Source: Archangium violaceum
GTDB taxonomy: Bacteria > Myxococcota > Myxococcia > Myxococcales > Myxococcaceae
DNA length: 64,000 nucleotides
Assembly (NCBI RefSeq): GCF_016859125.1
Contig: NZ_CP069338.1
Span: 8,993,501-9,057,500 of the forward strand
Direction of reading: 5' to 3'
Shown here: piece after piece, positions 1 to 64,000 of the stretch
Numbering within the stretch: position 1 is the stretch's first letter
Layout of the letters: each line of letters begins with the position of its first letter
Translations under genes and position numbers: made by a program
The notes under the pieces: model-generated
Told to the model about the DNA's origin: nothing
Database searches by the model: none
What the model saw: the letters and a program-made list of their open reading frames with translations, nothing else

Positions 1-3000
1 AAATTCTTGAAGGAGAAGTCGGGGGTGATCTGCGGGTTGCTCTTCGCCTTCTCCTTCCCAACGATGAAGTCCCGCCTGTACTTGAGGCCTCCAACCACCT
101 TCTCGTCAGGAGGCCTGTTCGCGAGGATCGGGAGCGCGAGCTCGCCGGGTGTTGGCGCTTCGTCCAGGTTGGGCTTCTGACCCTTGGGGGCCCGCCAGTG
201 TTCGAAGACGATGTAGCCGGCGAGGGCGACGGGCCAGTTCGTGCGGCAGACGAAGGTTCCAGTGGAGAGGGGGCGGACCTTGCCGTCAGTCGTCTTGGCG
301 GTCCCTCCCGTGCCGAGCGCGAAGGTCTGTCCGGCGAGCTCGGGCTTGGGGACCTCGAGTGCCGAGGCCCCGGTGGTGAGTGGCTCGAAACGTTGCTCGT
401 TCCCGTTGGTGGCGTGCATTTCCCAGCTGCCCCAGAAGGGGAAGCGGGAGCGCCCCATGGCGACGCCGTCGGTATACGGTGTGCGGCTGAACACCCGTGG
501 TGCTTGGGCCGCGCCCGCCCCATCTTTCGCGGTGGCGAGGAAGCGCACATCGGTACCGTTCGTGCCGTCGGTCGAACCGTATCCGTGCTGCACCAACACG
601 GCCATCAGCTCCATCCCCACCCGTGGCTCCGGTTCCTTCCAGAGCAGACCAAAGAACATCGGCTTCTGGGTGCTGTCACCGCGCTTGAGCGTGCCAGGTG
701 GCCACGACTTCTTGAACGCAATGGCTTCCTTCTCGAGCAGGATGTCGATGAGCCACAGCGTCGTGACCGGGTGCATGTTGACGAGGCGGGCATCCTCGGG
801 CAGCAGGTGGTCGCCCGCGCCGAAGATGCTCTTCTCCTCGGCTTCAGCGCCGAGTACCGGGACCTCTCCGAACAGGTCGTTCTCGTCTTTTCTGCGGGCC
901 CACCAGCTCAGTGGCCGGAGGTTCTTCTTGAACGCGGCGAAGGCCACCTCATCGCTGGTATCCACGAGCGCTTCGAGGTGGCCGGCTTTTCCGCGGGCAT
1001 CGAGCTGGGCCTCGAGACCCTTTGGCGTCCACTCGTTCACGTGGTCCAGCACGAGGTTGCGCCAGCGATGAGACGCGGCCGTCTTGAAGAGCTGCGCGCG
1101 GCTCTCGAGCCGCTTCGGACGTGGGTTCTCACCCGACGCCAGGGGCACCTTGTCGAGGAAGAAGTGGGGAGACCAGAGCGAGAGCGCGTCCGCCTCCGCG
1201 GGCACGTTCAGCGTGACCTTTCCCTGGTCCGGATGGAGCTGGATGCGCTCGGATTTGAGAGGGGCACCCGCCTTCGTGTAGCTCACCTCGAGGATGCACT
1301 TCCCCCCGGCCTCCCCCTTGTACTGGTGCTCGTTCTTGAGGGTGATATCGAGGGGATAGGTGAAGGGCACGGCCGCGTTGCCCTCACTCGAGAAGAACGT
1401 ATTGCCGTCGTTGAAATACCGCGACACCACGCGGCCATACCCGTCCGTCGTCAGGCTTTCGACGATCTTCCCCCCGGCATCCCCGAGCATTTGCTGGATT
1501 TCGTTGGGGGCCTTCTCGTCCCGCGAGGAGGGCATGTCCAGGAAGTTGTTCTCCCGCTCTTCATGGACCGATTTGAACAGGCCATTCAAATCCCCTGCCT
1601 TGTTCTGGAGGAACTGGATTCCGCCCCCCTCGCCGCCGGGGGAGAACAGCTCCCAGTGCAGGTACCTCGGTAGATGCTGCGGGTCGACTGCCTCGGAGAA
1701 GGGGAGGCCTTTGGCGACGAAGCCGATCGTCTCACCCGCGGCCACGGGAAAGAGCGCGCGATCAAAGGTGACGATGGCCCCCTCCTTCAGGGCCTGGATG
1801 GCCTGGCTGACGTCCTCGGGGCTGGGCTTGCTCAGCGCCAGGACGCGCTCTTCGCTCCGGGCGGGCAGGGGCGAGGTGCGATCATGCACCTTGAATGTGG
1901 TCGCCTCCGGGTTCAGTGGCTCCTGGGACCAGAAGGTCTTGCCGACGTCGTCGCTGTTCGGGTCGAGGTTGACCACCCCGCCGAACTGCATCTTCAGGAG
2001 CGACGCCACCCAGGGCACCTTCTCGAACCCCTGGCTGTTCGGCTCCCACGGGGACGCGAGGTGCATGGAGAGGCTGTAGAGCGGATGGACCGTCTCGGAG
2101 TTGCCACCCCCCTCCGCCTTCTCCACGAGCTCGTGCCGGAGGAGGACGAAGCCCAGATGGCGTCCCTCCGTCACGTCGCGGACGTCGGGATTGTCTCCGC
2201 CCGTTCCTGGAGCCATGAGCCTCGCGGCCACGATGTACCCTGGCATGGCCGCCTGGACCGGAACCCTGGCTTCCGATGAGGGCTCCGGCTCCAGGTGCAC
2301 ACCGCCGTGCAGGTTCTGCTGGAGCCCCAGCGGGAAATAACCACCGGTCCCGCGCTCGTTGCGGACGTAGTACTTGAGCGGTGATTCGCGCTTCTGGTCC
2401 GCGCTGAACGGGAAGAACACCTGCGGCGGATCCTCATCGGGGAGTCCCTCGATGGTGTCGCGCAGGTACTCGAAGTGCATGTAGTCGTGGTAGTAGCCGC
2501 CCCAGTGAAACCCGTGGCTCGCGAGGATCTCCACGATCCTCCGGGGCATGTCGAACGGTTGACCCGCTTTGAAGGGATTCGTGTCCCAGTTGATGTCGAT
2601 CGCACTGCCCCAGGAGTGGTTGGAGAGCAGGTCCTTCTTGGCGGAGGTGCCTTTCCCGTAGGGGATTCTGTCCTCGAAGGTGCCACGCCTGCGATCTTCC
2701 TCGGCGCAGCGGATGTTCCAGTTGGGCCAGAAGTCGCTTTGCTTTCTCAGCTCCGCGTATTCAGGGCGGTTCGCGATGGCGGCCTTGACGCTGTCGTTCT
2801 GCTTGTAACGAAAGTAATACCCCCCGACCACGTGGATGATGTAGGGCAGGTTCTCGGCCTTGATCTTCTCGAACGCAGCCAGGAGGAGGTGCTCCAGCTT
2901 GCGGTTGATCTCCACGGTCATCGTCCCGGTCTTCTGCGGGCCAATGCCTGGCAGCTTCACCGGAACGATGTGGTTCTTCCTGAAGCTGTCGAGGACAGGG

Positions 3001-3146
3001 TTCTCGAGAACCCTTGATGTCTTGTCGAACCTGCTGCCGGTGCTGTCGCCTTCGAACGCGTCTTGGATCTGCGGAGGACCGTAGATCTTCCTGACGTCAT
3101 CCTTGGTGTGACAGACGTACTTCGGCTCTTGATGGCTATAGCTCAC
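1..3146 (-). CDS. Large peptidase with M15-like and M23-like domains (partial, 3' end outside window)
   Basis: An open frame runs from a GTG at 3146 to the left edge, about 1048 codons without a stop. Residues about 170-230 carry an M15-type (D-Ala-D-Ala or L-Ala-D-Glu carboxypeptidase) zinc signature, H177-SWGSAI-D184 and the later DYMHFEY with H224. Residues about 280-500 resemble an M23/LytM lysostaphin fold with inserts: PVQAAMPGYIVAARL, YSLSMHL (H362) and LHWELF (H497). The remaining ~550 residues are unrecognised. Both families cut peptidoglycan peptides, so a cell-wall hydrolase is likely. The GTG overlaps the upstream stop (GTGA), so the two genes are probably translationally coupled. 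No signal peptide is seen at this start. It could be a bacteriolytic effector or a wall-remodelling enzyme; the substrate is unknown. Confidence 0.75.
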   Translation of the reverse strand, partial: MSYSHQEPKYVCHTKDDVRKIYGPPQIQDAFEGDSTGSRFDKTSRVLENPVLDSFRKNHIVPVKLPGIGPQKTGTMTVEINRKLEHLLLAAFEKIKAENLPYIIHVVGGYYFRYKQNDSVKAAIANRPEYAELRKQSDFWPNWNIRCAEEDRRRGTFEDRIPYGKGTSAKKDLLSNHSWGSAIDINWDTNPFKAGQPFDMPRRIVEILASHGFHWGGYYHDYMHFEYLRDTIEGLPDEDPPQVFFPFSADQKRESPLKYYVRNERGTGGYFPLGLQQNLHGGVHLEPEPSSEARVPVQAAMPGYIVAARLMAPGTGGDNPDVRDVTEGRHLGFVLLRHELVEKAEGGGNSETVHPLYSLSMHLASPWEPNSQGFEKVPWVASLLKMQFGGVVNLDPNSDDVGKTFWSQEPLNPEATTFKVHDRTSPLPARSEERVLALSKPSPEDVSQAIQALKEGAIVTFDRALFPVAAGETIGFVAKGLPFSEAVDPQHLPRYLHWELFSPGGEGGGIQFLQNKAGDLNGLFKSVHEERENNFLDMPSSRDEKAPNEIQQMLGDAGGKIVESLTTDGYGRVVSRYFNDGNTFFSSEGNAAVPFTYPLDITLKNEHQYKGEAGGKCILEVSYTKAGAPLKSERIQLHPDQGKVTLNVPAEADALSLWSPHFFLDKVPLASGENPRPKRLESRAQLFKTAASHRWRNLVLDHVNEWTPKGLEAQLDARGKAGHLEALVDTSDEVAFAAFKKNLRPLSWWARRKDENDLFGEVPVLGAEAEEKSIFGAGDHLLPEDARLVNMHPVTTLWLIDILLEKEAIAFKKSWPPGTLKRGDSTQKPMFFGLLWKEPEPRVGMELMAVLVQHGYGSTDGTNGTDVRFLATAKDGAGAAQAPRVFSRTPYTDGVAMGRSRFPFWGSWEMHATNGNEQRFEPLTTGASALEVPKPELAGQTFALGTGGTAKTTDGKVRPLSTGTFVCRTNWPVALAGYIVFEHWRAPKGQKPNLDEAPTPGELALPILANRPPDEKVVGGLKYRRDFIVGKEKAKSNPQITPDFSFKN

Positions 3147-4051
3147 GGGGATTTGGCCTCGACGAACCTGCCCTTGGTCCACTTGAGCATCGACGTCTGT
3201 TTACCGGAGCCCGCGATGCTGAACACGATCTCGGGGACGCCATCCTTGTCGACATCCGAGACGTTCATCAGCTCGGTATCAGGCCCCTCGTCATTGCTCC
3301 TGTCGATGGACTGGAGCCGCTTCTTCTTGCGGACGTCATAGACCCGCAGGCGTACTTCGGTCCCCGATCCTGGTTGCGAATAGTAGTGCTCGAACGCGAA
3401 GACGCCCGGCGCGACGGGATGGATGCAGGTCGTGATGCGGTTGGCTTCGCAGGGGGCGGTGATGGAGTCGGTCACCAGGTTCTTCATCCCATCGCACGAC
3501 ACCACGGTGATCTTCTTGGTGTGTTGACCGCGGGTGCAACCCGCGTCCGTCGCCACCAGCAGCACGCCGTTCTTCTCCAGAATCCACGAGGAGGGATCGA
3601 TGACGGGATTCTTCCGGTCGATTTTGCAGGTGGGTGATTCGGTCACCAGATACGCGCCGGGACTCGTGAGGAAGGGGGGATACGCGTTCGTGTAGAGGTG
3701 GGTCATCTCGGTCTCCACCTTCCTCAGCGCCTCCTCGCCTTCCTTCTTGTCGGTGAACTTGCCGATCGTCCGGTAGACCTTGCCTTTCTGGCCGAAGAGG
3801 TAGCGATCCCCGGGCAGATCATAGGGCGCCATCGGATTCGCGGGATCGTATGGCTGCAAGGGTTTGCCGTCGTTCTTGCGCTCGCCGATCTCGATGCCGA
3901 GGCTCCGGCTGTCCCAGTTCGAGTCGCAGAGCGGCACCTCGTCCGCGCGTCCCTGGGCGGGTGCTCCGAGCACCACCAGGGCGCATACGGTCGAGAGGGT
4001 CCACCGCCCAGCGGTGGAGACGCGAGGAGCACGATCGTTGCCAGAGGACAT
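3143..4051 (-). CDS. Secreted protein of unknown function, coupled to the M15/M23 peptidase
   Basis: 302 codons from the ATG at 4051, chosen because an AGAAAGG-like ribosome site lies about 9 bases upstream; in-frame ATGs further upstream lack one. A short basic N-terminus (about 14 residues) is followed by a hydrophobic stretch ending APAQGRADE, a plausible Sec signal peptide, so the protein should be periplasmic or exported. Near the C-terminus the string DVDKDGVPEIVFS matches the calcium-binding turn of an FG-GAP/integrin-like repeat. Several Cys residues (SPTCKI, DAGCTRG, VSCDG, APCEA, TTCIH) could form disulfides. No enzyme family is recognised. The 4-base overlap with the downstream peptidase suggests the two products act together, possibly as partner or inhibitor; that is inference. 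Confidence 0.72.
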   Translation of the reverse strand: MSSGNDRAPRVSTAGRWTLSTVCALVVLGAPAQGRADEVPLCDSNWDSRSLGIEIGERKNDGKPLQPYDPANPMAPYDLPGDRYLFGQKGKVYRTIGKFTDKKEGEEALRKVETEMTHLYTNAYPPFLTSPGAYLVTESPTCKIDRKNPVIDPSSWILEKNGVLLVATDAGCTRGQHTKKITVVSCDGMKNLVTDSITAPCEANRITTCIHPVAPGVFAFEHYYSQPGSGTEVRLRVYDVRKKKRLQSIDRSNDEGPDTELMNVSDVDKDGVPEIVFSIAGSGKQTSMLKWTKGRFVEAKSP

Positions 4052-4369
4052 CGCGAATCGCCTTTCTGAATCCATGTGGGGGGGGGGTTGGACCCCGGGG
4101 GCCGCGTGCATGACGACAGGGGGAGCTTTCCCCCGAATGACGAGGGTCGCACGCGGAAATTCGGTTGGGGAAGGTGGGGCCACGGCATACGTCCGCGTAC
4201 CTCGAGCACCCCCTTGGATGGGGCGTGGGTCAGCACGAACGGCGTGTCGTGGTTTCCATGCGAGGGGCTCGGCCGGGGATTCTCCCCTCGGTTCCGAGCC
4301 GGCGCCTGCTCGCCTGTCCTGCGGGCTCCAGGGGCGCGGTGGGTGGCTCGCGCCCGTGGAGGGCTACAC
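4052..4369. other. Intergenic region between secreted-protein gene and hutH
   Basis: 318 bases without a convincing gene. It holds a run of nine G on the + strand near 4079-4087 and a small hairpin at 4119-4134 (GGGGGA, 4-base loop, TCCCCC). Both lie in the likely leader of the minus-strand secreted-protein gene. The region should contain that gene's promoter and the hutH 3' end; no clear -35/-10 pair was found. Confidence 0.5.
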
Positions 4370-5896
4370 CTACGCCGTGGCGCCGCGCACCACGCGCATC
4401 AACTCGCCGGAGTCGATGAGCTGGCTGACGGCCTCGATGTCGCGGTGGATCTCCCGGTCCTTCTCCATGGTGGGCACGCGGCTGCGCACCAGCTCGTGCG
4501 CGGCGCGAGGCCCGCGGCCGGCCTTCACCGGCAGCCGGTAGTCCAGCGCCTGGCTCGCCACCAGGATTTCAATGGCGAGGCACGTGCGGGTGAAGTCCGC
4601 CACCTGGCGACCCTTGAGGGCCGCCGTCATGCCCATGGACACGTGGTCCTCGCGGCCGGCCGAGGAGGGAATCGAGTCCACCGAGGCGGGGTGGCACAGC
4701 ACGCGGGACTCGGCGACGAGGGCCGCGCTGGTCACCTGGGCGATCATGAAGCCCGAGTTGAGGCCCGAGTTCTTCGCGAGGAACGGGGGCAGGTTGGACA
4801 GCGACGGGTTGACGAGCTGCTCCACGCGGCGCTCGCTGATGGCGGACAGCTGGGTGAGCGCCATCGCCGCCACGTCCATGGCCAGCGAGATGGGCTGGCC
4901 GTGGAAGTTGCCGCCCGAGACGATCTTCCCGCTCTCCACGAAGACGAGCGGGTTGTCCGTGGCGCTGTTGACCTCGACCTCGAGGATGCGCCGGGCGAAG
5001 GCGAGCCCCTCGCGCGCCGCGCCATGTACCTGGGGCATGCAGCGCAGGGAGTAGGGGTCCTGCACCTTGCTGCAGTTGACGTGCGTCTCCACCAGATCGC
5101 TGCCGGCGAGCAGCCGGCGCAGGTGGGCGGCGACCGCCTTCTGGCCCTCGTGGGGGCGCACGTCCTGGATCTCCGGGATGAAGGGCTTGTGGCTGCCGAG
5201 CAGCCCCTCGAGTGTCATGGAGCCGGCGATGTCCGCGACATTCGAGAGCATCTCGGCGCGCAGCTGGAGCAGGGTGCCCACTGCGCACATGGCCTGGGTG
5301 CCGTTGACGAGCGCCAGGCCCTCCTTGGCCTCCAGCACCACGGGCGTCAGCCCCGCGCGCTCGAGCGCCGAGCGGGCCGGCATCCGCTGCCCCTGGTAGA
5401 AGGCCTCGCCCTCGCCGATGAAGACGAGCGCCAGGTGGGCCAGCGGCGCCAGGTCACCCGAGGCACCCACGCTGCCGCGCTCGGGCACCACCGGCACCAC
5501 GTCCTTGTTGAGCATGTCCAGGGCCAGCTTCAGCGTCTCCAGGCGGATGCCGGAGAAGCCCTTGGCGAGCACGTTGCACCGCAGCAGCAACAGGGCGCGG
5601 GCCTCGGGCAGGGACATGGGCGTGCCCACGCCGGCCGCGTGCGAGAGGATGAGGTTGCGCTGCAGCTCGCGCAGGTCCTTCTTGTCGATGCGCACCTCGG
5701 CCAGGGTGCCGAAGCCGGTGTTGATGCCGTAGGCGGGGGCATCCCCGGCGGCGACACGGTCCACCAGTTCTCGCGAGGCCCGGACGCAGGCCTCGGCCTC
5801 GGGCGAGAGCTCCACGGTCACCTCGTTGTGGGCAACCTGCAGAATCTCCTCCAGCCGGAGGGTGTCTCCATCGATAAGAAGTCGGGGGCGGTACAT
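4370..5896 (-). CDS. hutH: Histidine ammonia-lyase
   Basis: 508 aa, the usual length for HutH. It deaminates L-histidine to urocanate, the first step of histidine utilisation, in the cytosol. The MIO prosthetic-group triad A145-S146-G147 sits in [14 protein letters not shown], and the YGINTGFG loop (residues 56-63) and SHAAGVG match HAL rather than plant PAL. Late motifs [14 protein letters not shown] and [12 protein letters not shown] are also present. The start ATG has GGAG about 7 bases upstream. The gene is divergent from lysC. No hutU, hutI or hutG is seen in the window, so it stands alone here. Aminomutases share the fold, but the motif set favours the lyase. Confidence 0.93.
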
Positions 5897-5998
5897 GTGG
5901 GGCTCCGGAAGCAGCGGGTACGGCGTTCCTCGGGCGCACCCTATACCCCAACAACCGGCGGTCCGCAGCCCGTCCACCCCCAGAGTGTTCGGGAGCTT

Positions 5999-6027
5999 TT
6001 GACAGTCGGGGGTCGCCTCACTACCGT
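5999..6027 (+). promoter_or_regulatory. Putative sigma-70-type promoter of lysC
   Basis: A perfect -35 hexamer TTGACA (5999-6004) is followed, after 17 bases, by TACCGT (6022-6027), a weak -10. The expected transcription start near 6034 would leave a ~25-base leader holding the Shine-Dalgarno AAGGAGGA (6041-6048) before the GTG of lysC. No operator or attenuator is evident. Confidence 0.45.
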
Positions 6028-6058
6028 GACGCGCCGTTCCAAGGAGGAACCAGCCAAC

Positions 6059-7288
6059 GTGGCATTGATCGTCCAGAAGTACGGCGGAACGTCGGTCGGC
6101 GACATCGACCGAATCAAGAACGTGGCCCGCCGCTGCATCGCGGCGCAGGCCGCTGGGAACGACGTGGTGGTGGTGGTGTCCGCGATGTCCGGCGAGACCA
6201 ACCGTCTGCTGAAACTCGTCTCCCAGATCACAGACCGGCCCAGCGAGCGCGAGCAGGACGTGGTGGTGGCAACCGGCGAACAGGTGTCCATCGGCCTGGT
6301 GGCCATGGCCATCCAGGCGCAGGGCGGCCAGGCGACCAGCTTCATGGGTCATCAGGTGCAGATCGTCACCGACAGCACCTTCTCCAAGGCGCGTATCAAA
6401 CGCATCGACGCCGAGAAGATCGTCGAGGCGCTCAAACAGAAACACATCGTCGTGGTGGCGGGTTTCCAGGGACAGGACGAGCAGGGCAACGTCACCACGC
6501 TGGGCCGTGGCGGTTCGGACACCACGGCCGTGGCGCTGGCCGCGGCGCTCAAGGCGGACGCCTGTGAGATCTACACGGACGTGGACGGTGTCTACACGAC
6601 CGATCCCAACGTGTGCCCCGCGGCGCGCAAGCTGGACCGCATCTCCTATGAGGAGATGCTCGACCTGGCCAGCCTGGGTGCGAAGGTCCTGCAGATCCGT
6701 TCGGTCGAGTTCGCGATGAAGTACAAGGTGCCGCTCTGGGTGAAGTCCTCCTTCACGGACGACCCGGGCACTCTGGTGTGTGAGGAGGACAAGTCGATGG
6801 AGAACGTGGTTGTCAGCGGCATCGCCTACGACAAGAACGAGGCGAAGCTCGCCATCAACGCCGTGCCGGATACTCCGGGCGTGGCCGCGAAGATCTTCGG
6901 GGCGCTCGACGCGCAGAACATCGTGGTGGACCTGATCGTCCAGACGGCCTCCAGGGAGGGCCGCACGGATCTGTCCTTCACGGTGGGCAAGACGGACCTG
7001 TCCAAGGCGCGTGAGACCGTGGAGCGCGTGGCCAAGGAGATCCATGCGGGCGGCGTGGAGACGGATGGCGAGGTGGCCAAGGTCTCCATCGTCGGTGTGG
7101 GCATGCGCAACCACTCGGGCGTGGCGGCGAAGATGTTCCAGGTGCTCGCGGGTGAGGGCATCAACATCCAGCTCATCTCCACGTCGGAGATCAAGGTCAC
7201 CTGCCTCATCCACTCGAAGTACACGGAGCTGGCCGTCCGGGCGCTGCACACGGCGTTCGGCCTGGACAAGGCTCCCGCTGCGAGCTGA
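6059..7288 (+). CDS. lysC: Aspartate kinase (aspartokinase)
   Basis: 409 aa from a GTG with a near-perfect Shine-Dalgarno (AAGGAGGA) 10 bases upstream; the open frame extends far upstream but that part is antisense to hutH. The enzyme phosphorylates L-aspartate, the first step of the lysine/threonine/methionine/diaminopimelate pathway. It shows the N-terminal KYGGTSVG, the [19 protein letters not shown] nucleotide/substrate loop and [14 protein letters not shown]. Two C-terminal ACT domains (from about residue 265; [10 protein letters not shown] and [12 protein letters not shown]) imply allosteric feedback by an end-product amino acid. It is monofunctional, with no homoserine dehydrogenase fused. 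Length and domain order are typical. Confidence 0.96.
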
Positions 7289-7291
7289 GCC

Positions 7292-7675
7292 GTGAACCGG
7301 ACCGGCGCGCTCGCGGTGGCCTCGCTCGGGCTGTTGGGCCTGGGTGTGGTGGCGCGTAGCCGCTGGCCGGACTCCGCGCCCGCGCTGGACTGTGAGCCCG
7401 GCGCGGTGCGCGTGGTGGACGGGATCGCGGTGTGTGGTGATGGCGCCGCCCCCTCCGCCCCGCAGCGCCTCGTGTTGGGGCAGAAGCTGGACCTCAACTC
7501 GGTGTCCGAGGACGACCTCGCGAGGGTGCCCGGGATTGGGCCCTCGCTCGCTCGCCGTCTCATCCGGGCCCGGGAGGACCAGGGCCGCTTCGCCTCCTGG
7601 GCGGAGGTGGCGGCCGTCCCCGGAGTGGGAGCCGCCCGGCTGGAGACCCTCCAGGCGACGACCGAGCTACGGTAG
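7292..7675 (+). CDS. ComEA-like helix-hairpin-helix protein
   Basis: 127 aa from GTG, 3 bases after the lysC stop. A hydrophobic N-terminus ([16 protein letters not shown]) could be a signal or membrane anchor. The C-terminal ~60 residues hold two HhH hairpins, [15 protein letters not shown] and [14 protein letters not shown], preceded by [11 protein letters not shown], the classic ComEA 'LNxAs' lead-in. ComEA binds incoming double-stranded DNA in the periplasm during transformation; small HhH proteins of this type can have other DNA roles. Placement behind lysC is probably incidental co-transcription. DNA binding is well supported; a competence role is inference. Confidence 0.8.
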
Positions 7676-7711
7676 GCGCCAGGGCCCCGAGGCGTGTGAT
7701 AAGCACTCCCT

Positions 7712-9763
7712 GTGGAGATCGCCTGCCCCCAGTGCTCGATGCAGTACGCGCTCGACCCCCGGTTGCTTCCGCCAGGGGGTGTTCCGGTGCAGTGCACCCG
7801 TTGTAGCCACATCTTCATCGCCGCTCCGCCGGGTGCGGCGGCTCCTCCTCCTCGTCCGGCGGCTCCCCGTCCCACCGCGCCCAACCCGAGCCCGAACCCC
7901 AGCCTGAACTCCACGTTGCTCTATGGCGACGCGGGTGGGGCCGCGCAGCAGCATCCCATCGGGACGACGCAGACCTTTGGCGCGGTGCCGAGGATTCCGT
8001 CGGTGGCTCCCGTGGGGCCGGCGGGCCCCAGGCCCCAACCGGCTCCGGCGGGGGCGGTACCCGCGCCCCAGACGACGCAGGTGTTCGGCGCGGTGCCCAA
8101 GCCTCCGCCCGCGGCCAGGCCTCCGGCGGGGGCGGTACCCGCGCCCCAGACGACGCAGGTGTTCGGCGCGGTGCCGCAGCCGCGGGCCAGGCCGCCCTCC
8201 GCGGCGACGACGCCCCCCTTCGGCTCCATGCCGCAGCAGGTGGCTCCCGTTGCCAGGCCCCCGGCGGGCACCACGGCGCCCGCGCCCCAGACGACACAGG
8301 TGTTCGGTGCCGTGCCCGCGCCCCAGACGACGCAGGTGTTCGGCGCCGTGCCCGAGGTTCCGCCCAGGGCACAGGCTCCGGCGATGCCTCCGCCCGGTCA
8401 GCCCGCGACGGGGACGTTCTCGCAACCTCCGGGGCTGATGCCTCGGGCCGCGACCGAGGAGCGGCTCCCCGAGGCCCCGGCCCCCAAGCCAGGGCCGTTG
8501 GTCGGGGTCGCGGCGACGACGCCCATCGAGCTTCCCGACGAGATCCTCGACCAGTTGAACCGCCCGCTCTCGGAGTTGATAGCGGAGGGCGCTTCCTCTC
8601 CCGAGAACCCGCAGTCCCAGGCGGGAGGGCCGGTGCAGGCCCTGTCCAAGCCTCTCGAGCTGCCGCCGGCATTGCTCGATGGGTCCGTCGACATCACCCC
8701 CAAGGAAGGCCGCGGCAAGCGCCCGGAGCCGGGTCGCAAGGGCCGGAACCTGCTCATCGCGGGAGGCGTGCTCGTGCTCGCCCTGACGGCGTTCCTGACC
8801 TCGCCGGCGTGGCTCACGAAGTCCAACGCCATGCCGCACGAGGTGCGGGTCGCCCGGGACGAGGCGGTGGTGTTGCTGCGGCGGGACGATGCGGCCTCGA
8901 AGGAAGAGGCCCTCTCCCGGTTGAAGGCCCTGTCGGCCGCGCACCCCCAGAACGTCGAGCTCCTGGCGGAGGTGGCGAGCGCGCTCGGCATGCATGTGGA
9001 CGACACCCGTGTCCAGGTGGCCACGCTCCAGGCGAAGGTGCTGCGGCTGCAGGCTCGCATCAGTCGCCTCAAGCTGGCCCGGTCGCCGGCCGACTGGCAG
9101 AGCCGTGTCAACACGATGCAGGAGGAGCTGACCGCCACCCAGCGGGAGCTGACCCCGCTCGACGAGCGCGCCAAGGTGCTCTCGAAGGAAGCCGTGCAGG
9201 TGCTGAAGCAGCTGGGAGCGGCTCCCGAGAAGGAGTCCCGTGAGGTCGCCCTGGCTCGTCTTCGGGGCAGTGCCATGCTCAGCAGCATCCTGGGCGGGGG
9301 CGAGGCGCTCGGCATGGCCGTGAAGCTGGCCCAGGCGGACCTGCGGGACTGGAGCACGGTGGCGATGGCCGAGTACGTCCTCAACTACGCCACGCCCACG
9401 GAGCCCCAGATCCAGGAGTCCATCGCCGCGCTGGAGCGTCTGCGTGAGAAGGACAACACCTTCCTGCGTGCCTATGTGCTGGGAGCGCGCATCGCCCTGA
9501 CGCGCAAGGAGACGGCCGTCGCGCAGTCGCTGTTGGACGCCGTCATCACCCTCAACCCCAAGCACGAGCTGGCCCAGCAGCTTCATTCGTACGCCGGGGA
9601 GCTGGCGAAACAGGAGTCCGAGCCCGAGCCAATCCCGCCGGCTCCCTCGCCCGAGGTCGAGCTCCCTCCGGCCGTCGATCCGGATGCCACCGCCTCGTCG
9701 GACGCCGGGGCCGAAGCCACCGCTCCGCTGGCTCCCTCTCTCGAGGCCACCCCTTCGCCCTGA
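7712..9763 (+). CDS. MJ0042 zinc-finger protein with repetitive linker, one membrane helix and TPR-like region
   Basis: 683 aa from GTG. Residues 1-35 form a zinc ribbon with two CxxC pairs (CPQCS...QCTRCS), the MJ0042/zinc_ribbon type. A Pro/Ala-rich, low-complexity linker (about 40-330) contains five near-copies of TTQVFGAVP. A single transmembrane helix (about 346-366, LLIAGGVLVLALTAFL) follows, then a periplasmic helical region with coiled-coil character (LQAKVLRLQARISRLKLA) and TPR-like pairs (FLRAYVLGARIALTRKETAVAQSLLDAVITLNPKHELA), ending in an acidic Pro-rich tail. The layout recalls the myxobacterial gliding proteins AgmX/GltJ, which also carry an MJ0042 finger on a long linker, but no GYF domain was seen. 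Function is unknown; a cytoplasm-to-envelope tether is plausible. Confidence 0.75.
   Translation: MEIACPQCSMQYALDPRLLPPGGVPVQCTRCSHIFIAAPPGAAAPPPRPAAPRPTAPNPSPNPSLNSTLLYGDAGGAAQQHPIGTTQTFGAVPRIPSVAPVGPAGPRPQPAPAGAVPAPQTTQVFGAVPKPPPAARPPAGAVPAPQTTQVFGAVPQPRARPPSAATTPPFGSMPQQVAPVARPPAGTTAPAPQTTQVFGAVPAPQTTQVFGAVPEVPPRAQAPAMPPPGQPATGTFSQPPGLMPRAATEERLPEAPAPKPGPLVGVAATTPIELPDEILDQLNRPLSELIAEGASSPENPQSQAGGPVQALSKPLELPPALLDGSVDITPKEGRGKRPEPGRKGRNLLIAGGVLVLALTAFLTSPAWLTKSNAMPHEVRVARDEAVVLLRRDDAASKEEALSRLKALSAAHPQNVELLAEVASALGMHVDDTRVQVATLQAKVLRLQARISRLKLARSPADWQSRVNTMQEELTATQRELTPLDERAKVLSKEAVQVLKQLGAAPEKESREVALARLRGSAMLSSILGGGEALGMAVKLAQADLRDWSTVAMAEYVLNYATPTEPQIQESIAALERLREKDNTFLRAYVLGARIALTRKETAVAQSLLDAVITLNPKHELAQQLHSYAGELAKQESEPEPIPPAPSPEVELPPAVDPDATASSDAGAEATAPLAPSLEATPSP
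7960..8352 (+). repeat. In-gene repeats encoding TTQVFGAVP units
   Basis: Four 35-base near-identical units begin at 8063, 8141, 8282 and 8318, with a diverged one at 7960-7988; all keep the reading frame. Around the first two, about 53 bases are identical (8045-8097 and 8123-8175), a 78-base period. They look like recent in-frame duplications in the disordered linker of the zinc-finger protein, not an intergenic array. Confidence 0.8.
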
Positions 9764-9937
9764 CTTCGGGCAGGCAATTTTTGCCCATCCCGGGGTGAAA
9801 GAATTTCCCACTTCCCGCCCTGATCCAGGCGCTTGCGCTCCCGGACGGGAGGACTGGTCGCTGTCCGGGGCGGCGGTATGTGCCTTGCTTCCCAGTGGCC
9901 GCGTGAACGGGTGTCGTGGGTCGGGGAGGCAGGGGTG

Positions 9938-11119
9938 ATGGCGGAACTGGTGTTCTGGTGTGCCGCGGTGCTGCTGGTACACACGTACTTTCTGTACCCG
10001 GTGGTGTTGTTCGCCCTGGATGGCGTGGCGCAGGTGCTCCACAACGTGCGCTACATGCGCTCGGGGCAGAGCCAGCGCCTGGGTGAGCAGCCGAGCGCGC
10101 TGCCCCGGGTGAGCCTGGTGGTGGCGGCCTACAACGAGGCGAGCTGCATCGAGGAGAAGCTGCGCAACAGTCTGGCGCTGGACTATCCGGCGGAGCGCTT
10201 CGAGGTGCTGATCGGCTCGGACGGCTCGTCGGACGGGACGGACGAGCTCGTGCAGCGGTGCACGGACGAGCGGGTGAGGCTGTCGGCGGCGCCGCGCGGC
10301 GGGAAGACGTCGGTGTTGAACCGGTGCATCCCGATGGCGAAGGGCGACATCGTGTTGCTCTCGGACGCCAACACGATGATCGAGCCGGAGGCGGTGAAGC
10401 GGCTGGTGCGGCACTTCGAGAACCCCGAGGTGGGGGCGGTGTGCGGGCAGCTGCGGCTCTACAACCCGACGAAGGCCGAGTACGAGGAGAGCACGTACTG
10501 GACGTACGAATCGCTCATCAAGTTCTACGAGGGCAAGCGGGGTGCGGTGGTGGGGGCGAATGGAGGGCTGTATGCCATCCGCCGCTCGCTGTTCAACGCG
10601 CTGCCCCCGTCGACGATCGTGGACGACTTCGTGATTCCGCTGCGCATCCTGGAGAAGGGCTACAAGGTGGTCTACGAGCCCGAGGCGGTGGCGCACGAGG
10701 AGACGACGGAGGACTACGGGAAGGAGTTCGGGCGGAGGGCGCGCATCGCGGCGGGGAACTTCCAGAGCCTGAGGATGGTGCCGGGCCTGTTGTCGCCGCT
10801 GTCTGGCTTCCCGGCGTTCGCGTTCTGGTCCCACAAGCTGCTGCGCTGGTGCGCGCCGGCGCTGATGGCCCTGGCCTTCGTGGCGAACCTCTTCCTGCTG
10901 AACAGCACCTTCTACCAGCTGGCACTGGCCGGTCAGGTGTTGTTCTACGCGCTGGCGTACCTCGGGAAGAGGGGAGCGCTGAAGGGGACGGCACGGAGGG
11001 TGGCGTCGGTGGCCTACTACTTCGTGACGATGAACCTGGCGATCGTGGTGGGCTTCTGGCGGTTCCTGCGCAACACGCAGCGGGCCGCGTGGGATCGCAC
11101 GGCCCGGGCCTCCTCGTAG
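9938..11119 (+). CDS. Membrane-bound family 2 glycosyltransferase
   Basis: 393 aa; the ATG at 9938 was chosen because GGGAGG precedes it and the predicted protein then starts with a membrane helix (FWCAAVLLVHTYFLYPVVLF). The GT-A catalytic domain begins at RVSLVVAAYNEASCIEEKL and contains GSDGSSDGT, the DxD-like LSDANTM, and VDDFVIPLR as the likely catalytic-base region. FGRRARIAAGN resembles the acceptor Q/RxxRW zone of processive synthases. Two or more C-terminal helices follow. It probably adds sugars from a nucleotide donor to an extracellular or lipid-linked polysaccharide, like cellulose- or poly-GlcNAc-synthase-type enzymes. Sugar specificity cannot be read. No other polysaccharide genes are adjacent. 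Confidence 0.85.
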   Translation: MAELVFWCAAVLLVHTYFLYPVVLFALDGVAQVLHNVRYMRSGQSQRLGEQPSALPRVSLVVAAYNEASCIEEKLRNSLALDYPAERFEVLIGSDGSSDGTDELVQRCTDERVRLSAAPRGGKTSVLNRCIPMAKGDIVLLSDANTMIEPEAVKRLVRHFENPEVGAVCGQLRLYNPTKAEYEESTYWTYESLIKFYEGKRGAVVGANGGLYAIRRSLFNALPPSTIVDDFVIPLRILEKGYKVVYEPEAVAHEETTEDYGKEFGRRARIAAGNFQSLRMVPGLLSPLSGFPAFAFWSHKLLRWCAPALMALAFVANLFLLNSTFYQLALAGQVLFYALAYLGKRGALKGTARRVASVAYYFVTMNLAIVVGFWRFLRNTQRAAWDRTARASS

Positions 11120-11150
11120 GTTCCGGGGCTGTCATCCGCTGAGGAAACAC

Positions 11151-11187
11151 GAAGGGCCCGGACTCCTCCGCGGAGTCCGGGCCCTTC
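11151..11187 (+). terminator. Strong GC-rich hairpin terminator
   Basis: A perfect 16-bp inverted repeat with a 5-base loop lies 31 bases after the glycosyltransferase stop. Only a short, mixed T tract follows (TTCTGTCAT). It fits an intrinsic-type terminator in a high-GC genome. Confidence 0.8.
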
Positions 11188-11266
11188 TGTCATGAGGCGG
11201 CTTCATCACATTCCAAGAGACGTTGAAACACGGCGCAGAACAGTCATACCAGTGAAACGGGTCTTC

Positions 11267-11288
11267 CCAGTCATTCTCCAGTCATTCT
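11267..11288 (+). repeat. Tandem 11-bp direct repeat upstream of the pectate-lyase-like gene
   Basis: CCAGTCATTCT occurs twice head-to-tail (11267-11277, 11278-11288); a partial CAGTCAT occurs at 11241. The repeats lie 67-88 bases before the ATG at 11355, in the likely promoter region, and could be an activator site or chance. Confidence 0.4.
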
Positions 11289-11354
11289 CCTCTGCTGCCA
11301 ATGAGGCCACCGTGCAGGGGAGGCCCGCACGCCAGCCACATCGAGGAAGCCCCC

Positions 11355-13048
11355 ATGACCTCTCGCCCCCCCGTCCCTCCCTTCCGGAAGGCCTCACGCC
11401 TTCTCCGCCATGTGTCTCTTTGCTTGCTGGTTTCACTCTCCTCCCTGGGGATCGGCGCGGCCTGCGCCAGTCCCGAGGAGTCCGAGCCCTCCCTGACGCC
11501 GGAGACCCTGGCGGCGGCGGTCACGGAGGTGAAGTTCCCGTCCGACGCGCCCGTCTGGAACGTGCGTGATTTCGGAGCCAGGGGAGACGGTGTCACGGAC
11601 GACACGCAAGCCTTCCAGGCCGCGATCAGTGCCGCGATCGATCATAACGGCCGGTATGGCGCGCTCCGCATCGTCTACATCCCGAACGGCACCTACAAGA
11701 TCACCGATACCCTCGAGAGCCGCATCGCCAATACGAAGTACTGGCACGGCTTCCGCGCGGGGCTCTACCTGCAGGGGGAAAGCCAGGCGGGAACCATCCT
11801 GTCCCTGCCTGCCGCGGCTCCTGGCTACACGTCGGCCTCGACTCCGAAGGCGGTCATCCTGACGGGCTCGGAGCAGAACGGGTTTTCCGCGACCTTCCCC
11901 GAGAGTGAGGGCAACGAGGCCTTCCGCCACTACATCCGCAACCTCACGGTCGAGATCGGCAGTGGCAATCCCGGTGCCGTGGGAATCGACTACCTGGTGA
12001 ACAACCGGGGCGGCATCTACAACGTCACCGTCAAGCCCGTCGACTCCGGCCGTGTCGGGCATACGGGCATCAAGATGGACCGCCAGTGGCCTGGGATGTC
12101 GCTGGCGGCAGCTCCACGGTGACGGTGTCCGAGTACATGTCCTTCGGGGCACACAAGATGTTCTCGGACGCCATCTCGGGAGCGATCCAGCTCCCCGTGC
12201 GCGAGACGCCGGAGTTCAACACGACGGACTTCTCGAAGTGGGTCAACGTCGTGTCCTGGAAGGCCACTCCTTCCGACAGCAAGGATGACGATCTGAAAGG
12301 CATCCAGGATGCCATCGACCAGGGCAAGCCCATCGTCTACCTGCCGCAGGGTTCCTACGAGGTGTCGAACACCATCGTGGTGAGGGGCTCGGTCCAGAAG
12401 GTGATGGGCCTTTCCGCCAGCATCAGCAAGAAGGAGGGCTTCCCCGCGGGTGCGCCCCTGATCCGCTTCGACGGTGGAGCGCCGGACTTCACGATCCTGC
12501 AGAACCTGCGTCTGGGAGGGGACGTGCAGCACAACAGCGCCAAGACGCTCGTCATCACCAATACCGATATCAATGGAGCCTATGGCAACACCGCCAAGGG
12601 TACGGGCAATCTCTACCTCGAGGACACCATCGGCCCCGCACCGTTCAACATCCAGACGCCCCAGCGCGTCTGGGCACGCCAGCTGAACGTCGAGTTCCAC
12701 GGGGGCGAGGAGGTCGACTACATCACCAACAACAAGAGCACGCTCTGGATCCTCGGCTACAAGACGGAGGGCATCAAGGGCAGCCTGCTGGTGAACAACG
12801 GCGGTTGGGCCGAGCTCCTCGGTGGTTTCTTCTACCCGAACAACGGGAATGGGACCGATCCGATGATCATCAACAACGGGGGCTCCCTGAGCGCCTCCTA
12901 CAAGAAGGATGATCTCACCGGCAACAACTACCCCATCCACGTCCGTGACATCCGTGGAAGCGATGTCCGCGACTTCAAGTCGTCCGATGCTCCGGACGCC
13001 AACAACTGCGCGCTCTACAGCGGCGCGAAGGCGAAATACACCCCGTAG
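11355..13048 (+). pseudogene. Frameshifted pectate-lyase-3/right-handed beta-helix exported protein
   Basis: Two frames together encode one product. Frame A (11355-12122) starts at an ATG with GAGGAA upstream and has a signal peptide ending ...GIGAAC (possibly lipoprotein). It then has the Pectate_lyase_3/GH28-55-like signature VRDFGARGDGVTDDTQAFQ and stops at 12122 after KMDRQWPG. Frame B (open from about 12086 to 13048) continues with a second such motif, DDDLKGIQDAIDQGKPIVYLP, and beta-helix repeats to the C-terminus. The frame change lies near 12090-12120. From memory of the family, residues that usually follow the WPG segment seem missing too, so the lesion may be a deletion plus frameshift. 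An intact protein would be an exported polysaccharide-degrading enzyme. A sequencing error cannot be excluded. Confidence 0.72.
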
Positions 13049-13092
13049 CAGGGTTTCCCCTCCCTCGCGACGAGCGGGGGAGGGGGGTTGGT

Positions 13093-14327
<1,235 letters not shown>

Positions 14328-14328
<1 letters not shown>

Positions 14329-14492
14329 CAGACCTTGCCCTCGCGGTAGAGCACGTGCTTGCGGATGCGCGGGTCGTACTTCTTCTTCTCCAGCTTCTCC
14401 TGCGAGAGCCGCTTGTTCTTCGTCGTCGTGTAGAAGTGCCCCGTGCCCGCGGTGGACACCAGGTGGACGATGGTGCGGTTTCCCTTCGGCAT
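14328..14492 (-). CDS. rpmG: Ribosomal protein bL33, zinc-independent (C-minus) form
   Basis: 54 aa beginning [16 protein letters not shown] and ending [13 protein letters not shown], the full length of bL33. It is part of the large ribosomal subunit near the E site. The two CxxC pairs of the zinc-binding form are absent: there are no cysteines at all, so it is the C-minus version. C-minus copies typically replace the zinc form when zinc is scarce, freeing zinc. Its stop overlaps the start of the CobW-type GTPase. It is too short for many gene finders. Confidence 0.93.
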
Positions 14493-14550
14493 GGTCGTTG
14501 TCTCCCGGCCACCCGGCCGTGCCGGTGGCTTCTAGAACCACCCGACCATT

Positions 14551-14569
14551 AATGCAATGAAGTTGCATT
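14551..14569 (-). promoter_or_regulatory. Inverted repeat, candidate Zur operator of rpmG-cobW unit
   Basis: AATGCAA-TGAAG-TTGCATT is a perfect 7-bp inverted repeat with a 5-base spacer in an AT-rich island, 59-77 bases upstream of the L33 ATG. On the minus strand TTGCAA (14574-14569) could be a -35 with the repeat between -35 and -10, a position suited to repression. Zur boxes are AT-rich palindromes of about this size. The assignment rests on the genes it precedes, not on a known myxobacterial consensus. Confidence 0.45.
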
Positions 14570-14580
14570 TGCAAGGCGCT

Positions 14581-14913
14581 GTCAGCGGTCCGTACGGCCG
14601 CACTGCCCTCCGGCTGCGGTGCGGCTCCCCGGGCGACCAGGCGGTGCGTTGCTTCACGGCTTGACGTGGACCTCCATCAGCAAGGATGAGCGGGCCAGAA
14701 GCAGGGGCCGACAGGGCGAGTGCTTTCAGGGCCAAGAACGCAACGACTCGCCTCTGCTCAGGGCCCAGGAAAGCTGGAGAAGGCAGGCGAAAGGTGCATT
14801 ATAACGTCGGGTTTCTGATTCTGACTCTCGACGTAGATCTTCACGGCTTGTCCTGCTTAACCCTGGCCTTTCTGCGTCTCCTGCTAAAATAGGAGTCTTC
14901 CGTTGGGGCTCTG
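14581..14913. other. Intergenic region before the toxin cassette
   Basis: 333 bases with no supported gene. GCTAAAATAGGAG at 14881-14895 contains a TAAAAT that could be a -10 for the 14914 gene; no matching -35 was found. GC is lower than in the flanking genes, as is common for promoters of toxin loci. Confidence 0.4.
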
Positions 14914-15162
14914 ATGACTTCCACATTGCTGGTGCTGCTGCTGTCCCAGGTGGAAGGGTCGTCCGACTTCCCCGCTGGGGACATGCTGGGCCTGGGCCAA
15001 CCAGGGGCACGCCACCTGTACTCGGGCCAGGTGCGCTGGCGCTTCGGCCACACGCTGTACGCGCTGACCGAGGGCGGCACGCTGCTGTTCCCGAATGCGG
15101 ACGGGGCATCGCGCCCGGGTGCCTACGCCTCCCTGGGACTGGGGGTGGACAATGCGCGCTGA
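14914..15162 (+). CDS. Small protein at the head of the toxin cassette
   Basis: 82 aa with a short hydrophobic N-terminus (TSTLLVLLLS) that could be a signal sequence; the rest is Gly-rich with aromatic residues (RHLYSGQVRWRFGHTLYALTEG). Its last 11 bases overlap the start of the lipoprotein toxin candidate, so translation is probably coupled. In myxobacterial Sit cassettes an accessory gene (sitB) precedes the toxin sitA and immunity sitI; this could be a short or decayed equivalent, but no homology can be claimed. The start codon has only a weak GGGG ribosome site. Confidence 0.5.
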   Translation: MTSTLLVLLLSQVEGSSDFPAGDMLGLGQPGARHLYSGQVRWRFGHTLYALTEGGTLLFPNADGASRPGAYASLGLGVDNAR

Positions 15163-17473
15163 GGCCCGGGTGTACAGGTGGGCCGCGCTGCTGGTGGCCG
15201 TGCTGCTCACCACCGGATGCGTCACGCTGGCGTCGCAACAGGGAGGTAGCGCAGCAGAGGGCCTCCGCGCCCTCTCCACGTTGCGAGAGAAGGGGGCCAG
15301 TACCTCACTCAAGGCGCCCGCCCCTCTTGCTTCCACGGAGTCGGGCGAGCACGCATTCTCTGGCGAGCCGGGCGTGCAGGAGAGGCTGCACCGCCGCCGC
15401 AGCGCCCGCGGACTGGGCCCGGACGCTGCCCTGGCGAACTCCGGCGAGGCGCCCGTGTACGAGGTGGCCAGAGCGGGGCCCGCCCCCCAGGAGCCGCCCT
15501 CGTGTGGAGGGCATGCCGTGCCCCCAGGCTGGCCCGACTTCTCCTCCAGCCGTGAGGAGTTGCTGGCGCCCTTCCTCACCTGCACCTCGCCCGGGGAAGT
15601 CCTCGCCCTCCAGGAGCGGGTGGACATGCCCCGGCTGCTGGAGGTCCTGGACGACTGGCGCGCAGTGCGACTCGGTGCCATGGGCCCACCGCGCGAGGAC
15701 GTTGCCCTCCTGCTCAACAAGAAGCGCACCTCCCTTCTCGTGAAGGCTCCCGGATCCTATGGGCGCCTCAACGCGCAGGTCCTCTCCGTCTTCATCGTCG
15801 ACTCCGCCTATGACAATGACTTGAGGGAGATTCTCTTCCTGCTGGCCCAGGAGAAGCGGCTGGAGGAAGTCCTCACGCTGCTGCCCGCTTTCCAGGTGGC
15901 GCTAGAGAAGAGGGGGCTGAAACCCTCGGCCCGAGTGGCGCCGGACTCCATGCTCGGGCAGGCGGCCCGAGGCCTTCTCCGGTTTGGCGAGGACATGTTC
16001 TCCAGCCCACCCATGGCCGTGGACGGACAGGACTTCGCTTTTTTTCCCATCAGGGGCCAACTGCCACCGGAGTACCAGGAGGCCCTCTCCACGGCCGAGA
16101 AGGAATTCCTGCGCAACGCCTCGGCGGACACCATGGCGGTGAGTGCGTTTGACCACCTCACCTTTGGTGTTCCGCTGGGGGGCTACCACTTCATCACCAC
16201 TTCCCTCCATGGAGTGCGGTTGCTCGGGCACGGACAGATAGAGGAGGGCACGCGCGAGGTGACGCCGGCGCTGGTGCTGGCCCTCGTCGCGGGGGGCAAG
16301 GGCGTGCGCTACCTCGCCAAGGGGGAAGGCGCCACAGGAGTGCGCCTGCGCCTCCGCACCGGGCTTGAGGCTGCGGAAGCGCGGCTTCGGGCCCTGACCG
16401 AGACAGCGCGACAATTCCAAGGGGTGATGAGCCTACAGGGCCTGCGCGACCTGGTGGGGTACATCCGGGCAAGCCGGGAGGCGGGCCGCTTCGTCGCCGC
16501 GGGCGGGGCGGACGCCGCGCTGGCGCTGTACGAGGCCCGGGGGAATGTGGCCATGGCCCGGCCGCTCATGTCCAAGGCCAGGCCCGGAGCCTCGGGCTCC
16601 CCTCCCGTGAAAACTGGCGCGGGGGCGGGCGCCGGGGAAGCCACCGCTGCGGCGGACGAGGCCGCACGCCCCTCCGCCACGAAGGCTGGTGCCGCCGAGC
16701 GCAAGGGCACCCTGGCCTCGCTGGTGGATGAGGAGGTTGGCCATACCCTGGATGTCGTGGAGGCCAAGCTCGCGGTCGCGGAGTTCGAGGCCATGGGCCC
16801 GCGCCTTCCCAAGAACGTGGGCGTGCTGAATCAGCACCGCCCCGCCCTCGACGCCCCGCCACCCGCGGCCCAGGGCAACCCGCGCTGGCGCGAGTACGTC
16901 GACTACTACAACAGGCGCTCCAAAGAGGTGGAGAATGGCACGGCCGCCGAGGGCCCGCTCAAGTGGGCGCCCTACGAGCAGATGCGCGCGTGGTTTGCCC
17001 GGGGACTGGCCTTCGAGCGCGACATGGTGAAGCTGCTGCAAGAGGACGCGAAGAAGCCTCGGGCCGAGCGCGGCTTCCTCGGAGACTTCGATAAGCCCCG
17101 CATTGAAATGCAGGTGGGCGTCAGGAAGCCGGGCCCCGGCCTGCGCTACGCGGATGTGCTCGTCATTGAAGAGGGAGGAGTTGGCGGGCGGCCACGGCGC
17201 GTGGAGACATTCAGCGTCAAGAGCCGTGACCTTTCTGGACTGAAGTATGAAGCCTTGGAAGCGCAGATGAAGATGGACGCGAGGGAAGCTCTGCGGAACT
17301 ACGGCGAAACGCTCGACATCCGCCGTCCTGGGCTTGAGGGCCCTGTCGAGGTGCGGAGGGTTCGCCTCATCTACGAGGGCGGCAAGCTCATGCCCACGGA
17401 TGTCGATGCATCGAAGGCCGCCGCGATTGCAACTGAGAAGGCTGTTCCGGGAGTGGAGGTCCTGTTCCAATGA
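15152..17473 (+). CDS. Lipoprotein polymorphic toxin candidate with C-terminal nuclease-like domain
   Basis: 773 aa from ATG 15152. A lipoprotein signal ends at LLTTGC (Cys23). A long central region (about 60-430) has no recognised enzyme; an Ala/Gly/Pro-rich, low-complexity stretch (about 460-530) then separates the C-terminal ~200 residues. That tail contains RYADVLVIEE (about 662-671) and VETFSVKSRD (about 682-691), spacing reminiscent of a restriction-endonuclease fold, though the (D/E)xK position is a serine. Lipid anchor, variable linker and C-terminal toxin-like module match myxobacterial SitA toxins, which pass between cells by TraA/B outer-membrane exchange. The next gene starts within its stop codon, as expected for an immunity gene. 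Toxicity is inferred. Confidence 0.65.
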   Translation: MRAEARVYRWAALLVAVLLTTGCVTLASQQGGSAAEGLRALSTLREKGASTSLKAPAPLASTESGEHAFSGEPGVQERLHRRRSARGLGPDAALANSGEAPVYEVARAGPAPQEPPSCGGHAVPPGWPDFSSSREELLAPFLTCTSPGEVLALQERVDMPRLLEVLDDWRAVRLGAMGPPREDVALLLNKKRTSLLVKAPGSYGRLNAQVLSVFIVDSAYDNDLREILFLLAQEKRLEEVLTLLPAFQVALEKRGLKPSARVAPDSMLGQAARGLLRFGEDMFSSPPMAVDGQDFAFFPIRGQLPPEYQEALSTAEKEFLRNASADTMAVSAFDHLTFGVPLGGYHFITTSLHGVRLLGHGQIEEGTREVTPALVLALVAGGKGVRYLAKGEGATGVRLRLRTGLEAAEARLRALTETARQFQGVMSLQGLRDLVGYIRASREAGRFVAAGGADAALALYEARGNVAMARPLMSKARPGASGSPPVKTGAGAGAGEATAAADEAARPSATKAGAAERKGTLASLVDEEVGHTLDVVEAKLAVAEFEAMGPRLPKNVGVLNQHRPALDAPPPAAQGNPRWREYVDYYNRRSKEVENGTAAEGPLKWAPYEQMRAWFARGLAFERDMVKLLQEDAKKPRAERGFLGDFDKPRIEMQVGVRKPGPGLRYADVLVIEEGGVGGRPRRVETFSVKSRDLSGLKYEALEAQMKMDAREALRNYGETLDIRRPGLEGPVEVRRVRLIYEGGKLMPTDVDASKAAAIATEKAVPGVEVLFQ

Positions 17474-18810
17474 AGGTGCTGGGGCTTGGTGACGTGAAGT
17501 CGGAGGACAGCCTCCGGCTCACTTTTGAGGGTGCGCTTGATCCGCGGGCTGCGCTTGAGGAAGTTCTCGAGCCATTCTTCCAGGCGCTGGAGGAATATGC
17601 GGGCGATTGGATGCCGGAAGTCGTCAGTGGCAGGCGGCGACTCAAATACTCCCGAGCCAACATCTGGAAGGCTCTGGAGGAGCGGCGCGATGAGCAAAGC
17701 ACAGACGTATGGCTCTACCGTACACAGCGGCCGACACTGGAGATGTCGCTGCATCTCTGGTTTCCGCCGCTTCCGCCCGCTTTGGACGTAATGAACACGG
17801 TGCAACCGCTCACCCTCTTCGCGGAGGAGGAGCGCTGCCGCCAATTCGTGGAAATGGTACGTACCTGGGCCTCTTGCTACCCGGTCACTCACGCCGCGGC
17901 CCACAGCGTGGCTGACAGGGCGTTGGCAGGTGCGCCCGATTTCGGACGCGATGCGCGGACCGCACGAAGAGACGGGTTCGACAGAATCTACGAGGTCTTC
18001 TGGCTCAACGTCTTCGGCCCCAAGTTGGTGGAAGCCGTGGGCCGCGAGCGCATGCTGTCCACGCCGGCTCACCGGGTGGAGGAACTGCCCAATGGCTCCA
18101 TCCTCCTGGTGACGTGGCCCACCGCCGCGGACTTCGCGAGCGCCGAGGCACGGCACGCTCAGGCGCGCGCGCACGTTCACCTCCGGCCGGACCTCCACTT
18201 CGACACGGTGTTGCGAACCCTGCGCGAGCGTAGCTCCACGCTCGCTCCCGTTGAGTCCCGCTTCCACCCGGATGTGGCGCCACTCCTCTCTCGCGTGGTG
18301 GATAGCGTCGCCATTCACGAGCGCCAACGCAGGATTGCTGAGTTCAACGTGTACCAACCGCCCGAGCCCAAAGAGTGGCGCCCCGCCGACTCCGCCCTCC
18401 CCCCGGATGTGGAAAACCTGGGACGCGCTAACGAGCATTACAGAGCCCTGGCTGAGCACCTCGTGGCGCTGATGCACACGAAGGTGCCATCCGTCTTCGA
18501 GGTAACGCCCGAGTCACTCAGTGATGTGGACTACCAGTTCTGGCATGAGGACTTCCCGAAGGTGTTCGAGCGGCAGCACATCGACGCGCACGCGGTGCCC
18601 GCCATTGGCGCGTACTTGGGCGAGGTGCTGGTGCGTAACCTGGGCGGCAAGTGGATACCTCGCCAGAAACTCGAGGAGGCCCAGGTGCTCGTCGGCAACC
18701 GTGTGTGGTTGCCGTTTGTGCGGGCTCACCATTACATGCGCTCGTGCGAATCGTTGCTGGACTACTCCCTCACCCAGCTCTACCGCGTGGCCGAGCGGTA
18801 CCGGGGTTGA
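17470..18810 (+). CDS. Probable immunity protein of the 15-19 kb cassette
   Basis: 446 aa; the ATG overlaps the toxin stop (ATGA). There is no signal peptide, so it is cytosolic. Residues about 20-260 (PFFQALEEYAGDWMP, NVFGPKLVEAVGRERMLS, LPNGSILLVTW) resemble DUF3396/type VI immunity-type proteins. Residues about 320-440 form a second module (GAYLGEVLVRNLGGKWIP, WLPFVRAHHYMRSCESLL) whose name I do not know. Position directly behind a C-terminally variable lipoprotein is the main reason for calling it immunity. It might protect against the nuclease-like tail of the upstream product. No catalytic motif is visible. Confidence 0.6.
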   Translation: MKVLGLGDVKSEDSLRLTFEGALDPRAALEEVLEPFFQALEEYAGDWMPEVVSGRRRLKYSRANIWKALEERRDEQSTDVWLYRTQRPTLEMSLHLWFPPLPPALDVMNTVQPLTLFAEEERCRQFVEMVRTWASCYPVTHAAAHSVADRALAGAPDFGRDARTARRDGFDRIYEVFWLNVFGPKLVEAVGRERMLSTPAHRVEELPNGSILLVTWPTAADFASAEARHAQARAHVHLRPDLHFDTVLRTLRERSSTLAPVESRFHPDVAPLLSRVVDSVAIHERQRRIAEFNVYQPPEPKEWRPADSALPPDVENLGRANEHYRALAEHLVALMHTKVPSVFEVTPESLSDVDYQFWHEDFPKVFERQHIDAHAVPAIGAYLGEVLVRNLGGKWIPRQKLEEAQVLVGNRVWLPFVRAHHYMRSCESLLDYSLTQLYRVAERYRG

Positions 18811-18987
18811 AGAGGAACTGAATCAGTGCGGTGCGCTCGTCTCAAGAGCGTTCGGGAAATCGGCAGGGGTATGGGCAGCAGGAGGGCAAGGGCTCGCACC
18901 TATGCTCCCTATCCGGTCCGAGTGTCGGCCGACGAGGGCCGCGCTGCGCCCTCATCCGGTCTCTCTCCTCGATTTATCGACTGCTCT

Positions 18988-19806
18988 TCAGTCGGCGAGC
19001 CTTGATTTGTTGGAGTAGATCCGGAACGTACACACCTCCCGGAAGCCCATCCGTCGATAGATGCCCAGTCCGTCAGGGGAGGCCTGAAGGGCGCCGATCT
19101 TCGCACCGAGTCCGCGCGCGAACGCGAGGGAGAAGTGGGTGAGCGCCGAACCGTAGCCCCGGTTGCGGTGCTCGGCCCGGGTGCTGATGTCGAAGATGTG
19201 CGCGCCATCTCCGCTCAGATAGATGGAGCTCGTCCCCACCGGGCGGCCGTCGACGAGTCCGAGGAAGAGCTTCAGCGGGCGCTCCGTCAGCCGTCCGAGC
19301 CGGGCCACCTGTTCGTAGAAGGGGACGACATAGACGTCTGGTGGTTCGAAGAGCGAGGCGATGACATGTCCAAAGGCTTCCACCTCCTCCGGCCGCTCCA
19401 CCAACTTGATCTCCAGTCCGGCGGGAGGGTTCATCGATGGGAGCTCGCTGAGATCGGCGAGCATTCCCACGTCGACCTCGTCCTCCACGAAGTCGTTGCG
19501 CCGGAGTGCCTCCAGGAGTGCCTCCTCCCGGAGCTCGTCGCAGGTCCACCAGGCCGCGGGCAGCTTCGCCGCGTTGAACTCCCCGCAGAGGCGGTCGGCC
19601 AGCGCTGGACCTTCCGCACCGAGCCGCTTGCTGATCACCAGGTTGAAGGTGTCTGTCTTGTGGCCGGAATTGATGGCCGCGTAGTGAGGGGTTCGCTGGA
19701 CCCGCACCGGCGGCCCGAGCTGGCCCGGATAATAGGTGTTCTTGCCGATCAGCCCCTCGAACAGGAGCTCGAGCCGCGCATCCGTGAGTCCATCCCGGGT
19801 GTTCAT
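18988..19806 (-). CDS. GNAT-family N-acetyltransferase
   Basis: 272 aa from ATG 19806. The C-terminal half carries the GNAT acetyl-CoA loop (FDISTRAEHRNRGYGSALTHFSLAFARG, motif A RxxGxG) and a late IYRRMGFREV strand-turn. The N-terminal ~130 residues are a helical extension seen in two-domain GNATs. It acetylates an unknown amine. It lies 4 bases downstream of the NlpC/P60-like gene stop, so the two form an operon. Confidence 0.85.
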   Translation of the reverse strand: MNTRDGLTDARLELLFEGLIGKNTYYPGQLGPPVRVQRTPHYAAINSGHKTDTFNLVISKRLGAEGPALADRLCGEFNAAKLPAAWWTCDELREEALLEALRRNDFVEDEVDVGMLADLSELPSMNPPAGLEIKLVERPEEVEAFGHVIASLFEPPDVYVVPFYEQVARLGRLTERPLKLFLGLVDGRPVGTSSIYLSGDGAHIFDISTRAEHRNRGYGSALTHFSLAFARGLGAKIGALQASPDGLGIYRRMGFREVCTFRIYSNKSRLAD

Positions 19807-19810
19807 GGGT

Positions 19811-20560
19811 CTACCTCCGTGCCACTGCGTTGGGTGCGCTCTCTGGCAGCACCGAGCCATAAGCGGCGAACAACTGTCCGGTGAGCACGGGAACCTTCCC
19901 GGACCCGGGGCCGCGCAGCATGTCGTTCAGCACCTCTCCCGTGCGTGGATCGCGCCGGAGGCTCGGCTTCGCGAGGTTCATCCGGTAGCGCACCACGCCA
20001 CGCTTCACGCGGTGGATGACGACGACGGTGCCATCGCGCTCGACCTCGTCCACCACGCCCACATGGGTGAGCCCGTCGTTGCGCCGGCCATCGCGGTTCT
20101 GGTCATAGGTCTCGCGGAAGAACACCAGATCTCCCGGCTTCGGCCGGCCCCGGGTGTACACGCGGCCATGGGTCCGGGCGTAGCGGTACATGGCGGTGAC
20201 GCCATTGTCCCGGGCCAGGTTGGCGCCGCGGAACGAGATTCCAGCCTTCGCGTACACGGCCTCGACGAAGCCGGTGCAGTCATTCGGCCAGGTGCGCCCG
20301 GCGAGCCGCACCTTGCTGCTGCCCACGAGCCCGCGGGCGGCGGCGAGCACGTTGTCGCGGGCATCGGGCGGGGGAGGGCGAACCGTCTTCTTCTGGGGAG
20401 CAGGTGAGGGAGCTGCCTCGCTCAAGGGAGCCCGGGGCGCGGCGGCGGGCGTCAGCGGGCTGTACCGGTAACTGGAGGCGAGCACCCGCCCTCCCATGGG
20501 CATGCCGGTGGCGCATCCCGTCATCACCACCATTCCCGCGAGCAGCACGCAGAGCCTCAT
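19811..20560 (-). CDS. NlpC/P60- or CHAP-like lipoprotein
   Basis: 249 aa. The lipoprotein signal ends at VMTGC (Cys16). A Pro-rich tether (about 35-65) leads to a cysteine-peptidase-like domain: WPNDCTGFVEAVYAKAG provides the nucleophile Cys at a helix start, KPGDLVFFRE is the typical following strand, and THVGVVDEVERDGTVVVIH carries the His. Such enzymes cleave peptidoglycan peptides or related amides at the outer membrane or periplasm. It is first in a two-gene unit with the GNAT gene and divergent from the repeat lipoprotein at 20696. Confidence 0.82.
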   Translation of the reverse strand: MRLCVLLAGMVVMTGCATGMPMGGRVLASSYRYSPLTPAAAPRAPLSEAAPSPAPQKKTVRPPPPDARDNVLAAARGLVGSSKVRLAGRTWPNDCTGFVEAVYAKAGISFRGANLARDNGVTAMYRYARTHGRVYTRGRPKPGDLVFFRETYDQNRDGRRNDGLTHVGVVDEVERDGTVVVIHRVKRGVVRYRMNLAKPSLRRDPRTGEVLNDMLRGPGSGKVPVLTGQLFAAYGSVLPESAPNAVARR

Positions 20561-20695
20561 GTCGCGACCTCCCTGTAGCGAGTCCACGGGGGTGATGGTC
20601 TGGCGGACCGGGTGTGTCGTCAAAAAACCTACCCAGCCGAGCGGACGAGGAGGCTTGGGTTTTTCACACGGGGGCGTGGTGGTAATGCTGCGGTG

Positions 20696-22384
20696 ATGCG
20701 CAAGCTCCGAGCCTTCTCCCTGCTGTTGTTGTTGACCGGCTGTGGCGCGCCCCGGGCGTACCAGCGGGCACGGGACGCGGACACGCTGGAGGCCTACCGC
20801 GCGTTCCTGCGCGAGTACCCGGAGGGAGAGGAGGCCGAGGCCATCGAGGTGCGCATCGAGGAGCTGGAGTTCGAGGAGGCCTCGAAGCTGCACACGGTGG
20901 TGGCCTACAAGCGCTTCCTGGAGGCGCACCCGGAGGCGCCGCGGGCCCGCGCGGCGAGGGCGTTGCTGGAGGGGTTGCGCTTCAACGCGGCGAAGGAGGC
21001 GGGCACGGCGGCGGCGCTGCGGCAGTTCCTGAGGGATCATCCGGACGGGGCGCAGCGCGAGGAGGCGCAGCGGCTCCTGAAGGAGGCGGAGCTGAAGGAG
21101 CTGTCCACGACGACGGACACACAGCAGCTGCGCGAGTACCTGCGGGAGGCGCCGGATGATCCGCGGCGGCTGGAGGTGGAGTCGCGGCTGGATGACGAGA
21201 CCTTCGCGCGGGCGGAGACGGCAGGGGCGGCGCAGCTCCTCGCGTACCTGCGGGACTTCCCGGCGGGGCGGTATCGCGAGCAGGCGAAGGTGAGATTGCT
21301 GGAGCTGGAGGTGGAGGGGCTGCTCGTCTCGGGGCTGGTGGAGGAGGCGGAGGCGCGCGTGGCGGGACACCCGCTCGGGACGAAGCTGAAGAACTTCCCG
21401 GCCCGTCTGGCCCGGGCCCGCGCCGAGCGCGCGGCCCAGGAGAGCCGCGAGCCGCTGGCCCAGGCCGCGCAGGTGGGGCACTACCTGCGGAGTATCGAGG
21501 ATCTGCGGGGCGCGTTGCTCGCGCCGGATCCGATGGACCGGTGGCAGGCGGCGGAGGAGCTGGGGCAGCACGTGTCGGTGAGGGTGCTGGATCCCCTGCT
21601 GGAGGCGTTCCGCTCGGGGCGCAACCCGCTCGTCCGGCAACGGGCGTTGGAGGGGCTCCAGACGGTGCTGCGCGCGCTGCCGAAGCCGGTGGCGGACTAC
21701 GAGGTGGCGGTGCGGCTGGAGTCGCTGCGCGAGAAGGCGGGCAGCCCGGAGCTGTACCTGTCCATGGCGGTGCTGCTGGACCTGTCGGGTCGGATGGGCG
21801 AGGCGGTTCCCGAGTACCAGCGGGCCTTCCTGCCGGAGGATCCGGATCCGGTGGTGCTGCGGCGCTGGGTGGAGATCCGCGAGGAGCGGCGCCAGTCCTT
21901 CTCGGCGGCGGTGGCGGCGCGGCAGCTCTCGCTGTGGGCGCTGCGGGTGGCGCGTGAGGAGTCGATCTCCCCCGAGGGCGGCGTGCCATTGGCGGCGGCG
22001 AGACAGTTGTGCGCGGCGGTGCAGGGGGCGCGGTTCGCGTCGGAGACCATTTCCCGGGCCCGGAAGGCGAACACCGAGTTCCCCGAGGACCTGGACGGCT
22101 TCGCGATGACGGCGGCGGACGCGCTGAAGCTGGCGGAGGCGAGGCTGGCGGACGCGGAGTTGCTGCTGCGCGAGAAGACGCCCGGGGCGCGCACGTGCGG
22201 GGAGAACGAGGTCCGCGAGCGCCTGGTGAGCGCCGTGTCCGAGCGCCGCGAGGCACTCCGCTCGGTGGGGACGAAGCTGCCGAAGCTCGCGCCGCTGTTG
22301 CTCGAGCTCGCCCGGGACCGGGATCCCTCCCCGGAGATCCGGGCCGAGGCCTCCTCCCGGCTCACCGCGCTCCAGACCCACTGA
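20696..22384 (+). CDS. Lipoprotein with TPR/HEAT-like helical repeats
   Basis: 562 aa. Signal peptide LRAFSLLLLLTGC gives Cys16 as the lipidated residue. Residues about 20-270 are short repeats of the type 'YRAFLREYPEG...A..RIEEL', each ~40 residues, reminiscent of tetratricopeptide/PilF-like outer-membrane scaffolds. About 280-370 resembles HEAT repeats (DRWQAAEELGQHVSVRVLDPLLEAFRSGRNPLVRQRALEGL). The C-terminal ~200 residues are helical and unassigned. It is probably a protein-protein scaffold facing the periplasm. It stands 63 bases before the helicase gene and could be co-transcribed. Confidence 0.72.
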   Translation: MRKLRAFSLLLLLTGCGAPRAYQRARDADTLEAYRAFLREYPEGEEAEAIEVRIEELEFEEASKLHTVVAYKRFLEAHPEAPRARAARALLEGLRFNAAKEAGTAAALRQFLRDHPDGAQREEAQRLLKEAELKELSTTTDTQQLREYLREAPDDPRRLEVESRLDDETFARAETAGAAQLLAYLRDFPAGRYREQAKVRLLELEVEGLLVSGLVEEAEARVAGHPLGTKLKNFPARLARARAERAAQESREPLAQAAQVGHYLRSIEDLRGALLAPDPMDRWQAAEELGQHVSVRVLDPLLEAFRSGRNPLVRQRALEGLQTVLRALPKPVADYEVAVRLESLREKAGSPELYLSMAVLLDLSGRMGEAVPEYQRAFLPEDPDPVVLRRWVEIREERRQSFSAAVAARQLSLWALRVAREESISPEGGVPLAAARQLCAAVQGARFASETISRARKANTEFPEDLDGFAMTAADALKLAEARLADAELLLREKTPGARTCGENEVRERLVSAVSERREALRSVGTKLPKLAPLLLELARDRDPSPEIRAEASSRLTALQTH

Positions 22385-22447
22385 ACGGGTGTCCCCTCCG
22401 ACCGACCGGATCTCCCAGGTCAGACCGACCCGTAGAGTGAGTCGCAG

Positions 22448-24475
22448 ATGGCCACCCGCACGTACACGCTGAAGGCCGCGACGACGACACCCGCGTCGCG
22501 CATCGACTATGAGCGGCTGCTCAACGAGGAGCAGTTGCTGGCGGTGGAGGCGGGGGAGGGGCCGGTGCTGGTCATCGCGGGGGCGGGCTCCGGCAAGACG
22601 CGCACGCTGACATTCCGGGTGGCGCGGATGCTGGAGCGGGGCATTCCTCCCGAGGGGGTGCTGCTGCTCACCTTCACCAACAAGGCCGCGCGGGAGATGA
22701 CGCGGCGGGTGGAGGAGCTGGCCGGGGCCTTCGCGGACGTGCGCGCGCTGCTCGGTGGCACCTTCCACCACGCGGCCCACGTGCTGTTGCGCCAACACGC
22801 GGGCGCCATTGGCTTCACCCGCGACTTCACGGTGCTGGACCGCGAGGACGCGCGCGACCTGATGTCCTCGTGCATCGCCGAGCGCAAGCTGCCCCGGGAG
22901 CGGCGCTTCCCCAGGGCCGAGGTGGTGTTGGACCTGGTCTCCATGGCCGCCAACCTGCAGGAGACGGTGGCGGAGGTGCTGGTGGAGCGCAGGCCTCAGT
23001 TCCTCCCGCTGGCGGAAGAGGTGCTCGCGGTGGCGCGCCGCTTCGCCGAGCGCAAGGCGCGCATGCACCTGATGGACTTCGATGATCTGCTGGTGATGCT
23101 CAAGCGGCTGCTCGTCGACAGCCCCATCATCCGCGAGCAGCTCGTGGAGCGGTTCCACTGCGTGCTGGTGGACGAGTACCAGGACACCAACCGGTTGCAG
23201 GGCGACCTGGTGGATCTGCTCGCCGGCGAGCGCCGCAACCTCACCGTGGTGGGCGATGATTGCCAGTCCATCTACAGCTTCCGGGGCGCGGACTTCACCA
23301 ACATCATCGACTTTCCCAAGCGCTACCCGGGCTGCGGCATCTTCCAGCTCACCCGCAACTACCGCTCCACACCGGAGATCCTCCGGCTGGCCAACGCCTC
23401 CATCTCCCTCAACCAGCGCCAGTTCCCCAAGCAGCTGATCTCCTCGCGGCCCCCGGGGCCGGTGCCCGTGCTGGTGCCCACGCTGGACGTGGATCAGCAG
23501 GCCGCCTTCGTGGTCCAGCGGGTGCTCGAGCTGCGCGACGGAGGCATGCCGTTGGAGGAGATGGCGGTGCTCTACCGCGCCCACAGCCACTCCATCGAGC
23601 TGCAGCTGGAGCTGACGCGCCGGGGCATCCCCTTCCGGGTGCGCTCGGGGGTGCGCTTCTTCGAGCAGCTCCACGTGAAGGACGTGCTCGCCCACCTCCG
23701 GCTGGTGGGCAACCCGCGCGATGAGCTCGCCCTCAAGCGGATCATCCAGCGGGTGCCCGGCATCGGCCCGGCCAGGGCGGAGGCGCTCTGGGAGGCGTTG
23801 ATCACCCTGCCGCCGGAGCTCTCGCTGGTGGAGGCCCTGGCTCGTCCCGAGCTCCAGGCCGCGGTGCCCCGCAGGGCGGCTCCGGGCTTCGGCCGGTTGA
23901 TCCAGCTGTTGGTGCGGCTGAGCGCCCCTGGGTCGAACCTGACACCGGGGCGGATGATCCAGGACGTGTTGGAGGGGGGCTACGGCGAGTACCTCAGGAC
24001 GGAGTACCCGGAGGAGGAGCGGCGGGAGGACGACATCCGGCAGCTGGCCGAGTTCGCGGGGCGCTTCGAGGACCTGGCGCGCTTCCTGTCGGAAATCGCA
24101 CTGGTGGCCGAATTCTCGGCCCGTGAGGCCACGGGAGAGGCCCCGGACGAGAGCCTCACGCTCTCCACCGTGCACCAGTCCAAGGGCCTGGAATGGCGGG
24201 CGGTTTTCGTCATCTCCCTGGCCGAGGGCCGCTTCCCACTGCCCGGTGCGGCTCGCACGCCAGACGAGGAGGAGGAGGAGCGCCGGCTCTTCTATGTGGC
24301 GGCTACCCGGGCGAGGGACGAGCTGGCGTTGAGCTACCCGATCTCCGCGGTCCTGCGAGGAGGCGAGCGGGCCATCCTCCGGCTTTCCCGGTTCGTCGAG
24401 GAGCTACCTGTAGGCGAGGATGCTCCCTATGACCGGCTGATCCTGGAGACGAGAACTAAGCAAGACGGCTCCTGA
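22448..24475 (+). CDS. UvrD/Rep/PcrA-type superfamily 1 DNA helicase
   Basis: 675 aa, within the range of UvrD-like helicases. Motif I AGAGSGKT (about residue 43), Ia LTFTNKAAREM, II DEYQDTN (about 241), III VGDDCQSIYSFRGA, IV NYRSTPEIL, V TVHQSKGLEW and VI VAATRARDEL are all present, so the ATPase should be active. It unwinds DNA 3'-5' in repair or replication restart. The N-terminal ~20 residues are a short extension before the Q-motif (NEEQLLAV). The C-terminal Tudor-like tail of UvrD/PcrA is absent, so it is closer to Rep. The Hsp70 gene follows almost directly. Confidence 0.93.
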   Translation: MATRTYTLKAATTTPASRIDYERLLNEEQLLAVEAGEGPVLVIAGAGSGKTRTLTFRVARMLERGIPPEGVLLLTFTNKAAREMTRRVEELAGAFADVRALLGGTFHHAAHVLLRQHAGAIGFTRDFTVLDREDARDLMSSCIAERKLPRERRFPRAEVVLDLVSMAANLQETVAEVLVERRPQFLPLAEEVLAVARRFAERKARMHLMDFDDLLVMLKRLLVDSPIIREQLVERFHCVLVDEYQDTNRLQGDLVDLLAGERRNLTVVGDDCQSIYSFRGADFTNIIDFPKRYPGCGIFQLTRNYRSTPEILRLANASISLNQRQFPKQLISSRPPGPVPVLVPTLDVDQQAAFVVQRVLELRDGGMPLEEMAVLYRAHSHSIELQLELTRRGIPFRVRSGVRFFEQLHVKDVLAHLRLVGNPRDELALKRIIQRVPGIGPARAEALWEALITLPPELSLVEALARPELQAAVPRRAAPGFGRLIQLLVRLSAPGSNLTPGRMIQDVLEGGYGEYLRTEYPEEERREDDIRQLAEFAGRFEDLARFLSEIALVAEFSAREATGEAPDESLTLSTVHQSKGLEWRAVFVISLAEGRFPLPGAARTPDEEEEERRLFYVAATRARDELALSYPISAVLRGGERAILRLSRFVEELPVGEDAPYDRLILETRTKQDGS

Positions 24476-24497
24476 CGTGATACAGAGTAGTACTCCA

Positions 24498-26129
24498 ATG
24501 GCGGACAGACCTCGCATCATCGGGATTGATCTGGGAACGACCAACACGCTGGTCGCGTCCGTGAAGAACCGCATCCCGAAGATCGTCCCCACGGATCGTG
24601 GAAACCTGATCCTCCCCTCCGTGGTGGCGCTGTCCGGTAAGGGGGAGCTGCTGGTGGGTGGCGTGGCCAAGGATCAAATGGTCACCAACCCGAAGAACAC
24701 GCTCTACGGGACCAAGCGCCTCATCGGCCGCAAGTACCACTCCAAGGTGGTCGAGGACCTGAAGGGTTACTTCAAGTACGACATCGTGGAGGCCCCGGAC
24801 GGGGAGGCCGCGGTGACGCTGGGTGGGCGCCTGTACACGCTGCCCGAGGTCTCCAGCTTCATCCTCAAGCAGCTCAAGACGATCGCCGAGCAGTTCCTGG
24901 GCGGCCCCATCGACGAGGCCGTCATCTCCGTGCCGGCGTACTACACGGACAGCCAGCGCCAGGCGGTGAAGGAGGCTGGCAAGCTCGCGGGCTTCAACGT
25001 GAAGCGCATCGTCAACGAGCCCACCGCGGCGGCGCTGGCGTACGGCTTCAACCGCGGGTTGGATCAGAAGATCCTCGTCTACGACCTGGGCGGTGGCACC
25101 TTCGACGTGTCGGTGCTGCACCTGACGGGGAACGTCTTCGAGGTGCTGGCCACCGGTGGTGACACCTTCCTGGGCGGCGTCGACTTCGACAACCGGGTGA
25201 TGGACTACGTGCTCGAGAAGTTCTGGGAGGAGACCAAGATCGACCTCTCGCAGAGCCCCATCGCCATGCAGCGCATCAAGAACGCGGCCGAGGCGGCGAA
25301 GATCGACCTGACGCTCATCCCCAACGTGGTCATCGACCTGCCCTACATCGAGGAGCGCAAGGGCAAGCCGTTGGATCTGCGGATCCCCCTCACGCGCGAG
25401 AACCTCAACGCGCTCACCATGGACCTGGTGGACCGCACGTTCGAGATCTGCGACCGGGTGCTGGAGGAGAAGGGCATCAGCCGCTCGCAGATCGACGAGA
25501 TCATCCTGGTGGGCGGGCAGAGCCGCATGCCGCTGGTGCAGCAGCGCATCCAGGAGCATTTCGGCAAGCCGCCGCGCAAGGGCGTGCACCCGGACGAGTG
25601 CGTGGCGCTGGGCGCGGCGCTGCTGGCGGACTCGCTGGGCACCATCGACTCGGTGACGCTGCTGGACGCGGTGTCCATGCCCATTGGCTACGCGCTGCCC
25701 AACGGGCGCGTGCGCCGGGTCATCGACAAGAACTCCGTCATCCCGCTGGTGAAGAGCTTCCGGCTGCCGCCTCCGAAGGAGCCGGGCGCGCCCTTCATCG
25801 AAATGGACATCTTCCAGGGCGACAGCGACCTGATGGTGGACAACGAGTACCTCGGCACGCTGAAGGTTCCGGCCGAGGCGGCGGGGCGGAAGATCGACTT
25901 CCGCCTCAACGAGGAGTGCCTGCTGCAGGTGATCGTCGAGGAGCCGGGTGGCCCGCGGCGTATCGAGTTGGCCACGCGCGACACCCCGGAGCTGCTCAAG
26001 AAGGAGCTGGCGCGGGTGGCCGAGGAGCGGGCGCGGCAGAAGGCCGAGCAGGCGGCGGCTGCGCCGTCGTCCCATCAGGAGGGCAGCGGGCTGTTCTCCA
26101 GCATCAAGAGCATCTTCCGCAGGGGGTAG
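24498..26129 (+). CDS. Short Hsp70/DnaK-family protein
   Basis: 543 aa from ATG 24498; an in-frame GTG at 24477 would add seven residues and ribosome sites are weak for both. The ATPase domain is complete: [57 protein letters not shown] and [13 protein letters not shown]. The substrate-binding half is reduced to ~150 residues and ends in an Ala-rich tail ([16 protein letters not shown]), lacking the full DnaK beta-sandwich and lid, so it is a specialised paralog. No dnaJ or grpE lies nearby. It is followed closely by the SCP2-like and coiled-coil genes, which may be functional partners (inference). Confidence 0.9.
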
Positions 26130-26137
26130 CGGGCGGC

Positions 26138-26563
26138 ATGGCCACGTTCCCGTCGAAGGAGTGGTGTGAGGAGGCGGTACGGTTGGTGAACGCGGACCCG
26201 GAGTGCTCGCTCGCCGCCCAGGGGTGGCAGGGAGAGATCGGGGTCATCGTCGACGCGGAGCCCGGCAAGCTGTCGCGGGTCTTCGTGGTGCACCTGGTGC
26301 CGCGTGGCACCCGCATCGAGAAGCTGCGGGTATTGGATGATCCGGACGATCTGGACGAGCTCGATCCGGCCTACCTGGCGCGGGCGCCGTACTCGGTGTG
26401 GAAGCAGCTGCTGCAGGGCAGCCTGGATCCGGTGGAGGCGGTGCTGCGGCGCCGCATCGCGGTGAAGGGGGATCTGCAACAGCTCATCGAGCGCTTGAGG
26501 TTCAAGGGCATCGCGGATCGCGTCCTCGCCCAGTTGAAGACGGAGTACGTGGACGAGCAGTGA
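26138..26563 (+). CDS. SCP2-like lipid-binding-domain protein
   Basis: 141 aa, starting 9 bases after the Hsp70 gene. The pattern EWCEEAVRLVNADPEC...GVIVDAEPG...VHLVPRG...APYSVWKQLLQGSLDPVEAVLRRRIAVKGDLQQLIERL fits the sterol carrier protein 2 fold: a helix, a beta sheet, then the pocket helix with a preceding 'G...P..A...R.I...GD' segment. Such small cytosolic proteins bind hydrophobic ligands. The ligand is unknown. Confidence 0.7.
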   Translation: MATFPSKEWCEEAVRLVNADPECSLAAQGWQGEIGVIVDAEPGKLSRVFVVHLVPRGTRIEKLRVLDDPDDLDELDPAYLARAPYSVWKQLLQGSLDPVEAVLRRRIAVKGDLQQLIERLRFKGIADRVLAQLKTEYVDEQ

Positions 26564-26586
26564 GTGCCAGCGGGGGGCAGGCAGAC

Positions 26587-26865
26587 ATGAGCATTCGTCG
26601 GAACCTGAAGAAGCAGGCGTTGGGTGTGTCGCAGAAGGCGATGGAGAAGCTCATGGCCGACGAGAAGCGGGCCATGGTGGTCGCCCAGGCGTTGGGCTCG
26701 ATGCAGCGGGGCAAGCAGGCCCTGGATCGGAGCCAGGAGGAGCTGATGAGGGTGCTGAGCTTCGCGCCCCGGAGCGACTTCAAGGCCGTGGGCAAGAAGC
26801 TCTCCGGCCTCAAGCGCCGGCTGCGCGAGTTGGACGAGAAGCTGGAAGAAGTCGCGAGAGAATAG
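26587..26865 (+). CDS. Small coiled-coil protein of unknown function
   Basis: 92 aa, basic and almost wholly helical; the last ~45 residues (DFKAVGKKLSGLKRRLRELDEKLEEVARE) have heptad character. No family is recognised. The ATG is preceded by GGGGGGCAGGCAG, a workable ribosome site. It is the last gene of the helicase-Hsp70-SCP2 run and ends 52 bases before the tRNA pair. Confidence 0.6.
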   Translation: MSIRRNLKKQALGVSQKAMEKLMADEKRAMVVAQALGSMQRGKQALDRSQEELMRVLSFAPRSDFKAVGKKLSGLKRRLRELDEKLEEVARE

Positions 26866-26917
26866 GCGTTGACAGGGGGCACAGCGGGTGGCATTTACCC
26901 ACCCGTCGCTTCGTCGG

Positions 26918-26989
26918 GGGCGCATAGCTCAGCGGTAGAGCACTGCCTTCACACGGCAGGGGTCCCAGGTTCGAATCCTGGTGCGCCCA
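26918..26989 (+). tRNA. tRNA-Val (anticodon CAC), copy 1
   Basis: 72 bases folding as a full cloverleaf: acceptor GGGCGCA/TGCGCCC, anticodon arm CTGCC-TTCACAC-GGCAG with anticodon CAC, T-arm with GTTCGAATC, discriminator A. The 3' CCA is not encoded. It reads the GTG codon, common in this GC-rich genome. Confidence 0.96.
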
Positions 26990-27016
26990 CTCCCACGAAA
27001 CCCGATGACCGCAGTC

Positions 27017-27088
27017 GGGCGCATAGCTCAGCGGTAGAGCACTGCCTTCACACGGCAGGGGTCCCAGGTTCGAATCCTGGTGCGCCCA
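27017..27088 (+). tRNA. tRNA-Val (anticodon CAC), copy 2
   Basis: Identical over its full 72 bases to the copy 27 bases upstream, so a recent tandem duplication or gene-converted pair. It is presumably processed from one transcript. The 3' CCA is not encoded. Confidence 0.96.
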
Positions 27089-27095
27089 CACGACA

Positions 27096-27138
27096 GAGGC
27101 CGTGAGTCCCAAGGGGCTCACGGCCTCTTCGCTTTTCA
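27096..27138 (+). terminator. Terminator after the tRNA pair, possibly bidirectional
   Basis: Inverted repeat GAGGCCGTGAG (27096-27106) / CTCACGGCCTC (27117-27127) with a 10-base loop, followed by TTCGCTTTT. It sits between the tRNAs and the convergent terC stop at 27141, so it may serve both strands. Confidence 0.85.
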
Positions 27139-27140
27139 GC

Positions 27141-28124
27141 CTACTCCGCCGCGGCCGGCTGGCCGTTCGTCTCCACGGCCTTGTCCGCCAGGGCCCGCTC
27201 CTGCGCCCGCGCCTTCAGCAGCGAGGCCGCGATGGAGACGCCCAGCAGCAGGGCGATGACACCCAGCGACACGGTGGACGGCACCTTCACCACGTCCACC
27301 AGCGCCATCTTCGCGCCCACGAACACCAGCACCCCGGACAGGCCCACCTTCAGGTAGGAGAACTTCTCCACCGCCCCCGCCAGCACGAAGAACAGCGAGC
27401 GCAGGCCCATGATGGCGAAGATGTTCGAGGTGAAGACGAGGAAGGGATCCGTCGTCACCGCGAAGATGGCCGGGATGGAGTCGAGCGCGAAGAGCACGTC
27501 CGTCAGCTCCACCAGCACCAGCGACATGAACAGCGGCGTGGCCAGCTTCTTGCCGTTCTCCAGCGTGAAGAAGTGATCGCCGTCGAAGCGCGACGTCGAG
27601 GGGATGACGCGCCGGGCCAGCTTCATGACCGCGCCGTCCTCCGGGTGCTCCTCCTTGTTGCGCTGCAGGAAGAGCTTCACTCCCGTGAAGATGAGGAACG
27701 CGCCGAAGACGTAGATGAGCCAGTGGAAGCGCTCGAGCATGGCCACGCCCGCGAAGATCATCACCGCGCGCAGCACCAGCGCGCTCAGGATGCCCCAGAA
27801 GAGCACCCGGTGCTGGTACAGCGACGGAATCTTCAGCGCCGAGAAGATGACGACGAAGACGAAGATGTTGTCGATGGAGAGCGACTTCTCGATGAGGTAG
27901 CCGGTCAGGAACTGCATCGCCGGCGTGGACCCGAACTTCCACCAGATGCCCAGGTCGAACACCAGCGCCAGCGCGATCCACACGCCGCTCCACGCCAGGG
28001 CTTCCTTGAACTTCACCTCGTGCGTCTTGCGATGGAACACCCCCAGGTCCAACGCGAGCATCGCCAGCACGAATATGATGAACCCCGCCCATAGGGCGGG
28101 GCTGCCTACACTCTGCATTTCCAT
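27141..28124 (-). CDS. TerC-family integral membrane protein
   Basis: 327 aa with about eight transmembrane helices. Conserved acidic TerC motifs are present: LALDLGVFHRK, SLSIDNIFVF and VELTDVLFALDSIPAIFAVT, followed by a cytosolic loop (about 165-200) and a C-terminal helix. This is the full-length Alx/TerC form. Family members move or manage metal ions, notably manganese, across the inner membrane, and were first linked to tellurite resistance. It follows htpX by 36 bases in the same direction. No yybP-ykoY-type leader can fit in that gap, so regulation is probably shared with htpX. Confidence 0.92.
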   Translation of the reverse strand: MEMQSVGSPALWAGFIIFVLAMLALDLGVFHRKTHEVKFKEALAWSGVWIALALVFDLGIWWKFGSTPAMQFLTGYLIEKSLSIDNIFVFVVIFSALKIPSLYQHRVLFWGILSALVLRAVMIFAGVAMLERFHWLIYVFGAFLIFTGVKLFLQRNKEEHPEDGAVMKLARRVIPSTSRFDGDHFFTLENGKKLATPLFMSLVLVELTDVLFALDSIPAIFAVTTDPFLVFTSNIFAIMGLRSLFFVLAGAVEKFSYLKVGLSGVLVFVGAKMALVDVVKVPSTVSLGVIALLLGVSIAASLLKARAQERALADKAVETNGQPAAAE

Positions 28125-28160
28125 GAATGTGTGTCTTTCTTGATGAACTGTGGGACACCG

Positions 28161-29057
28161 TCAGCGGGCGAAGGGCAGGGCGGTGCTCCAGCCCCGGGAG
28201 GAAGGCATCCGCGAGGCCATCTCCCGCAGACGGCGCACGCGCTCCTCCGTGCGCGGGTGCGTCGAGAAGAGCGACAGGATGCTCTGCATCCCCGCGAAGG
28301 GGCTCACGATGAACAGGCTCGCCGTGGCCGGCTGGCCCTCCACCGGCATCGCCATGGCCCCGGCCTCCAGCTTCTGGAGCGCCAGCGCCAGCGCCTCGGG
28401 GTCTCCGCTGATCTCCGCGCCCGTCTGATCCGCCAGGTACTCGCGCGAGCGGGAAATCCCCATCTGGATCAGCGTCGCCGCGATGGGCGCCACCAGCGCC
28501 AGCGCCAGCGTCTGCAGCGGGGAGAGTCCCTCGCCCTCGTCCTCGTCCCGGCCCATGAACATGGAGCCGAAGAGGCCCACCGCGTGCGCCAGGTACGTCA
28601 CCGCCGAGGCCACCGCGGCCGCGATGGTGGACACCAGGATGTCCCGGTTCTTGATGTGCGCCAGCTCATGCGCCAGCACCCCGCGCAGCTCCCGCTGGTC
28701 GAGCACCTCCAGGATGCCCGCCGTCACCGCCACCACGCCATGCTCCGGGTTGCGGCCCGTGGCGAACGCGTTGGGCTGCGCCTCGTTCATCAGGAAGACG
28801 CGCGGCTTGGGAATGCCCGCCTGCCGCGACAGCTCCTCCACCATCCGGTGCAGGCCCGGCGCCTGCTGGGGGCTCACTTCCTGTGCCCCGTGCATGCTCA
28901 ACACCAGCTTGTCCGAGAAGAAATAGGCCCCCACGTTCATCGCGAGCGACAGCACCAGCGCTCCGATGAGGAAGCCCTTGCCCAGCGCGGCGCCGATTCC
29001 AATCAGCACCACGGACAGCACACCGAGCAAAAGGAGGGTCTTGATCTGATTCTTCAT
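28161..29057 (-). CDS. htpX: HtpX membrane metalloprotease (M48)
   Basis: 298 aa. Two N-terminal membrane helices (TLLLLGVLSVVLIGIGAAL, FLIGALVLSLAMNVGAYFF) precede the peptidase domain with HEXXH as VLAHELAHIKNRD and the third ligand region SRSREYLADQTGAE; two more helices lie between. It degrades misfolded inner-membrane proteins with FtsH under envelope stress. The start ATG 29057 was chosen over the longer open frame because the first helix then begins at residue ~6. It is first gene of an htpX-terC unit. Confidence 0.93.
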   Translation of the reverse strand: MKNQIKTLLLLGVLSVVLIGIGAALGKGFLIGALVLSLAMNVGAYFFSDKLVLSMHGAQEVSPQQAPGLHRMVEELSRQAGIPKPRVFLMNEAQPNAFATGRNPEHGVVAVTAGILEVLDQRELRGVLAHELAHIKNRDILVSTIAAAVASAVTYLAHAVGLFGSMFMGRDEDEGEGLSPLQTLALALVAPIAATLIQMGISRSREYLADQTGAEISGDPEALALALQKLEAGAMAMPVEGQPATASLFIVSPFAGMQSILSLFSTHPRTEERVRRLREMASRMPSSRGWSTALPFAR

Positions 29058-29415
29058 GGCTCCGTCCACACACGGGCTCGGGCGCGCACCACACGCGCTC
29101 GAAACCTCGGGCATCTTGGGAAATAAGAGCCGCGGGAATCTTCGGCAAATAGCTAATAAGGACGAAACCCTTCGAGAAAACCGAAGTGAAGCGGGCGCTT
29201 GCTTCATATCCTCGGTGGGTAGACGGGCTGGCGGAGGATTCGCGGAGATTTCCGTCGTGCCCGCACGTTTTCTACGTCGGGCGCCAGACTTCTGATCGAA
29301 GTTGAACCCCTGGCTCGCACTCGAGGGTCATGGCAGCGGCTCCCCCCACACACCAGCCTTCCGGCTGCTCCAAGCGTGCGACCCGTACGTCCGGAGGCAC
29401 ATGGAGGAGCCCTTC
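29058..29415. other. Divergent intergenic region between htpX and the MBL-fold gene
   Basis: 358 bases, no gene seen. An AT-richer island at about 29120-29170 (TTCGGCAAATAGCTAATAAGG) is the best place for the htpX promoter. The right half could start transcription of the MBL-PPTase unit. GGAGGAG at 29403-29409 is the Shine-Dalgarno that fixes the start of the next gene. Confidence 0.5.
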
Positions 29416-30858
29416 ATGCAGCTCACGTTCCTGGGGCACGCTGGCTTTCTGATCGAAACCCAACAGGTCCTGGTCGTCGTGGACCCCTGGTTGTCACCGC
29501 TGGGGGCGTTCGACTCGGCGTGGATGCAGTTCCCGCGCAACCACCAGCTCGCGCCCCTGGTGCGCGAGAAGCTGGAGCACTCGCCCAAGGAGCGCTTCCT
29601 CTACGTCAGCCACGAGCACAAGGATCACTATGATCCCGACTTCCTCCGCACGCTGACGAAGCGGGACTTCACCGTCGTCATCGGCCGCTTCCGACGCACC
29701 GCGCTCAGGGAGGCCTTCGAGGCCTATGGGGCCCGGCGCGTCATCGCCTGCGGGGACCAGCAGGAGGTGCCCTTCGAGAACGGCTGCCTGAAGCTCTACC
29801 TCTCCGACTCGGGGACCCACCGGGATTCGGCGCTGCTGATCCAGGCCGACGGGCAGCGCTTCCTCAACCTCAATGACTGCGAGGTCCATGAGCGGCTGTC
29901 GGCCATCATCGCGGAGGAGGGGCCCATCGACGTCTTCACGGCCCAGTTCTCGGGCGCCATCTGGCACCCCACCTGTTACGACTACTCGCGCGAGGTGTAC
30001 GCGGAGCACTCGCGGCGCAGGCGCTCCCTCAAGTTCGAGGCGGTGGCGCGTGCCATCGAGACGGTCCAACCCCGCGCCTACCTGGCCTCGGCCGGCCCGG
30101 CTTGTTTCCTGGATCCGTCGCTCTTCCACCTCAACCTCGAGCCGGTGAACATCTTTCCCCGTGCCTCGGAGCTCTTCACCTTCCTCCACCACCGTCTGGG
30201 GGGGAGGACGCCGCGCCTCATCGAGCCCATGCCCGGTGACGTGCTCGACGCGGGGCTCGGGGAGCTGGTCTCGATGGTGCCCGAGCGCGTCACCGACGAG
30301 AACCGCTCGCACTACCTGCGCTCCTACGCGACACTCCAGACGCGCATCTTCCGCGAGCGGCGGCGCAACCTGACGCTCGCGCAGGTGGATCGCATCCACC
30401 TGCGGCTCCATCAGGAGATGCAGCGCAAGCTGGAGGCCTTCCCGCTGGCGGATCGTGTGGAGATGCCCCTGTATCTGGGCCTCATCGAGCTGCCCGGGCA
30501 GCTCATCCGCGTGGACTTCCGCTCGCGCCGGGTGGACGTCGTCAGCGAGGTGCGCGACCTGAGCCGGTACATGCTCCGCGCGAGCGCCGTGGACATCGCC
30601 CGCGTGCTGGATCGCGCGCTGAACTGGGAGGACTTCCTGCTGTCGTTCCGCTTCCGCGCCTCGCGCTCGCCGGACGTCTACGATTCCGCCCTGCACGGCT
30701 TCCTCGCCGCCGAGCTCGAGGACCTGCGCGCCATGAACCGTGAACAGACGCGTGGTCGCCGGGCTGGCATGTACGCCCGTGACGCGATAGGGGAAGGGCT
30801 GGACATCACCCATGATGCCGAGCCCCCCTTCCGAGTCGCCCCTATCGCTGCGCCCTGA
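29416..30858 (+). CDS. MBL-fold protein of the CMP-sialate/UDP-MurNAc hydroxylase type, without Rieske domain
   Basis: 480 aa from ATG 29416. The beta-lactamase-fold metal site is VSHEHKDHYDPDF, preceded by LTFLGHAGFLIE and VVDPWLSP. Downstream FSGAIWHPTCYDYSRE and AYLASAGPACFLDPSLFHLN match the non-Rieske half of CMAH/NamH-type sugar hydroxylases. Those enzymes need a Rieske [2Fe-2S] cluster; no CxH...CxxH pair is visible, so this protein would need a separate electron donor or does another reaction. It overlaps the phosphopantetheinyl transferase gene by 47 bases, tying it to the biosynthetic locus. The product is unknown. Confidence 0.72.
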   Translation: MQLTFLGHAGFLIETQQVLVVVDPWLSPLGAFDSAWMQFPRNHQLAPLVREKLEHSPKERFLYVSHEHKDHYDPDFLRTLTKRDFTVVIGRFRRTALREAFEAYGARRVIACGDQQEVPFENGCLKLYLSDSGTHRDSALLIQADGQRFLNLNDCEVHERLSAIIAEEGPIDVFTAQFSGAIWHPTCYDYSREVYAEHSRRRRSLKFEAVARAIETVQPRAYLASAGPACFLDPSLFHLNLEPVNIFPRASELFTFLHHRLGGRTPRLIEPMPGDVLDAGLGELVSMVPERVTDENRSHYLRSYATLQTRIFRERRRNLTLAQVDRIHLRLHQEMQRKLEAFPLADRVEMPLYLGLIELPGQLIRVDFRSRRVDVVSEVRDLSRYMLRASAVDIARVLDRALNWEDFLLSFRFRASRSPDVYDSALHGFLAAELEDLRAMNREQTRGRRAGMYARDAIGEGLDITHDAEPPFRVAPIAAP

Positions 30859-31600
30859 CGAGGTCCACCTCTGGGTGGTGGAGCCGGAGCGTGTGTCCGA
30901 GCCCGGGCTCCTCGCGGCCTACCACGCGATGCTCAGCACGGAGGAGCAGGACAGGCACTCGCGCTTCCGCTTCGAGAAGCACCGGTTGCAGTTCCTCGTG
31001 TCGCACGCGCTGGTGCGCGTCACCCTGTCCCGCTACGCACCGGTGCGGCCCCAGGCCTGGCGTTTCGTCACCAACGCGTATGGGCGTCCGGAGATCGTCG
31101 GCGACGCGCTCCCCCGCCTCCACTTCAACCTCTCGCACACGGACGGCATGGCGGTGTGCGCGGTGGCGCTCGATACGGACGTGGGGGCGGACGTGGAGAA
31201 CTCGGCGCGTCCCGGCCAGACGGTGGAGCTCGCCGACTCCTTCTTCTCGCCCTCGGAGGTGGTGGCCCTGCGCTCCCTGCCCGTCGAGCGCCAGCGCGAG
31301 CGTTTCTTCGACTATTGGACCCTGAAGGAGTCCTACATCAAGGCCCGGGGCGCGGGGCTGAGCCTGCCGTTGGATCAGTTCGCGTTCCACCTGGAGCCCG
31401 GCAAGCCGCCCCGCATCTCCTTCGATCCCCGCCTGAAGGACGATCCCGAGACGTGGCAGTTCGTGCAGGTGCGGCTGTCGGCGGAGCACCCGGCGGCGGT
31501 GGCGGTGCGCCGGGCCCGCGGCCTGCCCCTGACGGTGCGGTGCCAGCGGACCGTGCCGCTGGCAGGGGAGGGGCCTCCCTGGTTCGTCACGGGCTCCTGA
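30812..31600 (+). CDS. Sfp-type 4'-phosphopantetheinyl transferase
   Basis: 262 aa. It transfers phosphopantetheine from CoA to the carrier-domain serine of NRPS/PKS proteins. The magnesium-binding motif appears as VGADVEN (usual GIDIE) and the catalytic helix as FFDYWTLKESYIKARGAG (W-x2-KE-x3-K). Also present is LPRLHFNLSHTDG. It starts inside the MBL-fold gene and ends at the base before the convergent thioesterase stop. It is the obvious activator of the PCP and ACP domains of the neighbouring synthetase. Confidence 0.93.
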   Translation: MMPSPPSESPLSLRPDEVHLWVVEPERVSEPGLLAAYHAMLSTEEQDRHSRFRFEKHRLQFLVSHALVRVTLSRYAPVRPQAWRFVTNAYGRPEIVGDALPRLHFNLSHTDGMAVCAVALDTDVGADVENSARPGQTVELADSFFSPSEVVALRSLPVERQRERFFDYWTLKESYIKARGAGLSLPLDQFAFHLEPGKPPRISFDPRLKDDPETWQFVQVRLSAEHPAAVAVRRARGLPLTVRCQRTVPLAGEGPPWFVTGS

Positions 31601-32365
31601 TCAGGGGCCGACCTCGGGGCACCAGCGGACGATCTCCTCGCGCAGCGCCGCCAGCAATGGCTCGCGGGCGGTGCGCATGAAGAAGTGCTTGCCGGGGAAG
31701 TGGCGGAAGCGGAACTCGCCCGTCGTCAGCTCGCGCCAGTACTCGAGCTCGGAGAGCGGGACGTGCGGATCCTCGAGCGCCCCGAAGGCCGAGAGCGGGC
31801 AGCGCACCGGCACCGCGGGGAGCATGCCATCCGCGATGGAGAAGTCGGCGCGCAGGGACGGCAGGATCATCTCCAACAGCTCCTTGTGGGCGAAGACCTC
31901 GGCGGGCGTGCCCTCGTACTTGCGGAGCAGCTCGACGAAGGCCGCGTCATCGAGCGCATCACGGGACTCGCGGGCGCGGTGGGGTGCCCCCGCGGCGGCC
32001 ATCACCATCCCGAGCGGCAGCGGCGCGCCGCGGACCTGCCAGCGCTGCGCGAGCGCCAGGGCGATCCGCGTGCCCATGCTGTAGCCGAAGAAGACGAAGG
32101 GCTTGTCCAGCAGTGGGGCCAGCGCCGGCTCGAGCGCATCCAGGAGCGGGGGGATCTGCCGGAAGGGCGGCTCCATGATGCGACGCTCACGGCCCGGAAG
32201 CTGGACGGAGACCAGCTCGACACCCGCCGGGAGCGCCGCGCCCCAGCCGTTGTAGACGGAGGCGCCTCCGCCCGCGTACGGGAAGCAGAACACCCGCAGG
32301 CGTGCGTTGGGGAGTGGCTGCCGGGTGGGGAACCAGGGATTCGTGGAGGGGTTCGCGGGACGCAT
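31601..32365 (-). CDS. Type II (editing) thioesterase
   Basis: 254 aa. Alpha/beta hydrolase of the GrsT/RifR type: LRVFCFPYAGGGASVY near the N-terminus, nucleophile in FFGYSMGTR, Asp region FGALEDPHVPLSE and the His in RHFPGKHFFM, in the right order. It removes aberrant or stalled acyl groups from carrier domains of assembly lines. It is divergent from the large NRPS-PKS gene, with the two starts 168 bases apart, so they may share a control region. Confidence 0.93.
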   Translation of the reverse strand: MRPANPSTNPWFPTRQPLPNARLRVFCFPYAGGGASVYNGWGAALPAGVELVSVQLPGRERRIMEPPFRQIPPLLDALEPALAPLLDKPFVFFGYSMGTRIALALAQRWQVRGAPLPLGMVMAAAGAPHRARESRDALDDAAFVELLRKYEGTPAEVFAHKELLEMILPSLRADFSIADGMLPAVPVRCPLSAFGALEDPHVPLSELEYWRELTTGEFRFRHFPGKHFFMRTAREPLLAALREEIVRWCPEVGP

Positions 32366-32532
32366 GTCCCTGCATCTAGCACGGAGCGTCAAACCAGGAA
32401 CGGGGGACGAGCACCCAGGCGCGGTCGCGAGACTCTAGTACGAGCCCACGAGTGCCTCGCCGCCGAGCGTTGCCGCCCTTGTTACCCACATGACAACATT
32501 GGGGGGCCTCCCCCCACCCATTTTCTCAGGGG
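32366..32532. promoter_or_regulatory. Divergent control region of thioesterase and NRPS-PKS genes
   Basis: 167 bases between divergent start codons. It ends with a perfect GC hairpin at 32501-32515 (GGGGGG, CCT, CCCCCC) whose 3' side is 17 bases before the synthetase ATG and could affect ribosome access. No convincing -10/-35 pair can be named. Confidence 0.45.
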
Positions 32533-35500
32533 ATGGAGCACCTCCTCCAGATGACCGCCGCCGAGCCCCAGGAACCCGTGTCCCTTCCGCTGTCCCATGG
32601 TCAGCGGGCCTTGTGGTTCCTGCACCAGAGCGCGCCCGGGAGCGCCGCCTACAACCTCGCGTTCTCCGCGCGGACCCGCCCGCTGTTGGACGCCGTGGCA
32701 CTGCGGCGGGCCAGCCAGTCACTGATGGACCGGCACCCCATTCTGCGCACCGTCTTCGTGGAGCGCTCCGAAGGCCCCGTGCAGGAGGTGCGCTCCGGCG
32801 TCGTCATCCCCTTCGAGGAGCTGGACGCGTCCGGCTGGAGCGAGGCGGCGCTGGAGTCCTGGTTGGTGGAGCGCTACCAGCGTCCGTTCGAGCTGGCACG
32901 GGGGCCCCTGCTGCGCATCCATCTGCTGCGGCGCGGGGAGGAGTCCCTGTTGCTGCTCGTGGTGCATCACATCGTCATCGACTTCCCGTCGCTGGTGGAG
33001 CTGATGCACGAGCTGGGTGGGCTGTACGCCGCCGAGACGCGCGGAGAGGCGCCTCCCGCTCCGTGGACCGTCCGCCCCTACGCCGACTTCGTCCACTGGC
33101 AGGAGGAGCGCGCCAGCGGCGAGGAGGGAGAGCGTCATTGGGCCTACTGGAAGGAGGCGCTCGGCGGTGAGCTGCCCTCGATCGAGCTTCCGGTCGACCG
33201 TCCCTACCCACCGGTCCAGTCGCCCCGCGGCGACATCCTCCTGTTCGAGCTGTCCCCGGAGCTGTCCCGGGGAATCAAGGAGCTGGCCCGAGCGAACGGT
33301 GCCACGCTGTACAACACGCTGTTGAGCGCCTGGCAGGTGCTCCTGCACCGCTACTCGGGGCAGGAGGAGATCCTCGTGGGCACGCCCGCGTCCTGCCGCG
33401 GCCGCCGCACCGGGTTCGCCCAGACGCTGGGCTATTGCGTCAACCCGATCGTGCGCCGGGGCAGGCTGGAGGGGGATCCTCGCTTCTCCGAGGTCGTCGC
33501 CCAGGCGCGTGACAATGCCTCCGCCGCCGTTCCGCACCAGGAGTACCCCTTCGACGTCATCGTCGAGCGCTTGCAGGCCGCGCGCGCTCCGAGCCGGCCC
33601 GCGATCTTCCAGGTCGCCTTCGTGGTGCTCGGCTCGCAGCGCTACCCCCAGGCACTGCGCTTCACCCAGGGCCTCCCCGGCGGACATATCGAGTGGGGCG
33701 ATGGGCGGGTGATGGAGTCGCTGCCCTTCCGGCAGGGCGTCACCCGCTTCGAGCTGGACCTGATGATGAGCGAGGAGGGGGAGCGGATCTTCGGTTACCT
33801 CCTCTACAACACCGACCTCTTCGATGACGCCACCGCCTGGCGGATGACGGGGCATTTGCGCGTGCTGCTGGAGGCCGTGGTCGCGGATCCCTCGCGGCGC
33901 ATCTCCTCGCTGCCGGTGCTCACGGAGGAGGAGCGCGCCCAGCTCCTCCTGGCGTGGAACGACACCCGTCAGCCCGTGCCCGAGCCCACCTTCCCGCGCC
34001 GCTTCGAGGCCCAGGTGCGGCGCACGCCCGATGCCCTGGCCGTCTCCTTCGAGGACGTGTCGTGGACCTATGCGGAGCTGGACTCGCGGGCCAACCAGCT
34101 CGCGCACCACCTGCGCTCCCTGGGCGTGGGACCGGGCACCCGCGTGGGTCTGTCCGGCGAGCGTTCGCTCCAGATGCTCCAGGGCTTGCTGGCCATCCTC
34201 AAGGCAGGGGGCTCCTACGTGCCCCTGGATCCCTCCTTCCCCGAGGAGCGGCTCGCCTTCATGGTGGAGGATGCGCGGCTGCGTGTGCTCCTCTCCGGGC
34301 CCGCGCTGTTGGAGCGGCTCGGTGGCGCGGTGGAGGGGATGACGGTGGTGCGGCTCGACTTGGAGCGCGAGCTCGTGGGGCGACTGCCGGAGTCGGCTCC
34401 CGAGGGCAACCCCGGGCCGGACGACGTGGCGTATGTCCTCTTCACCTCGGGTTCCACCGGACGGCCCAAGGGCGTTCAGATCCAGCACCGCGCGCTGGCC
34501 CACTTCCTCCACGCCATGCGCCAGGAGCCGGGCCTGGAGCCCGGAGATGTGCTGCTCGCCGTCACCACGCTGTCCTTCGACATCGCGGGCCTGGAGCTGC
34601 TGCTGCCACTCACCGTCGGTGCGCGCGTGGACATCGCCCGCCGGGAGGTGGCCACGGATGGAGCCCGGCTGGTCGCGCGCATGGCCTCCATCGGCGCCAC
34701 GGTGATGCAGGCCACGCCCACCACCTGGCGCCTGCTGCTGGACGCCGGCTGGAAGGGCCACCCGCAGTTGAAGATGCTCTGTGGCGGTGAGGCGCTCCCG
34801 CGCGATCTGGCCAACGCGCTGGTCCCATGTGGCGCCGGGCTGTGGAACCTCTACGGGCCCACCGAGACCACCATCTGGTCCATGGTGCACCGGGTGGATG
34901 TGGGGCAGGGGTCCGTCTCCATCGGGCGGCCCATCGCAAACACCCGGGTGTACGTGCTGGATCGTCATCAGCAGCCCGTTCCCGTGGGCGTTCCCGGCGA
35001 GCTGTACATCGGCGGCGAAGGCGTGGCCCTGGGTTACCTCCACCGGCCCGAGCTGACCGCCGAGCGTTTCGTGCCCGACCCCTTCCAGGAGGTGCCTCAC
35101 GCTCGCATGTACCGCACGGGCGACCGGGTGCGCTGGCGCGTGGATGGGCGGATGGAGTTCCTCGGACGGATCGACCATCAGGTGAAGGTGCGCGGCTTCC
35201 GCATCGAGCTCGGGGAGATCGAGTCCGTGTTGCGCCAGCACCCGGCGGTGCGTGATGCCGTGGCGGTGGCGCGCGAGCTCTCCCCGGGCGATCAGCGTCT
35301 GCTCGCCTACGTGGCCATGCAGCCGGATGCCGCCGTCGAGGAGTCGCAGCGGCTGCGCACCGAGCAGGTCGATCAGTGGCGCACCGTCTGGAGCGAGATC
35401 TACCGCGAGGGTGCCGGGACGGGGCAGGGCTCGCGGGATCCGGACTTCGACATCTCCGGGTGGAGCAGCAGCTACACCGGCCAGCCCATCCCCGCCGAGG

Positions 35501-38500
35501 AGATGCGCGAGTGGGTGGAGACCACCGCCGCGGACATCCTCGCGCTGAAGCCGAAGCGGGTGCTGGAGCTCGGCTTCGGCAGTGGCATGGTGCTCTTCCG
35601 CGTGGCGCCCTCGTGCGAGCGGTACGTGGCCGCGGACTTCTCGGCGGCGGCGGTGGAGAACGTACGGCGGGGGGTGGAGGCGCGCGGGCTGTCCCAGGTG
35701 ACGCTGCTGCAGCGGGCGGCCGACGATTTCTCGGGCATCGAGCCGGGCTCGTTCGACCTCGTCATCATCAACTCGGTCGTCCAGTACTTCCCCAGCGCCG
35801 AGTACCTGCGCACCGTGCTCGCGGGCGCGGTGGTCGCGGTGCGTCCGGGCGGCGCCGTCTTCGTGGGTGACGTGCGGAGCCTGCCGCTGCTGGAGGCCTT
35901 CCACACCTCGGTGCAGCTCCACCAGTCCGCGCCCACGCTCTCCCGGGCCGAGTTGCTCCAGCAGGTGCGCAAGGCGGTGGCCCAAGAGGAGGAGCTGGTC
36001 CTCGCGCCCGGGTTCTTCCTGGCGTTGCGACGGGAGTTGCCGCGCATCGGCCGCGTGGACATCACCCCCCGGCGCGGGCGCCTCCTCAACGAGATGAGCC
36101 GCTTCCGCTACCAGGCCGTCCTGCGCGTGGGCGAGGTGCCCCCGGCGGCGCGGGCCTCGTGGACGGATTGGGAGGAGGCGTGGACGCCGGAGGCCATCCG
36201 TCAGCACCTGGAGCGCGAGGCCCCGGAGGCATGGGGTTTGCGTGGCGTGCGCAACGGCCGGCTGGAGCAGGAGGTGCGAACGCTCCAGTGGATGGAGGCC
36301 GGTGGTGCCGGCACGGTGGGCGAGTGGCGGGCGGAGCTCGCGGCCCACGTGCCCGTGGGCGTGGATCCAGAGGCACTGTGGCGGCTCGGTGAGTCGCTGG
36401 GCTACTCGGTCGCGCCGGGCTGGAGCCGCCATGGCTCTGACGGCCGCTACGATGTCGTCTTCTGGCGCGGTGCCGCCGAGCCGGAGCGCGTGCCTCCCGG
36501 GGTCGAAGTGGACCCCGAGGGTGGGGTGCTCGCCAATCAGCCGCTGCTGACCCGGCGCACCCGTCTCCTCGGGCCCGAGCTCCGCGCCTTCCTCAAGGAG
36601 CGGCTCCCCGAGTACATGGTGCCGTCGTCGCTCACCGTGCTCGAGGCGCTTCCACTCACGCCCAACGGCAAGGTGGATCGCAAGGCGCTGCCAGAGCCCG
36701 AAGGGCTTCGTTCGGGCCGCCAGGCCATCGTCGACGCGCCCCGCTCGGACGTGGAGAAGGCCATTGGCGCCATCTGGCGCGAGGTGCTCCACCTGGAGCA
36801 GGTGGGCCTGCACGACAACTTCTTCGAGCTCGGGGGGCACTCGCTGCTGCTCGCCCAGGTGCGCGTGCGGCTGCGCGAGGTGCTCGGCAAGGAGCTTCCC
36901 GTCACCGAGCTCTTCCAGCACCCCACCATCAGCGCCCTCGCGCGTCACCTGTCCGGCCCCGGTGCGGGTCCCGAGGCGCGTCAGCCCGTGAGCGCGCCCG
37001 TGCCACGGCGCTCGGACGGGGAGTTGGCGCCCATCGCCATCGTCGGCATGGCGGGCCGCTTCCCTGGCGCTCGAGACGTGGACGAGTTCTGGCGCAACCT
37101 CCGCGAGGGGGTGGAGTCCATCCGCTTCTACTCGCCCGAGGAGCTGGTGGCGCTCGGGGCGGATCCGGCGCTGGCGCGCGATCCGTCCTTCATCCGCGCG
37201 GCCTCGTCCCTGGAGGGCGTGGAGCAGTTCGACGCCGGGCTCTTCGGCTACTCGCCTCGCGAGGCGGAGCTGATGGACCCGCAGCACCGCCTCTTCCTGG
37301 AGTGCGCCTGGGAGGCCCTGGAGGTCGCGGGTTACAGCCCGAGGACCCGTCAGGGCGCTTCCGTGGGAGTGTTCGCTGGCCTCGCGCCCAATGGCTATCT
37401 GCCCTTCGCCCACCTGCTGGGCAACCTCCGCTCCGAGGTGCTGCCCCGCTTCGTGGCCGGCTCGGCGGACTTCCTCGCCACGCGTGTCTCCTACAAGCTG
37501 AACCTCCGCGGTCCCAGCCTCACGCTGCAGACGGCCTGCTCCACCTCGCTCGTGGCCGTCCACCTGGCCTGCCAGTCGCTGCGCTCCGGGGAGTGCGGCA
37601 TGGCCCTGGCCGGTGGTGTCTCGGTGAAGGTGGCTCGCGTGCCGGGCTACTTCCACCAGGAGGGCGGCATCGCCTCGCCGGACGGGCACTGCCGCGCCTT
37701 CGATGCGCGGGGGCAGGGCACCCTCTTCGGCAACGGCATGGGCCTCGTCGTCCTCAAGCGACTGTCGGATGCGCTCGCCGATGGGGACAGGATTCACGCC
37801 GTCATCCGCGGCACCGCCATCAACAACGATGGCTCCGCCAAGGTGGGCTTCACCGCCCCCAGCGTGGACAGCCAGGCCGAGGTCGTCTCCCGCGCGCTCG
37901 CCGCCGCCGGGGTGGGGCCGGAGACCATCGGCTACGTCGAGGCCCATGGCACCGCCACGCCCCTGGGAGATCCCATCGAGGTCGCCGCGCTCCGGCAGGC
38001 CTTCGGGCCTCACGTGCGCGAGCGCTCCTGTGCGCTCGGCTCGGTGAAGACGAACATCGGCCACCTGGATGCCGCCGCGGGCATCGCCTCGCTCATCAAG
38101 GCCGTGCTCGCGCTGGAGCACCGGCAGCTTCCCCCGAGCCTCCACTTCCAGACGCCCAACCCGGAGATCGACTTCGAGCGCGGGCCCTTCTACGTCAACA
38201 CCGCGCTGGCCGAGTGGCCCTCGAACGGCGGGCCTCGCCGCGCCGGGGTGAGTGCGTTCGGCTTCGGCGGGACCAACGCGCACGCGGTGCTGGAGGAGGC
38301 TCCCGCCGCCCCGCCTGTTCGTTCCGAGGGTCCAGAACGCCCGCTGCATGTGCTGCCCCTGTCGGCCCGGGATGAGAAGGCGCTCGGGATGCTCGCGGAG
38401 CGATACGCGGAGTACCTCGCGAAGGAGCCCGCTTCGTTGCCGGACGTGTGCTTCACCGCGGGCGCCGGACGTACGCACCTCGGTCAGCGCGTGGCCCTCG

Positions 38501-41500
38501 TGGCCGACTCGCATGCACAGCTCCGCGAGCGGCTCGAGGCCTTCCGCGCGGGGCGGACCGGGGCGGGGGTGTACTCGGGCCGGGTTCGCGAGGAGGGTCC
38601 GCCCAAGGTGGCCTTCCTCTTCACGGGCCAGGGCAGCCAGTACGTGGGCATGGGGCGCGAGCTGTACGCGTCTCAGCCGGTGTTCCGCCAGGCGCTGGAC
38701 AGGTGCGACGCGTTGCTGCGCCCCCACCTCGAGCGCCCGCTGCTGTCGGTGCTCTTCCCGCCCGAAGGGGAGCCGGGCTCGTTGCTCGACGAGACGGGTT
38801 ACACGCAGCCGGCGTTGTTCTCGCTGGAGTATGCGCTGGCGGAGCTGTGGCGCTCGTGGGGCGTGGAGCCGCACGCGGTGCTGGGTCACAGCGTGGGCGA
38901 GTACGTGGCGGCGTGCGTGGCCGGAGTGTTCAGCCTGGAGGAGGGGCTGAAGCTGATCGCCGAGCGCGCGCGTTTGATGCAGTCGCTGCCTCGAGACGGG
39001 GAGATGGCGGCCATCTTCGCCGAGGAGGCGAGGGTGGCCGAGGCGCTACGGCCCCACTCGCGGCAGGTGTCCATCGCCGCCATCAACGGTCCCACCGAGG
39101 TGGTCATCTCCGGCGCGCGCGCGGCGGTGCGGGCCGTGGTGGAGCGGCTGAGGAACGAGGGTGTCGAGTGCCGCTCGCTGCAGGTGTCGCACGCGTTCCA
39201 CTCGCCGCTGCTGGAGCCGATGCTCGGCGGATTGGAGCGAGCGGCCTCGGGTGTGTCCTTCCGCGCCCCGCGCATCGAGCTCATCTCCAACCTCACGGGC
39301 CGTCCGGTGACGGGCCTGTCCGCCGAGTACCTGCGTCGTCACGCGCGCGAGCCGGTGCGCTTCCTCGACAGCCTGCGCGCCCTGCGCGAGAGCGGCGTGA
39401 CGGTGTTCGTGGAGATCGGCCCCCAGCCGACGCTGTCGGGGTTGGGGCAGCGCGGTCTTCCGGAGCTCCAGGCGGCGTGGCTGCCCTCGCTGCGCAAGGG
39501 CCGGGACGACTGGCGGGCGATGCTCGAGACGCTGGCCTCGCTCTACACGCGCGGTGTGGAGGTGGACTGGGCGGGGTTCGAGCGGGGCTACTCTCGCCGC
39601 CGCGTGAAGCTGCCCACCTACGCCTTCCAGCGGCGCCGCTACTGGGTGGAGCCGGCCGAGCTGGAGGCTCGGATCGAAGGAGCTCGGGTGGAGCCGTCGG
39701 TGCCCTCCGTGCTTCCGGGCAAGCGGCTTCGTTCCGCGGTGCCCCTCTTCGAGGCGCGACTGGAGGCGGGCTCGAAGCCGGTGCCTCCGGTGGCCTTCGC
39801 GGTGGCGGCCTTGGAGGCCGCGGAGTCCGTGCTCGGACGTGCCGCCTCGGTGGTGGAGGACCTGGAGATCCACGAGCCACTGGTCCTGGAGCGTGGGCCC
39901 CGCACCGTGCAGTCCGTGCTGACGAAGGAGGGGACGGGACAGGTGTCCTTCCGCATCTCCAGCAGTGGGGATGAGTCACCGGAGGCTCCGTGGTTGTTGC
40001 ACGCCTCGGGCCGGGTGCGTGCCGGGCGTGCGGGCGCCGGAGCGGCCCAGGTGTCCGTCGCCGGGATTCGGGCACGTTGTTCGCGGGTGCACGGCTCCGT
40101 CTGGTCTCGGGAGGGTGAGGCCCTGGGCGAGCTGCCCGGTGGAACACTGACGGGTGCGGATGTCTCGTCCTGGCTGGAGACTTCCTTCCAGGTGCTCGCG
40201 GCGGCGTTGCCCGCGCATGTGGGAATGGCGGATGGGGCACTCTCCTTCGCTGGCGCCGAGCGCATCGCCCTCTTCGAGCGGAGCGCGGCCGTGCGGTGGG
40301 TCCGTGCCGTGGCTCGCGACGACGAGGAGCGTCCCTGTGGGGATCTTCAGTTCCTCGACGAGCGGGAGACGGTCGTGGCCGAGGTGTCCGGCCTGCGCTT
40401 GCGCCGTCTCGGAGCGGCCGAGGTCCGCGAGGAGTCGCCAGCGCTTCGCACCGAATGGCTGTGCGAGGTGGCGTGGCGACGACAGGAACTCGTGCCGTCC
40501 ATGCCGGCCGCCGAGCGGGGAGGGGGCTGGCTGCTGCTGGCGGACGAGGGCGGTGTCGCCGAACGGTTGGCTTCACTGCTGTCCGCGCGAGGCGAGGCCG
40601 TGGTACGGGTCCGCCGGGGCTCGCGTTGTGAGCAGGTGGCCCCGGGCTCATGGACCGCGGATCCGCTCCGGGCCGAGGATCTCCAGCGGGTCGTGGCCGG
40701 AGCCTTCCCGGCTGGAGGCCCGCGGCTTCGTCGCGTGGTGTACCTGTGGGGCCTGGATGCGCACGAGCCAGAGCAGGCCGAGGCCCTCACGTGCGGTGGC
40801 TCGCTGCGGCTCGTGCAGGCGCTCGCGGGCAGCGGGGTGGATGCGCGGCTGTGGCTGGTGACGCGCGGAGCCTTCGCGGTGGAGCAGGGCGCACGGGTCG
40901 CCGCCTGGCAGGCGCCGCTGATCGGCCTGGGCCGGACCATCGCCCTGGAGCAGCCCTCGCTGTGGGGTGGCCTCGTGGACCTGGATGCGTCCTCGTCTCC
41001 GGGCGAGGCGGAGTCCCTGCTGGGGGTGGTGCTCGTCCCGGGCGGAGAGGACCAGGTGGCGCTGCGTGGAGCCGAGCGCCGGGTGCCTCGCGTGGTGCGC
41101 GGCGACCCCCGCCCCGGGGCACAGTGGAGCCCTCGAGCGGATGCGACGTACCTCGTCACCGGTGGCCTCGGTGCGCTCGGGTCGTGCGTGGCCCGGTGGC
41201 TGGTGGAGCGCGGCGCGCGGAACCTCGTGCTGGTGGGACGCAGTGGCGCTGGTGAGGCCGCTTCCAGCGCCCTCGAGTCACTGCGGGCTCGGGGTGCGCG
41301 GGTGGAGGTGGTTCGTGCCGACGTGTCCCGCGCGGACGAGGTCTCCCGGATGCTGGAGCACGTGCGCCAGGAGTGGCCGCCGCTTCGGGGCGTGTTCCAC
41401 GCGGCCGGCGTGCTCGACGACGGCGTGTTGCAGGGACAGGATCCGGCGCGGTTCCACAAGGTGCTCGCGCCCAAGGCGCGGGGCGCGTGGAACCTGCACA

Positions 41501-42339
41501 CCGCTACCCGCGAGCTGCCGCTGGATGCCTTCGTCCTCTTCTCCTCGGGGGCCTCGCTGGTGGGCTCTCCCGCCCAGGGCAGCTACGCCGCGGCCAACGC
41601 CTTCCTGGACGCGCTCGCGCACCAGCGGCGCGCCGAGGGCCTGCCAGCGCTCAGCATCCACTGGGGCCCCTGGGCCGACGTGGGGATGATGACGACCCTC
41701 GACGCGCTCGCGAGGCAGCGGTGGAAGGAGCTCGGCGTTGGCCTCATTCCTCCCGCCGAGGCGCTGGCCCTGCTGGGCCAGCTGCTGGCCGGTGCTCCCG
41801 CGGAGATCGGCGTGCTGCCCATCGACTGGGCGCGCTTCGCCGGAGTGCTCGGGATGACGGGTCCGCTCCTCTCGGAGCTGATGCGGCGGCCGGTGGCCAC
41901 TCGTTCCGCCGAGGCGCCGCGCCTCACCCTCCGGCAGCGGCTGGAGACGGCACCCGTGAAGGAGCGCATGGACGTGGCGGTCTCGTCCCTCCAGCGCGTG
42001 GTGGCGGAGCTGCTCAAGCTCGATGGCGGGGAACTGCCCGAGCCCGAGCAGGGGCTGTTCGCACTGGGGTTGGATTCGCTGATGGCGCTGGAGCTGCGCA
42101 ACCGTCTCCAGACGGAGCTCGAACGGACGCTGCCGAGCACGTTGGCCTTCAGCTTCCCGAACATCATCGCCCTGGCCACGCACCTGCTTCAGGAGTTTCC
42201 TCCCGCCGTGTCCGCCCCCGAGTCCATCCTGGACCAGGCTCCTGGCGAGGTGCCGGAGTCGATCGAGGCACTTTCCGAAGGCGAGCTGGCCGACCTGCTC
42301 GACGCCGAGGTGGCGGCGATCCTCGAGAAGCGCGGATGA
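32533..42339 (+). CDS. Hybrid NRPS-PKS: C-A(Gly)-NMT-PCP-KS-AT-DH*-KR-ACP
   Basis: 3268 aa. C domain (about 15-440; H145-HIVID-F has the catalytic His pair). A domain (about 475-910 and 1340-1390; FTSGSTGRPKG at 637). Pocket residues read D-I-L-Q-C-G-L-I-W(-K), one change from the glycine code. An N-methyltransferase is inserted between A8 and A9 (about 945-1290; SAM site VLELGFGSGM). PCP Ser1437. KS Cys1669, His1805, His1844. AT Ser2120 with HAFH (2220-2223), so malonyl-CoA. A DH-like region (about 2390-2640) lacks the catalytic His. KR (GGLGALG at 2877; LDD at 2961-2963 suggests B-type; Tyr3018). ACP Ser3182, then an acidic C-terminal docking tail. Expected product: an N-acyl-sarcosyl beta-hydroxy chain passed to another PKS. 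No upstream module is visible, so the first C domain may acylate with a starter (inference). Confidence 0.93.
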   Translation: MEHLLQMTAAEPQEPVSLPLSHGQRALWFLHQSAPGSAAYNLAFSARTRPLLDAVALRRASQSLMDRHPILRTVFVERSEGPVQEVRSGVVIPFEELDASGWSEAALESWLVERYQRPFELARGPLLRIHLLRRGEESLLLLVVHHIVIDFPSLVELMHELGGLYAAETRGEAPPAPWTVRPYADFVHWQEERASGEEGERHWAYWKEALGGELPSIELPVDRPYPPVQSPRGDILLFELSPELSRGIKELARANGATLYNTLLSAWQVLLHRYSGQEEILVGTPASCRGRRTGFAQTLGYCVNPIVRRGRLEGDPRFSEVVAQARDNASAAVPHQEYPFDVIVERLQAARAPSRPAIFQVAFVVLGSQRYPQALRFTQGLPGGHIEWGDGRVMESLPFRQGVTRFELDLMMSEEGERIFGYLLYNTDLFDDATAWRMTGHLRVLLEAVVADPSRRISSLPVLTEEERAQLLLAWNDTRQPVPEPTFPRRFEAQVRRTPDALAVSFEDVSWTYAELDSRANQLAHHLRSLGVGPGTRVGLSGERSLQMLQGLLAILKAGGSYVPLDPSFPEERLAFMVEDARLRVLLSGPALLERLGGAVEGMTVVRLDLERELVGRLPESAPEGNPGPDDVAYVLFTSGSTGRPKGVQIQHRALAHFLHAMRQEPGLEPGDVLLAVTTLSFDIAGLELLLPLTVGARVDIARREVATDGARLVARMASIGATVMQATPTTWRLLLDAGWKGHPQLKMLCGGEALPRDLANALVPCGAGLWNLYGPTETTIWSMVHRVDVGQGSVSIGRPIANTRVYVLDRHQQPVPVGVPGELYIGGEGVALGYLHRPELTAERFVPDPFQEVPHARMYRTGDRVRWRVDGRMEFLGRIDHQVKVRGFRIELGEIESVLRQHPAVRDAVAVARELSPGDQRLLAYVAMQPDAAVEESQRLRTEQVDQWRTVWSEIYREGAGTGQGSRDPDFDISGWSSSYTGQPIPAEEMREWVETTAADILALKPKRVLELGFGSGMVLFRVAPSCERYVAADFSAAAVENVRRGVEARGLSQVTLLQRAADDFSGIEPGSFDLVIINSVVQYFPSAEYLRTVLAGAVVAVRPGGAVFVGDVRSLPLLEAFHTSVQLHQSAPTLSRAELLQQVRKAVAQEEELVLAPGFFLALRRELPRIGRVDITPRRGRLLNEMSRFRYQAVLRVGEVPPAARASWTDWEEAWTPEAIRQHLEREAPEAWGLRGVRNGRLEQEVRTLQWMEAGGAGTVGEWRAELAAHVPVGVDPEALWRLGESLGYSVAPGWSRHGSDGRYDVVFWRGAAEPERVPPGVEVDPEGGVLANQPLLTRRTRLLGPELRAFLKERLPEYMVPSSLTVLEALPLTPNGKVDRKALPEPEGLRSGRQAIVDAPRSDVEKAIGAIWREVLHLEQVGLHDNFFELGGHSLLLAQVRVRLREVLGKELPVTELFQHPTISALARHLSGPGAGPEARQPVSAPVPRRSDGELAPIAIVGMAGRFPGARDVDEFWRNLREGVESIRFYSPEELVALGADPALARDPSFIRAASSLEGVEQFDAGLFGYSPREAELMDPQHRLFLECAWEALEVAGYSPRTRQGASVGVFAGLAPNGYLPFAHLLGNLRSEVLPRFVAGSADFLATRVSYKLNLRGPSLTLQTACSTSLVAVHLACQSLRSGECGMALAGGVSVKVARVPGYFHQEGGIASPDGHCRAFDARGQGTLFGNGMGLVVLKRLSDALADGDRIHAVIRGTAINNDGSAKVGFTAPSVDSQAEVVSRALAAAGVGPETIGYVEAHGTATPLGDPIEVAALRQAFGPHVRERSCALGSVKTNIGHLDAAAGIASLIKAVLALEHRQLPPSLHFQTPNPEIDFERGPFYVNTALAEWPSNGGPRRAGVSAFGFGGTNAHAVLEEAPAAPPVRSEGPERPLHVLPLSARDEKALGMLAERYAEYLAKEPASLPDVCFTAGAGRTHLGQRVALVADSHAQLRERLEAFRAGRTGAGVYSGRVREEGPPKVAFLFTGQGSQYVGMGRELYASQPVFRQALDRCDALLRPHLERPLLSVLFPPEGEPGSLLDETGYTQPALFSLEYALAELWRSWGVEPHAVLGHSVGEYVAACVAGVFSLEEGLKLIAERARLMQSLPRDGEMAAIFAEEARVAEALRPHSRQVSIAAINGPTEVVISGARAAVRAVVERLRNEGVECRSLQVSHAFHSPLLEPMLGGLERAASGVSFRAPRIELISNLTGRPVTGLSAEYLRRHAREPVRFLDSLRALRESGVTVFVEIGPQPTLSGLGQRGLPELQAAWLPSLRKGRDDWRAMLETLASLYTRGVEVDWAGFERGYSRRRVKLPTYAFQRRRYWVEPAELEARIEGARVEPSVPSVLPGKRLRSAVPLFEARLEAGSKPVPPVAFAVAALEAAESVLGRAASVVEDLEIHEPLVLERGPRTVQSVLTKEGTGQVSFRISSSGDESPEAPWLLHASGRVRAGRAGAGAAQVSVAGIRARCSRVHGSVWSREGEALGELPGGTLTGADVSSWLETSFQVLAAALPAHVGMADGALSFAGAERIALFERSAAVRWVRAVARDDEERPCGDLQFLDERETVVAEVSGLRLRRLGAAEVREESPALRTEWLCEVAWRRQELVPSMPAAERGGGWLLLADEGGVAERLASLLSARGEAVVRVRRGSRCEQVAPGSWTADPLRAEDLQRVVAGAFPAGGPRLRRVVYLWGLDAHEPEQAEALTCGGSLRLVQALAGSGVDARLWLVTRGAFAVEQGARVAAWQAPLIGLGRTIALEQPSLWGGLVDLDASSSPGEAESLLGVVLVPGGEDQVALRGAERRVPRVVRGDPRPGAQWSPRADATYLVTGGLGALGSCVARWLVERGARNLVLVGRSGAGEAASSALESLRARGARVEVVRADVSRADEVSRMLEHVRQEWPPLRGVFHAAGVLDDGVLQGQDPARFHKVLAPKARGAWNLHTATRELPLDAFVLFSSGASLVGSPAQGSYAAANAFLDALAHQRRAEGLPALSIHWGPWADVGMMTTLDALARQRWKELGVGLIPPAEALALLGQLLAGAPAEIGVLPIDWARFAGVLGMTGPLLSELMRRPVATRSAEAPRLTLRQRLETAPVKERMDVAVSSLQRVVAELLKLDGGELPEPEQGLFALGLDSLMALELRNRLQTELERTLPSTLAFSFPNIIALATHLLQEFPPAVSAPESILDQAPGEVPESIEALSEGELADLLDAEVAAILEKRG

Positions 42340-42444
42340 CACTTTCCGGTAAATAACAAGAAATACGGTGAAATCAGGACAAACCTCGTGCATACACCGA
42401 GTGACGAACACCGGTGTTCGTCCGCATGCAGGAGGAATGGCTTC

Positions 42445-43911
42445 GTGAAAACGCAGGGGATCGCTCGCTCTCTGTCTCTTCGTCGCTTCGTCCTGGGCTC
42501 GCTGACGCTCGCGTCGGCCTTCGCCTGTGGCCCGGCGCCTGAAACGGCTCCTGGGACCACGACCCTCACCGTGGACGCGCAGGCCGCGACCACCGAGCTG
42601 CTCTCCAACGGAAACTTCAGCTCGGGCACGACCACACCGTGGTGGAACGGGGCCAACACCACGTCCCGCGTCGAGAATGGTCAGTGGCGTGTGGATGTCA
42701 CGGGGAGCACCTCCAACCCGTGGGACGCGATAGTCGGGCAGAGCGCCGTCTCGCTGACGAGTGGTCAGGCGTACACCCTGGCGTTCACCGCCACGGCCAC
42801 GGCGAGTGTGTCGGTCCGCGTGACGGTGCAGATGGAGAGCGCGCCGTACACCGTGACGCTGGATCGGCAGATCTCGCTCGATGCCACGTCACGGCGGTTC
42901 TCGTTCCCGTTCACCTCGTCCCTGTCCACCAACCAGGGGCAGGTGACCTTCCAGCTCGGCGGCCGAGGCGCCTTCACGGCCCGGCTCGATGACATCTCGC
43001 TCACCACGAGTGGAGGCAGCAGCGGCTCCGGACCGCTCGCGATGACCAGCGGCTTCTATGTCGATCCGAACTCCAACCCCGCGGCGTGGGTGCGTGCCAA
43101 CGGGGGAGACTCGCGTGCGTCGCGCATCCAGTCGGCCATCGCGAGCAAGCCGGGCGCGCGCTGGTTCGGCAACTGGAGTGGAGATATCGCCGCGGCGGTG
43201 TCTGGCTTCGTCGGAGCCGCCGATGCCGCCGACAAGCTGCCGGTGCTCGTGGCCTACAACATCCCCGGGCGCGACTGCGGCAGCCACTCCGCTGGTGGCG
43301 CGGGCAGCCCCGAGGCCTACCGGACCTGGATCTCCGCGTTCGCGGCGGGCATCGGCAACCGCCCGGCCATCGTCCTGATCGAGCCGGACGCCCTGGCCCA
43401 GCTGGACTGCCTGTCGAATGACACCGAGCGCCAGACCCGGCTGAGCCTGCTGCGCTATGCCACCGAGCAGCTCCGCGATCGCGCGCCGAACACGTGGGCC
43501 TATCTCGATGGCGGAAACGCCTCATGGATCGCCGCCGACACGATGGCCCAGCGGCTGGAGTCCGCCGGGGCACGCAACATCCGGGGCTTCGTCCTCAACG
43601 TGTCGAACTTCTACACCACGGCCCAGTCGAGCTCGTACGCCGCGGCGGTCAACACCGCCCTGTCCAACCGGTACGGGTACACCCTGCCGTTCGTGGTGGA
43701 TACCAGCCGCAATGGCAACGGCTCCAACGGTGAGTGGTGCAATCCGGCCGGGCGCAAGCTCGGTACTCCGTCGCAGATCGGCGGAGGGGCCGAGCTGCTG
43801 CTGTGGGTGAAGGTTCCCGGTGACTCGGATGGTTCGTGCGGTATCGCCCCGGGCGTGCCCGCGGGTCAGTTCAGCCCCGATCTGGCGATCCGTTTGATCG
43901 ACGGGACGTGA
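42445..43911 (+). CDS. Exported GH6 glucanase with N-terminal carbohydrate-binding module
   Basis: 488 aa from GTG 42445, with GGAGGA 8 bases upstream. A Sec signal (RRFVLGSLTLASAFACG, possibly lipoprotein) precedes a CBM4/9-like beta-sandwich (about 50-190; LLSNGNFSSGTTTPWW). A Ser/Gly linker leads to a GH6 catalytic domain (about 205-488): LPVLVAYNIPGRDCG with the catalytic-acid Asp, VLIEPDALAQLDCL, DTSRNGNGSNGEWCNPAGRKLG and LLLWVKVPGDSDGSCG. GH6 enzymes hydrolyse cellulose beta-1,4 bonds with inversion. An AT-rich spacer at 42345-42400 likely carries its promoter. It has no evident link to the adjacent synthetase. Confidence 0.92.
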   Translation: MKTQGIARSLSLRRFVLGSLTLASAFACGPAPETAPGTTTLTVDAQAATTELLSNGNFSSGTTTPWWNGANTTSRVENGQWRVDVTGSTSNPWDAIVGQSAVSLTSGQAYTLAFTATATASVSVRVTVQMESAPYTVTLDRQISLDATSRRFSFPFTSSLSTNQGQVTFQLGGRGAFTARLDDISLTTSGGSSGSGPLAMTSGFYVDPNSNPAAWVRANGGDSRASRIQSAIASKPGARWFGNWSGDIAAAVSGFVGAADAADKLPVLVAYNIPGRDCGSHSAGGAGSPEAYRTWISAFAAGIGNRPAIVLIEPDALAQLDCLSNDTERQTRLSLLRYATEQLRDRAPNTWAYLDGGNASWIAADTMAQRLESAGARNIRGFVLNVSNFYTTAQSSSYAAAVNTALSNRYGYTLPFVVDTSRNGNGSNGEWCNPAGRKLGTPSQIGGGAELLLWVKVPGDSDGSCGIAPGVPAGQFSPDLAIRLIDGT

Positions 43912-43953
43912 GCGCGGGGCACCCGTGAGGCTTCCGGGGCTGGACGGTTCCGT

Positions 43954-44811
43954 TCAGTCCAGGAAGCGGCGCTCCCAGCGGAGCAGCTCCTCGGGGCTCA
44001 GACGGGTGAGCTCGGTCGTCCGGTGATGGAGGTGGGGCTCGAGGAGCCGAGCGAGCGCGCGGTGGAGGGGGAGCGTCTGGCCCGCCTCCACATCGCCTGT
44101 CTCTGGCCGCTCGCCGAGCGTGATGAGGACCCGCTCTCCGCTCATCTCCCGGATGGAAATACCCGGGAGCGCCAGACGCTCGCGCAGGGCATCCACACCG
44201 CCGAGTTGGCCGAGCACCGGCTGCCCGAGGAAGTTCATCCAGTGCACCCCGTCCACCCAGGTGTTCATGCGTAGGTTGGCGCTGCTCGGGGCGAGGTGTA
44301 CCCCCGGGTAGCGCGGGCGGATGAGATTGAGAGCCTCGTCAAAATCCCAGGTGTTCGAGCAGAGGGAGAAGTCTACGAACCCTGAGCTGAAGGGGAGTTC
44401 TTGCGCCAGCTCGAGTGCCAGATCTCGTACCCGGTCCGGGCCTTGCTCCTCCAGGTACTCCGTAGGCAGGCGCAGGTACAGTACGCTCACATCATCTTTC
44501 CGGTCCGGCCAGGGGAGGGGGACAACGGGTAGCCCCCTGTAGTCCACGTGCAGTCCATCCACCCGGATGGGGTCATCCCACATTTGTTGGAATGCGCCCT
44601 CTTCGGGCTCCGGCTCCAATGTCTTCTTGCGGATTTCATCCCATGCGGAGCCATCGAGCGGTTCGGCTTGCCCTTCGCCTGCGTACCAGGCCAGTTGGTA
44701 GGGGCGTATTCGCTCGCGGAAGAGTTCCAGGGCACGAATGACGGCGGGTGCAATCTGGTTGTTGGCGTACTGCATGTAGAAGCACATGAGCAAGGCATCG
44801 CTTGCGACCAA
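43954..44811 (-). CDS. Immunity-type protein, left cassette (5' frameshifted)
   Basis: 285 aa if translation begins at the TTG at 44811. Strongly similar along its length to the protein at 55706-56617 (ALLMCFYMQ, MNTWVDGVHWMNFLGQPVLGQLGG, LPLHRALARLLEPHL); the pattern is that of DUF3396/type VI immunity-family proteins, which are cytosolic. The equivalent of the right copy's ATG is at 44861, but a one-base deletion just after it gives ATG-CCC-CCC-TGA, so the natural N-terminus is lost. The stop of the toxin remnant is 8 bases upstream of that ATG. Whether it is still made is uncertain; the rest of the frame is intact. Confidence 0.7.
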   Translation of the reverse strand: MVASDALLMCFYMQYANNQIAPAVIRALELFRERIRPYQLAWYAGEGQAEPLDGSAWDEIRKKTLEPEPEEGAFQQMWDDPIRVDGLHVDYRGLPVVPLPWPDRKDDVSVLYLRLPTEYLEEQGPDRVRDLALELAQELPFSSGFVDFSLCSNTWDFDEALNLIRPRYPGVHLAPSSANLRMNTWVDGVHWMNFLGQPVLGQLGGVDALRERLALPGISIREMSGERVLITLGERPETGDVEAGQTLPLHRALARLLEPHLHHRTTELTRLSPEELLRWERRFLD

Positions 44812-44868
44812 CCCGCCGCGCCAGTTCTGGTATCTCAGTCTCGGATATCTCAGGGGGGCATTTCCATT

Positions 44869-45402
44869 CTACTCCGGGCTCCACTTTTCTACTCCGTGTC
44901 TTGGGGAAACAAGGTTGGGATCAGTGTGGAGGATTTGTTTATAGACATCGCCCTGTGTGCGGCCCAACCAGGGCCCTTTCATATACCTGCTCCAGACGGC
45001 GGGGTTGGTCTCTGGGCACGGGCTTCTGCCATTGAAGTGGTAGTCGTTGACCTCCTGATCCGCCTTGCGGACACACTGCACGATGGCCTTCTCGACCTTC
45101 GCGAGCAGGTCCGCGGCCAGCTCCACGCCCCGGCGCTCGGCTGCGTCGATCACGGGGTTCAACGCCACGGTTACAGCCACACCGGCGGCAATCACCTTGA
45201 TGCCCGTCGAGTAGGTCGACGCGCCCGTGCAGCGCTCCCATTGCCCGGGGAACTCCTTGAGGCAGCACTCGGGCGACAGGTCTCGTGGGCCACACTTCCC
45301 CGCGGTCTCGATGGGGGGCTCTGACTCCAACAGGCACCCCGCTTGGAGTGCGGCCAGGAGCACCAGGAGTCGTATGGGCCCACTCTTCACGGTATGAAGC
45401 AT
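44869..45402 (-). CDS. Lipoprotein toxin remnant, nuclease core deleted
   Basis: 177 aa. The lipoprotein signal ends LAALQAGC. The next ~115 residues align with the right copy: CGPRDLSPECCLKEFPGQW, RRGVELAADLLAKVEKAI and NDYHFNGRSP. The sequence then jumps to CPETNPAVWSRYMKGPW, the right copy's C-terminal part. About 112 residues, including the whole PD...DLK nuclease core of the right copy, are missing, with frame kept; the junction is near 45020. The product would keep the lipid anchor and the N-terminal module but no toxin activity. It could be a decayed gene or an inert/decoy lipoprotein. Confidence 0.75.
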   Translation of the reverse strand: MLHTVKSGPIRLLVLLAALQAGCLLESEPPIETAGKCGPRDLSPECCLKEFPGQWERCTGASTYSTGIKVIAAGVAVTVALNPVIDAAERRGVELAADLLAKVEKAIVQCVRKADQEVNDYHFNGRSPCPETNPAVWSRYMKGPWLGRTQGDVYKQILHTDPNLVSPRHGVEKWSPE

Positions 45403-45472
45403 GGGACTCACGATAGCGTGGGTGGTCGAGGCACCATGAGCACATCGACAGAGGAGCGCAGGGTGGGGACGG

Positions 45473-46753
45473 GTGGCGAGCGGTCTTCGAAGTGGCCGCG
45501 TCGCGGGTGGCGGGTGGGCCGCTTCCGAGTGGCTCGGTGGTCGCGAGGTGGTGGGAACGGGCGGGGACACCTGGAATGAGCGAGACCAGGAGGCGGCCTG
45601 GTTCTGTTTCGCAGGCCACCCGGACGCGAGTTTCAAGGTGGATGTGCTGTTCAGCTCTCCCACGCCCAACCCGCGGGCCCGGTTGCTGCGCGCGTGTCTG
45701 TCCATGCAGGAAGGCCGGTGGGACTCGGCACGACGTGCTCTCGCGTTCCCGGAGGTGCGCAACACTCCTGAGGCACGTTTGCTGCTGGAACTCACCGAAC
45801 GCCGGCCTCGCGTGCCCGATTGGCGGCATGCCTTCTTCGAGACCTGGCAGGCGCTCGGACGGCCCGACTTCCGCAAGAGCCTCCTGCTTCCCGCGCCCCT
45901 GGCGTTGAACTACCTGCTCGCCGACATCGGAGCCGCCTGGGGCTCCGTCGACGAGACACGTCGCTTCTCGTTGGCGGTGTTGCATCTGGCATGGGCCGAG
46001 CCTCGCCAGGAGTGGATGCTCGAGCAGGTGCGTGCCAGCTCATCCGTCCCACTCCTCATGGCGCTGCGCGAGCAACTCATCGCACTCGAAGAGCAATCAC
46101 CCGTGCGCCAGTTCCTCTTGTCCGAGGTGGAGGCACGACTCGGGCAGCTCGCGAGTTCCTCCCCGCGAACCCTCCAGCTCGCCCTGGTTTCCTTTCTCGC
46201 TGGAAAGCCCCTCACGGCCCCCTTCGAGCACCGCGATCTGGAGGCGCTCGAGGCGCTCGTCGCGCTCCCCGATTGGAAGCAGCCCGCGAGCGAGCCGTTC
46301 TTCCTGGAGATGCGAGCGCTCTTCGATGGGCTGATGCGCACGCCCGCCCATCATGCCTTTCTGCTGGCCTCCTCGGCCCAGGCTGCGTCCCTGGGCTCAT
46401 GGCTCATCCAGCGGGCCAGGGCCAGCAAGGCGCACCTGTCCGAGGACGAGCAGCGGTGGATGGGCCGGCTGCTGTGGGAAGTGGGCGCGCGCCTGTTCGA
46501 GCAGCGCTCGGCCGTGGAGATGGACATGGGGCTCCGGCTCCAGGTGTTCGGCTCCGAGCTGACGCAGCACGTCCCGACCCGGGAGCGGTGTATCGCCGCC
46601 TGGGTGGAGCTGGGGCGGTGGGAGGACGGTTTGAAGCAGGCGGGTTTTCATCGCTGGCCCCTGCTCTCGCTGCAGGAGGAGTCCTGCGGGCCCAGGGCTC
46701 GGGACGAGCGGGCATGGATGATGGCCTTCGCGGGTACGGGCGAGCTGCCCTGA
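45473..46753 (+). CDS. Partner protein of toxin cassette, left copy (5' damaged)
   Basis: 426 aa in the main frame from a GTG, paralogous from about residue 42 to the end with the gene at 57518 (RALGRPDF-like WRHAFFETWQALGRPDFRKS, ASKAHLSEDEQRWMGRLLWEVGARL, FGSELTQHVPTRE). The homologous N-terminus is in another frame: an ATG at 45436 encodes MSTSTEE...KWPRRG, then stops at 45579. Between them the membrane segment of the right copy is missing, so a deletion plus frameshift has separated start and body. Mostly helical, no family recognised. It is divergent from the toxin remnant. Probably not made in its original form. Confidence 0.65.
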   Translation: MASGLRSGRVAGGGWAASEWLGGREVVGTGGDTWNERDQEAAWFCFAGHPDASFKVDVLFSSPTPNPRARLLRACLSMQEGRWDSARRALAFPEVRNTPEARLLLELTERRPRVPDWRHAFFETWQALGRPDFRKSLLLPAPLALNYLLADIGAAWGSVDETRRFSLAVLHLAWAEPRQEWMLEQVRASSSVPLLMALREQLIALEEQSPVRQFLLSEVEARLGQLASSSPRTLQLALVSFLAGKPLTAPFEHRDLEALEALVALPDWKQPASEPFFLEMRALFDGLMRTPAHHAFLLASSAQAASLGSWLIQRARASKAHLSEDEQRWMGRLLWEVGARLFEQRSAVEMDMGLRLQVFGSELTQHVPTRERCIAAWVELGRWEDGLKQAGFHRWPLLSLQEESCGPRARDERAWMMAFAGTGELP

Positions 46754-46805
46754 ATCCACTGGGGCGCGAGCGGCCCCGAGCGGCTATGCTCCGCGCCTCG
46801 ACACC

Positions 46806-48140
46806 ATGTCCGCCTCACCCCTGACCTCAGAGCAGGCCCTCGCCCTCGCACCGGATTCCTCCGTGGCGGCCGCCGGCCAGAAGCTGGCAACGGAACGCTC
46901 CTGGCAGGGGCTCGGCCGGGATGGGCACGCGGCCTGGGGCGAGTGCAAGGGCAGCGCCCTGTACCAGGTGCGCATCGACCTCTCCGACCTCGCCACGAAG
47001 TGCACCTGTCCCAGCCGCAAGTTCCCCTGCAAGCACGCCGTCGGGCTCCTGCTGCTCACCGCGTCCGAGCGCCTCCCCTCGGGGACTCCTCCCTCCTGGG
47101 TGGAGGAGTGGCTCTCCAAGCGCTCCGCGAACGCCGAGCGCAAGGCGAAGCGCGAGGCCGCCGGAGCGGAAGGCGCGGCTCCCGTCGACACCGAGGCCAA
47201 GGCGAAGCGCTCCGCCGAGCGCCACGGCCGCATCCAGAAGGGGCTCGAGGCGCTGTCCCTCTGGATGGAGGACCTCGTGCGCAACGGCTTCGCCGGGCTG
47301 GAGGCGGAGACCGCCATGTGGAACACCCAGGCGGCCCGGTTGGTGGATGCTCAGGCTCCGGGGCTCGCGGCCCAGGTGCAGCAGCTCGCGGCGCTCCCCG
47401 GCAGTGGCCCCGATTGGCCCAAGCGTTTGCTCGAGCGGCTCGGACGGCTCTCGCTCGTCACCGAGGCCTGGCGGAAGCTGGAGCAGCTCCCGCCGCCCCT
47501 CGCCGCGGACCTCCGCTCCCTCGTGGGCATCCCCCTGCGTGAGGAGGAGGTCATCGCCCAGGGCGAGCGCCTCGAGGACACCTGGGTCGTCATCGGCCAG
47601 GAGCTCGAGGACACGGAGCGCGTCCGCGCGCAGCGGACGTACCTGCTCGGCGCCACTTCCGGTCGCACGGCGCTCGTCCTCCAGTTCGCGGCCGGCGCCG
47701 GTGCTCGCTTCGCCGAGAGCTTCCTTCCCGGCACGGCCTTCGCGGCCGAGCTGGCGTTCTGGCCGAGTGCGGCGCCCCAGCGGGCGATGATTCGCGAGCG
47801 CAAGGGCGAGGTCCACCCCTGGACGCAGGCCGTGCCCGCGCTTTCTCTCGAGGATCTCTGCCAACGCTTCGCCGAGGAGCTGTCCCGCCAACCCTTCCGC
47901 GAGCGCATGGCGGCGATGCTCGGGCAGGTGGTGCCTGTCGTGGACGGTGGGCGGCGCTGGTGGCTCCGGGACGCCACGGGCGCGGCGGTCCGCATCGGCC
48001 CGTGTGACCGGTGGCGGTTGCTCGCGTTGTCCGGAGGCCACCCGCTCGAGGTGTTCGGCGAGTGGGATGGAGAGGAATTCCGGCCCCTGAGCGTCCGCGT
48101 GGAGGGCCGCCTTCATCTGATGACCGGGGGCCCCCAGTGA
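46806..48140 (+). CDS. SWIM zinc-finger protein
   Basis: 444 aa. The SWIM motif CxCx6CxH is CTCPSRKFPCKH (about residues 62-73), preceded by a typical strand pair (GECKGSALYQVRIDLSDL). A basic, Ala/Lys-rich helix (about 100-140) and a long region without known domains follow. SWIM fingers bind DNA or protein. In other bacteria such a gene often accompanies DUF5691, MoxR, DUF5682 and VWA genes (known to me from gene neighbourhoods); here those follow from 48933, separated by a MarR gene on the other strand, so this protein probably belongs to the same system. Confidence 0.85.
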   Translation: MSASPLTSEQALALAPDSSVAAAGQKLATERSWQGLGRDGHAAWGECKGSALYQVRIDLSDLATKCTCPSRKFPCKHAVGLLLLTASERLPSGTPPSWVEEWLSKRSANAERKAKREAAGAEGAAPVDTEAKAKRSAERHGRIQKGLEALSLWMEDLVRNGFAGLEAETAMWNTQAARLVDAQAPGLAAQVQQLAALPGSGPDWPKRLLERLGRLSLVTEAWRKLEQLPPPLAADLRSLVGIPLREEEVIAQGERLEDTWVVIGQELEDTERVRAQRTYLLGATSGRTALVLQFAAGAGARFAESFLPGTAFAAELAFWPSAAPQRAMIRERKGEVHPWTQAVPALSLEDLCQRFAEELSRQPFRERMAAMLGQVVPVVDGGRRWWLRDATGAAVRIGPCDRWRLLALSGGHPLEVFGEWDGEEFRPLSVRVEGRLHLMTGGPQ

Positions 48141-48161
48141 AGGGCCCCACGAGGCCCGTGC

Positions 48162-48701
48162 TCAGCTGGCTTGGAGCTCGAGGGCGGGGCTGACGGCTTC
48201 GGGGTGCATCTTCTCACCGTCGACGCCCAGCTCCTCGGCGATCGCTGTGAGCACCTCCTGGGCACCCGCCAGCTGCGCTCCTGTCATGCGGGAGATCGCC
48301 CGTTGCACGGCGGCCTCCACCGTCCCCGTGGAGGAGACGTCCAACCCACGGCCCATGTCGGTGAGGAAGAAGAGCGCCTTGCGCGCGTCGAGCGGATCCG
48401 ACCTGCGCTCCATGTAGCCACGCTTCTCCAGGCGTTTCATGACACCGGTGAGCGTGCTCGGGTGCACATGGAGGATCTGCGCGAGCCGGCCCGAGGTGAT
48501 GCCGGGGTAGCGTCCCACCAGCCGCACCACCAGCCGCTGCGGGCCTGTCAGCCCCAGCGTGAGCTCCATGTGCTTCGAGGTGGATCTCAGTTGATGGTCC
48601 ACGGCCCAGAGCAGGCGCATGAACTCCAATACCTCGCCCAGGGGGGGAGGCCGGGTCTCGTCCGCGTGGGAGGGATCTCCGGTTCCGTCAATGACCTGCA
48701 T
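48162..48701 (-). CDS. MarR-family transcriptional regulator
   Basis: 179 aa; ATG 48701 is preceded by GGAG at 9 bases, better than the in-frame ATG at 48716. The winged helix spans about 40-130: LTLGLTGPQRLVVRLVGRYPGITSGRLAQILHVHPSTLTGVMKRLEKRGYMERRSDPLDARK has the MarR recognition helix and the DxRxx wing. MarR proteins repress nearby genes until a ligand or oxidant binds. It sits between the SWIM gene and the DUF5691-MoxR operon, divergent from the latter with 231 bases between, so it may control that operon or itself. A palindrome lies 28 bases upstream. Confidence 0.9.
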   Translation of the reverse strand: MQVIDGTGDPSHADETRPPPLGEVLEFMRLLWAVDHQLRSTSKHMELTLGLTGPQRLVVRLVGRYPGITSGRLAQILHVHPSTLTGVMKRLEKRGYMERRSDPLDARKALFFLTDMGRGLDVSSTGTVEAAVQRAISRMTGAQLAGAQEVLTAIAEELGVDGEKMHPEAVSPALELQAS

Positions 48702-48728
48702 GGCTGCCGTCTCCATGCTTGAAGATGC

Positions 48729-48739
48729 AAGCAATGCTT
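48729..48739. promoter_or_regulatory. Small palindrome upstream of marR gene
   Basis: AAGCA-A-TGCTT, a perfect 5-bp inverted repeat with one central base, in an AT-rich patch (GATGCAAGCAATGCTTATGC). Size and place fit a MarR operator in the divergent marR/DUF5691 promoter region; the assignment is inference. Confidence 0.35.
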
Positions 48740-48932
48740 ATGCCGCTGCAATGTCTCTCGGAGGTGTGCACGCCAGATCGAGGGCAGACGGGCAAAGCGC
48801 GCGTCCCCCTGTTGCGAAATGCCACGGACGGGGCGAGGCATTTCGCCCCATTCCAGGTGTAGCGGGGCAGAATGGGACTCGGACCGCTATGCTGCCGCGC
48901 CCCGATGCCCCGGGCTGGAGAGGAAGCCCACC

Positions 48933-50441
48933 GTGAACGAGCTCGATGCACTGACACGCCTCGCCACGCTCGGCACCGCCCGCTCGCCCGAGCCCGGACC
49001 CACATCCGGTGTGGAGGCCCAGGCGCTGCGTGCGCTGGAGGGCCTGCCCCTGGAGAAGCGCCTCCTGCTCGCGGCCGGGGTGCGTGCGGTGGCGAGGGTC
49101 GCGGGGCGCAAGCTCACCCGGCTCGAGACGCGGGACAACGTGGCCCCTCCTGACACACTCGAGGTCTGCCCGCCGCGCGTCCGTTCCGTCCTCACGGAGC
49201 TCCTGGTGTCGAACGACGGCGAGGTGCTGCGCGAGGCCTTCGCGCGGATGGCCCTCGCGCGTCGCCGCCTCCCGCCGGAGCTGCTTCCCCGGGTGCTCGG
49301 GCTGAAGGACAGCGCGTTGCGCGCGGCGGCGGAGCCGGTGCTCGGCGAGCGGGGCCAGTGGCTCTCCCGTCTGAATCCCGAGTGGCGCCCGGCCTCGGCC
49401 TCCCCGGCCTCCGACCTGGCCGAAGCCGAGCGCGTGTGGACGGAAGGAAATCCCGACGAGCGGCGCGCGGCGCTCATCCAGGCGCGGAGCGTCGATCCAG
49501 CGCGTGCACGCTCCTGGTTGCAGGGCACCTGGGCCCAGGAGAAGGCCGAGCACCGCGCCCGGTTCCTGGCCTGCCTCGACGCGGGGCTCTCCCCGGAGGA
49601 CGAGGCCCTGCTGGAGCCAGGCCGGAAGGATCGCGCGGGCTCGGTGCGCGAGGTGGCGCGCTACCTGTTGGCCCGGTTGCCCGGGTCGGCCTTCGCGCAG
49701 CGCATGGCCGAGCGCGCGCGCACCGTGCTCGTCTGGGAGAAGCCGGCCACGCTCCGCGTCCAGTTCCCGGCCCGGTGGGACGCCGAGGCCGAGCGTGATG
49801 GTCTGGACAAGCCCCCTCCCGGTGTCGGCCAGAGCGAGCACTGGCTCATCCGGCTCCTGGAGGCCATTCCCCTTCGGAATTGGGAGAGCTGGTTCGAGGC
49901 CACCCCGACGCAGATCGTCACCGCCGCCGCGCGGACGGACCACGGCGTCGCGCTCTCGGAGGGCTGGGCCCTGGCGCTCCGGCTGGGGGCCTCCTCGCCC
50001 TGGGCCATGACCCTGCTCGGCTTCTGGTCGCGCTGTGAGTCCAAGGTGCTCGACGCCGAGCGGGCCCAGTCGCTGGCCGTCTCCGTGCTCGAACAGCTCC
50101 CTCCCAACGAGCGCGCCGCGCGGACCCTGCGCGTCCTCGAGCGTGCCGAGACCCTTCCTTCGCTCGACCGTGCCCTCGCGCTGACGCCCGCGCCGTGGCC
50201 GGCGAAGCTCGGCTACACCTGGCTCCAGGCGTTGCGCGAGCTGTACGACCCGACCACCCGGGCCGTGGCGCTCCTCGGTGCCTTCCGGCAGGCGGCCATC
50301 GCCCTGCCTCCGGAGTGCCTCCCGACCGCCGCCGAGCCCTTCGCGCTCCCCGCTCCGCTTCACCGCTGGAACCCGGAGCTCCACCGCTTCCAGCAGACCG
50401 TTTCCCTGCGCCGCATCCTTCACGAGGAGTTGAAACCGTGA
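48933..50441 (+). CDS. DUF5691-family protein of the MoxR/VWA system
   Basis: 502 aa from GTG 48933 with GAGAGGAAG upstream. It is helical and HEAT-like throughout (RSVLTELLVSNDGEVLREAFARMALARRRLP, GSVREVARYLLARLPGSAFAQRM), with a WPAKLGYTWLQALRELY segment near the end. No catalytic motif. I assign DUF5691 from the recognisable gene set: it is followed, with GTGA overlaps, by a MoxR ATPase and DUF5682, then VWA. Likely role: scaffold or substrate adaptor of the ATPase complex. Confidence 0.75.
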   Translation: MNELDALTRLATLGTARSPEPGPTSGVEAQALRALEGLPLEKRLLLAAGVRAVARVAGRKLTRLETRDNVAPPDTLEVCPPRVRSVLTELLVSNDGEVLREAFARMALARRRLPPELLPRVLGLKDSALRAAAEPVLGERGQWLSRLNPEWRPASASPASDLAEAERVWTEGNPDERRAALIQARSVDPARARSWLQGTWAQEKAEHRARFLACLDAGLSPEDEALLEPGRKDRAGSVREVARYLLARLPGSAFAQRMAERARTVLVWEKPATLRVQFPARWDAEAERDGLDKPPPGVGQSEHWLIRLLEAIPLRNWESWFEATPTQIVTAAARTDHGVALSEGWALALRLGASSPWAMTLLGFWSRCESKVLDAERAQSLAVSVLEQLPPNERAARTLRVLERAETLPSLDRALALTPAPWPAKLGYTWLQALRELYDPTTRAVALLGAFRQAAIALPPECLPTAAEPFALPAPLHRWNPELHRFQQTVSLRRILHEELKP

Positions 50442-51523
50442 CCGCCACCGCTCTTCTCCGCCAGCACGCCGAGCAGCAGTACGCCGAGGAGCTGGCCGCG
50501 CTCGCCCGGGCCGATGATCGGCCGAAACCCCAGGGATGGAAGCTCTCGCCCTGGGCCGTGCGCACCTACCTGCTCGGAGGCCAGCTCCCGGATGGCTTCA
50601 AGGTGAGCGCCAAGTACATCGGCAACGCGAGGCTGGTGGAGATCGCCGTGGCGACCCTGGCCACCGACCGGGCCCTGTTGCTCTACGGCGTCCCGGGCAC
50701 CGCGAAGTCCTGGCTGAGCGAGCACCTCGCCGCGGCCATCTCCGGGGACTCGACGTTGATGGTGCAGGGCACCGCCGGCACGGACGAGGCGGCCCTGCGG
50801 TACGGCTGGAACTACGCGCGGCTGCTGGCGGAAGGCCCCTCGGAGGGGGCGCTGGTTCCGAGTCCGGTGATGCGGGCCATGCGCGAGGGAAAGCTGGCGC
50901 GCATCGAGGAGCTGACGCGCATGCCGGGCGAGGTGCAGGACGCCCTCATCACCCTGCTCAGCGAGAAGACGCTGCCCATCTCGGAGCTGTCCTCAGAAGT
51001 GCAGGCCCGCGCCGGCTTCAACGTCATCGCCACGGCGAACAACCGCGACCGCGGCGTGAACGAGCTGTCGAGCGCCCTGCTGCGCCGCTTCAACACGGTG
51101 GTGCTGCCCGTGCCCGACTCGCTGGAGCAGGAGGTGGAGATCGTCGAGAAGCGCGTGGCCGAGCTCGGCCGGGCCCTGGCGCTGCCCGCGGAGAAGCCAG
51201 CGATGGAGGAGATCCGCCGGGTGGTGACGCTCTTCCGCGAGCTGCGGAGCGGCGCGACGACCGACGGGGCGACGAAGCTCAAGACACCCTCGGGCGCGCT
51301 GTCCACGGCGGAGATCATCTCCGTGGTGAACGGAGGCCTGGCGATGGCGGGCTACTACGGTGACGGCGTGCTGCGTGCACCGGACATGGCCGCGGGCCTG
51401 ACGGGCGCCATCGTGAAGGATCCCGTGCAGGACCGGGTGGTGTGGCTGGAGTACCTGAAGACGGTGGTGAAGGAGCGCGAGGGCTGGAAGGACCTCTATC
51501 GCGCGTGCATGGAGGTGCTGTGA
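50438..51523 (+). CDS. MoxR-type AAA+ ATPase
   Basis: 361 aa from GTG overlapping the previous stop (GTGA). Walker A is LLYGVPGTAKSWLSEHLAAA, Walker B/sensor region ARIEELTRMPGEVQDALITLLSE (with E-E in place of the usual D-E), sensor 1 NVIATANNRDRGVNELSSALLRRF. MoxR ATPases act as chaperones with VWA-domain partners to remodel or insert metals into proteins. Gene overlap with DUF5682 and DUF5691 points to a stoichiometric complex. Confidence 0.92.
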   Translation: MTATALLRQHAEQQYAEELAALARADDRPKPQGWKLSPWAVRTYLLGGQLPDGFKVSAKYIGNARLVEIAVATLATDRALLLYGVPGTAKSWLSEHLAAAISGDSTLMVQGTAGTDEAALRYGWNYARLLAEGPSEGALVPSPVMRAMREGKLARIEELTRMPGEVQDALITLLSEKTLPISELSSEVQARAGFNVIATANNRDRGVNELSSALLRRFNTVVLPVPDSLEQEVEIVEKRVAELGRALALPAEKPAMEEIRRVVTLFRELRSGATTDGATKLKTPSGALSTAEIISVVNGGLAMAGYYGDGVLRAPDMAAGLTGAIVKDPVQDRVVWLEYLKTVVKEREGWKDLYRACMEVL

Positions 51524-53781
51524 GCCGGGAGGCGGACACGTCGGTGCACGTGCTCGGTGTGCGGCACCACGGCCCGGGCAGCGCGCGCAGCGTGCGGGCC
51601 GCTCTCGAGAAGCTCCAGCCGGACGTGGTGCTCATCGAGGGACCCCCGGACGCGGACGCGCTCATTCCCCTGGCGGCCCACGCGGAGATGAAGCCTCCGG
51701 TGGCGCTGCTCGTCTACGCGATTGATCGACCGGCCCAGGCCGTCTTCTATCCGTTCGCCGTCTTCTCTCCCGAGTGGCAGGCCCTCCAGTACGCGCTGGA
51801 GCGCACCCTTCCGGTGCGCTTCATCGATCTCCCTCAAACCCACCAGATGGCGCCCGAGGACGAGGGAACCGAGGAGGGGAGGGACCCGGAGCCCAAGGCC
51901 AGCGCGGAGGCCGGGTCACCCCGGGGAGATCCGCTCGGGGCGCTCGCGCGTGCCGCGGGTTATGAGGACGGTGAGCTGTGGTGGGAGCACCTCATCGAGC
52001 AGCGCCGGGAGCCCGAGGGCGTGTTCGAGGCCGTGCTGGAGGCCATGAGTGCCCTGCGCGAGGGCGAAGGCGAGCTGTCACCGCGCGAGGCCCGACGCGA
52101 GGCCCACATGCGGCGCGGCATCCGTCAGGCGAAGAAGGACGGCTTCCAGCGGATCGCTGTCATATGCGGGGCGTGGCACGCACCGGCGCTCGTGCGGCAG
52201 CGGCCGGCCCGTGAGGACGACGCCCTGCTGAAGGGCCTGCCGAAGACGAAGGTGGCGGCCACGTGGATTCCCTGGACGTATGACCGGCTCGGCTGGCGCA
52301 GCGGGTACGGCGCGGGCGTGGAGTCGCCAGGGTGGTACGCGCATCTGTGGCTCACGCCCCAGCGCCCGGTGACGTCCTGGGCGGCGCGCATCGCGCACCT
52401 GCTGCGTGAGGAGGGACTGGATGCCTCCTCCGCGAACGTCATCGAGACGGTGCGGCTCGCCGAGGCGCTCGCGGCCCTGCGAGGCCTCTCCACGGTGGGC
52501 CTGGGGGAGCTGCGGGACGCCGCGCTCTCCGTGATGTGCGGCGGGGATGCGACGCCGCTGGTGCTCGTCCACGAGAAGCTGGAGGTTGGCACCGGACTGG
52601 GCTCGGTCCCCTCCGAGGTGCCCTCGGTCCCGCTCGCCCGCGATCTGGCCACGCTGCAGAAGTCGCTGCGCCTGCCACCCTCGTCCGAGAGCAAGCTGCA
52701 GGAGCTGGACTTGCGCAAGGACATGGACCGGGATCGGAGCCGGCTGCTGCACCGGCTGCGGCTGCTCGACATCCCCTGGGGCACGCCGGAGGAGGACCCG
52801 CGGAACACGACGGGCACCTTCCGCGAGACGTGGCGCCTGAAGTGGGAGCCCGAGCTGTCCGTGCGCATCGTCGAGGCGAGCCTCTTCGGGAACACGGTGG
52901 AATCGGCCGCCACGGGGCGCGTGGTGGCGCGTGCGTCGGATGCAACCGAGCTCGGCACGCTGACGGCCCTGCTCGAGGCCTCCCTGCTCGCCGAGCTGTC
53001 CGCCGCCATCGACACCGTGCTCCGCCACGTGCAGGCGCTCTCGACCCGCTCGGCGGATGTCCCGAAGCTGCTCGAGGCCTTCCCGGCCCTGGCGCACGCG
53101 GTTCGCTACGGCAGCGTCCGCGAGACGCCGACCGCGCCCATCCTCGCCATCGCCGACGGGCTCTTCGAGCGCATCCTCATCGGGCTGCCCGGCGCGTGCG
53201 TCTCGCTCGATGACGAGGCCGCGCACCAGCGCCGCGATCAACTGCGCGCCATGCATGCCGCGGTGGCGCTGCTGGAGGGCGGGGAGCGCACGGAGGAGTG
53301 GGCCGAGGCCCTGGGCCAGCTCGTGCACCGGGACTCGGTGCATGGACTCGTCCGAGGGGCCGCGCTGCGGCTGCGGGTGGAGCTCGGGCGGGTAGGGGAC
53401 GAGGAGTTGGGGACGCTCTCCCGCAGGGCCTTGTCCGCGGCCGTGCCTCCCGACGAGGCGGCGGCCTGGCTGGAAGGGCTCGTCTCGGGGAGCGCGCTCC
53501 TGCTGCTGCACCGGCAGGAACTGTGGGCGGCACTCGACGGGTGGCTCTCGGGGCTCGCGCGGGAGGCCTTCGTCGAGCATCTCCCCCTGGTGCGGCGCGC
53601 GTTCGCCAGCTTCAGCACGGCCGAGCGGCGCGCCATGGGAGAGCGGGTCAAACAGCTCGCCACCGCCTCGGCGGCGGGGAGCGCGGCGGCGGCCACGGAG
53701 GACCTGGACCCGGAGCGTGTGGCGAAGGTGCTGCCGGTGCTGTCCACCCTGCTGGGGGTGAGGATCCATGAAGCAGTCTGA
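51520..53781 (+). CDS. DUF5682-family protein of the MoxR/VWA system
   Basis: 753 aa from GTG overlapping the MoxR stop. The N-terminal part is distinctive: VHVLGVRHHGPGSARSVRAALEKLQPDVVLIEGPPDADALIP, resembling the start of TraB/ChaN-like (EreA-type) domains with a conserved H-H-G-P-G-S-A and a later VICGAWHAPAL. A helical C-terminal ~400 residues follows. Enzymatic activity is possible given the conserved His/Glu residues but unproved. It overlaps the VWA gene by 14 bases. No membrane segments. Confidence 0.78.
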   Translation: MSREADTSVHVLGVRHHGPGSARSVRAALEKLQPDVVLIEGPPDADALIPLAAHAEMKPPVALLVYAIDRPAQAVFYPFAVFSPEWQALQYALERTLPVRFIDLPQTHQMAPEDEGTEEGRDPEPKASAEAGSPRGDPLGALARAAGYEDGELWWEHLIEQRREPEGVFEAVLEAMSALREGEGELSPREARREAHMRRGIRQAKKDGFQRIAVICGAWHAPALVRQRPAREDDALLKGLPKTKVAATWIPWTYDRLGWRSGYGAGVESPGWYAHLWLTPQRPVTSWAARIAHLLREEGLDASSANVIETVRLAEALAALRGLSTVGLGELRDAALSVMCGGDATPLVLVHEKLEVGTGLGSVPSEVPSVPLARDLATLQKSLRLPPSSESKLQELDLRKDMDRDRSRLLHRLRLLDIPWGTPEEDPRNTTGTFRETWRLKWEPELSVRIVEASLFGNTVESAATGRVVARASDATELGTLTALLEASLLAELSAAIDTVLRHVQALSTRSADVPKLLEAFPALAHAVRYGSVRETPTAPILAIADGLFERILIGLPGACVSLDDEAAHQRRDQLRAMHAAVALLEGGERTEEWAEALGQLVHRDSVHGLVRGAALRLRVELGRVGDEELGTLSRRALSAAVPPDEAAAWLEGLVSGSALLLLHRQELWAALDGWLSGLAREAFVEHLPLVRRAFASFSTAERRAMGERVKQLATASAAGSAAAATEDLDPERVAKVLPVLSTLLGVRIHEAV

Positions 53782-54919
53782 AGAGGAGCGGCTGGAGCGC
53801 TGGCGGCTCGTGCTGGGCGAGCCCGTGCAGGAAACACTGGGCGTGCCGCTCGGGGAGTCCGAGCTGCGCATGGATCGTGCGCTCGCGGCGCTGTACGACT
53901 CCGAGCGCAAGGGAGGACTGGGAGCCTCCTCGCCCCACGTGGCGCGCTGGCTGGGCGATATCCGCGAGTACTTTCCCGCCTCCGTCGTGCGCGTCATGCA
54001 GGGTGATGCGATGACGCGGCTCGGGCTCACGGAGATGCTGCTGCAGCCGGAGATGCTCGAGGCGGTGGAGCCGGACGTGTCGCTGGTGGCGACGCTGCTG
54101 TCTCTGCGCAAGGTCATCCCGCAGAAGACGAAGGAGACGGCGCGGAGGGTGGTGCGCAAGGTGGTCGAGGACCTGGAGCGGCGGCTGCGGGCCCCCACGG
54201 AGCGGGCCGTGCGAGGAGCGCTGTCGAGGACCTCGCGCACGCGCCGGCCGAGGGCCGCGGAGATCGACTGGGACCGGACGTTGAGGGCCAACCTGGGCAA
54301 CTACCAGCCGGAGCGGAAGTCCGTGGTGGTGGAGCGGCTGGTGGGACACGGACGCAAGCGCTCGAGCCTGCGGGACGTGGTGCTGTGCATCGACCAGAGC
54401 GGCTCCATGGCGGCCTCGGTCGTCTACTCGAGCATCTTCGGGGCGGTGCTCGCCTCGCTGCGCGCGGTGTCCACGCGGATGGTGCTCTTCGACACCGCGG
54501 TGGTGGACCTGAGCGAGCAGCTGTCGGACCCGGTGGACCTGCTGTTCGGCACGCAGCTCGGAGGAGGCACGGACATCGATCGAGCGCTCGCGTACTGCCA
54601 GCAGGTCGTTACGAGGCCGGCGCAGACGATCCTCGTGCTCATCACGGACCTGTACGAGGGCGGCAACGCGCAGCGGATGCTCCAGCGGGCCGCGTCGCTG
54701 GTCCAGAGCGGCGTGAAGGTCATCTGTCTGTTGTCTCTGAGCGACCAGGGGACGCCGGCCTATGACAGCCACAACGCCGCGCAGCTGACGGCCTTGGGCA
54801 TCCCGACCTTCGCCTGCACGCCGGATCTGTTTCCGGAGTTGATGGCCGCGGCCATCCAGAAACAGGACCTTCGCGCCTGGGCGGCGCGCAATGACATACA
54901 GCTTGCGCGCTCGGGGTGA
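53768..54919 (+). CDS. VWA-domain protein of the MoxR system
   Basis: 383 aa. The C-terminal von Willebrand A domain (about 195-383) has a complete MIDAS: DQSGSM, the T of GGGTDIDRAL, and ITDLYEG. The basic N-terminal ~190 residues (RRVVRKVVEDLERRLR) are helical. It is the classical partner of MoxR ATPases, probably presenting substrates through a bound metal. It is last gene of the four-gene overlapping run; its stop is 2 bases from the convergent hydrolase stop, with no room for a terminator between. Confidence 0.93.
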   Translation: MKQSEEERLERWRLVLGEPVQETLGVPLGESELRMDRALAALYDSERKGGLGASSPHVARWLGDIREYFPASVVRVMQGDAMTRLGLTEMLLQPEMLEAVEPDVSLVATLLSLRKVIPQKTKETARRVVRKVVEDLERRLRAPTERAVRGALSRTSRTRRPRAAEIDWDRTLRANLGNYQPERKSVVVERLVGHGRKRSSLRDVVLCIDQSGSMAASVVYSSIFGAVLASLRAVSTRMVLFDTAVVDLSEQLSDPVDLLFGTQLGGGTDIDRALAYCQQVVTRPAQTILVLITDLYEGGNAQRMLQRAASLVQSGVKVICLLSLSDQGTPAYDSHNAAQLTALGIPTFACTPDLFPELMAAAIQKQDLRAWAARNDIQLARSG

Positions 54920-54921
54920 GC

Positions 54922-55701
54922 TCAGCCCGGGGGCAGGTGATCAACTACGAAGCGCACGGCTTCCACCACGACCTCTGGCTCCGTGAGCTGCGGGAAGTGC
55001 CCGCTTCGGCTGGCGATCATCTGCTTTCCTTGGGGCGACAGTGCAGCCAGGCGCCGCTGGTGTTCCGCCCGTGCGGCGAGGGCTTGCGCCGGGGTGGCCC
55101 AGGCCATGGCGGGTCTGCCGCCCGTCACGACGACAAATGGGACGTCTGGGAAGGGGCCTGCGCGCTGGATGAGGTCGACGGTGCGTGAAACGTGTCCAGT
55201 CTCTCCGAGCTCATCCTTTCCGAAGATTGAATCGAGCGTGCGCTGGGCGAAACGTTGAAAGCCGTTTTGATACCTGGCCATGACGCTGACGTCTTCGGGA
55301 GCGGTGGCCTCGAGCAGCACCACGCCTGAAACCTCAGTTGGGAATGTCCGGGCGAAGAGATTGACGGCGAGGCCGCCGAGCGAATGACCCACCAGGAGGT
55401 AGGGCGGAGACAGGTTGGCGTGAAGCAGGAGCGCACGGAGCGACTCGACGATGACCTCTCCGGTCTGCGGTACAACCGGCTTCCCGCTGCCGCCGATACC
55501 TGGGCGGTTGTACGCGAAGACGGTTCCCAGGGCGGACAGTGGCTCCCACACCCTGAGCCATCCCTCGATGGGGCCGCCGGAACCATTGATGAGAACGATG
55601 GTGGGGGAGCCCTGCCCTGCAATGATGTACTCGAGGGCCTGCCCATTGATGCTGGCCTTCTGCTTCGTGCTGGAAAGAGACCCGAGTCTGTTGTTCATCA
55701 T
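54922..55701 (-). CDS. Alpha/beta hydrolase attached to the right toxin cassette
   Basis: 259 aa. Oxyanion region INGSGGPIEGW, nucleophile elbow LVGHSLGGLAVN, an acid candidate in VVVTGGRPA-following strand, and the His in SRSGHFPQLTEPEVV: a standard hydrolase triad. Substrate unknown. It begins 4 bases after the stop of the right immunity gene, so it is the third gene of the toxin-immunity transcript. The left cassette has no equivalent; there a GH6 gene ends at that place. Confidence 0.85.
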   Translation of the reverse strand: MMNNRLGSLSSTKQKASINGQALEYIIAGQGSPTIVLINGSGGPIEGWLRVWEPLSALGTVFAYNRPGIGGSGKPVVPQTGEVIVESLRALLLHANLSPPYLLVGHSLGGLAVNLFARTFPTEVSGVVLLEATAPEDVSVMARYQNGFQRFAQRTLDSIFGKDELGETGHVSRTVDLIQRAGPFPDVPFVVVTGGRPAMAWATPAQALAARAEHQRRLAALSPQGKQMIASRSGHFPQLTEPEVVVEAVRFVVDHLPPG

Positions 55702-55705
55702 GCTC

Positions 55706-56617
55706 TCAGTCCAAGAAGCGGCGTTCCCAGAGGAGTATCTCCTCTGGGTCCAGGTGGAAGTAAGGCAATTTCCAGTGATAGAGGTGGGGCTCCAGGACTC
55801 GGGCAAGCGCGCGGTGGAGGGGAAGCGTCTGGCCCGCCTCCAGGTCCCCCGTCTCCGGCTGTTCGCCGAGGGTGACGAGCACCCGGTCACCGCTCATCTC
55901 CTGGAGGGAGACGCCCGGGAGCGCCAGGCGTTCACGCAATGCGGCCACACCGCCGAGCTGACCGAGCACCGGTTGCCCGAGGAAGTTCATCCAGTGCACC
56001 CCTTCCACCCAGGTGTTCATCCGGAGGTTGGCCCCGCTCGATGCGAGGTGCACTCCCGGGTAGCGCGGGCGGATGAGCTCGAGGGCTTCACCAAAATCCC
56101 ATTTGTTCGAGCAGAGGACGAAGTCTACATACCCCGAGTTGAAGGGGAGTTCCGCCGCTAGATCGAGGGCTAGTGCACGGACCCGGTCCGGACCCCGCTC
56201 TTCCAGGTACTCCGTGGGCAGGCGCAGGTACAGGACGCTCACATCATCTTTTCGATCTGGCCAGGGCAGGGGGATGATGTCCAAGCCTCTGTAGTCCACG
56301 TGGAGTCCACCAATCCTGATGGGGTCATCCCACATTTGTATGAAGGCGGCTGTTTCGGGCCCCGGATCCAGCGTTTCCTTGCGGATTCCTTCCCATGCGG
56401 AGTCATCGAGCGGTTTCGCCTGCCCATCACCTGCGTTGTACCAGGCGAGTTGATGGGGATGTATCCGTTCACGGAAGAGTTCCAGGGCACGTATGATGAT
56501 GGGTGCAATCTGTTCGTTGGGGTGTTGCATGTAGAAACACATGAGCAGAGCGTCGTTTGCAATCAGTCCGCCGCGCTCATCGTGGTGTTTCAGTCTCGGG
56601 TATCGAATGGTGGGCAT
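55706..56617 (-). CDS. Immunity-type protein, right cassette
   Basis: 303 aa from ATG 56617, starting 3 bases after the toxin stop. Intact paralog of the left copy, beginning MPTIRYPRLKHHDERGG. It has DUF3396/type VI immunity-family character (DDPIRIGGLHVDYRGL, DVSVLYLRLPTEYLEERGP, MNTWVEGVHWMNFLGQPVLG). No signal peptide and no catalytic motif, so a cytosolic antitoxin is expected. Position just behind the nuclease-bearing lipoprotein supports the immunity role (inference). Confidence 0.75.
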   Translation of the reverse strand: MPTIRYPRLKHHDERGGLIANDALLMCFYMQHPNEQIAPIIIRALELFRERIHPHQLAWYNAGDGQAKPLDDSAWEGIRKETLDPGPETAAFIQMWDDPIRIGGLHVDYRGLDIIPLPWPDRKDDVSVLYLRLPTEYLEERGPDRVRALALDLAAELPFNSGYVDFVLCSNKWDFGEALELIRPRYPGVHLASSGANLRMNTWVEGVHWMNFLGQPVLGQLGGVAALRERLALPGVSLQEMSGDRVLVTLGEQPETGDLEAGQTLPLHRALARVLEPHLYHWKLPYFHLDPEEILLWERRFLD

Positions 56618-56620
56618 TTC

Positions 56621-57496
56621 TTACCAGTCCTCTCGTATTACGCCCTGTCGTGGAGAGACAAGCATGGGTTTGACCTGAAGGGCATGAAAATAAAGATCTC
56701 CCTGTGATTGATCTCTCCAGCGCCCTTTGGTGTACCGACTCCAGTAGGCTGAGTTGGTCTCCGGGCAAGGGAACTTGAGATCGTACACACGAACGATGAC
56801 GCCATTCTCATCCAAGAGGATGATGTCCGGCTCGATGGTGCCAGTCAGTCCCTTCCATCCCTGCGCCGACACGATCTGGCTTACCGTGTTTTCATCCATG
56901 TACTCCCATTGCCCCTTCTTTTCGTTGAACTGGAAACGAGGGTAGAGTCGGTAACGGTCCGGCGGTATCAGCTTATTCAGAGCTTCGCGCAGGCACGGCC
57001 AGGTTTGCTCATGCTTGAAGAGTCCCAGGTACGCGGCCCACGTCGTCTTTTCGCCAACCTTGATCTGTTCGCAGATTTCCCGGTCCGGACTCTTGCCATC
57101 GAAGTGGTAATCGTTGACATATTGGTCTGCTTGGCGGACACACTTCGTGATGGCCTTTTCGATTTTCGTGAGCAGGTCCGCGGCCAGTTCCACGCCCCGG
57201 CGCTCGGCCGAGTTGATCTGCGGCTTCATCGCCACCGCCGTGGCCACCGCCATGCCCGTGGCCAAGGCCTTCATTCCCAGGGATGTTGAGCGCCCCGCCA
57301 CTTCGGCCATCTCGGACGAGCCGGTACAACGCTCCCACTGGCCGGGGTGTTGCTTGAGGCAGCACTCGGGTGTCAGATCCCGTGGCCCGCATTCCCCCGT
57401 CACCTCGGCGAGCTCTGCCTCCAACAGGCACCCTGCCTGGAGCACGGTGAGAATCACCAGCGGCCACACGGGCACGCTCTTCACGGTACGACGCAT
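56621..57496 (-). CDS. Lipoprotein nuclease toxin candidate, right cassette
   Basis: 291 aa. The lipoprotein signal ends ILTVLQAGC (about Cys22). Residues about 25-130 form a Cys-containing N-module (ECGPRDLTPECCLKQHPGQW, RRGVELAADLLTKIEKAI). The C-terminal ~150 residues hold EPDIILLDENGVIVRVYDLKF, a textbook PD-x14-(D)xK nuclease core (about residues 220-240), then CPETNSAYWSRYTKGRW. Small size, lipid anchor and an immunity-type gene 3 bases downstream match a SitA-like outer-membrane-exchange toxin that would cut DNA or RNA in non-immune kin. It starts 21 bases from the divergent partner gene. Activity is inferred. Confidence 0.72.
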   Translation of the reverse strand: MRRTVKSVPVWPLVILTVLQAGCLLEAELAEVTGECGPRDLTPECCLKQHPGQWERCTGSSEMAEVAGRSTSLGMKALATGMAVATAVAMKPQINSAERRGVELAADLLTKIEKAITKCVRQADQYVNDYHFDGKSPDREICEQIKVGEKTTWAAYLGLFKHEQTWPCLREALNKLIPPDRYRLYPRFQFNEKKGQWEYMDENTVSQIVSAQGWKGLTGTIEPDIILLDENGVIVRVYDLKFPCPETNSAYWSRYTKGRWRDQSQGDLYFHALQVKPMLVSPRQGVIREDW

Positions 57497-57517
57497 GGAA
57501 TGCAGAATAGGGCCGCG

Positions 57518-58972
57518 ATGAGCAGGGAGATAGAGGAGATGGGCCCGGGTGGCGAGGAGCCACGGCAGGAGCCCGGAGGGCGGAGTCAACGCTGGCCGCG
57601 CCGCCGGGTCTTGCGCTGGGCCCTGGGACTGCTGCCCGCCATGGTGGGCGGGGGTTGGGCTGTCTTCAAGCGGTTCGGAGAACGCGAGCGGGACGTCGCG
57701 GTCGAGGAAGAGGAGGGGCCGGAGGATGGATGGGAAGCGGAATGGGGGCGAGCGAGAGGAGGACCCTCCAAGGAAAGAAAAGGGAATGAGGCCTGGGCCG
57801 TGGAGTTGACCCAGAAAGCGGCCTGGTTCAGCTTCGCGGGCGACTCGAGCGCGAGCCTCCAATTGGATTTGGCGATCAAGGCCGCTCCCTCCTATGCGCC
57901 GGCCCGATTGGTGAGCGCGTGCTGGTTCATGCAGGAAGGCCGGTGGGACCTGGTGCGGGAGGATCTCTCGGTCTCCACCATCAAGGACACCCCGGAGGGC
58001 CGCCTGCTGCGGGAACTCGCCGAACGTCAGCCCCGTGCTCCCGATTGGCGCCATGCCTTCTTCGATGCGTGGACGGCGCTCGGGCGGCCCGACTTCCGCA
58101 AGAGCACCCTGCTTCCCGTGCCGCTGGAGTGGAATCACCTGATCTCGACAGGCTTCACCCGGTCGCCGAAAGACGAGTCGTGGCGCTTTCCTCTGGCGGT
58201 GATGCATCCGGGATCGCTGGAGCAGGATCAACAGTGGGCGCTCGAGCAGGTCCGTGTCAGTCCCTCCGTGCCACTTCTCATGGCGCTGCGAGAGCAGTTG
58301 TATTCCTTCGAGGAACAAGCACCGCTGCGACGGTTCCTGCTCTCCGCGGTGGAGGAGCGGCTGGGGCAGCTTGCCGGTTCTTCCCCACGGACCCTCCAGC
58401 TCGCCCTGGCCTCCTTCCTGGCTGGCGGTTCGCTCTCGGCGCCCTTCACACGACAGGAGTTGGAGACACTCGAGAAGATCGTCTCGGTGCGTGAGTGGAA
58501 GCAGCCCTCGAGCGAGCAATTCTTCCTGGAGATGCGAGGGCTCGTCGGCATGATGTTCGCGCCTGGCCATCATGCCCTGGCAATGGCGACCCTGGCCCAG
58601 GGAGCGTCCCTTGGCTTGTCGCTCTTGGGAAAGGCCAGGGCCAGCAAGGCACACCTTTCCGAGGACGAGCAGCGGTGGATGGGGCGGCTGCTCTGGGATG
58701 TGGGGGCGCGCCTGCTCGAGCAGCGCTCACGCCTGGAATGGGAGACGGGGCTGCGACTCCAGATGTTTGGCTCCGAGTTGACGCAACACGTTCCGAGCCG
58801 GGAGCAATGCATCGCTCTATGGGTTGAGTTGGGGAAATGGGAGGAGGCCGTGAAACAGGCGGCCTACTACCGTTGGCCGCTGGCTCCGTTGGTGGAGGAG
58901 TCTTGCGCGCCACGAGCCCGGGACGAACTCGTATGGATGCAAGCCTTCGCGGGCAAGGGCGCGCTGCCTTGA
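57518..58972 (+). CDS. Membrane-anchored partner protein of toxin cassette, right copy
   Basis: 484 aa from ATG 57518. A basic stretch (WPRRRVLRW) and one membrane helix (about 31-49, WALGLLPAMVGGGWAVF) are followed by an acidic/charged linker (VEEEEGPEDGWEAEWG) and ~400 helical residues without a recognised family (FRKSTLLPVPLEWNHL, LLMALREQLYSFEEQ, ASKAHLSEDEQRWMGRLLWDVG). By the positive-inside rule the C-terminal bulk should face the periplasm. Only 21 bases separate its ATG from the divergent toxin ATG, so each promoter must lie inside the other gene or be elsewhere. Kept in both cassettes, it is probably an accessory of toxin transfer, maturation or protection. Confidence 0.68.
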   Translation: MSREIEEMGPGGEEPRQEPGGRSQRWPRRRVLRWALGLLPAMVGGGWAVFKRFGERERDVAVEEEEGPEDGWEAEWGRARGGPSKERKGNEAWAVELTQKAAWFSFAGDSSASLQLDLAIKAAPSYAPARLVSACWFMQEGRWDLVREDLSVSTIKDTPEGRLLRELAERQPRAPDWRHAFFDAWTALGRPDFRKSTLLPVPLEWNHLISTGFTRSPKDESWRFPLAVMHPGSLEQDQQWALEQVRVSPSVPLLMALREQLYSFEEQAPLRRFLLSAVEERLGQLAGSSPRTLQLALASFLAGGSLSAPFTRQELETLEKIVSVREWKQPSSEQFFLEMRGLVGMMFAPGHHALAMATLAQGASLGLSLLGKARASKAHLSEDEQRWMGRLLWDVGARLLEQRSRLEWETGLRLQMFGSELTQHVPSREQCIALWVELGKWEEAVKQAAYYRWPLAPLVEESCAPRARDELVWMQAFAGKGALP

Positions 58973-58982
58973 GCGATGTGTC

Positions 58983-60350
58983 TCAGGCCACCTGCTTCTG
59001 GGGTTGGCCGAACCGGGGCCGCACCTCGTCCAGCACCACGGGCATTCCCCTCGAGGGCGCGAACATGATGCTCCGGCGCACCATGTGGATGGGGCGCTTC
59101 GAGGCCAGCCGCAGCTTCGCCCGGCGCAGCATCGTGGCCAGGACCACCTTCATCTCGAACAACGAGAGCGCCATGCCCAGGCACCGGCGCGAGCCTCCCC
59201 CGAAGGGCAGCCACGCGTACGGGTCCGGCTTCTTCCCGAGGAAGCGCTCCGGTTGGAAGCTATCGGGCTCCGGGTAGATGTCCTCGCGCAGGTGGGTGAG
59301 CGCGATGCCCGGTACCAGCATCGTCTCGGGAGGCAGCGTGTAGGTGGACAGCTCGAACGGCACCTTCGTCCGGCGCGATACGAGCGGCACCACCGGCCTC
59401 AGCCGCAGCGTCTCCTTGATGACCGCGTCCAGGTACTCGAGCTGGCCGAGATGCTCCGCCTGGAGCTCCGTGTCTCCCACCACCCGCTCCAGCTCCTCGT
59501 GCACGCGAGCCAGGGCCTCGGGCGTGGAGAGCAGCCGCTCCACGGTGAAGCACATGCCGATCGCCGTGGTCTCATATCCCGCCACGATCACGGTGAAGAG
59601 CGCGTCGCGCAGCTCCCTGTCGGTGAGGGGCTGGCCCGCCTCGTCCCGGCTCTCCAACAGCAGGCTGAGCATGTCCTGGCGCCGGGGATCCGCCGGCTGC
59701 GCGCGCCGGTGGGCGATGAGCGCGTAGATGGCCTCGTCCACCTCCCGCTTCATCTTCGAGGCTCGCAGCCAGGGCACCTTCTGGAACACGTCCACTCCGC
59801 TGAGCGCCGGGATCAGGTACAGCGGCGAGGCGATGCTGTCCACGAGCCGCGGGAATCGCCTGGCGAAGAGCGCCAGTTCCTCCTTGCCCTCGATACCGAA
59901 GACGCTGCGCAGCAGGATCTCGATCGTGAGCGACATCATGCGCGGCAGCAGCGGGAAGGGTTTGCCCACGGGCCACTGCTCCAGCGACGCGTGGGTGGTC
60001 TCCCGCATCGGGCCGGCATAGGTGTGAAGCCTCTCCCCCTGGAACGGCGGCAGCAGCAGGCGCCGCAGCCGGATGTGCTCCGCTCCGTCCTGCATCACCA
60101 GGGAGCTCGATCCCACCAGCGGCAGAATCACCGCGTTGCCCTCTCCCGCGTGCAGCGCGTCCGGTGGGGCGTTGAAGATGCGTTTGATATCCTCGGGCGC
60201 GCTCACGAAGACGAACTCGCCCATGCCGGACATACGTAGGGTGAAGGTGTCTCCGTGACGCTTCCGTTGCTTCCTCAGGAATGACAGCGGGTCGGCCATG
60301 TACAGCGACATCTGCAGCGGGCTCGGCAGCGCGGGGCCTGGGGGGAGCAT
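58983..60350 (-). CDS. Cytochrome P450
   Basis: 455 aa. Heme-binding loop FGGGSRRCLGMAL with the thiolate Cys, ExxR in KETLRLRP, I-helix oxygen-activation site AGYETT, and PERF region DSFQPERFLG. No membrane anchor, so a soluble class needing ferredoxin partners or a shared reductase; none is encoded nearby. P450s of this length next to PKS genes usually hydroxylate or epoxidise the finished chain. It is divergent from the PKS gene at 60590, with 239 bases between them. Confidence 0.95.
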   Translation of the reverse strand: MLPPGPALPSPLQMSLYMADPLSFLRKQRKRHGDTFTLRMSGMGEFVFVSAPEDIKRIFNAPPDALHAGEGNAVILPLVGSSSLVMQDGAEHIRLRRLLLPPFQGERLHTYAGPMRETTHASLEQWPVGKPFPLLPRMMSLTIEILLRSVFGIEGKEELALFARRFPRLVDSIASPLYLIPALSGVDVFQKVPWLRASKMKREVDEAIYALIAHRRAQPADPRRQDMLSLLLESRDEAGQPLTDRELRDALFTVIVAGYETTAIGMCFTVERLLSTPEALARVHEELERVVGDTELQAEHLGQLEYLDAVIKETLRLRPVVPLVSRRTKVPFELSTYTLPPETMLVPGIALTHLREDIYPEPDSFQPERFLGKKPDPYAWLPFGGGSRRCLGMALSLFEMKVVLATMLRRAKLRLASKRPIHMVRRSIMFAPSRGMPVVLDEVRPRFGQPQKQVA

Positions 60351-60524
60351 GGATGATGACTACTGACTTCCAGCGGCGAAGTCACTGGGGGACCAAGGAC
60401 ATCCCCTCTCCTGATGACGTACCGTGGGTGAGGGTTCTCCCTCTGCTAGAGACAGTCGCCAGCTCCCTCGCCTGCAGACCGGATCCGGGGAACGCAAGAT
60501 GCTCATCGGACACCTGGTCTCTAA

Positions 60525-60553
60525 TTGACCTAAACTGCACAGATGCGTAGGGA
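60525..60553 (+). promoter_or_regulatory. Possible promoter of the second PKS gene
   Basis: A good -35, TTGACC (60525-60530), inside an AT-rich patch (CTAATTGACCTAAACTGCAC) is followed after 17 bases by TAGGGA, a poor -10. A start near 60560 would leave a ~30-base leader. The rest of the 60351-60589 spacer between the P450 and PKS genes shows no gene. Confidence 0.3.
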
Positions 60554-60589
60554 GTGAAACTCCTGACCCGCTCGTCCACTCTCCCCGAC

Positions 60590-64000
<3,411 letters not shown>

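Follow-up and report, generated by a model that had tools for sequence, protein, structure and literature searches.

The closest described counterpart of the locus analyzed here is the ajudazol assembly line of Chondromyces crocatus (BGC0000954/AM946600). Ajudazol (MW 590) carries an isochromanone, an oxazole, and a methylamide, and its acyl end is taken as the pharmacophore (PMC8360190). A myxobacterial A domain with an embedded N-methyltransferase (MT) that makes N-methylglycine (sarcosine) is also found in the corallorazine NRPS (crz) of Corallococcus coralloides, whose first C domain was shown to make octanoyl-serine from octanoyl-CoA (PMC11342130). Unlike gene W described below, crz is a two-module NRPS with sarcosine in second position, reductive release, and no PKS module. 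In lyngbyapeptin LynB2/LynB3, a C domain fed by a short PKS acyl-ACP precedes an N-methylating A domain, as in W; that system, however, is cyanobacterial, has KS-AT and OMT-ACP, and involves no sarcosine (PMC10127204). Myxobacterial first modules of the order FAAL-ACP-C-A-PCP (for example L048, L051, and two in the genome studied here) share W's C-domain clade, with HHxxxDF and GYFVNP motifs, but carry their own FAAL-ACP, which W does not have.

Here we describe W within the window, the whole 64,000-nucleotide stretch of Archangium violaceum DNA analyzed. Overall, W is best explained, with a probability of roughly 60%, as the NRPS-PKS subunit that starts an assembly line of the ajudazol type; on the best reading, that line has a changed N-acyl end and is split by an accessory block.

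Organization of Gene W

The Pfam search recovered the ORF and domain order of the NRPS part at 32533-36960, where an earlier note had placed the limit of this region; W runs past it and continues, up to 42339, as a complete PKS module (Table 1). The gene opens with a C domain, from residue 18, as the earlier note had stated. Its further claim that no module lies upstream also held, as none was found when all frames of the window were scanned with domain queries; PKS/NRPS domains were seen only in W and at 60551-64000, besides a phosphopantetheinyl transferase (PPTase) and a thioesterase.

Table 1. Features of gene W and its surroundings (positions in the window).
Feature	Position	Strand	Remarks
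Hybrid NRPS-PKS gene W, 3268 aa	32533..42339	+	C-A-MT-A-PCP-KS-AT-DH(dead)-KR-ACP-docking helix
W C domain	32584..33948	+	Acyl-ACP-fed clade; HHIVIDF and GYCVNP
W active-site motif (C3)	32965..32985	+	HHIVIDF
W A domain up to MT insertion	34003..35352	+	End approximate; pocket DILQLGLIW (glycine)
W embedded N-methyltransferase	35395..36522	+	Boundaries approximate; Pfam core aa 1010-1107
W rest of A domain	36535..36717	+	A10 (NGKVD)
W PCP	36763..36951	+	Pfam
W KS	37030..38307	+	QTACSTS, as in m6, the other post-PCP KS of g1-g8
W AT	38614..39561	+	Malonyl type (HAFH)
W DH remnant	39769..40425	+	HxxxGxxxxP stretch missing; second-motif D replaced by E
W KR	41143..41679	+	GGLGALG, LDD, S-Y-N
W terminal ACP	41950..42177	+	Boundaries approximate
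W C-terminal docking helix	42253..42336	+	PESIEALSEGELADLLDAEVAAILEKRG; putative docking role
4′-Phosphopantetheinyl transferase	30812..31600	+	Conserved genus cassette, not W-specific
Type II thioesterase (TEII)	31601..32392	-	Same genus cassette as PPTase
Cytochrome P450	58983..60350	-	Probable g1-g8 tailoring, by position
g1	60554..64000	+	Start GTG 60554 or ATG 60590; KS-AT-DH-ER-KR-ACP; first of eight PKS-line genes; proposed partner of W

A Probable Module for N-Methylglycine

The A-domain pocket reads DILQLGLIW, which we take to be the glycine code itself. It had earlier been given as DILQCGLIW, with residue 300 (C) mistaken for residue 299 (L); the glycine-type assignment stands and the string is corrected. 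The columns used are the right ones because, across 185 A domains, they return textbook codes (DFWNIGMVH seven times, DVWHISLID twice, and DAWTIAAVC three times). The string DILQLGLIW itself was not found in the open literature. Pfam places the methyltransferase inside the A domain, between its A8-side and A10-side parts, the earlier note having put it between A8 and A9, and PDB chain 5wmm aligned over residues 10-914 of the 920 submitted; this chain, named only "NRPS," is presumably TioS, an A-M-A protein. Both the pocket code and the A-M-A alignment support glycine activation and N-methylation, and W very probably has a sarcosine-forming module.

The Condensation Domain and Its Acyl Donor

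The HHxxxD-F ending reported for W is borne out (HHIVIDF). HHxxxDF occurred in 45/54 FAAL-ACP-fused C domains vs. 0/87 PCP-fused ones in a biased, partly duplicated sample, and in 12/21 vs. 0/42 after thinning; it was not found in the literature matches listed. Two careful trees were built on 39 clade rows picked from a quick tree, the first with 2 outgroup rows and a random 22 of the 41 eligible PCP-fed rows, the second with another draw of 19 PCP-fed rows and 5 PKS-fed rows from outside the clade. In both, W lies in the 39-row clade (support 100/100), which is fed by acyl-ACPs (FAAL-ACP or PKS) and holds no PCP-fed row, and W shows the motifs of that clade (DF or DL, plus VNP). Constraining W to group with the 22 PCP-fed rows of the first tree was rejected (p-AU 0.026), whereas a constraint on the PCP-fed rows alone was not (p-AU 0.275). 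Membership of the PCP-fed LCL class, the grouping that would have spoken against a starter role, is thus rejected. The quick tree, of 122 rows, was not relied on since its one-clade test gave a better-scoring topology in which W falls outside the remaining 38 rows (lnL +71, p-AU 0.83).

Nor does the domain look like a canonical starter (the CDA and RzmA type; Rausch 2007 subtype): its PDB similarity is 249 bits to Txo2 but only 56 to RzmA and 33 to CDA-C1, the trees themselves holding no canonical starter rows. The starter C domain of the earlier note therefore survives in function, as an N-acylating first C domain, and not in type. Judged by its sequence, the W C domain thus belongs neither to the classical starters nor to the PCP-fed LCL domains, and the motif counts indicate that HHxxxDF is a habit of the acyl-ACP-fed clade rather than decay.

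Within the clade, W falls in an 18-row sub-branch (80/93 and 87/93) of PKS- and ACP-fed domains with no FAAL-fused row in the careful trees and 1/19 in the quick tree. Its placement there is soft, because a position just outside the other 38 clade rows was not rejected (p-AU 0.297, first careful tree). As this sub-branch is PKS/ACP-fed, a short acyl-ACP is the more likely donor to W, as far as the trees can suggest, than a fatty acid.

The lipo-sarcosyl product predicted earlier, which would draw on a long-chain fatty acid from a FAAL in trans or from acyl-CoA, is doubtful and seems rather unlikely. FAAL-ACP-fused domains do make up the largest share of DF domains (45/52; 12/18 after thinning), two separate FAAL-like genes lie at 1.67 and 1.70 Mb in the genome, and the W N-terminus is too short to hold a docking domain. 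Against this stand the sub-branch, free of FAAL-fused rows in both careful trees though softly placed, and the remaining HHIVIDF domains, found at two loci that both lie behind PKS genes; moreover, the rest of the window gave no FAAL or ACP gene in the domain queries. Since W is followed by a PKS line that lacks a loading module, the product probably also goes beyond an acyl-sarcosyl acid.

Probable Continuation Into a Downstream PKS Line

This line, g1-g8, spans 52 kb from 60554, leaves the window, and reaches G000:C1:9106241. Its first module is of the elongation type (KS DTACSSS) and is preceded by a docking helix, and no loading module is present; the six other modular PKS loci of the genome (defined by AT matches, E 1e-20) open otherwise, three with FAAL-ACP, two with an extra AT or ACP, and one with a C-first NRPS. 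The C-terminal helix of W is of the same kind as that of g2. Six of the eight best own-genome matches of the W AT are g1-g8 ATs (58-68% identity), and the best two of its KR lie in g1-g8 (56 and 53%), although this similarity is not exclusive, since the AT match ranking second (at 12.28 Mb, with 68%) and the KR match ranking third (at 3.37 Mb, with 51%) fall in other clusters. W and the genes from 60554 onward probably form one line.

The 18 kb between W and g1 hold unrelated genes, an observation that counts against one line; in favor of one line, a duplicated gene pair in this gap flanks an operon located elsewhere in two other same-genus genomes. Among the relatives examined, no genome with W joined to g1-g8 was found. 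A g4 counterpart recurs in four genomes (G033, G146, G019, G116) at 60% over residues 2-991, together with the thioesterase (TE; 47-49%); in G116 and G146, where the surroundings of gene 4 were read, a KS-AT-ACP gene directly precedes the Cyc gene. No W orthologue was seen in 59 genomes, own included (best match including MT and PCP, 44%); the C domain reached at best 48% across 179 genomes from the phylum, this one among them, and 49% in named contigs (L078), with up to nine candidates scored per genome in both genome searches. Since g4 likewise lacked a close match in the sampled relatives, W and g1-g8 both look strain-specific, which favors one line.

At the level of features, W plus g1-g8 is like ajudazol in its order of modules, its methyl branches, and its number of carbons. 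W has the order C-A(Gly)-NMT-PCP followed by a PKS, and would give the N-methylglycine-type amide end of ajudazol. In ajudazol, five PKS units lead to the azole and five more with a TE to the isochromanone; the same is predicted for W plus g1-g8, with five extensions between N-methylglycine and azole and C34 if the acyl group is 3-methoxybutenoyl. Modules m5-m10 comprise an azole module and then five PKS modules with a TE, a likeness that applies only if g1-g8 is W's line. The methylmalonyl motif YASH is present, among ten ATs, in m4, m6, and m9 only, which presumably correspond to the methyl positions of ajudazol. Both systems have a P450, one being seen here. Unlike in ajudazol, W lies 18 kb from the rest of the proposed line, the azole A code in m5 (DLYNIASVW) is not that for Ser, and KS/AT/ACP queries found no methoxybutenoate-type PKS in the window or the mapped PKS loci of the genome. 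With its DH dead, W would leave an OH at a position that is a double bond in ajudazol. DH motifs also deviate in m3 (P replaced by S) and m4 (G replaced by E), the DH-like domain in m9 is missing its His, and m10 combines a DH with no KR, so that the aromatic-ring pattern (KR / none / dehydrating KR / none plus TE) does not read as textbook.

From what the sequence gives directly (the domains, the glycine code, the dead DH, the AT types, the clade of the C domain, and the lack of a loading module in g1-g8), we infer the donor, the W-to-g1 transfer, ring formation, and chemistry as follows. The acyl group, probably short or polyketide-like rather than a long-chain fatty acid, would reach the C domain on an acyl-ACP produced elsewhere and be joined there to glycine loaded by the A domain, the embedded methyltransferase converting PCP-bound glycine to N-methylglycine. 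The PKS half would add one malonyl unit, with reduction stopping at the 3-hydroxy stage (acyl-N(CH3)-CH2-CH(OH)-CH2-CO-ACP), and the docking helix would hand the chain to g1 with its own docking helix. The line may then contribute four further PKS units, an azole derived from Cys/Ser, and another five PKS units; release by the TE would probably yield an isochromanone.

It is improbable that W instead works alone, making a small, lipid-like N-acyl-N-methyl-4-amino-3-hydroxybutyrate freed by the neighboring TEII. The isolation of the gene, the adjoining PPTase and TEII, and the large gap to g1 would suit such a product. However, PPTase and TEII are rejected as part of a W system, being a genus cassette: they adjoin each other in 5/5 other same-genus genomes, and are 79-90% (PPTase) and 79-87% (TEII) identical in the three that were read; in G001 and G003 they stand next to different NRPS lines, and in G002 they lie 28 kb from one. 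A solitary W would also leave its docking helix unexplained and g1-g8 without a starter. Still less probable by far is a silent C domain, with free N-methylglycine starting the chain and DF as decay: no donor gene was found beside W in the window scan, but the two His residues and the Asp are retained, the domain aligns over its full length with few gaps, and DF is usual in its clade.

Implications

If W starts g1-g8, the locus would offer a testable ajudazol-type pathway with a different acyl end. We propose, tentatively and at slightly less than even odds, that HHxxxDF and GYFVNP mark a C-domain subtype taking non-amino acyl chains from ACPs, of which W would be the free-standing form; by bringing in an acyl-ACP in trans for N-methylglycine, it would open an ajudazol-type line whose N-acyl end is new. 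If true, the W start would be nature's equivalent of exchanging the pharmacophore end in ajudazol, and two short motifs would let annotators distinguish many C domains fed by acyl-ACPs from those fed by peptides, a distinction that is missing from the usual starter/LCL naming.

Domain Organization and Predicted Substrate of the Initiation Module

The hybrid NRPS-PKS protein W, encoded on the 12.68-Mb myxobacterial chromosome of Archangium violaceum, is well supported as an N-acyl-sarcosine-forming initiation module, a reading to which we assign a probability of roughly 0.85. The loading region described in an earlier note covers only residues 1-1476 of this protein. PDB chain 5wmm, which we take to be TioS, an N-methylating A-M-A protein, spans residues 10-914 of a 920-residue A-MT-A query from W. 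Domain queries of all window frames found no PKS or NRPS domains beyond W and 60551-64000, apart from a PPTase and a thioesterase.

Coordinates and organization of the features discussed. The window lies at G000:C1:8993501-9057500; positions are those of the window unless a contig or locus is given
Feature	Position	Strand	Organization or source
MBL-fold protein gene	29302-30858		518 aa
W	32533-42339	+	3268 aa
Condensation	W residues 18-472		Pfam
AMP-binding	W residues 491-836		Pfam
Methyltransferase	W residues 1010-1107		Pfam
PCP	W residues 1411-1473		Pfam
KS, AT, weak DH, KR, second carrier	W, after PCP		Pfam
GH6 family glycosidase	42388-43911	+	with CBM_4_9
Doubled gene pair	43954-46753 and 55706-58972		direct orientation
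Five-gene operon	46806-54919		SWIM-DUF5691-MoxR-DUF5682-VWA
PKS line g1-g8	60554 to G000:C1:9106241	+	eight genes
m1			KS-AT-DH-ER-KR-ACP
m2			KS-AT-KR-ACP
m3			KS-AT-DH-KR-ACP
m4			KS-AT-DH-ER-KR-ACP
m5			TubC-Cyc-A-Ox-PCP
m6			KS-AT-DH-ER-KR-ACP
m7			KS-AT-KR-ACP
m8			KS-AT-ACP
m9			KS-AT-DH-KR-ACP
m10			KS-AT-DH-ACP-TE
TE-like piece	G000:C1:903205-903504		100 residues
Nostoc sp. CHAB 5824 module	L135:1220-5779		C-A-MT-PCP

The adenylation pocket had been read as DILQCGLIW, one residue off the glycine code. In the pocket columns of 185 aligned A domains, with some loci represented twice, W reads DILQLGLIW; the "C" arose from taking residue 300 for 299, and with this correction the glycine call is firmer than the earlier note held. 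The same columns return DFWNIGMVH (n = 7), DVWHISLID (n = 2) and DAWTIAAVC (n = 3) in other rows, the textbook Thr, Ser and Phe codes, and a DIL start occurs in 15 of the 185 rows, W counted. The glycine code is absent from the A domains displayed for the MT-bearing loci L038-L045. A Nostoc locus carries the pocket DILQLGMIW and is likely another sarcosine module starting with a C domain.

In the PKS half, the KS motif QTACSTS is identical in m6, the other post-PCP KS, while the remaining eight KS domains of the line carry DTACSSS. The AT is of the malonyl type (HAFH), the DH lacks the HxxxGxxxxP stretch and has E for D in its second motif, and the KR is complete, with LDD. The chain predicted for W is acyl-N(CH3)-CH2-CH(OH)-CH2-CO-S-ACP.

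Probable Acyl Donor of the Condensation Domain

The proposal of a starter C domain holds for its acylating function, but not for a canonical starter: in a PDB search, Txo2 (249 bits) and Txo1 (247 bits) were the top two matches, with the starters RzmA (56 bits) and CDA-C1 (33 bits) far below. The residue after the D of HHxxxD was compared among 217 C domains of at least 400 aa from the own genome, relatives and loci chosen by similarity to the W C domain, several loci appearing twice under different names (L047 = L076 and, judging from position and motif, L049/L089, L058/L104 and L074/L105), and the raw counts are biased by this choice and duplication. In this biased, partly duplicated sample F followed D in 45 of 54 FAAL-ACP-fused, 1 of 5 PKS-ACP-fused and 0 of 87 PCP-fused domains, in 3 of 16 N-terminal domains with a PKS gene upstream and in none of the 19 preceded by an NRPS gene; P after VN occurred in 49/54 FAAL-fused and 0/87 PCP-fused domains. 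Thinning at 62% identity left DF in 12/21 FAAL-fused and 0/42 PCP-fused domains, and own-genome stretches taken regardless of motif had it in both FAAL-ACP-fused domains and in none of the 30 others read, W excluded. The motif thus points to an acyl-ACP donor, though the reverse does not hold, since some FAAL-ACP-fused domains carry DG (L044 and L045, fetched for their MT), DL (six) or DM (one). W is the only one of 52 DF domains with nothing found upstream; besides W, HHIVIDF occurs only in L047 and L082, each behind PKS genes.

A quick tree of 122 representatives placed W inside a 39-row clade without PCP-fed rows (support 94). It is given little weight, because the one-clade test turned up a better tree in which W lay outside the remaining 38 rows. 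In the quick tree 5 of 15 PKS-fed and 2 of 21 FAAL-fused representatives fell outside the clade, so not all acyl-fed C domains are members. A careful 63-row tree recovered the clade with W at 100/100, the next two nodes each adding a single PCP-fed row (100/100, 98/96), and a second, with a new draw of PCP-fed rows and five outlying PKS-fed rows, returned the identical 39 rows at 100/100. By context, 19 of these rows are FAAL-fed, 10 PKS-fed (three by fusion, seven from a gene upstream) and two fed from an ACP gene; four have another context and four, including W, have none. Forcing W among 22 PCP-fed rows was rejected (p-AU 0.026), whereas grouping those rows alone was not (0.275). W's place within the clade is softer, as a position just outside the other 38 was not rejected (p-AU 0.297). 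Within it, W groups in a branch of 18 rows (80/93 and 87/93 in the two careful trees), of which nine are PKS-fed, two have an ACP gene, four another context, three none and not one a FAAL, and a PKS-type or free acyl-ACP would be the more likely donor.

Relation to the Downstream PKS Line

The eight-gene line g1-g8 has no loading module; g1 opens with a docking helix followed by a KS of the usual elongation type, and the C-tail of W (PESIEALSEGELADLLDAEVAAILEKRG) is similar to that of g2 (PENLDTLSEAELRKLLDAELAAATDLIES). The other six modular PKS loci of this genome start with FAAL-ACP (8.60, 9.13 and 12.29 Mb), an extra AT or ACP (3.39 and 11.44 Mb) or a C-first NRPS (8.51 Mb). A TE-like piece elsewhere on the chromosome, 89% identical to the g8 TE and with a stop codon, is perhaps a relic of a second cluster of this kind. 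L174 (G116:C2) and L180 (G146:C2) hold a related line with a shorter start, in which KS-AT-ACP immediately precedes TubC-Cyc-A-PCP and the terminal TE is homologous.

Between W and g1 lie a glycosidase gene beginning 49 bp past W, a P450 gene, and a doubled pair (a TsiV-type immunity gene and its neighbour; three DNA pieces 71-78% identical) flanking a five-gene operon and a hydrolase. The operon is 79-92% identical in G003 and G005, with other neighbours; within the 40 kb read there, the other window genes are absent, and at E 1e-50 the DUF5682 gene is unmatched in the three remaining same-genus genomes. The intervening block seems to be accessory, so it is plausible that W and g1 once stood closer together; the search turned up no genome that joins them. 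Upstream of W, the PPTase-TEII pair is conserved in the genus, adjoining NRPS lines in G001 and G003 and lying 28 kb from one in G002, with none within the 26 kb read in G015. An MBL-fold gene overlapping the PPTase gene has weak NAPE-PLD likeness (E 0.0019, PDB).

The line was compared with ajudazol (C34H42N2O7) and its methyl positions and chain. The methylmalonyl motif YASH occurs in m4, m6 and m9 only, which would put methyls on the two units flanking the azole and on the aromatic ring, and the carbons of W and g1-g8 with a methoxybutenoyl end sum to 5+1+2+8+3+3+3+2+2+3+2 = 34. Several features speak against the likeness: no methoxybutenoate PKS was found here, the DH of W is dead, the m3 and m4 DH motifs deviate, the m9 DH lacks His, m10 has a DH but no KR, and the m5 A-code is not Ser. 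Published work describes ajudazol A (MW 590) as an isochromanone with two hydroxyls, an oxazole, a Z,Z-diene and a terminal methoxybutenoic acid methylamide (PMC8360190), with ring closure by the TE (PMC4901931). Ajudazol likeness of 53-61% is reported for Myxococcus faecalis and Gemmatimonadota (PMC12211065, PMC11651109), an indication that resemblance of this kind need not be complete. On balance, the best reading is that W and g1-g8 probably unite in one ajudazol-type line.
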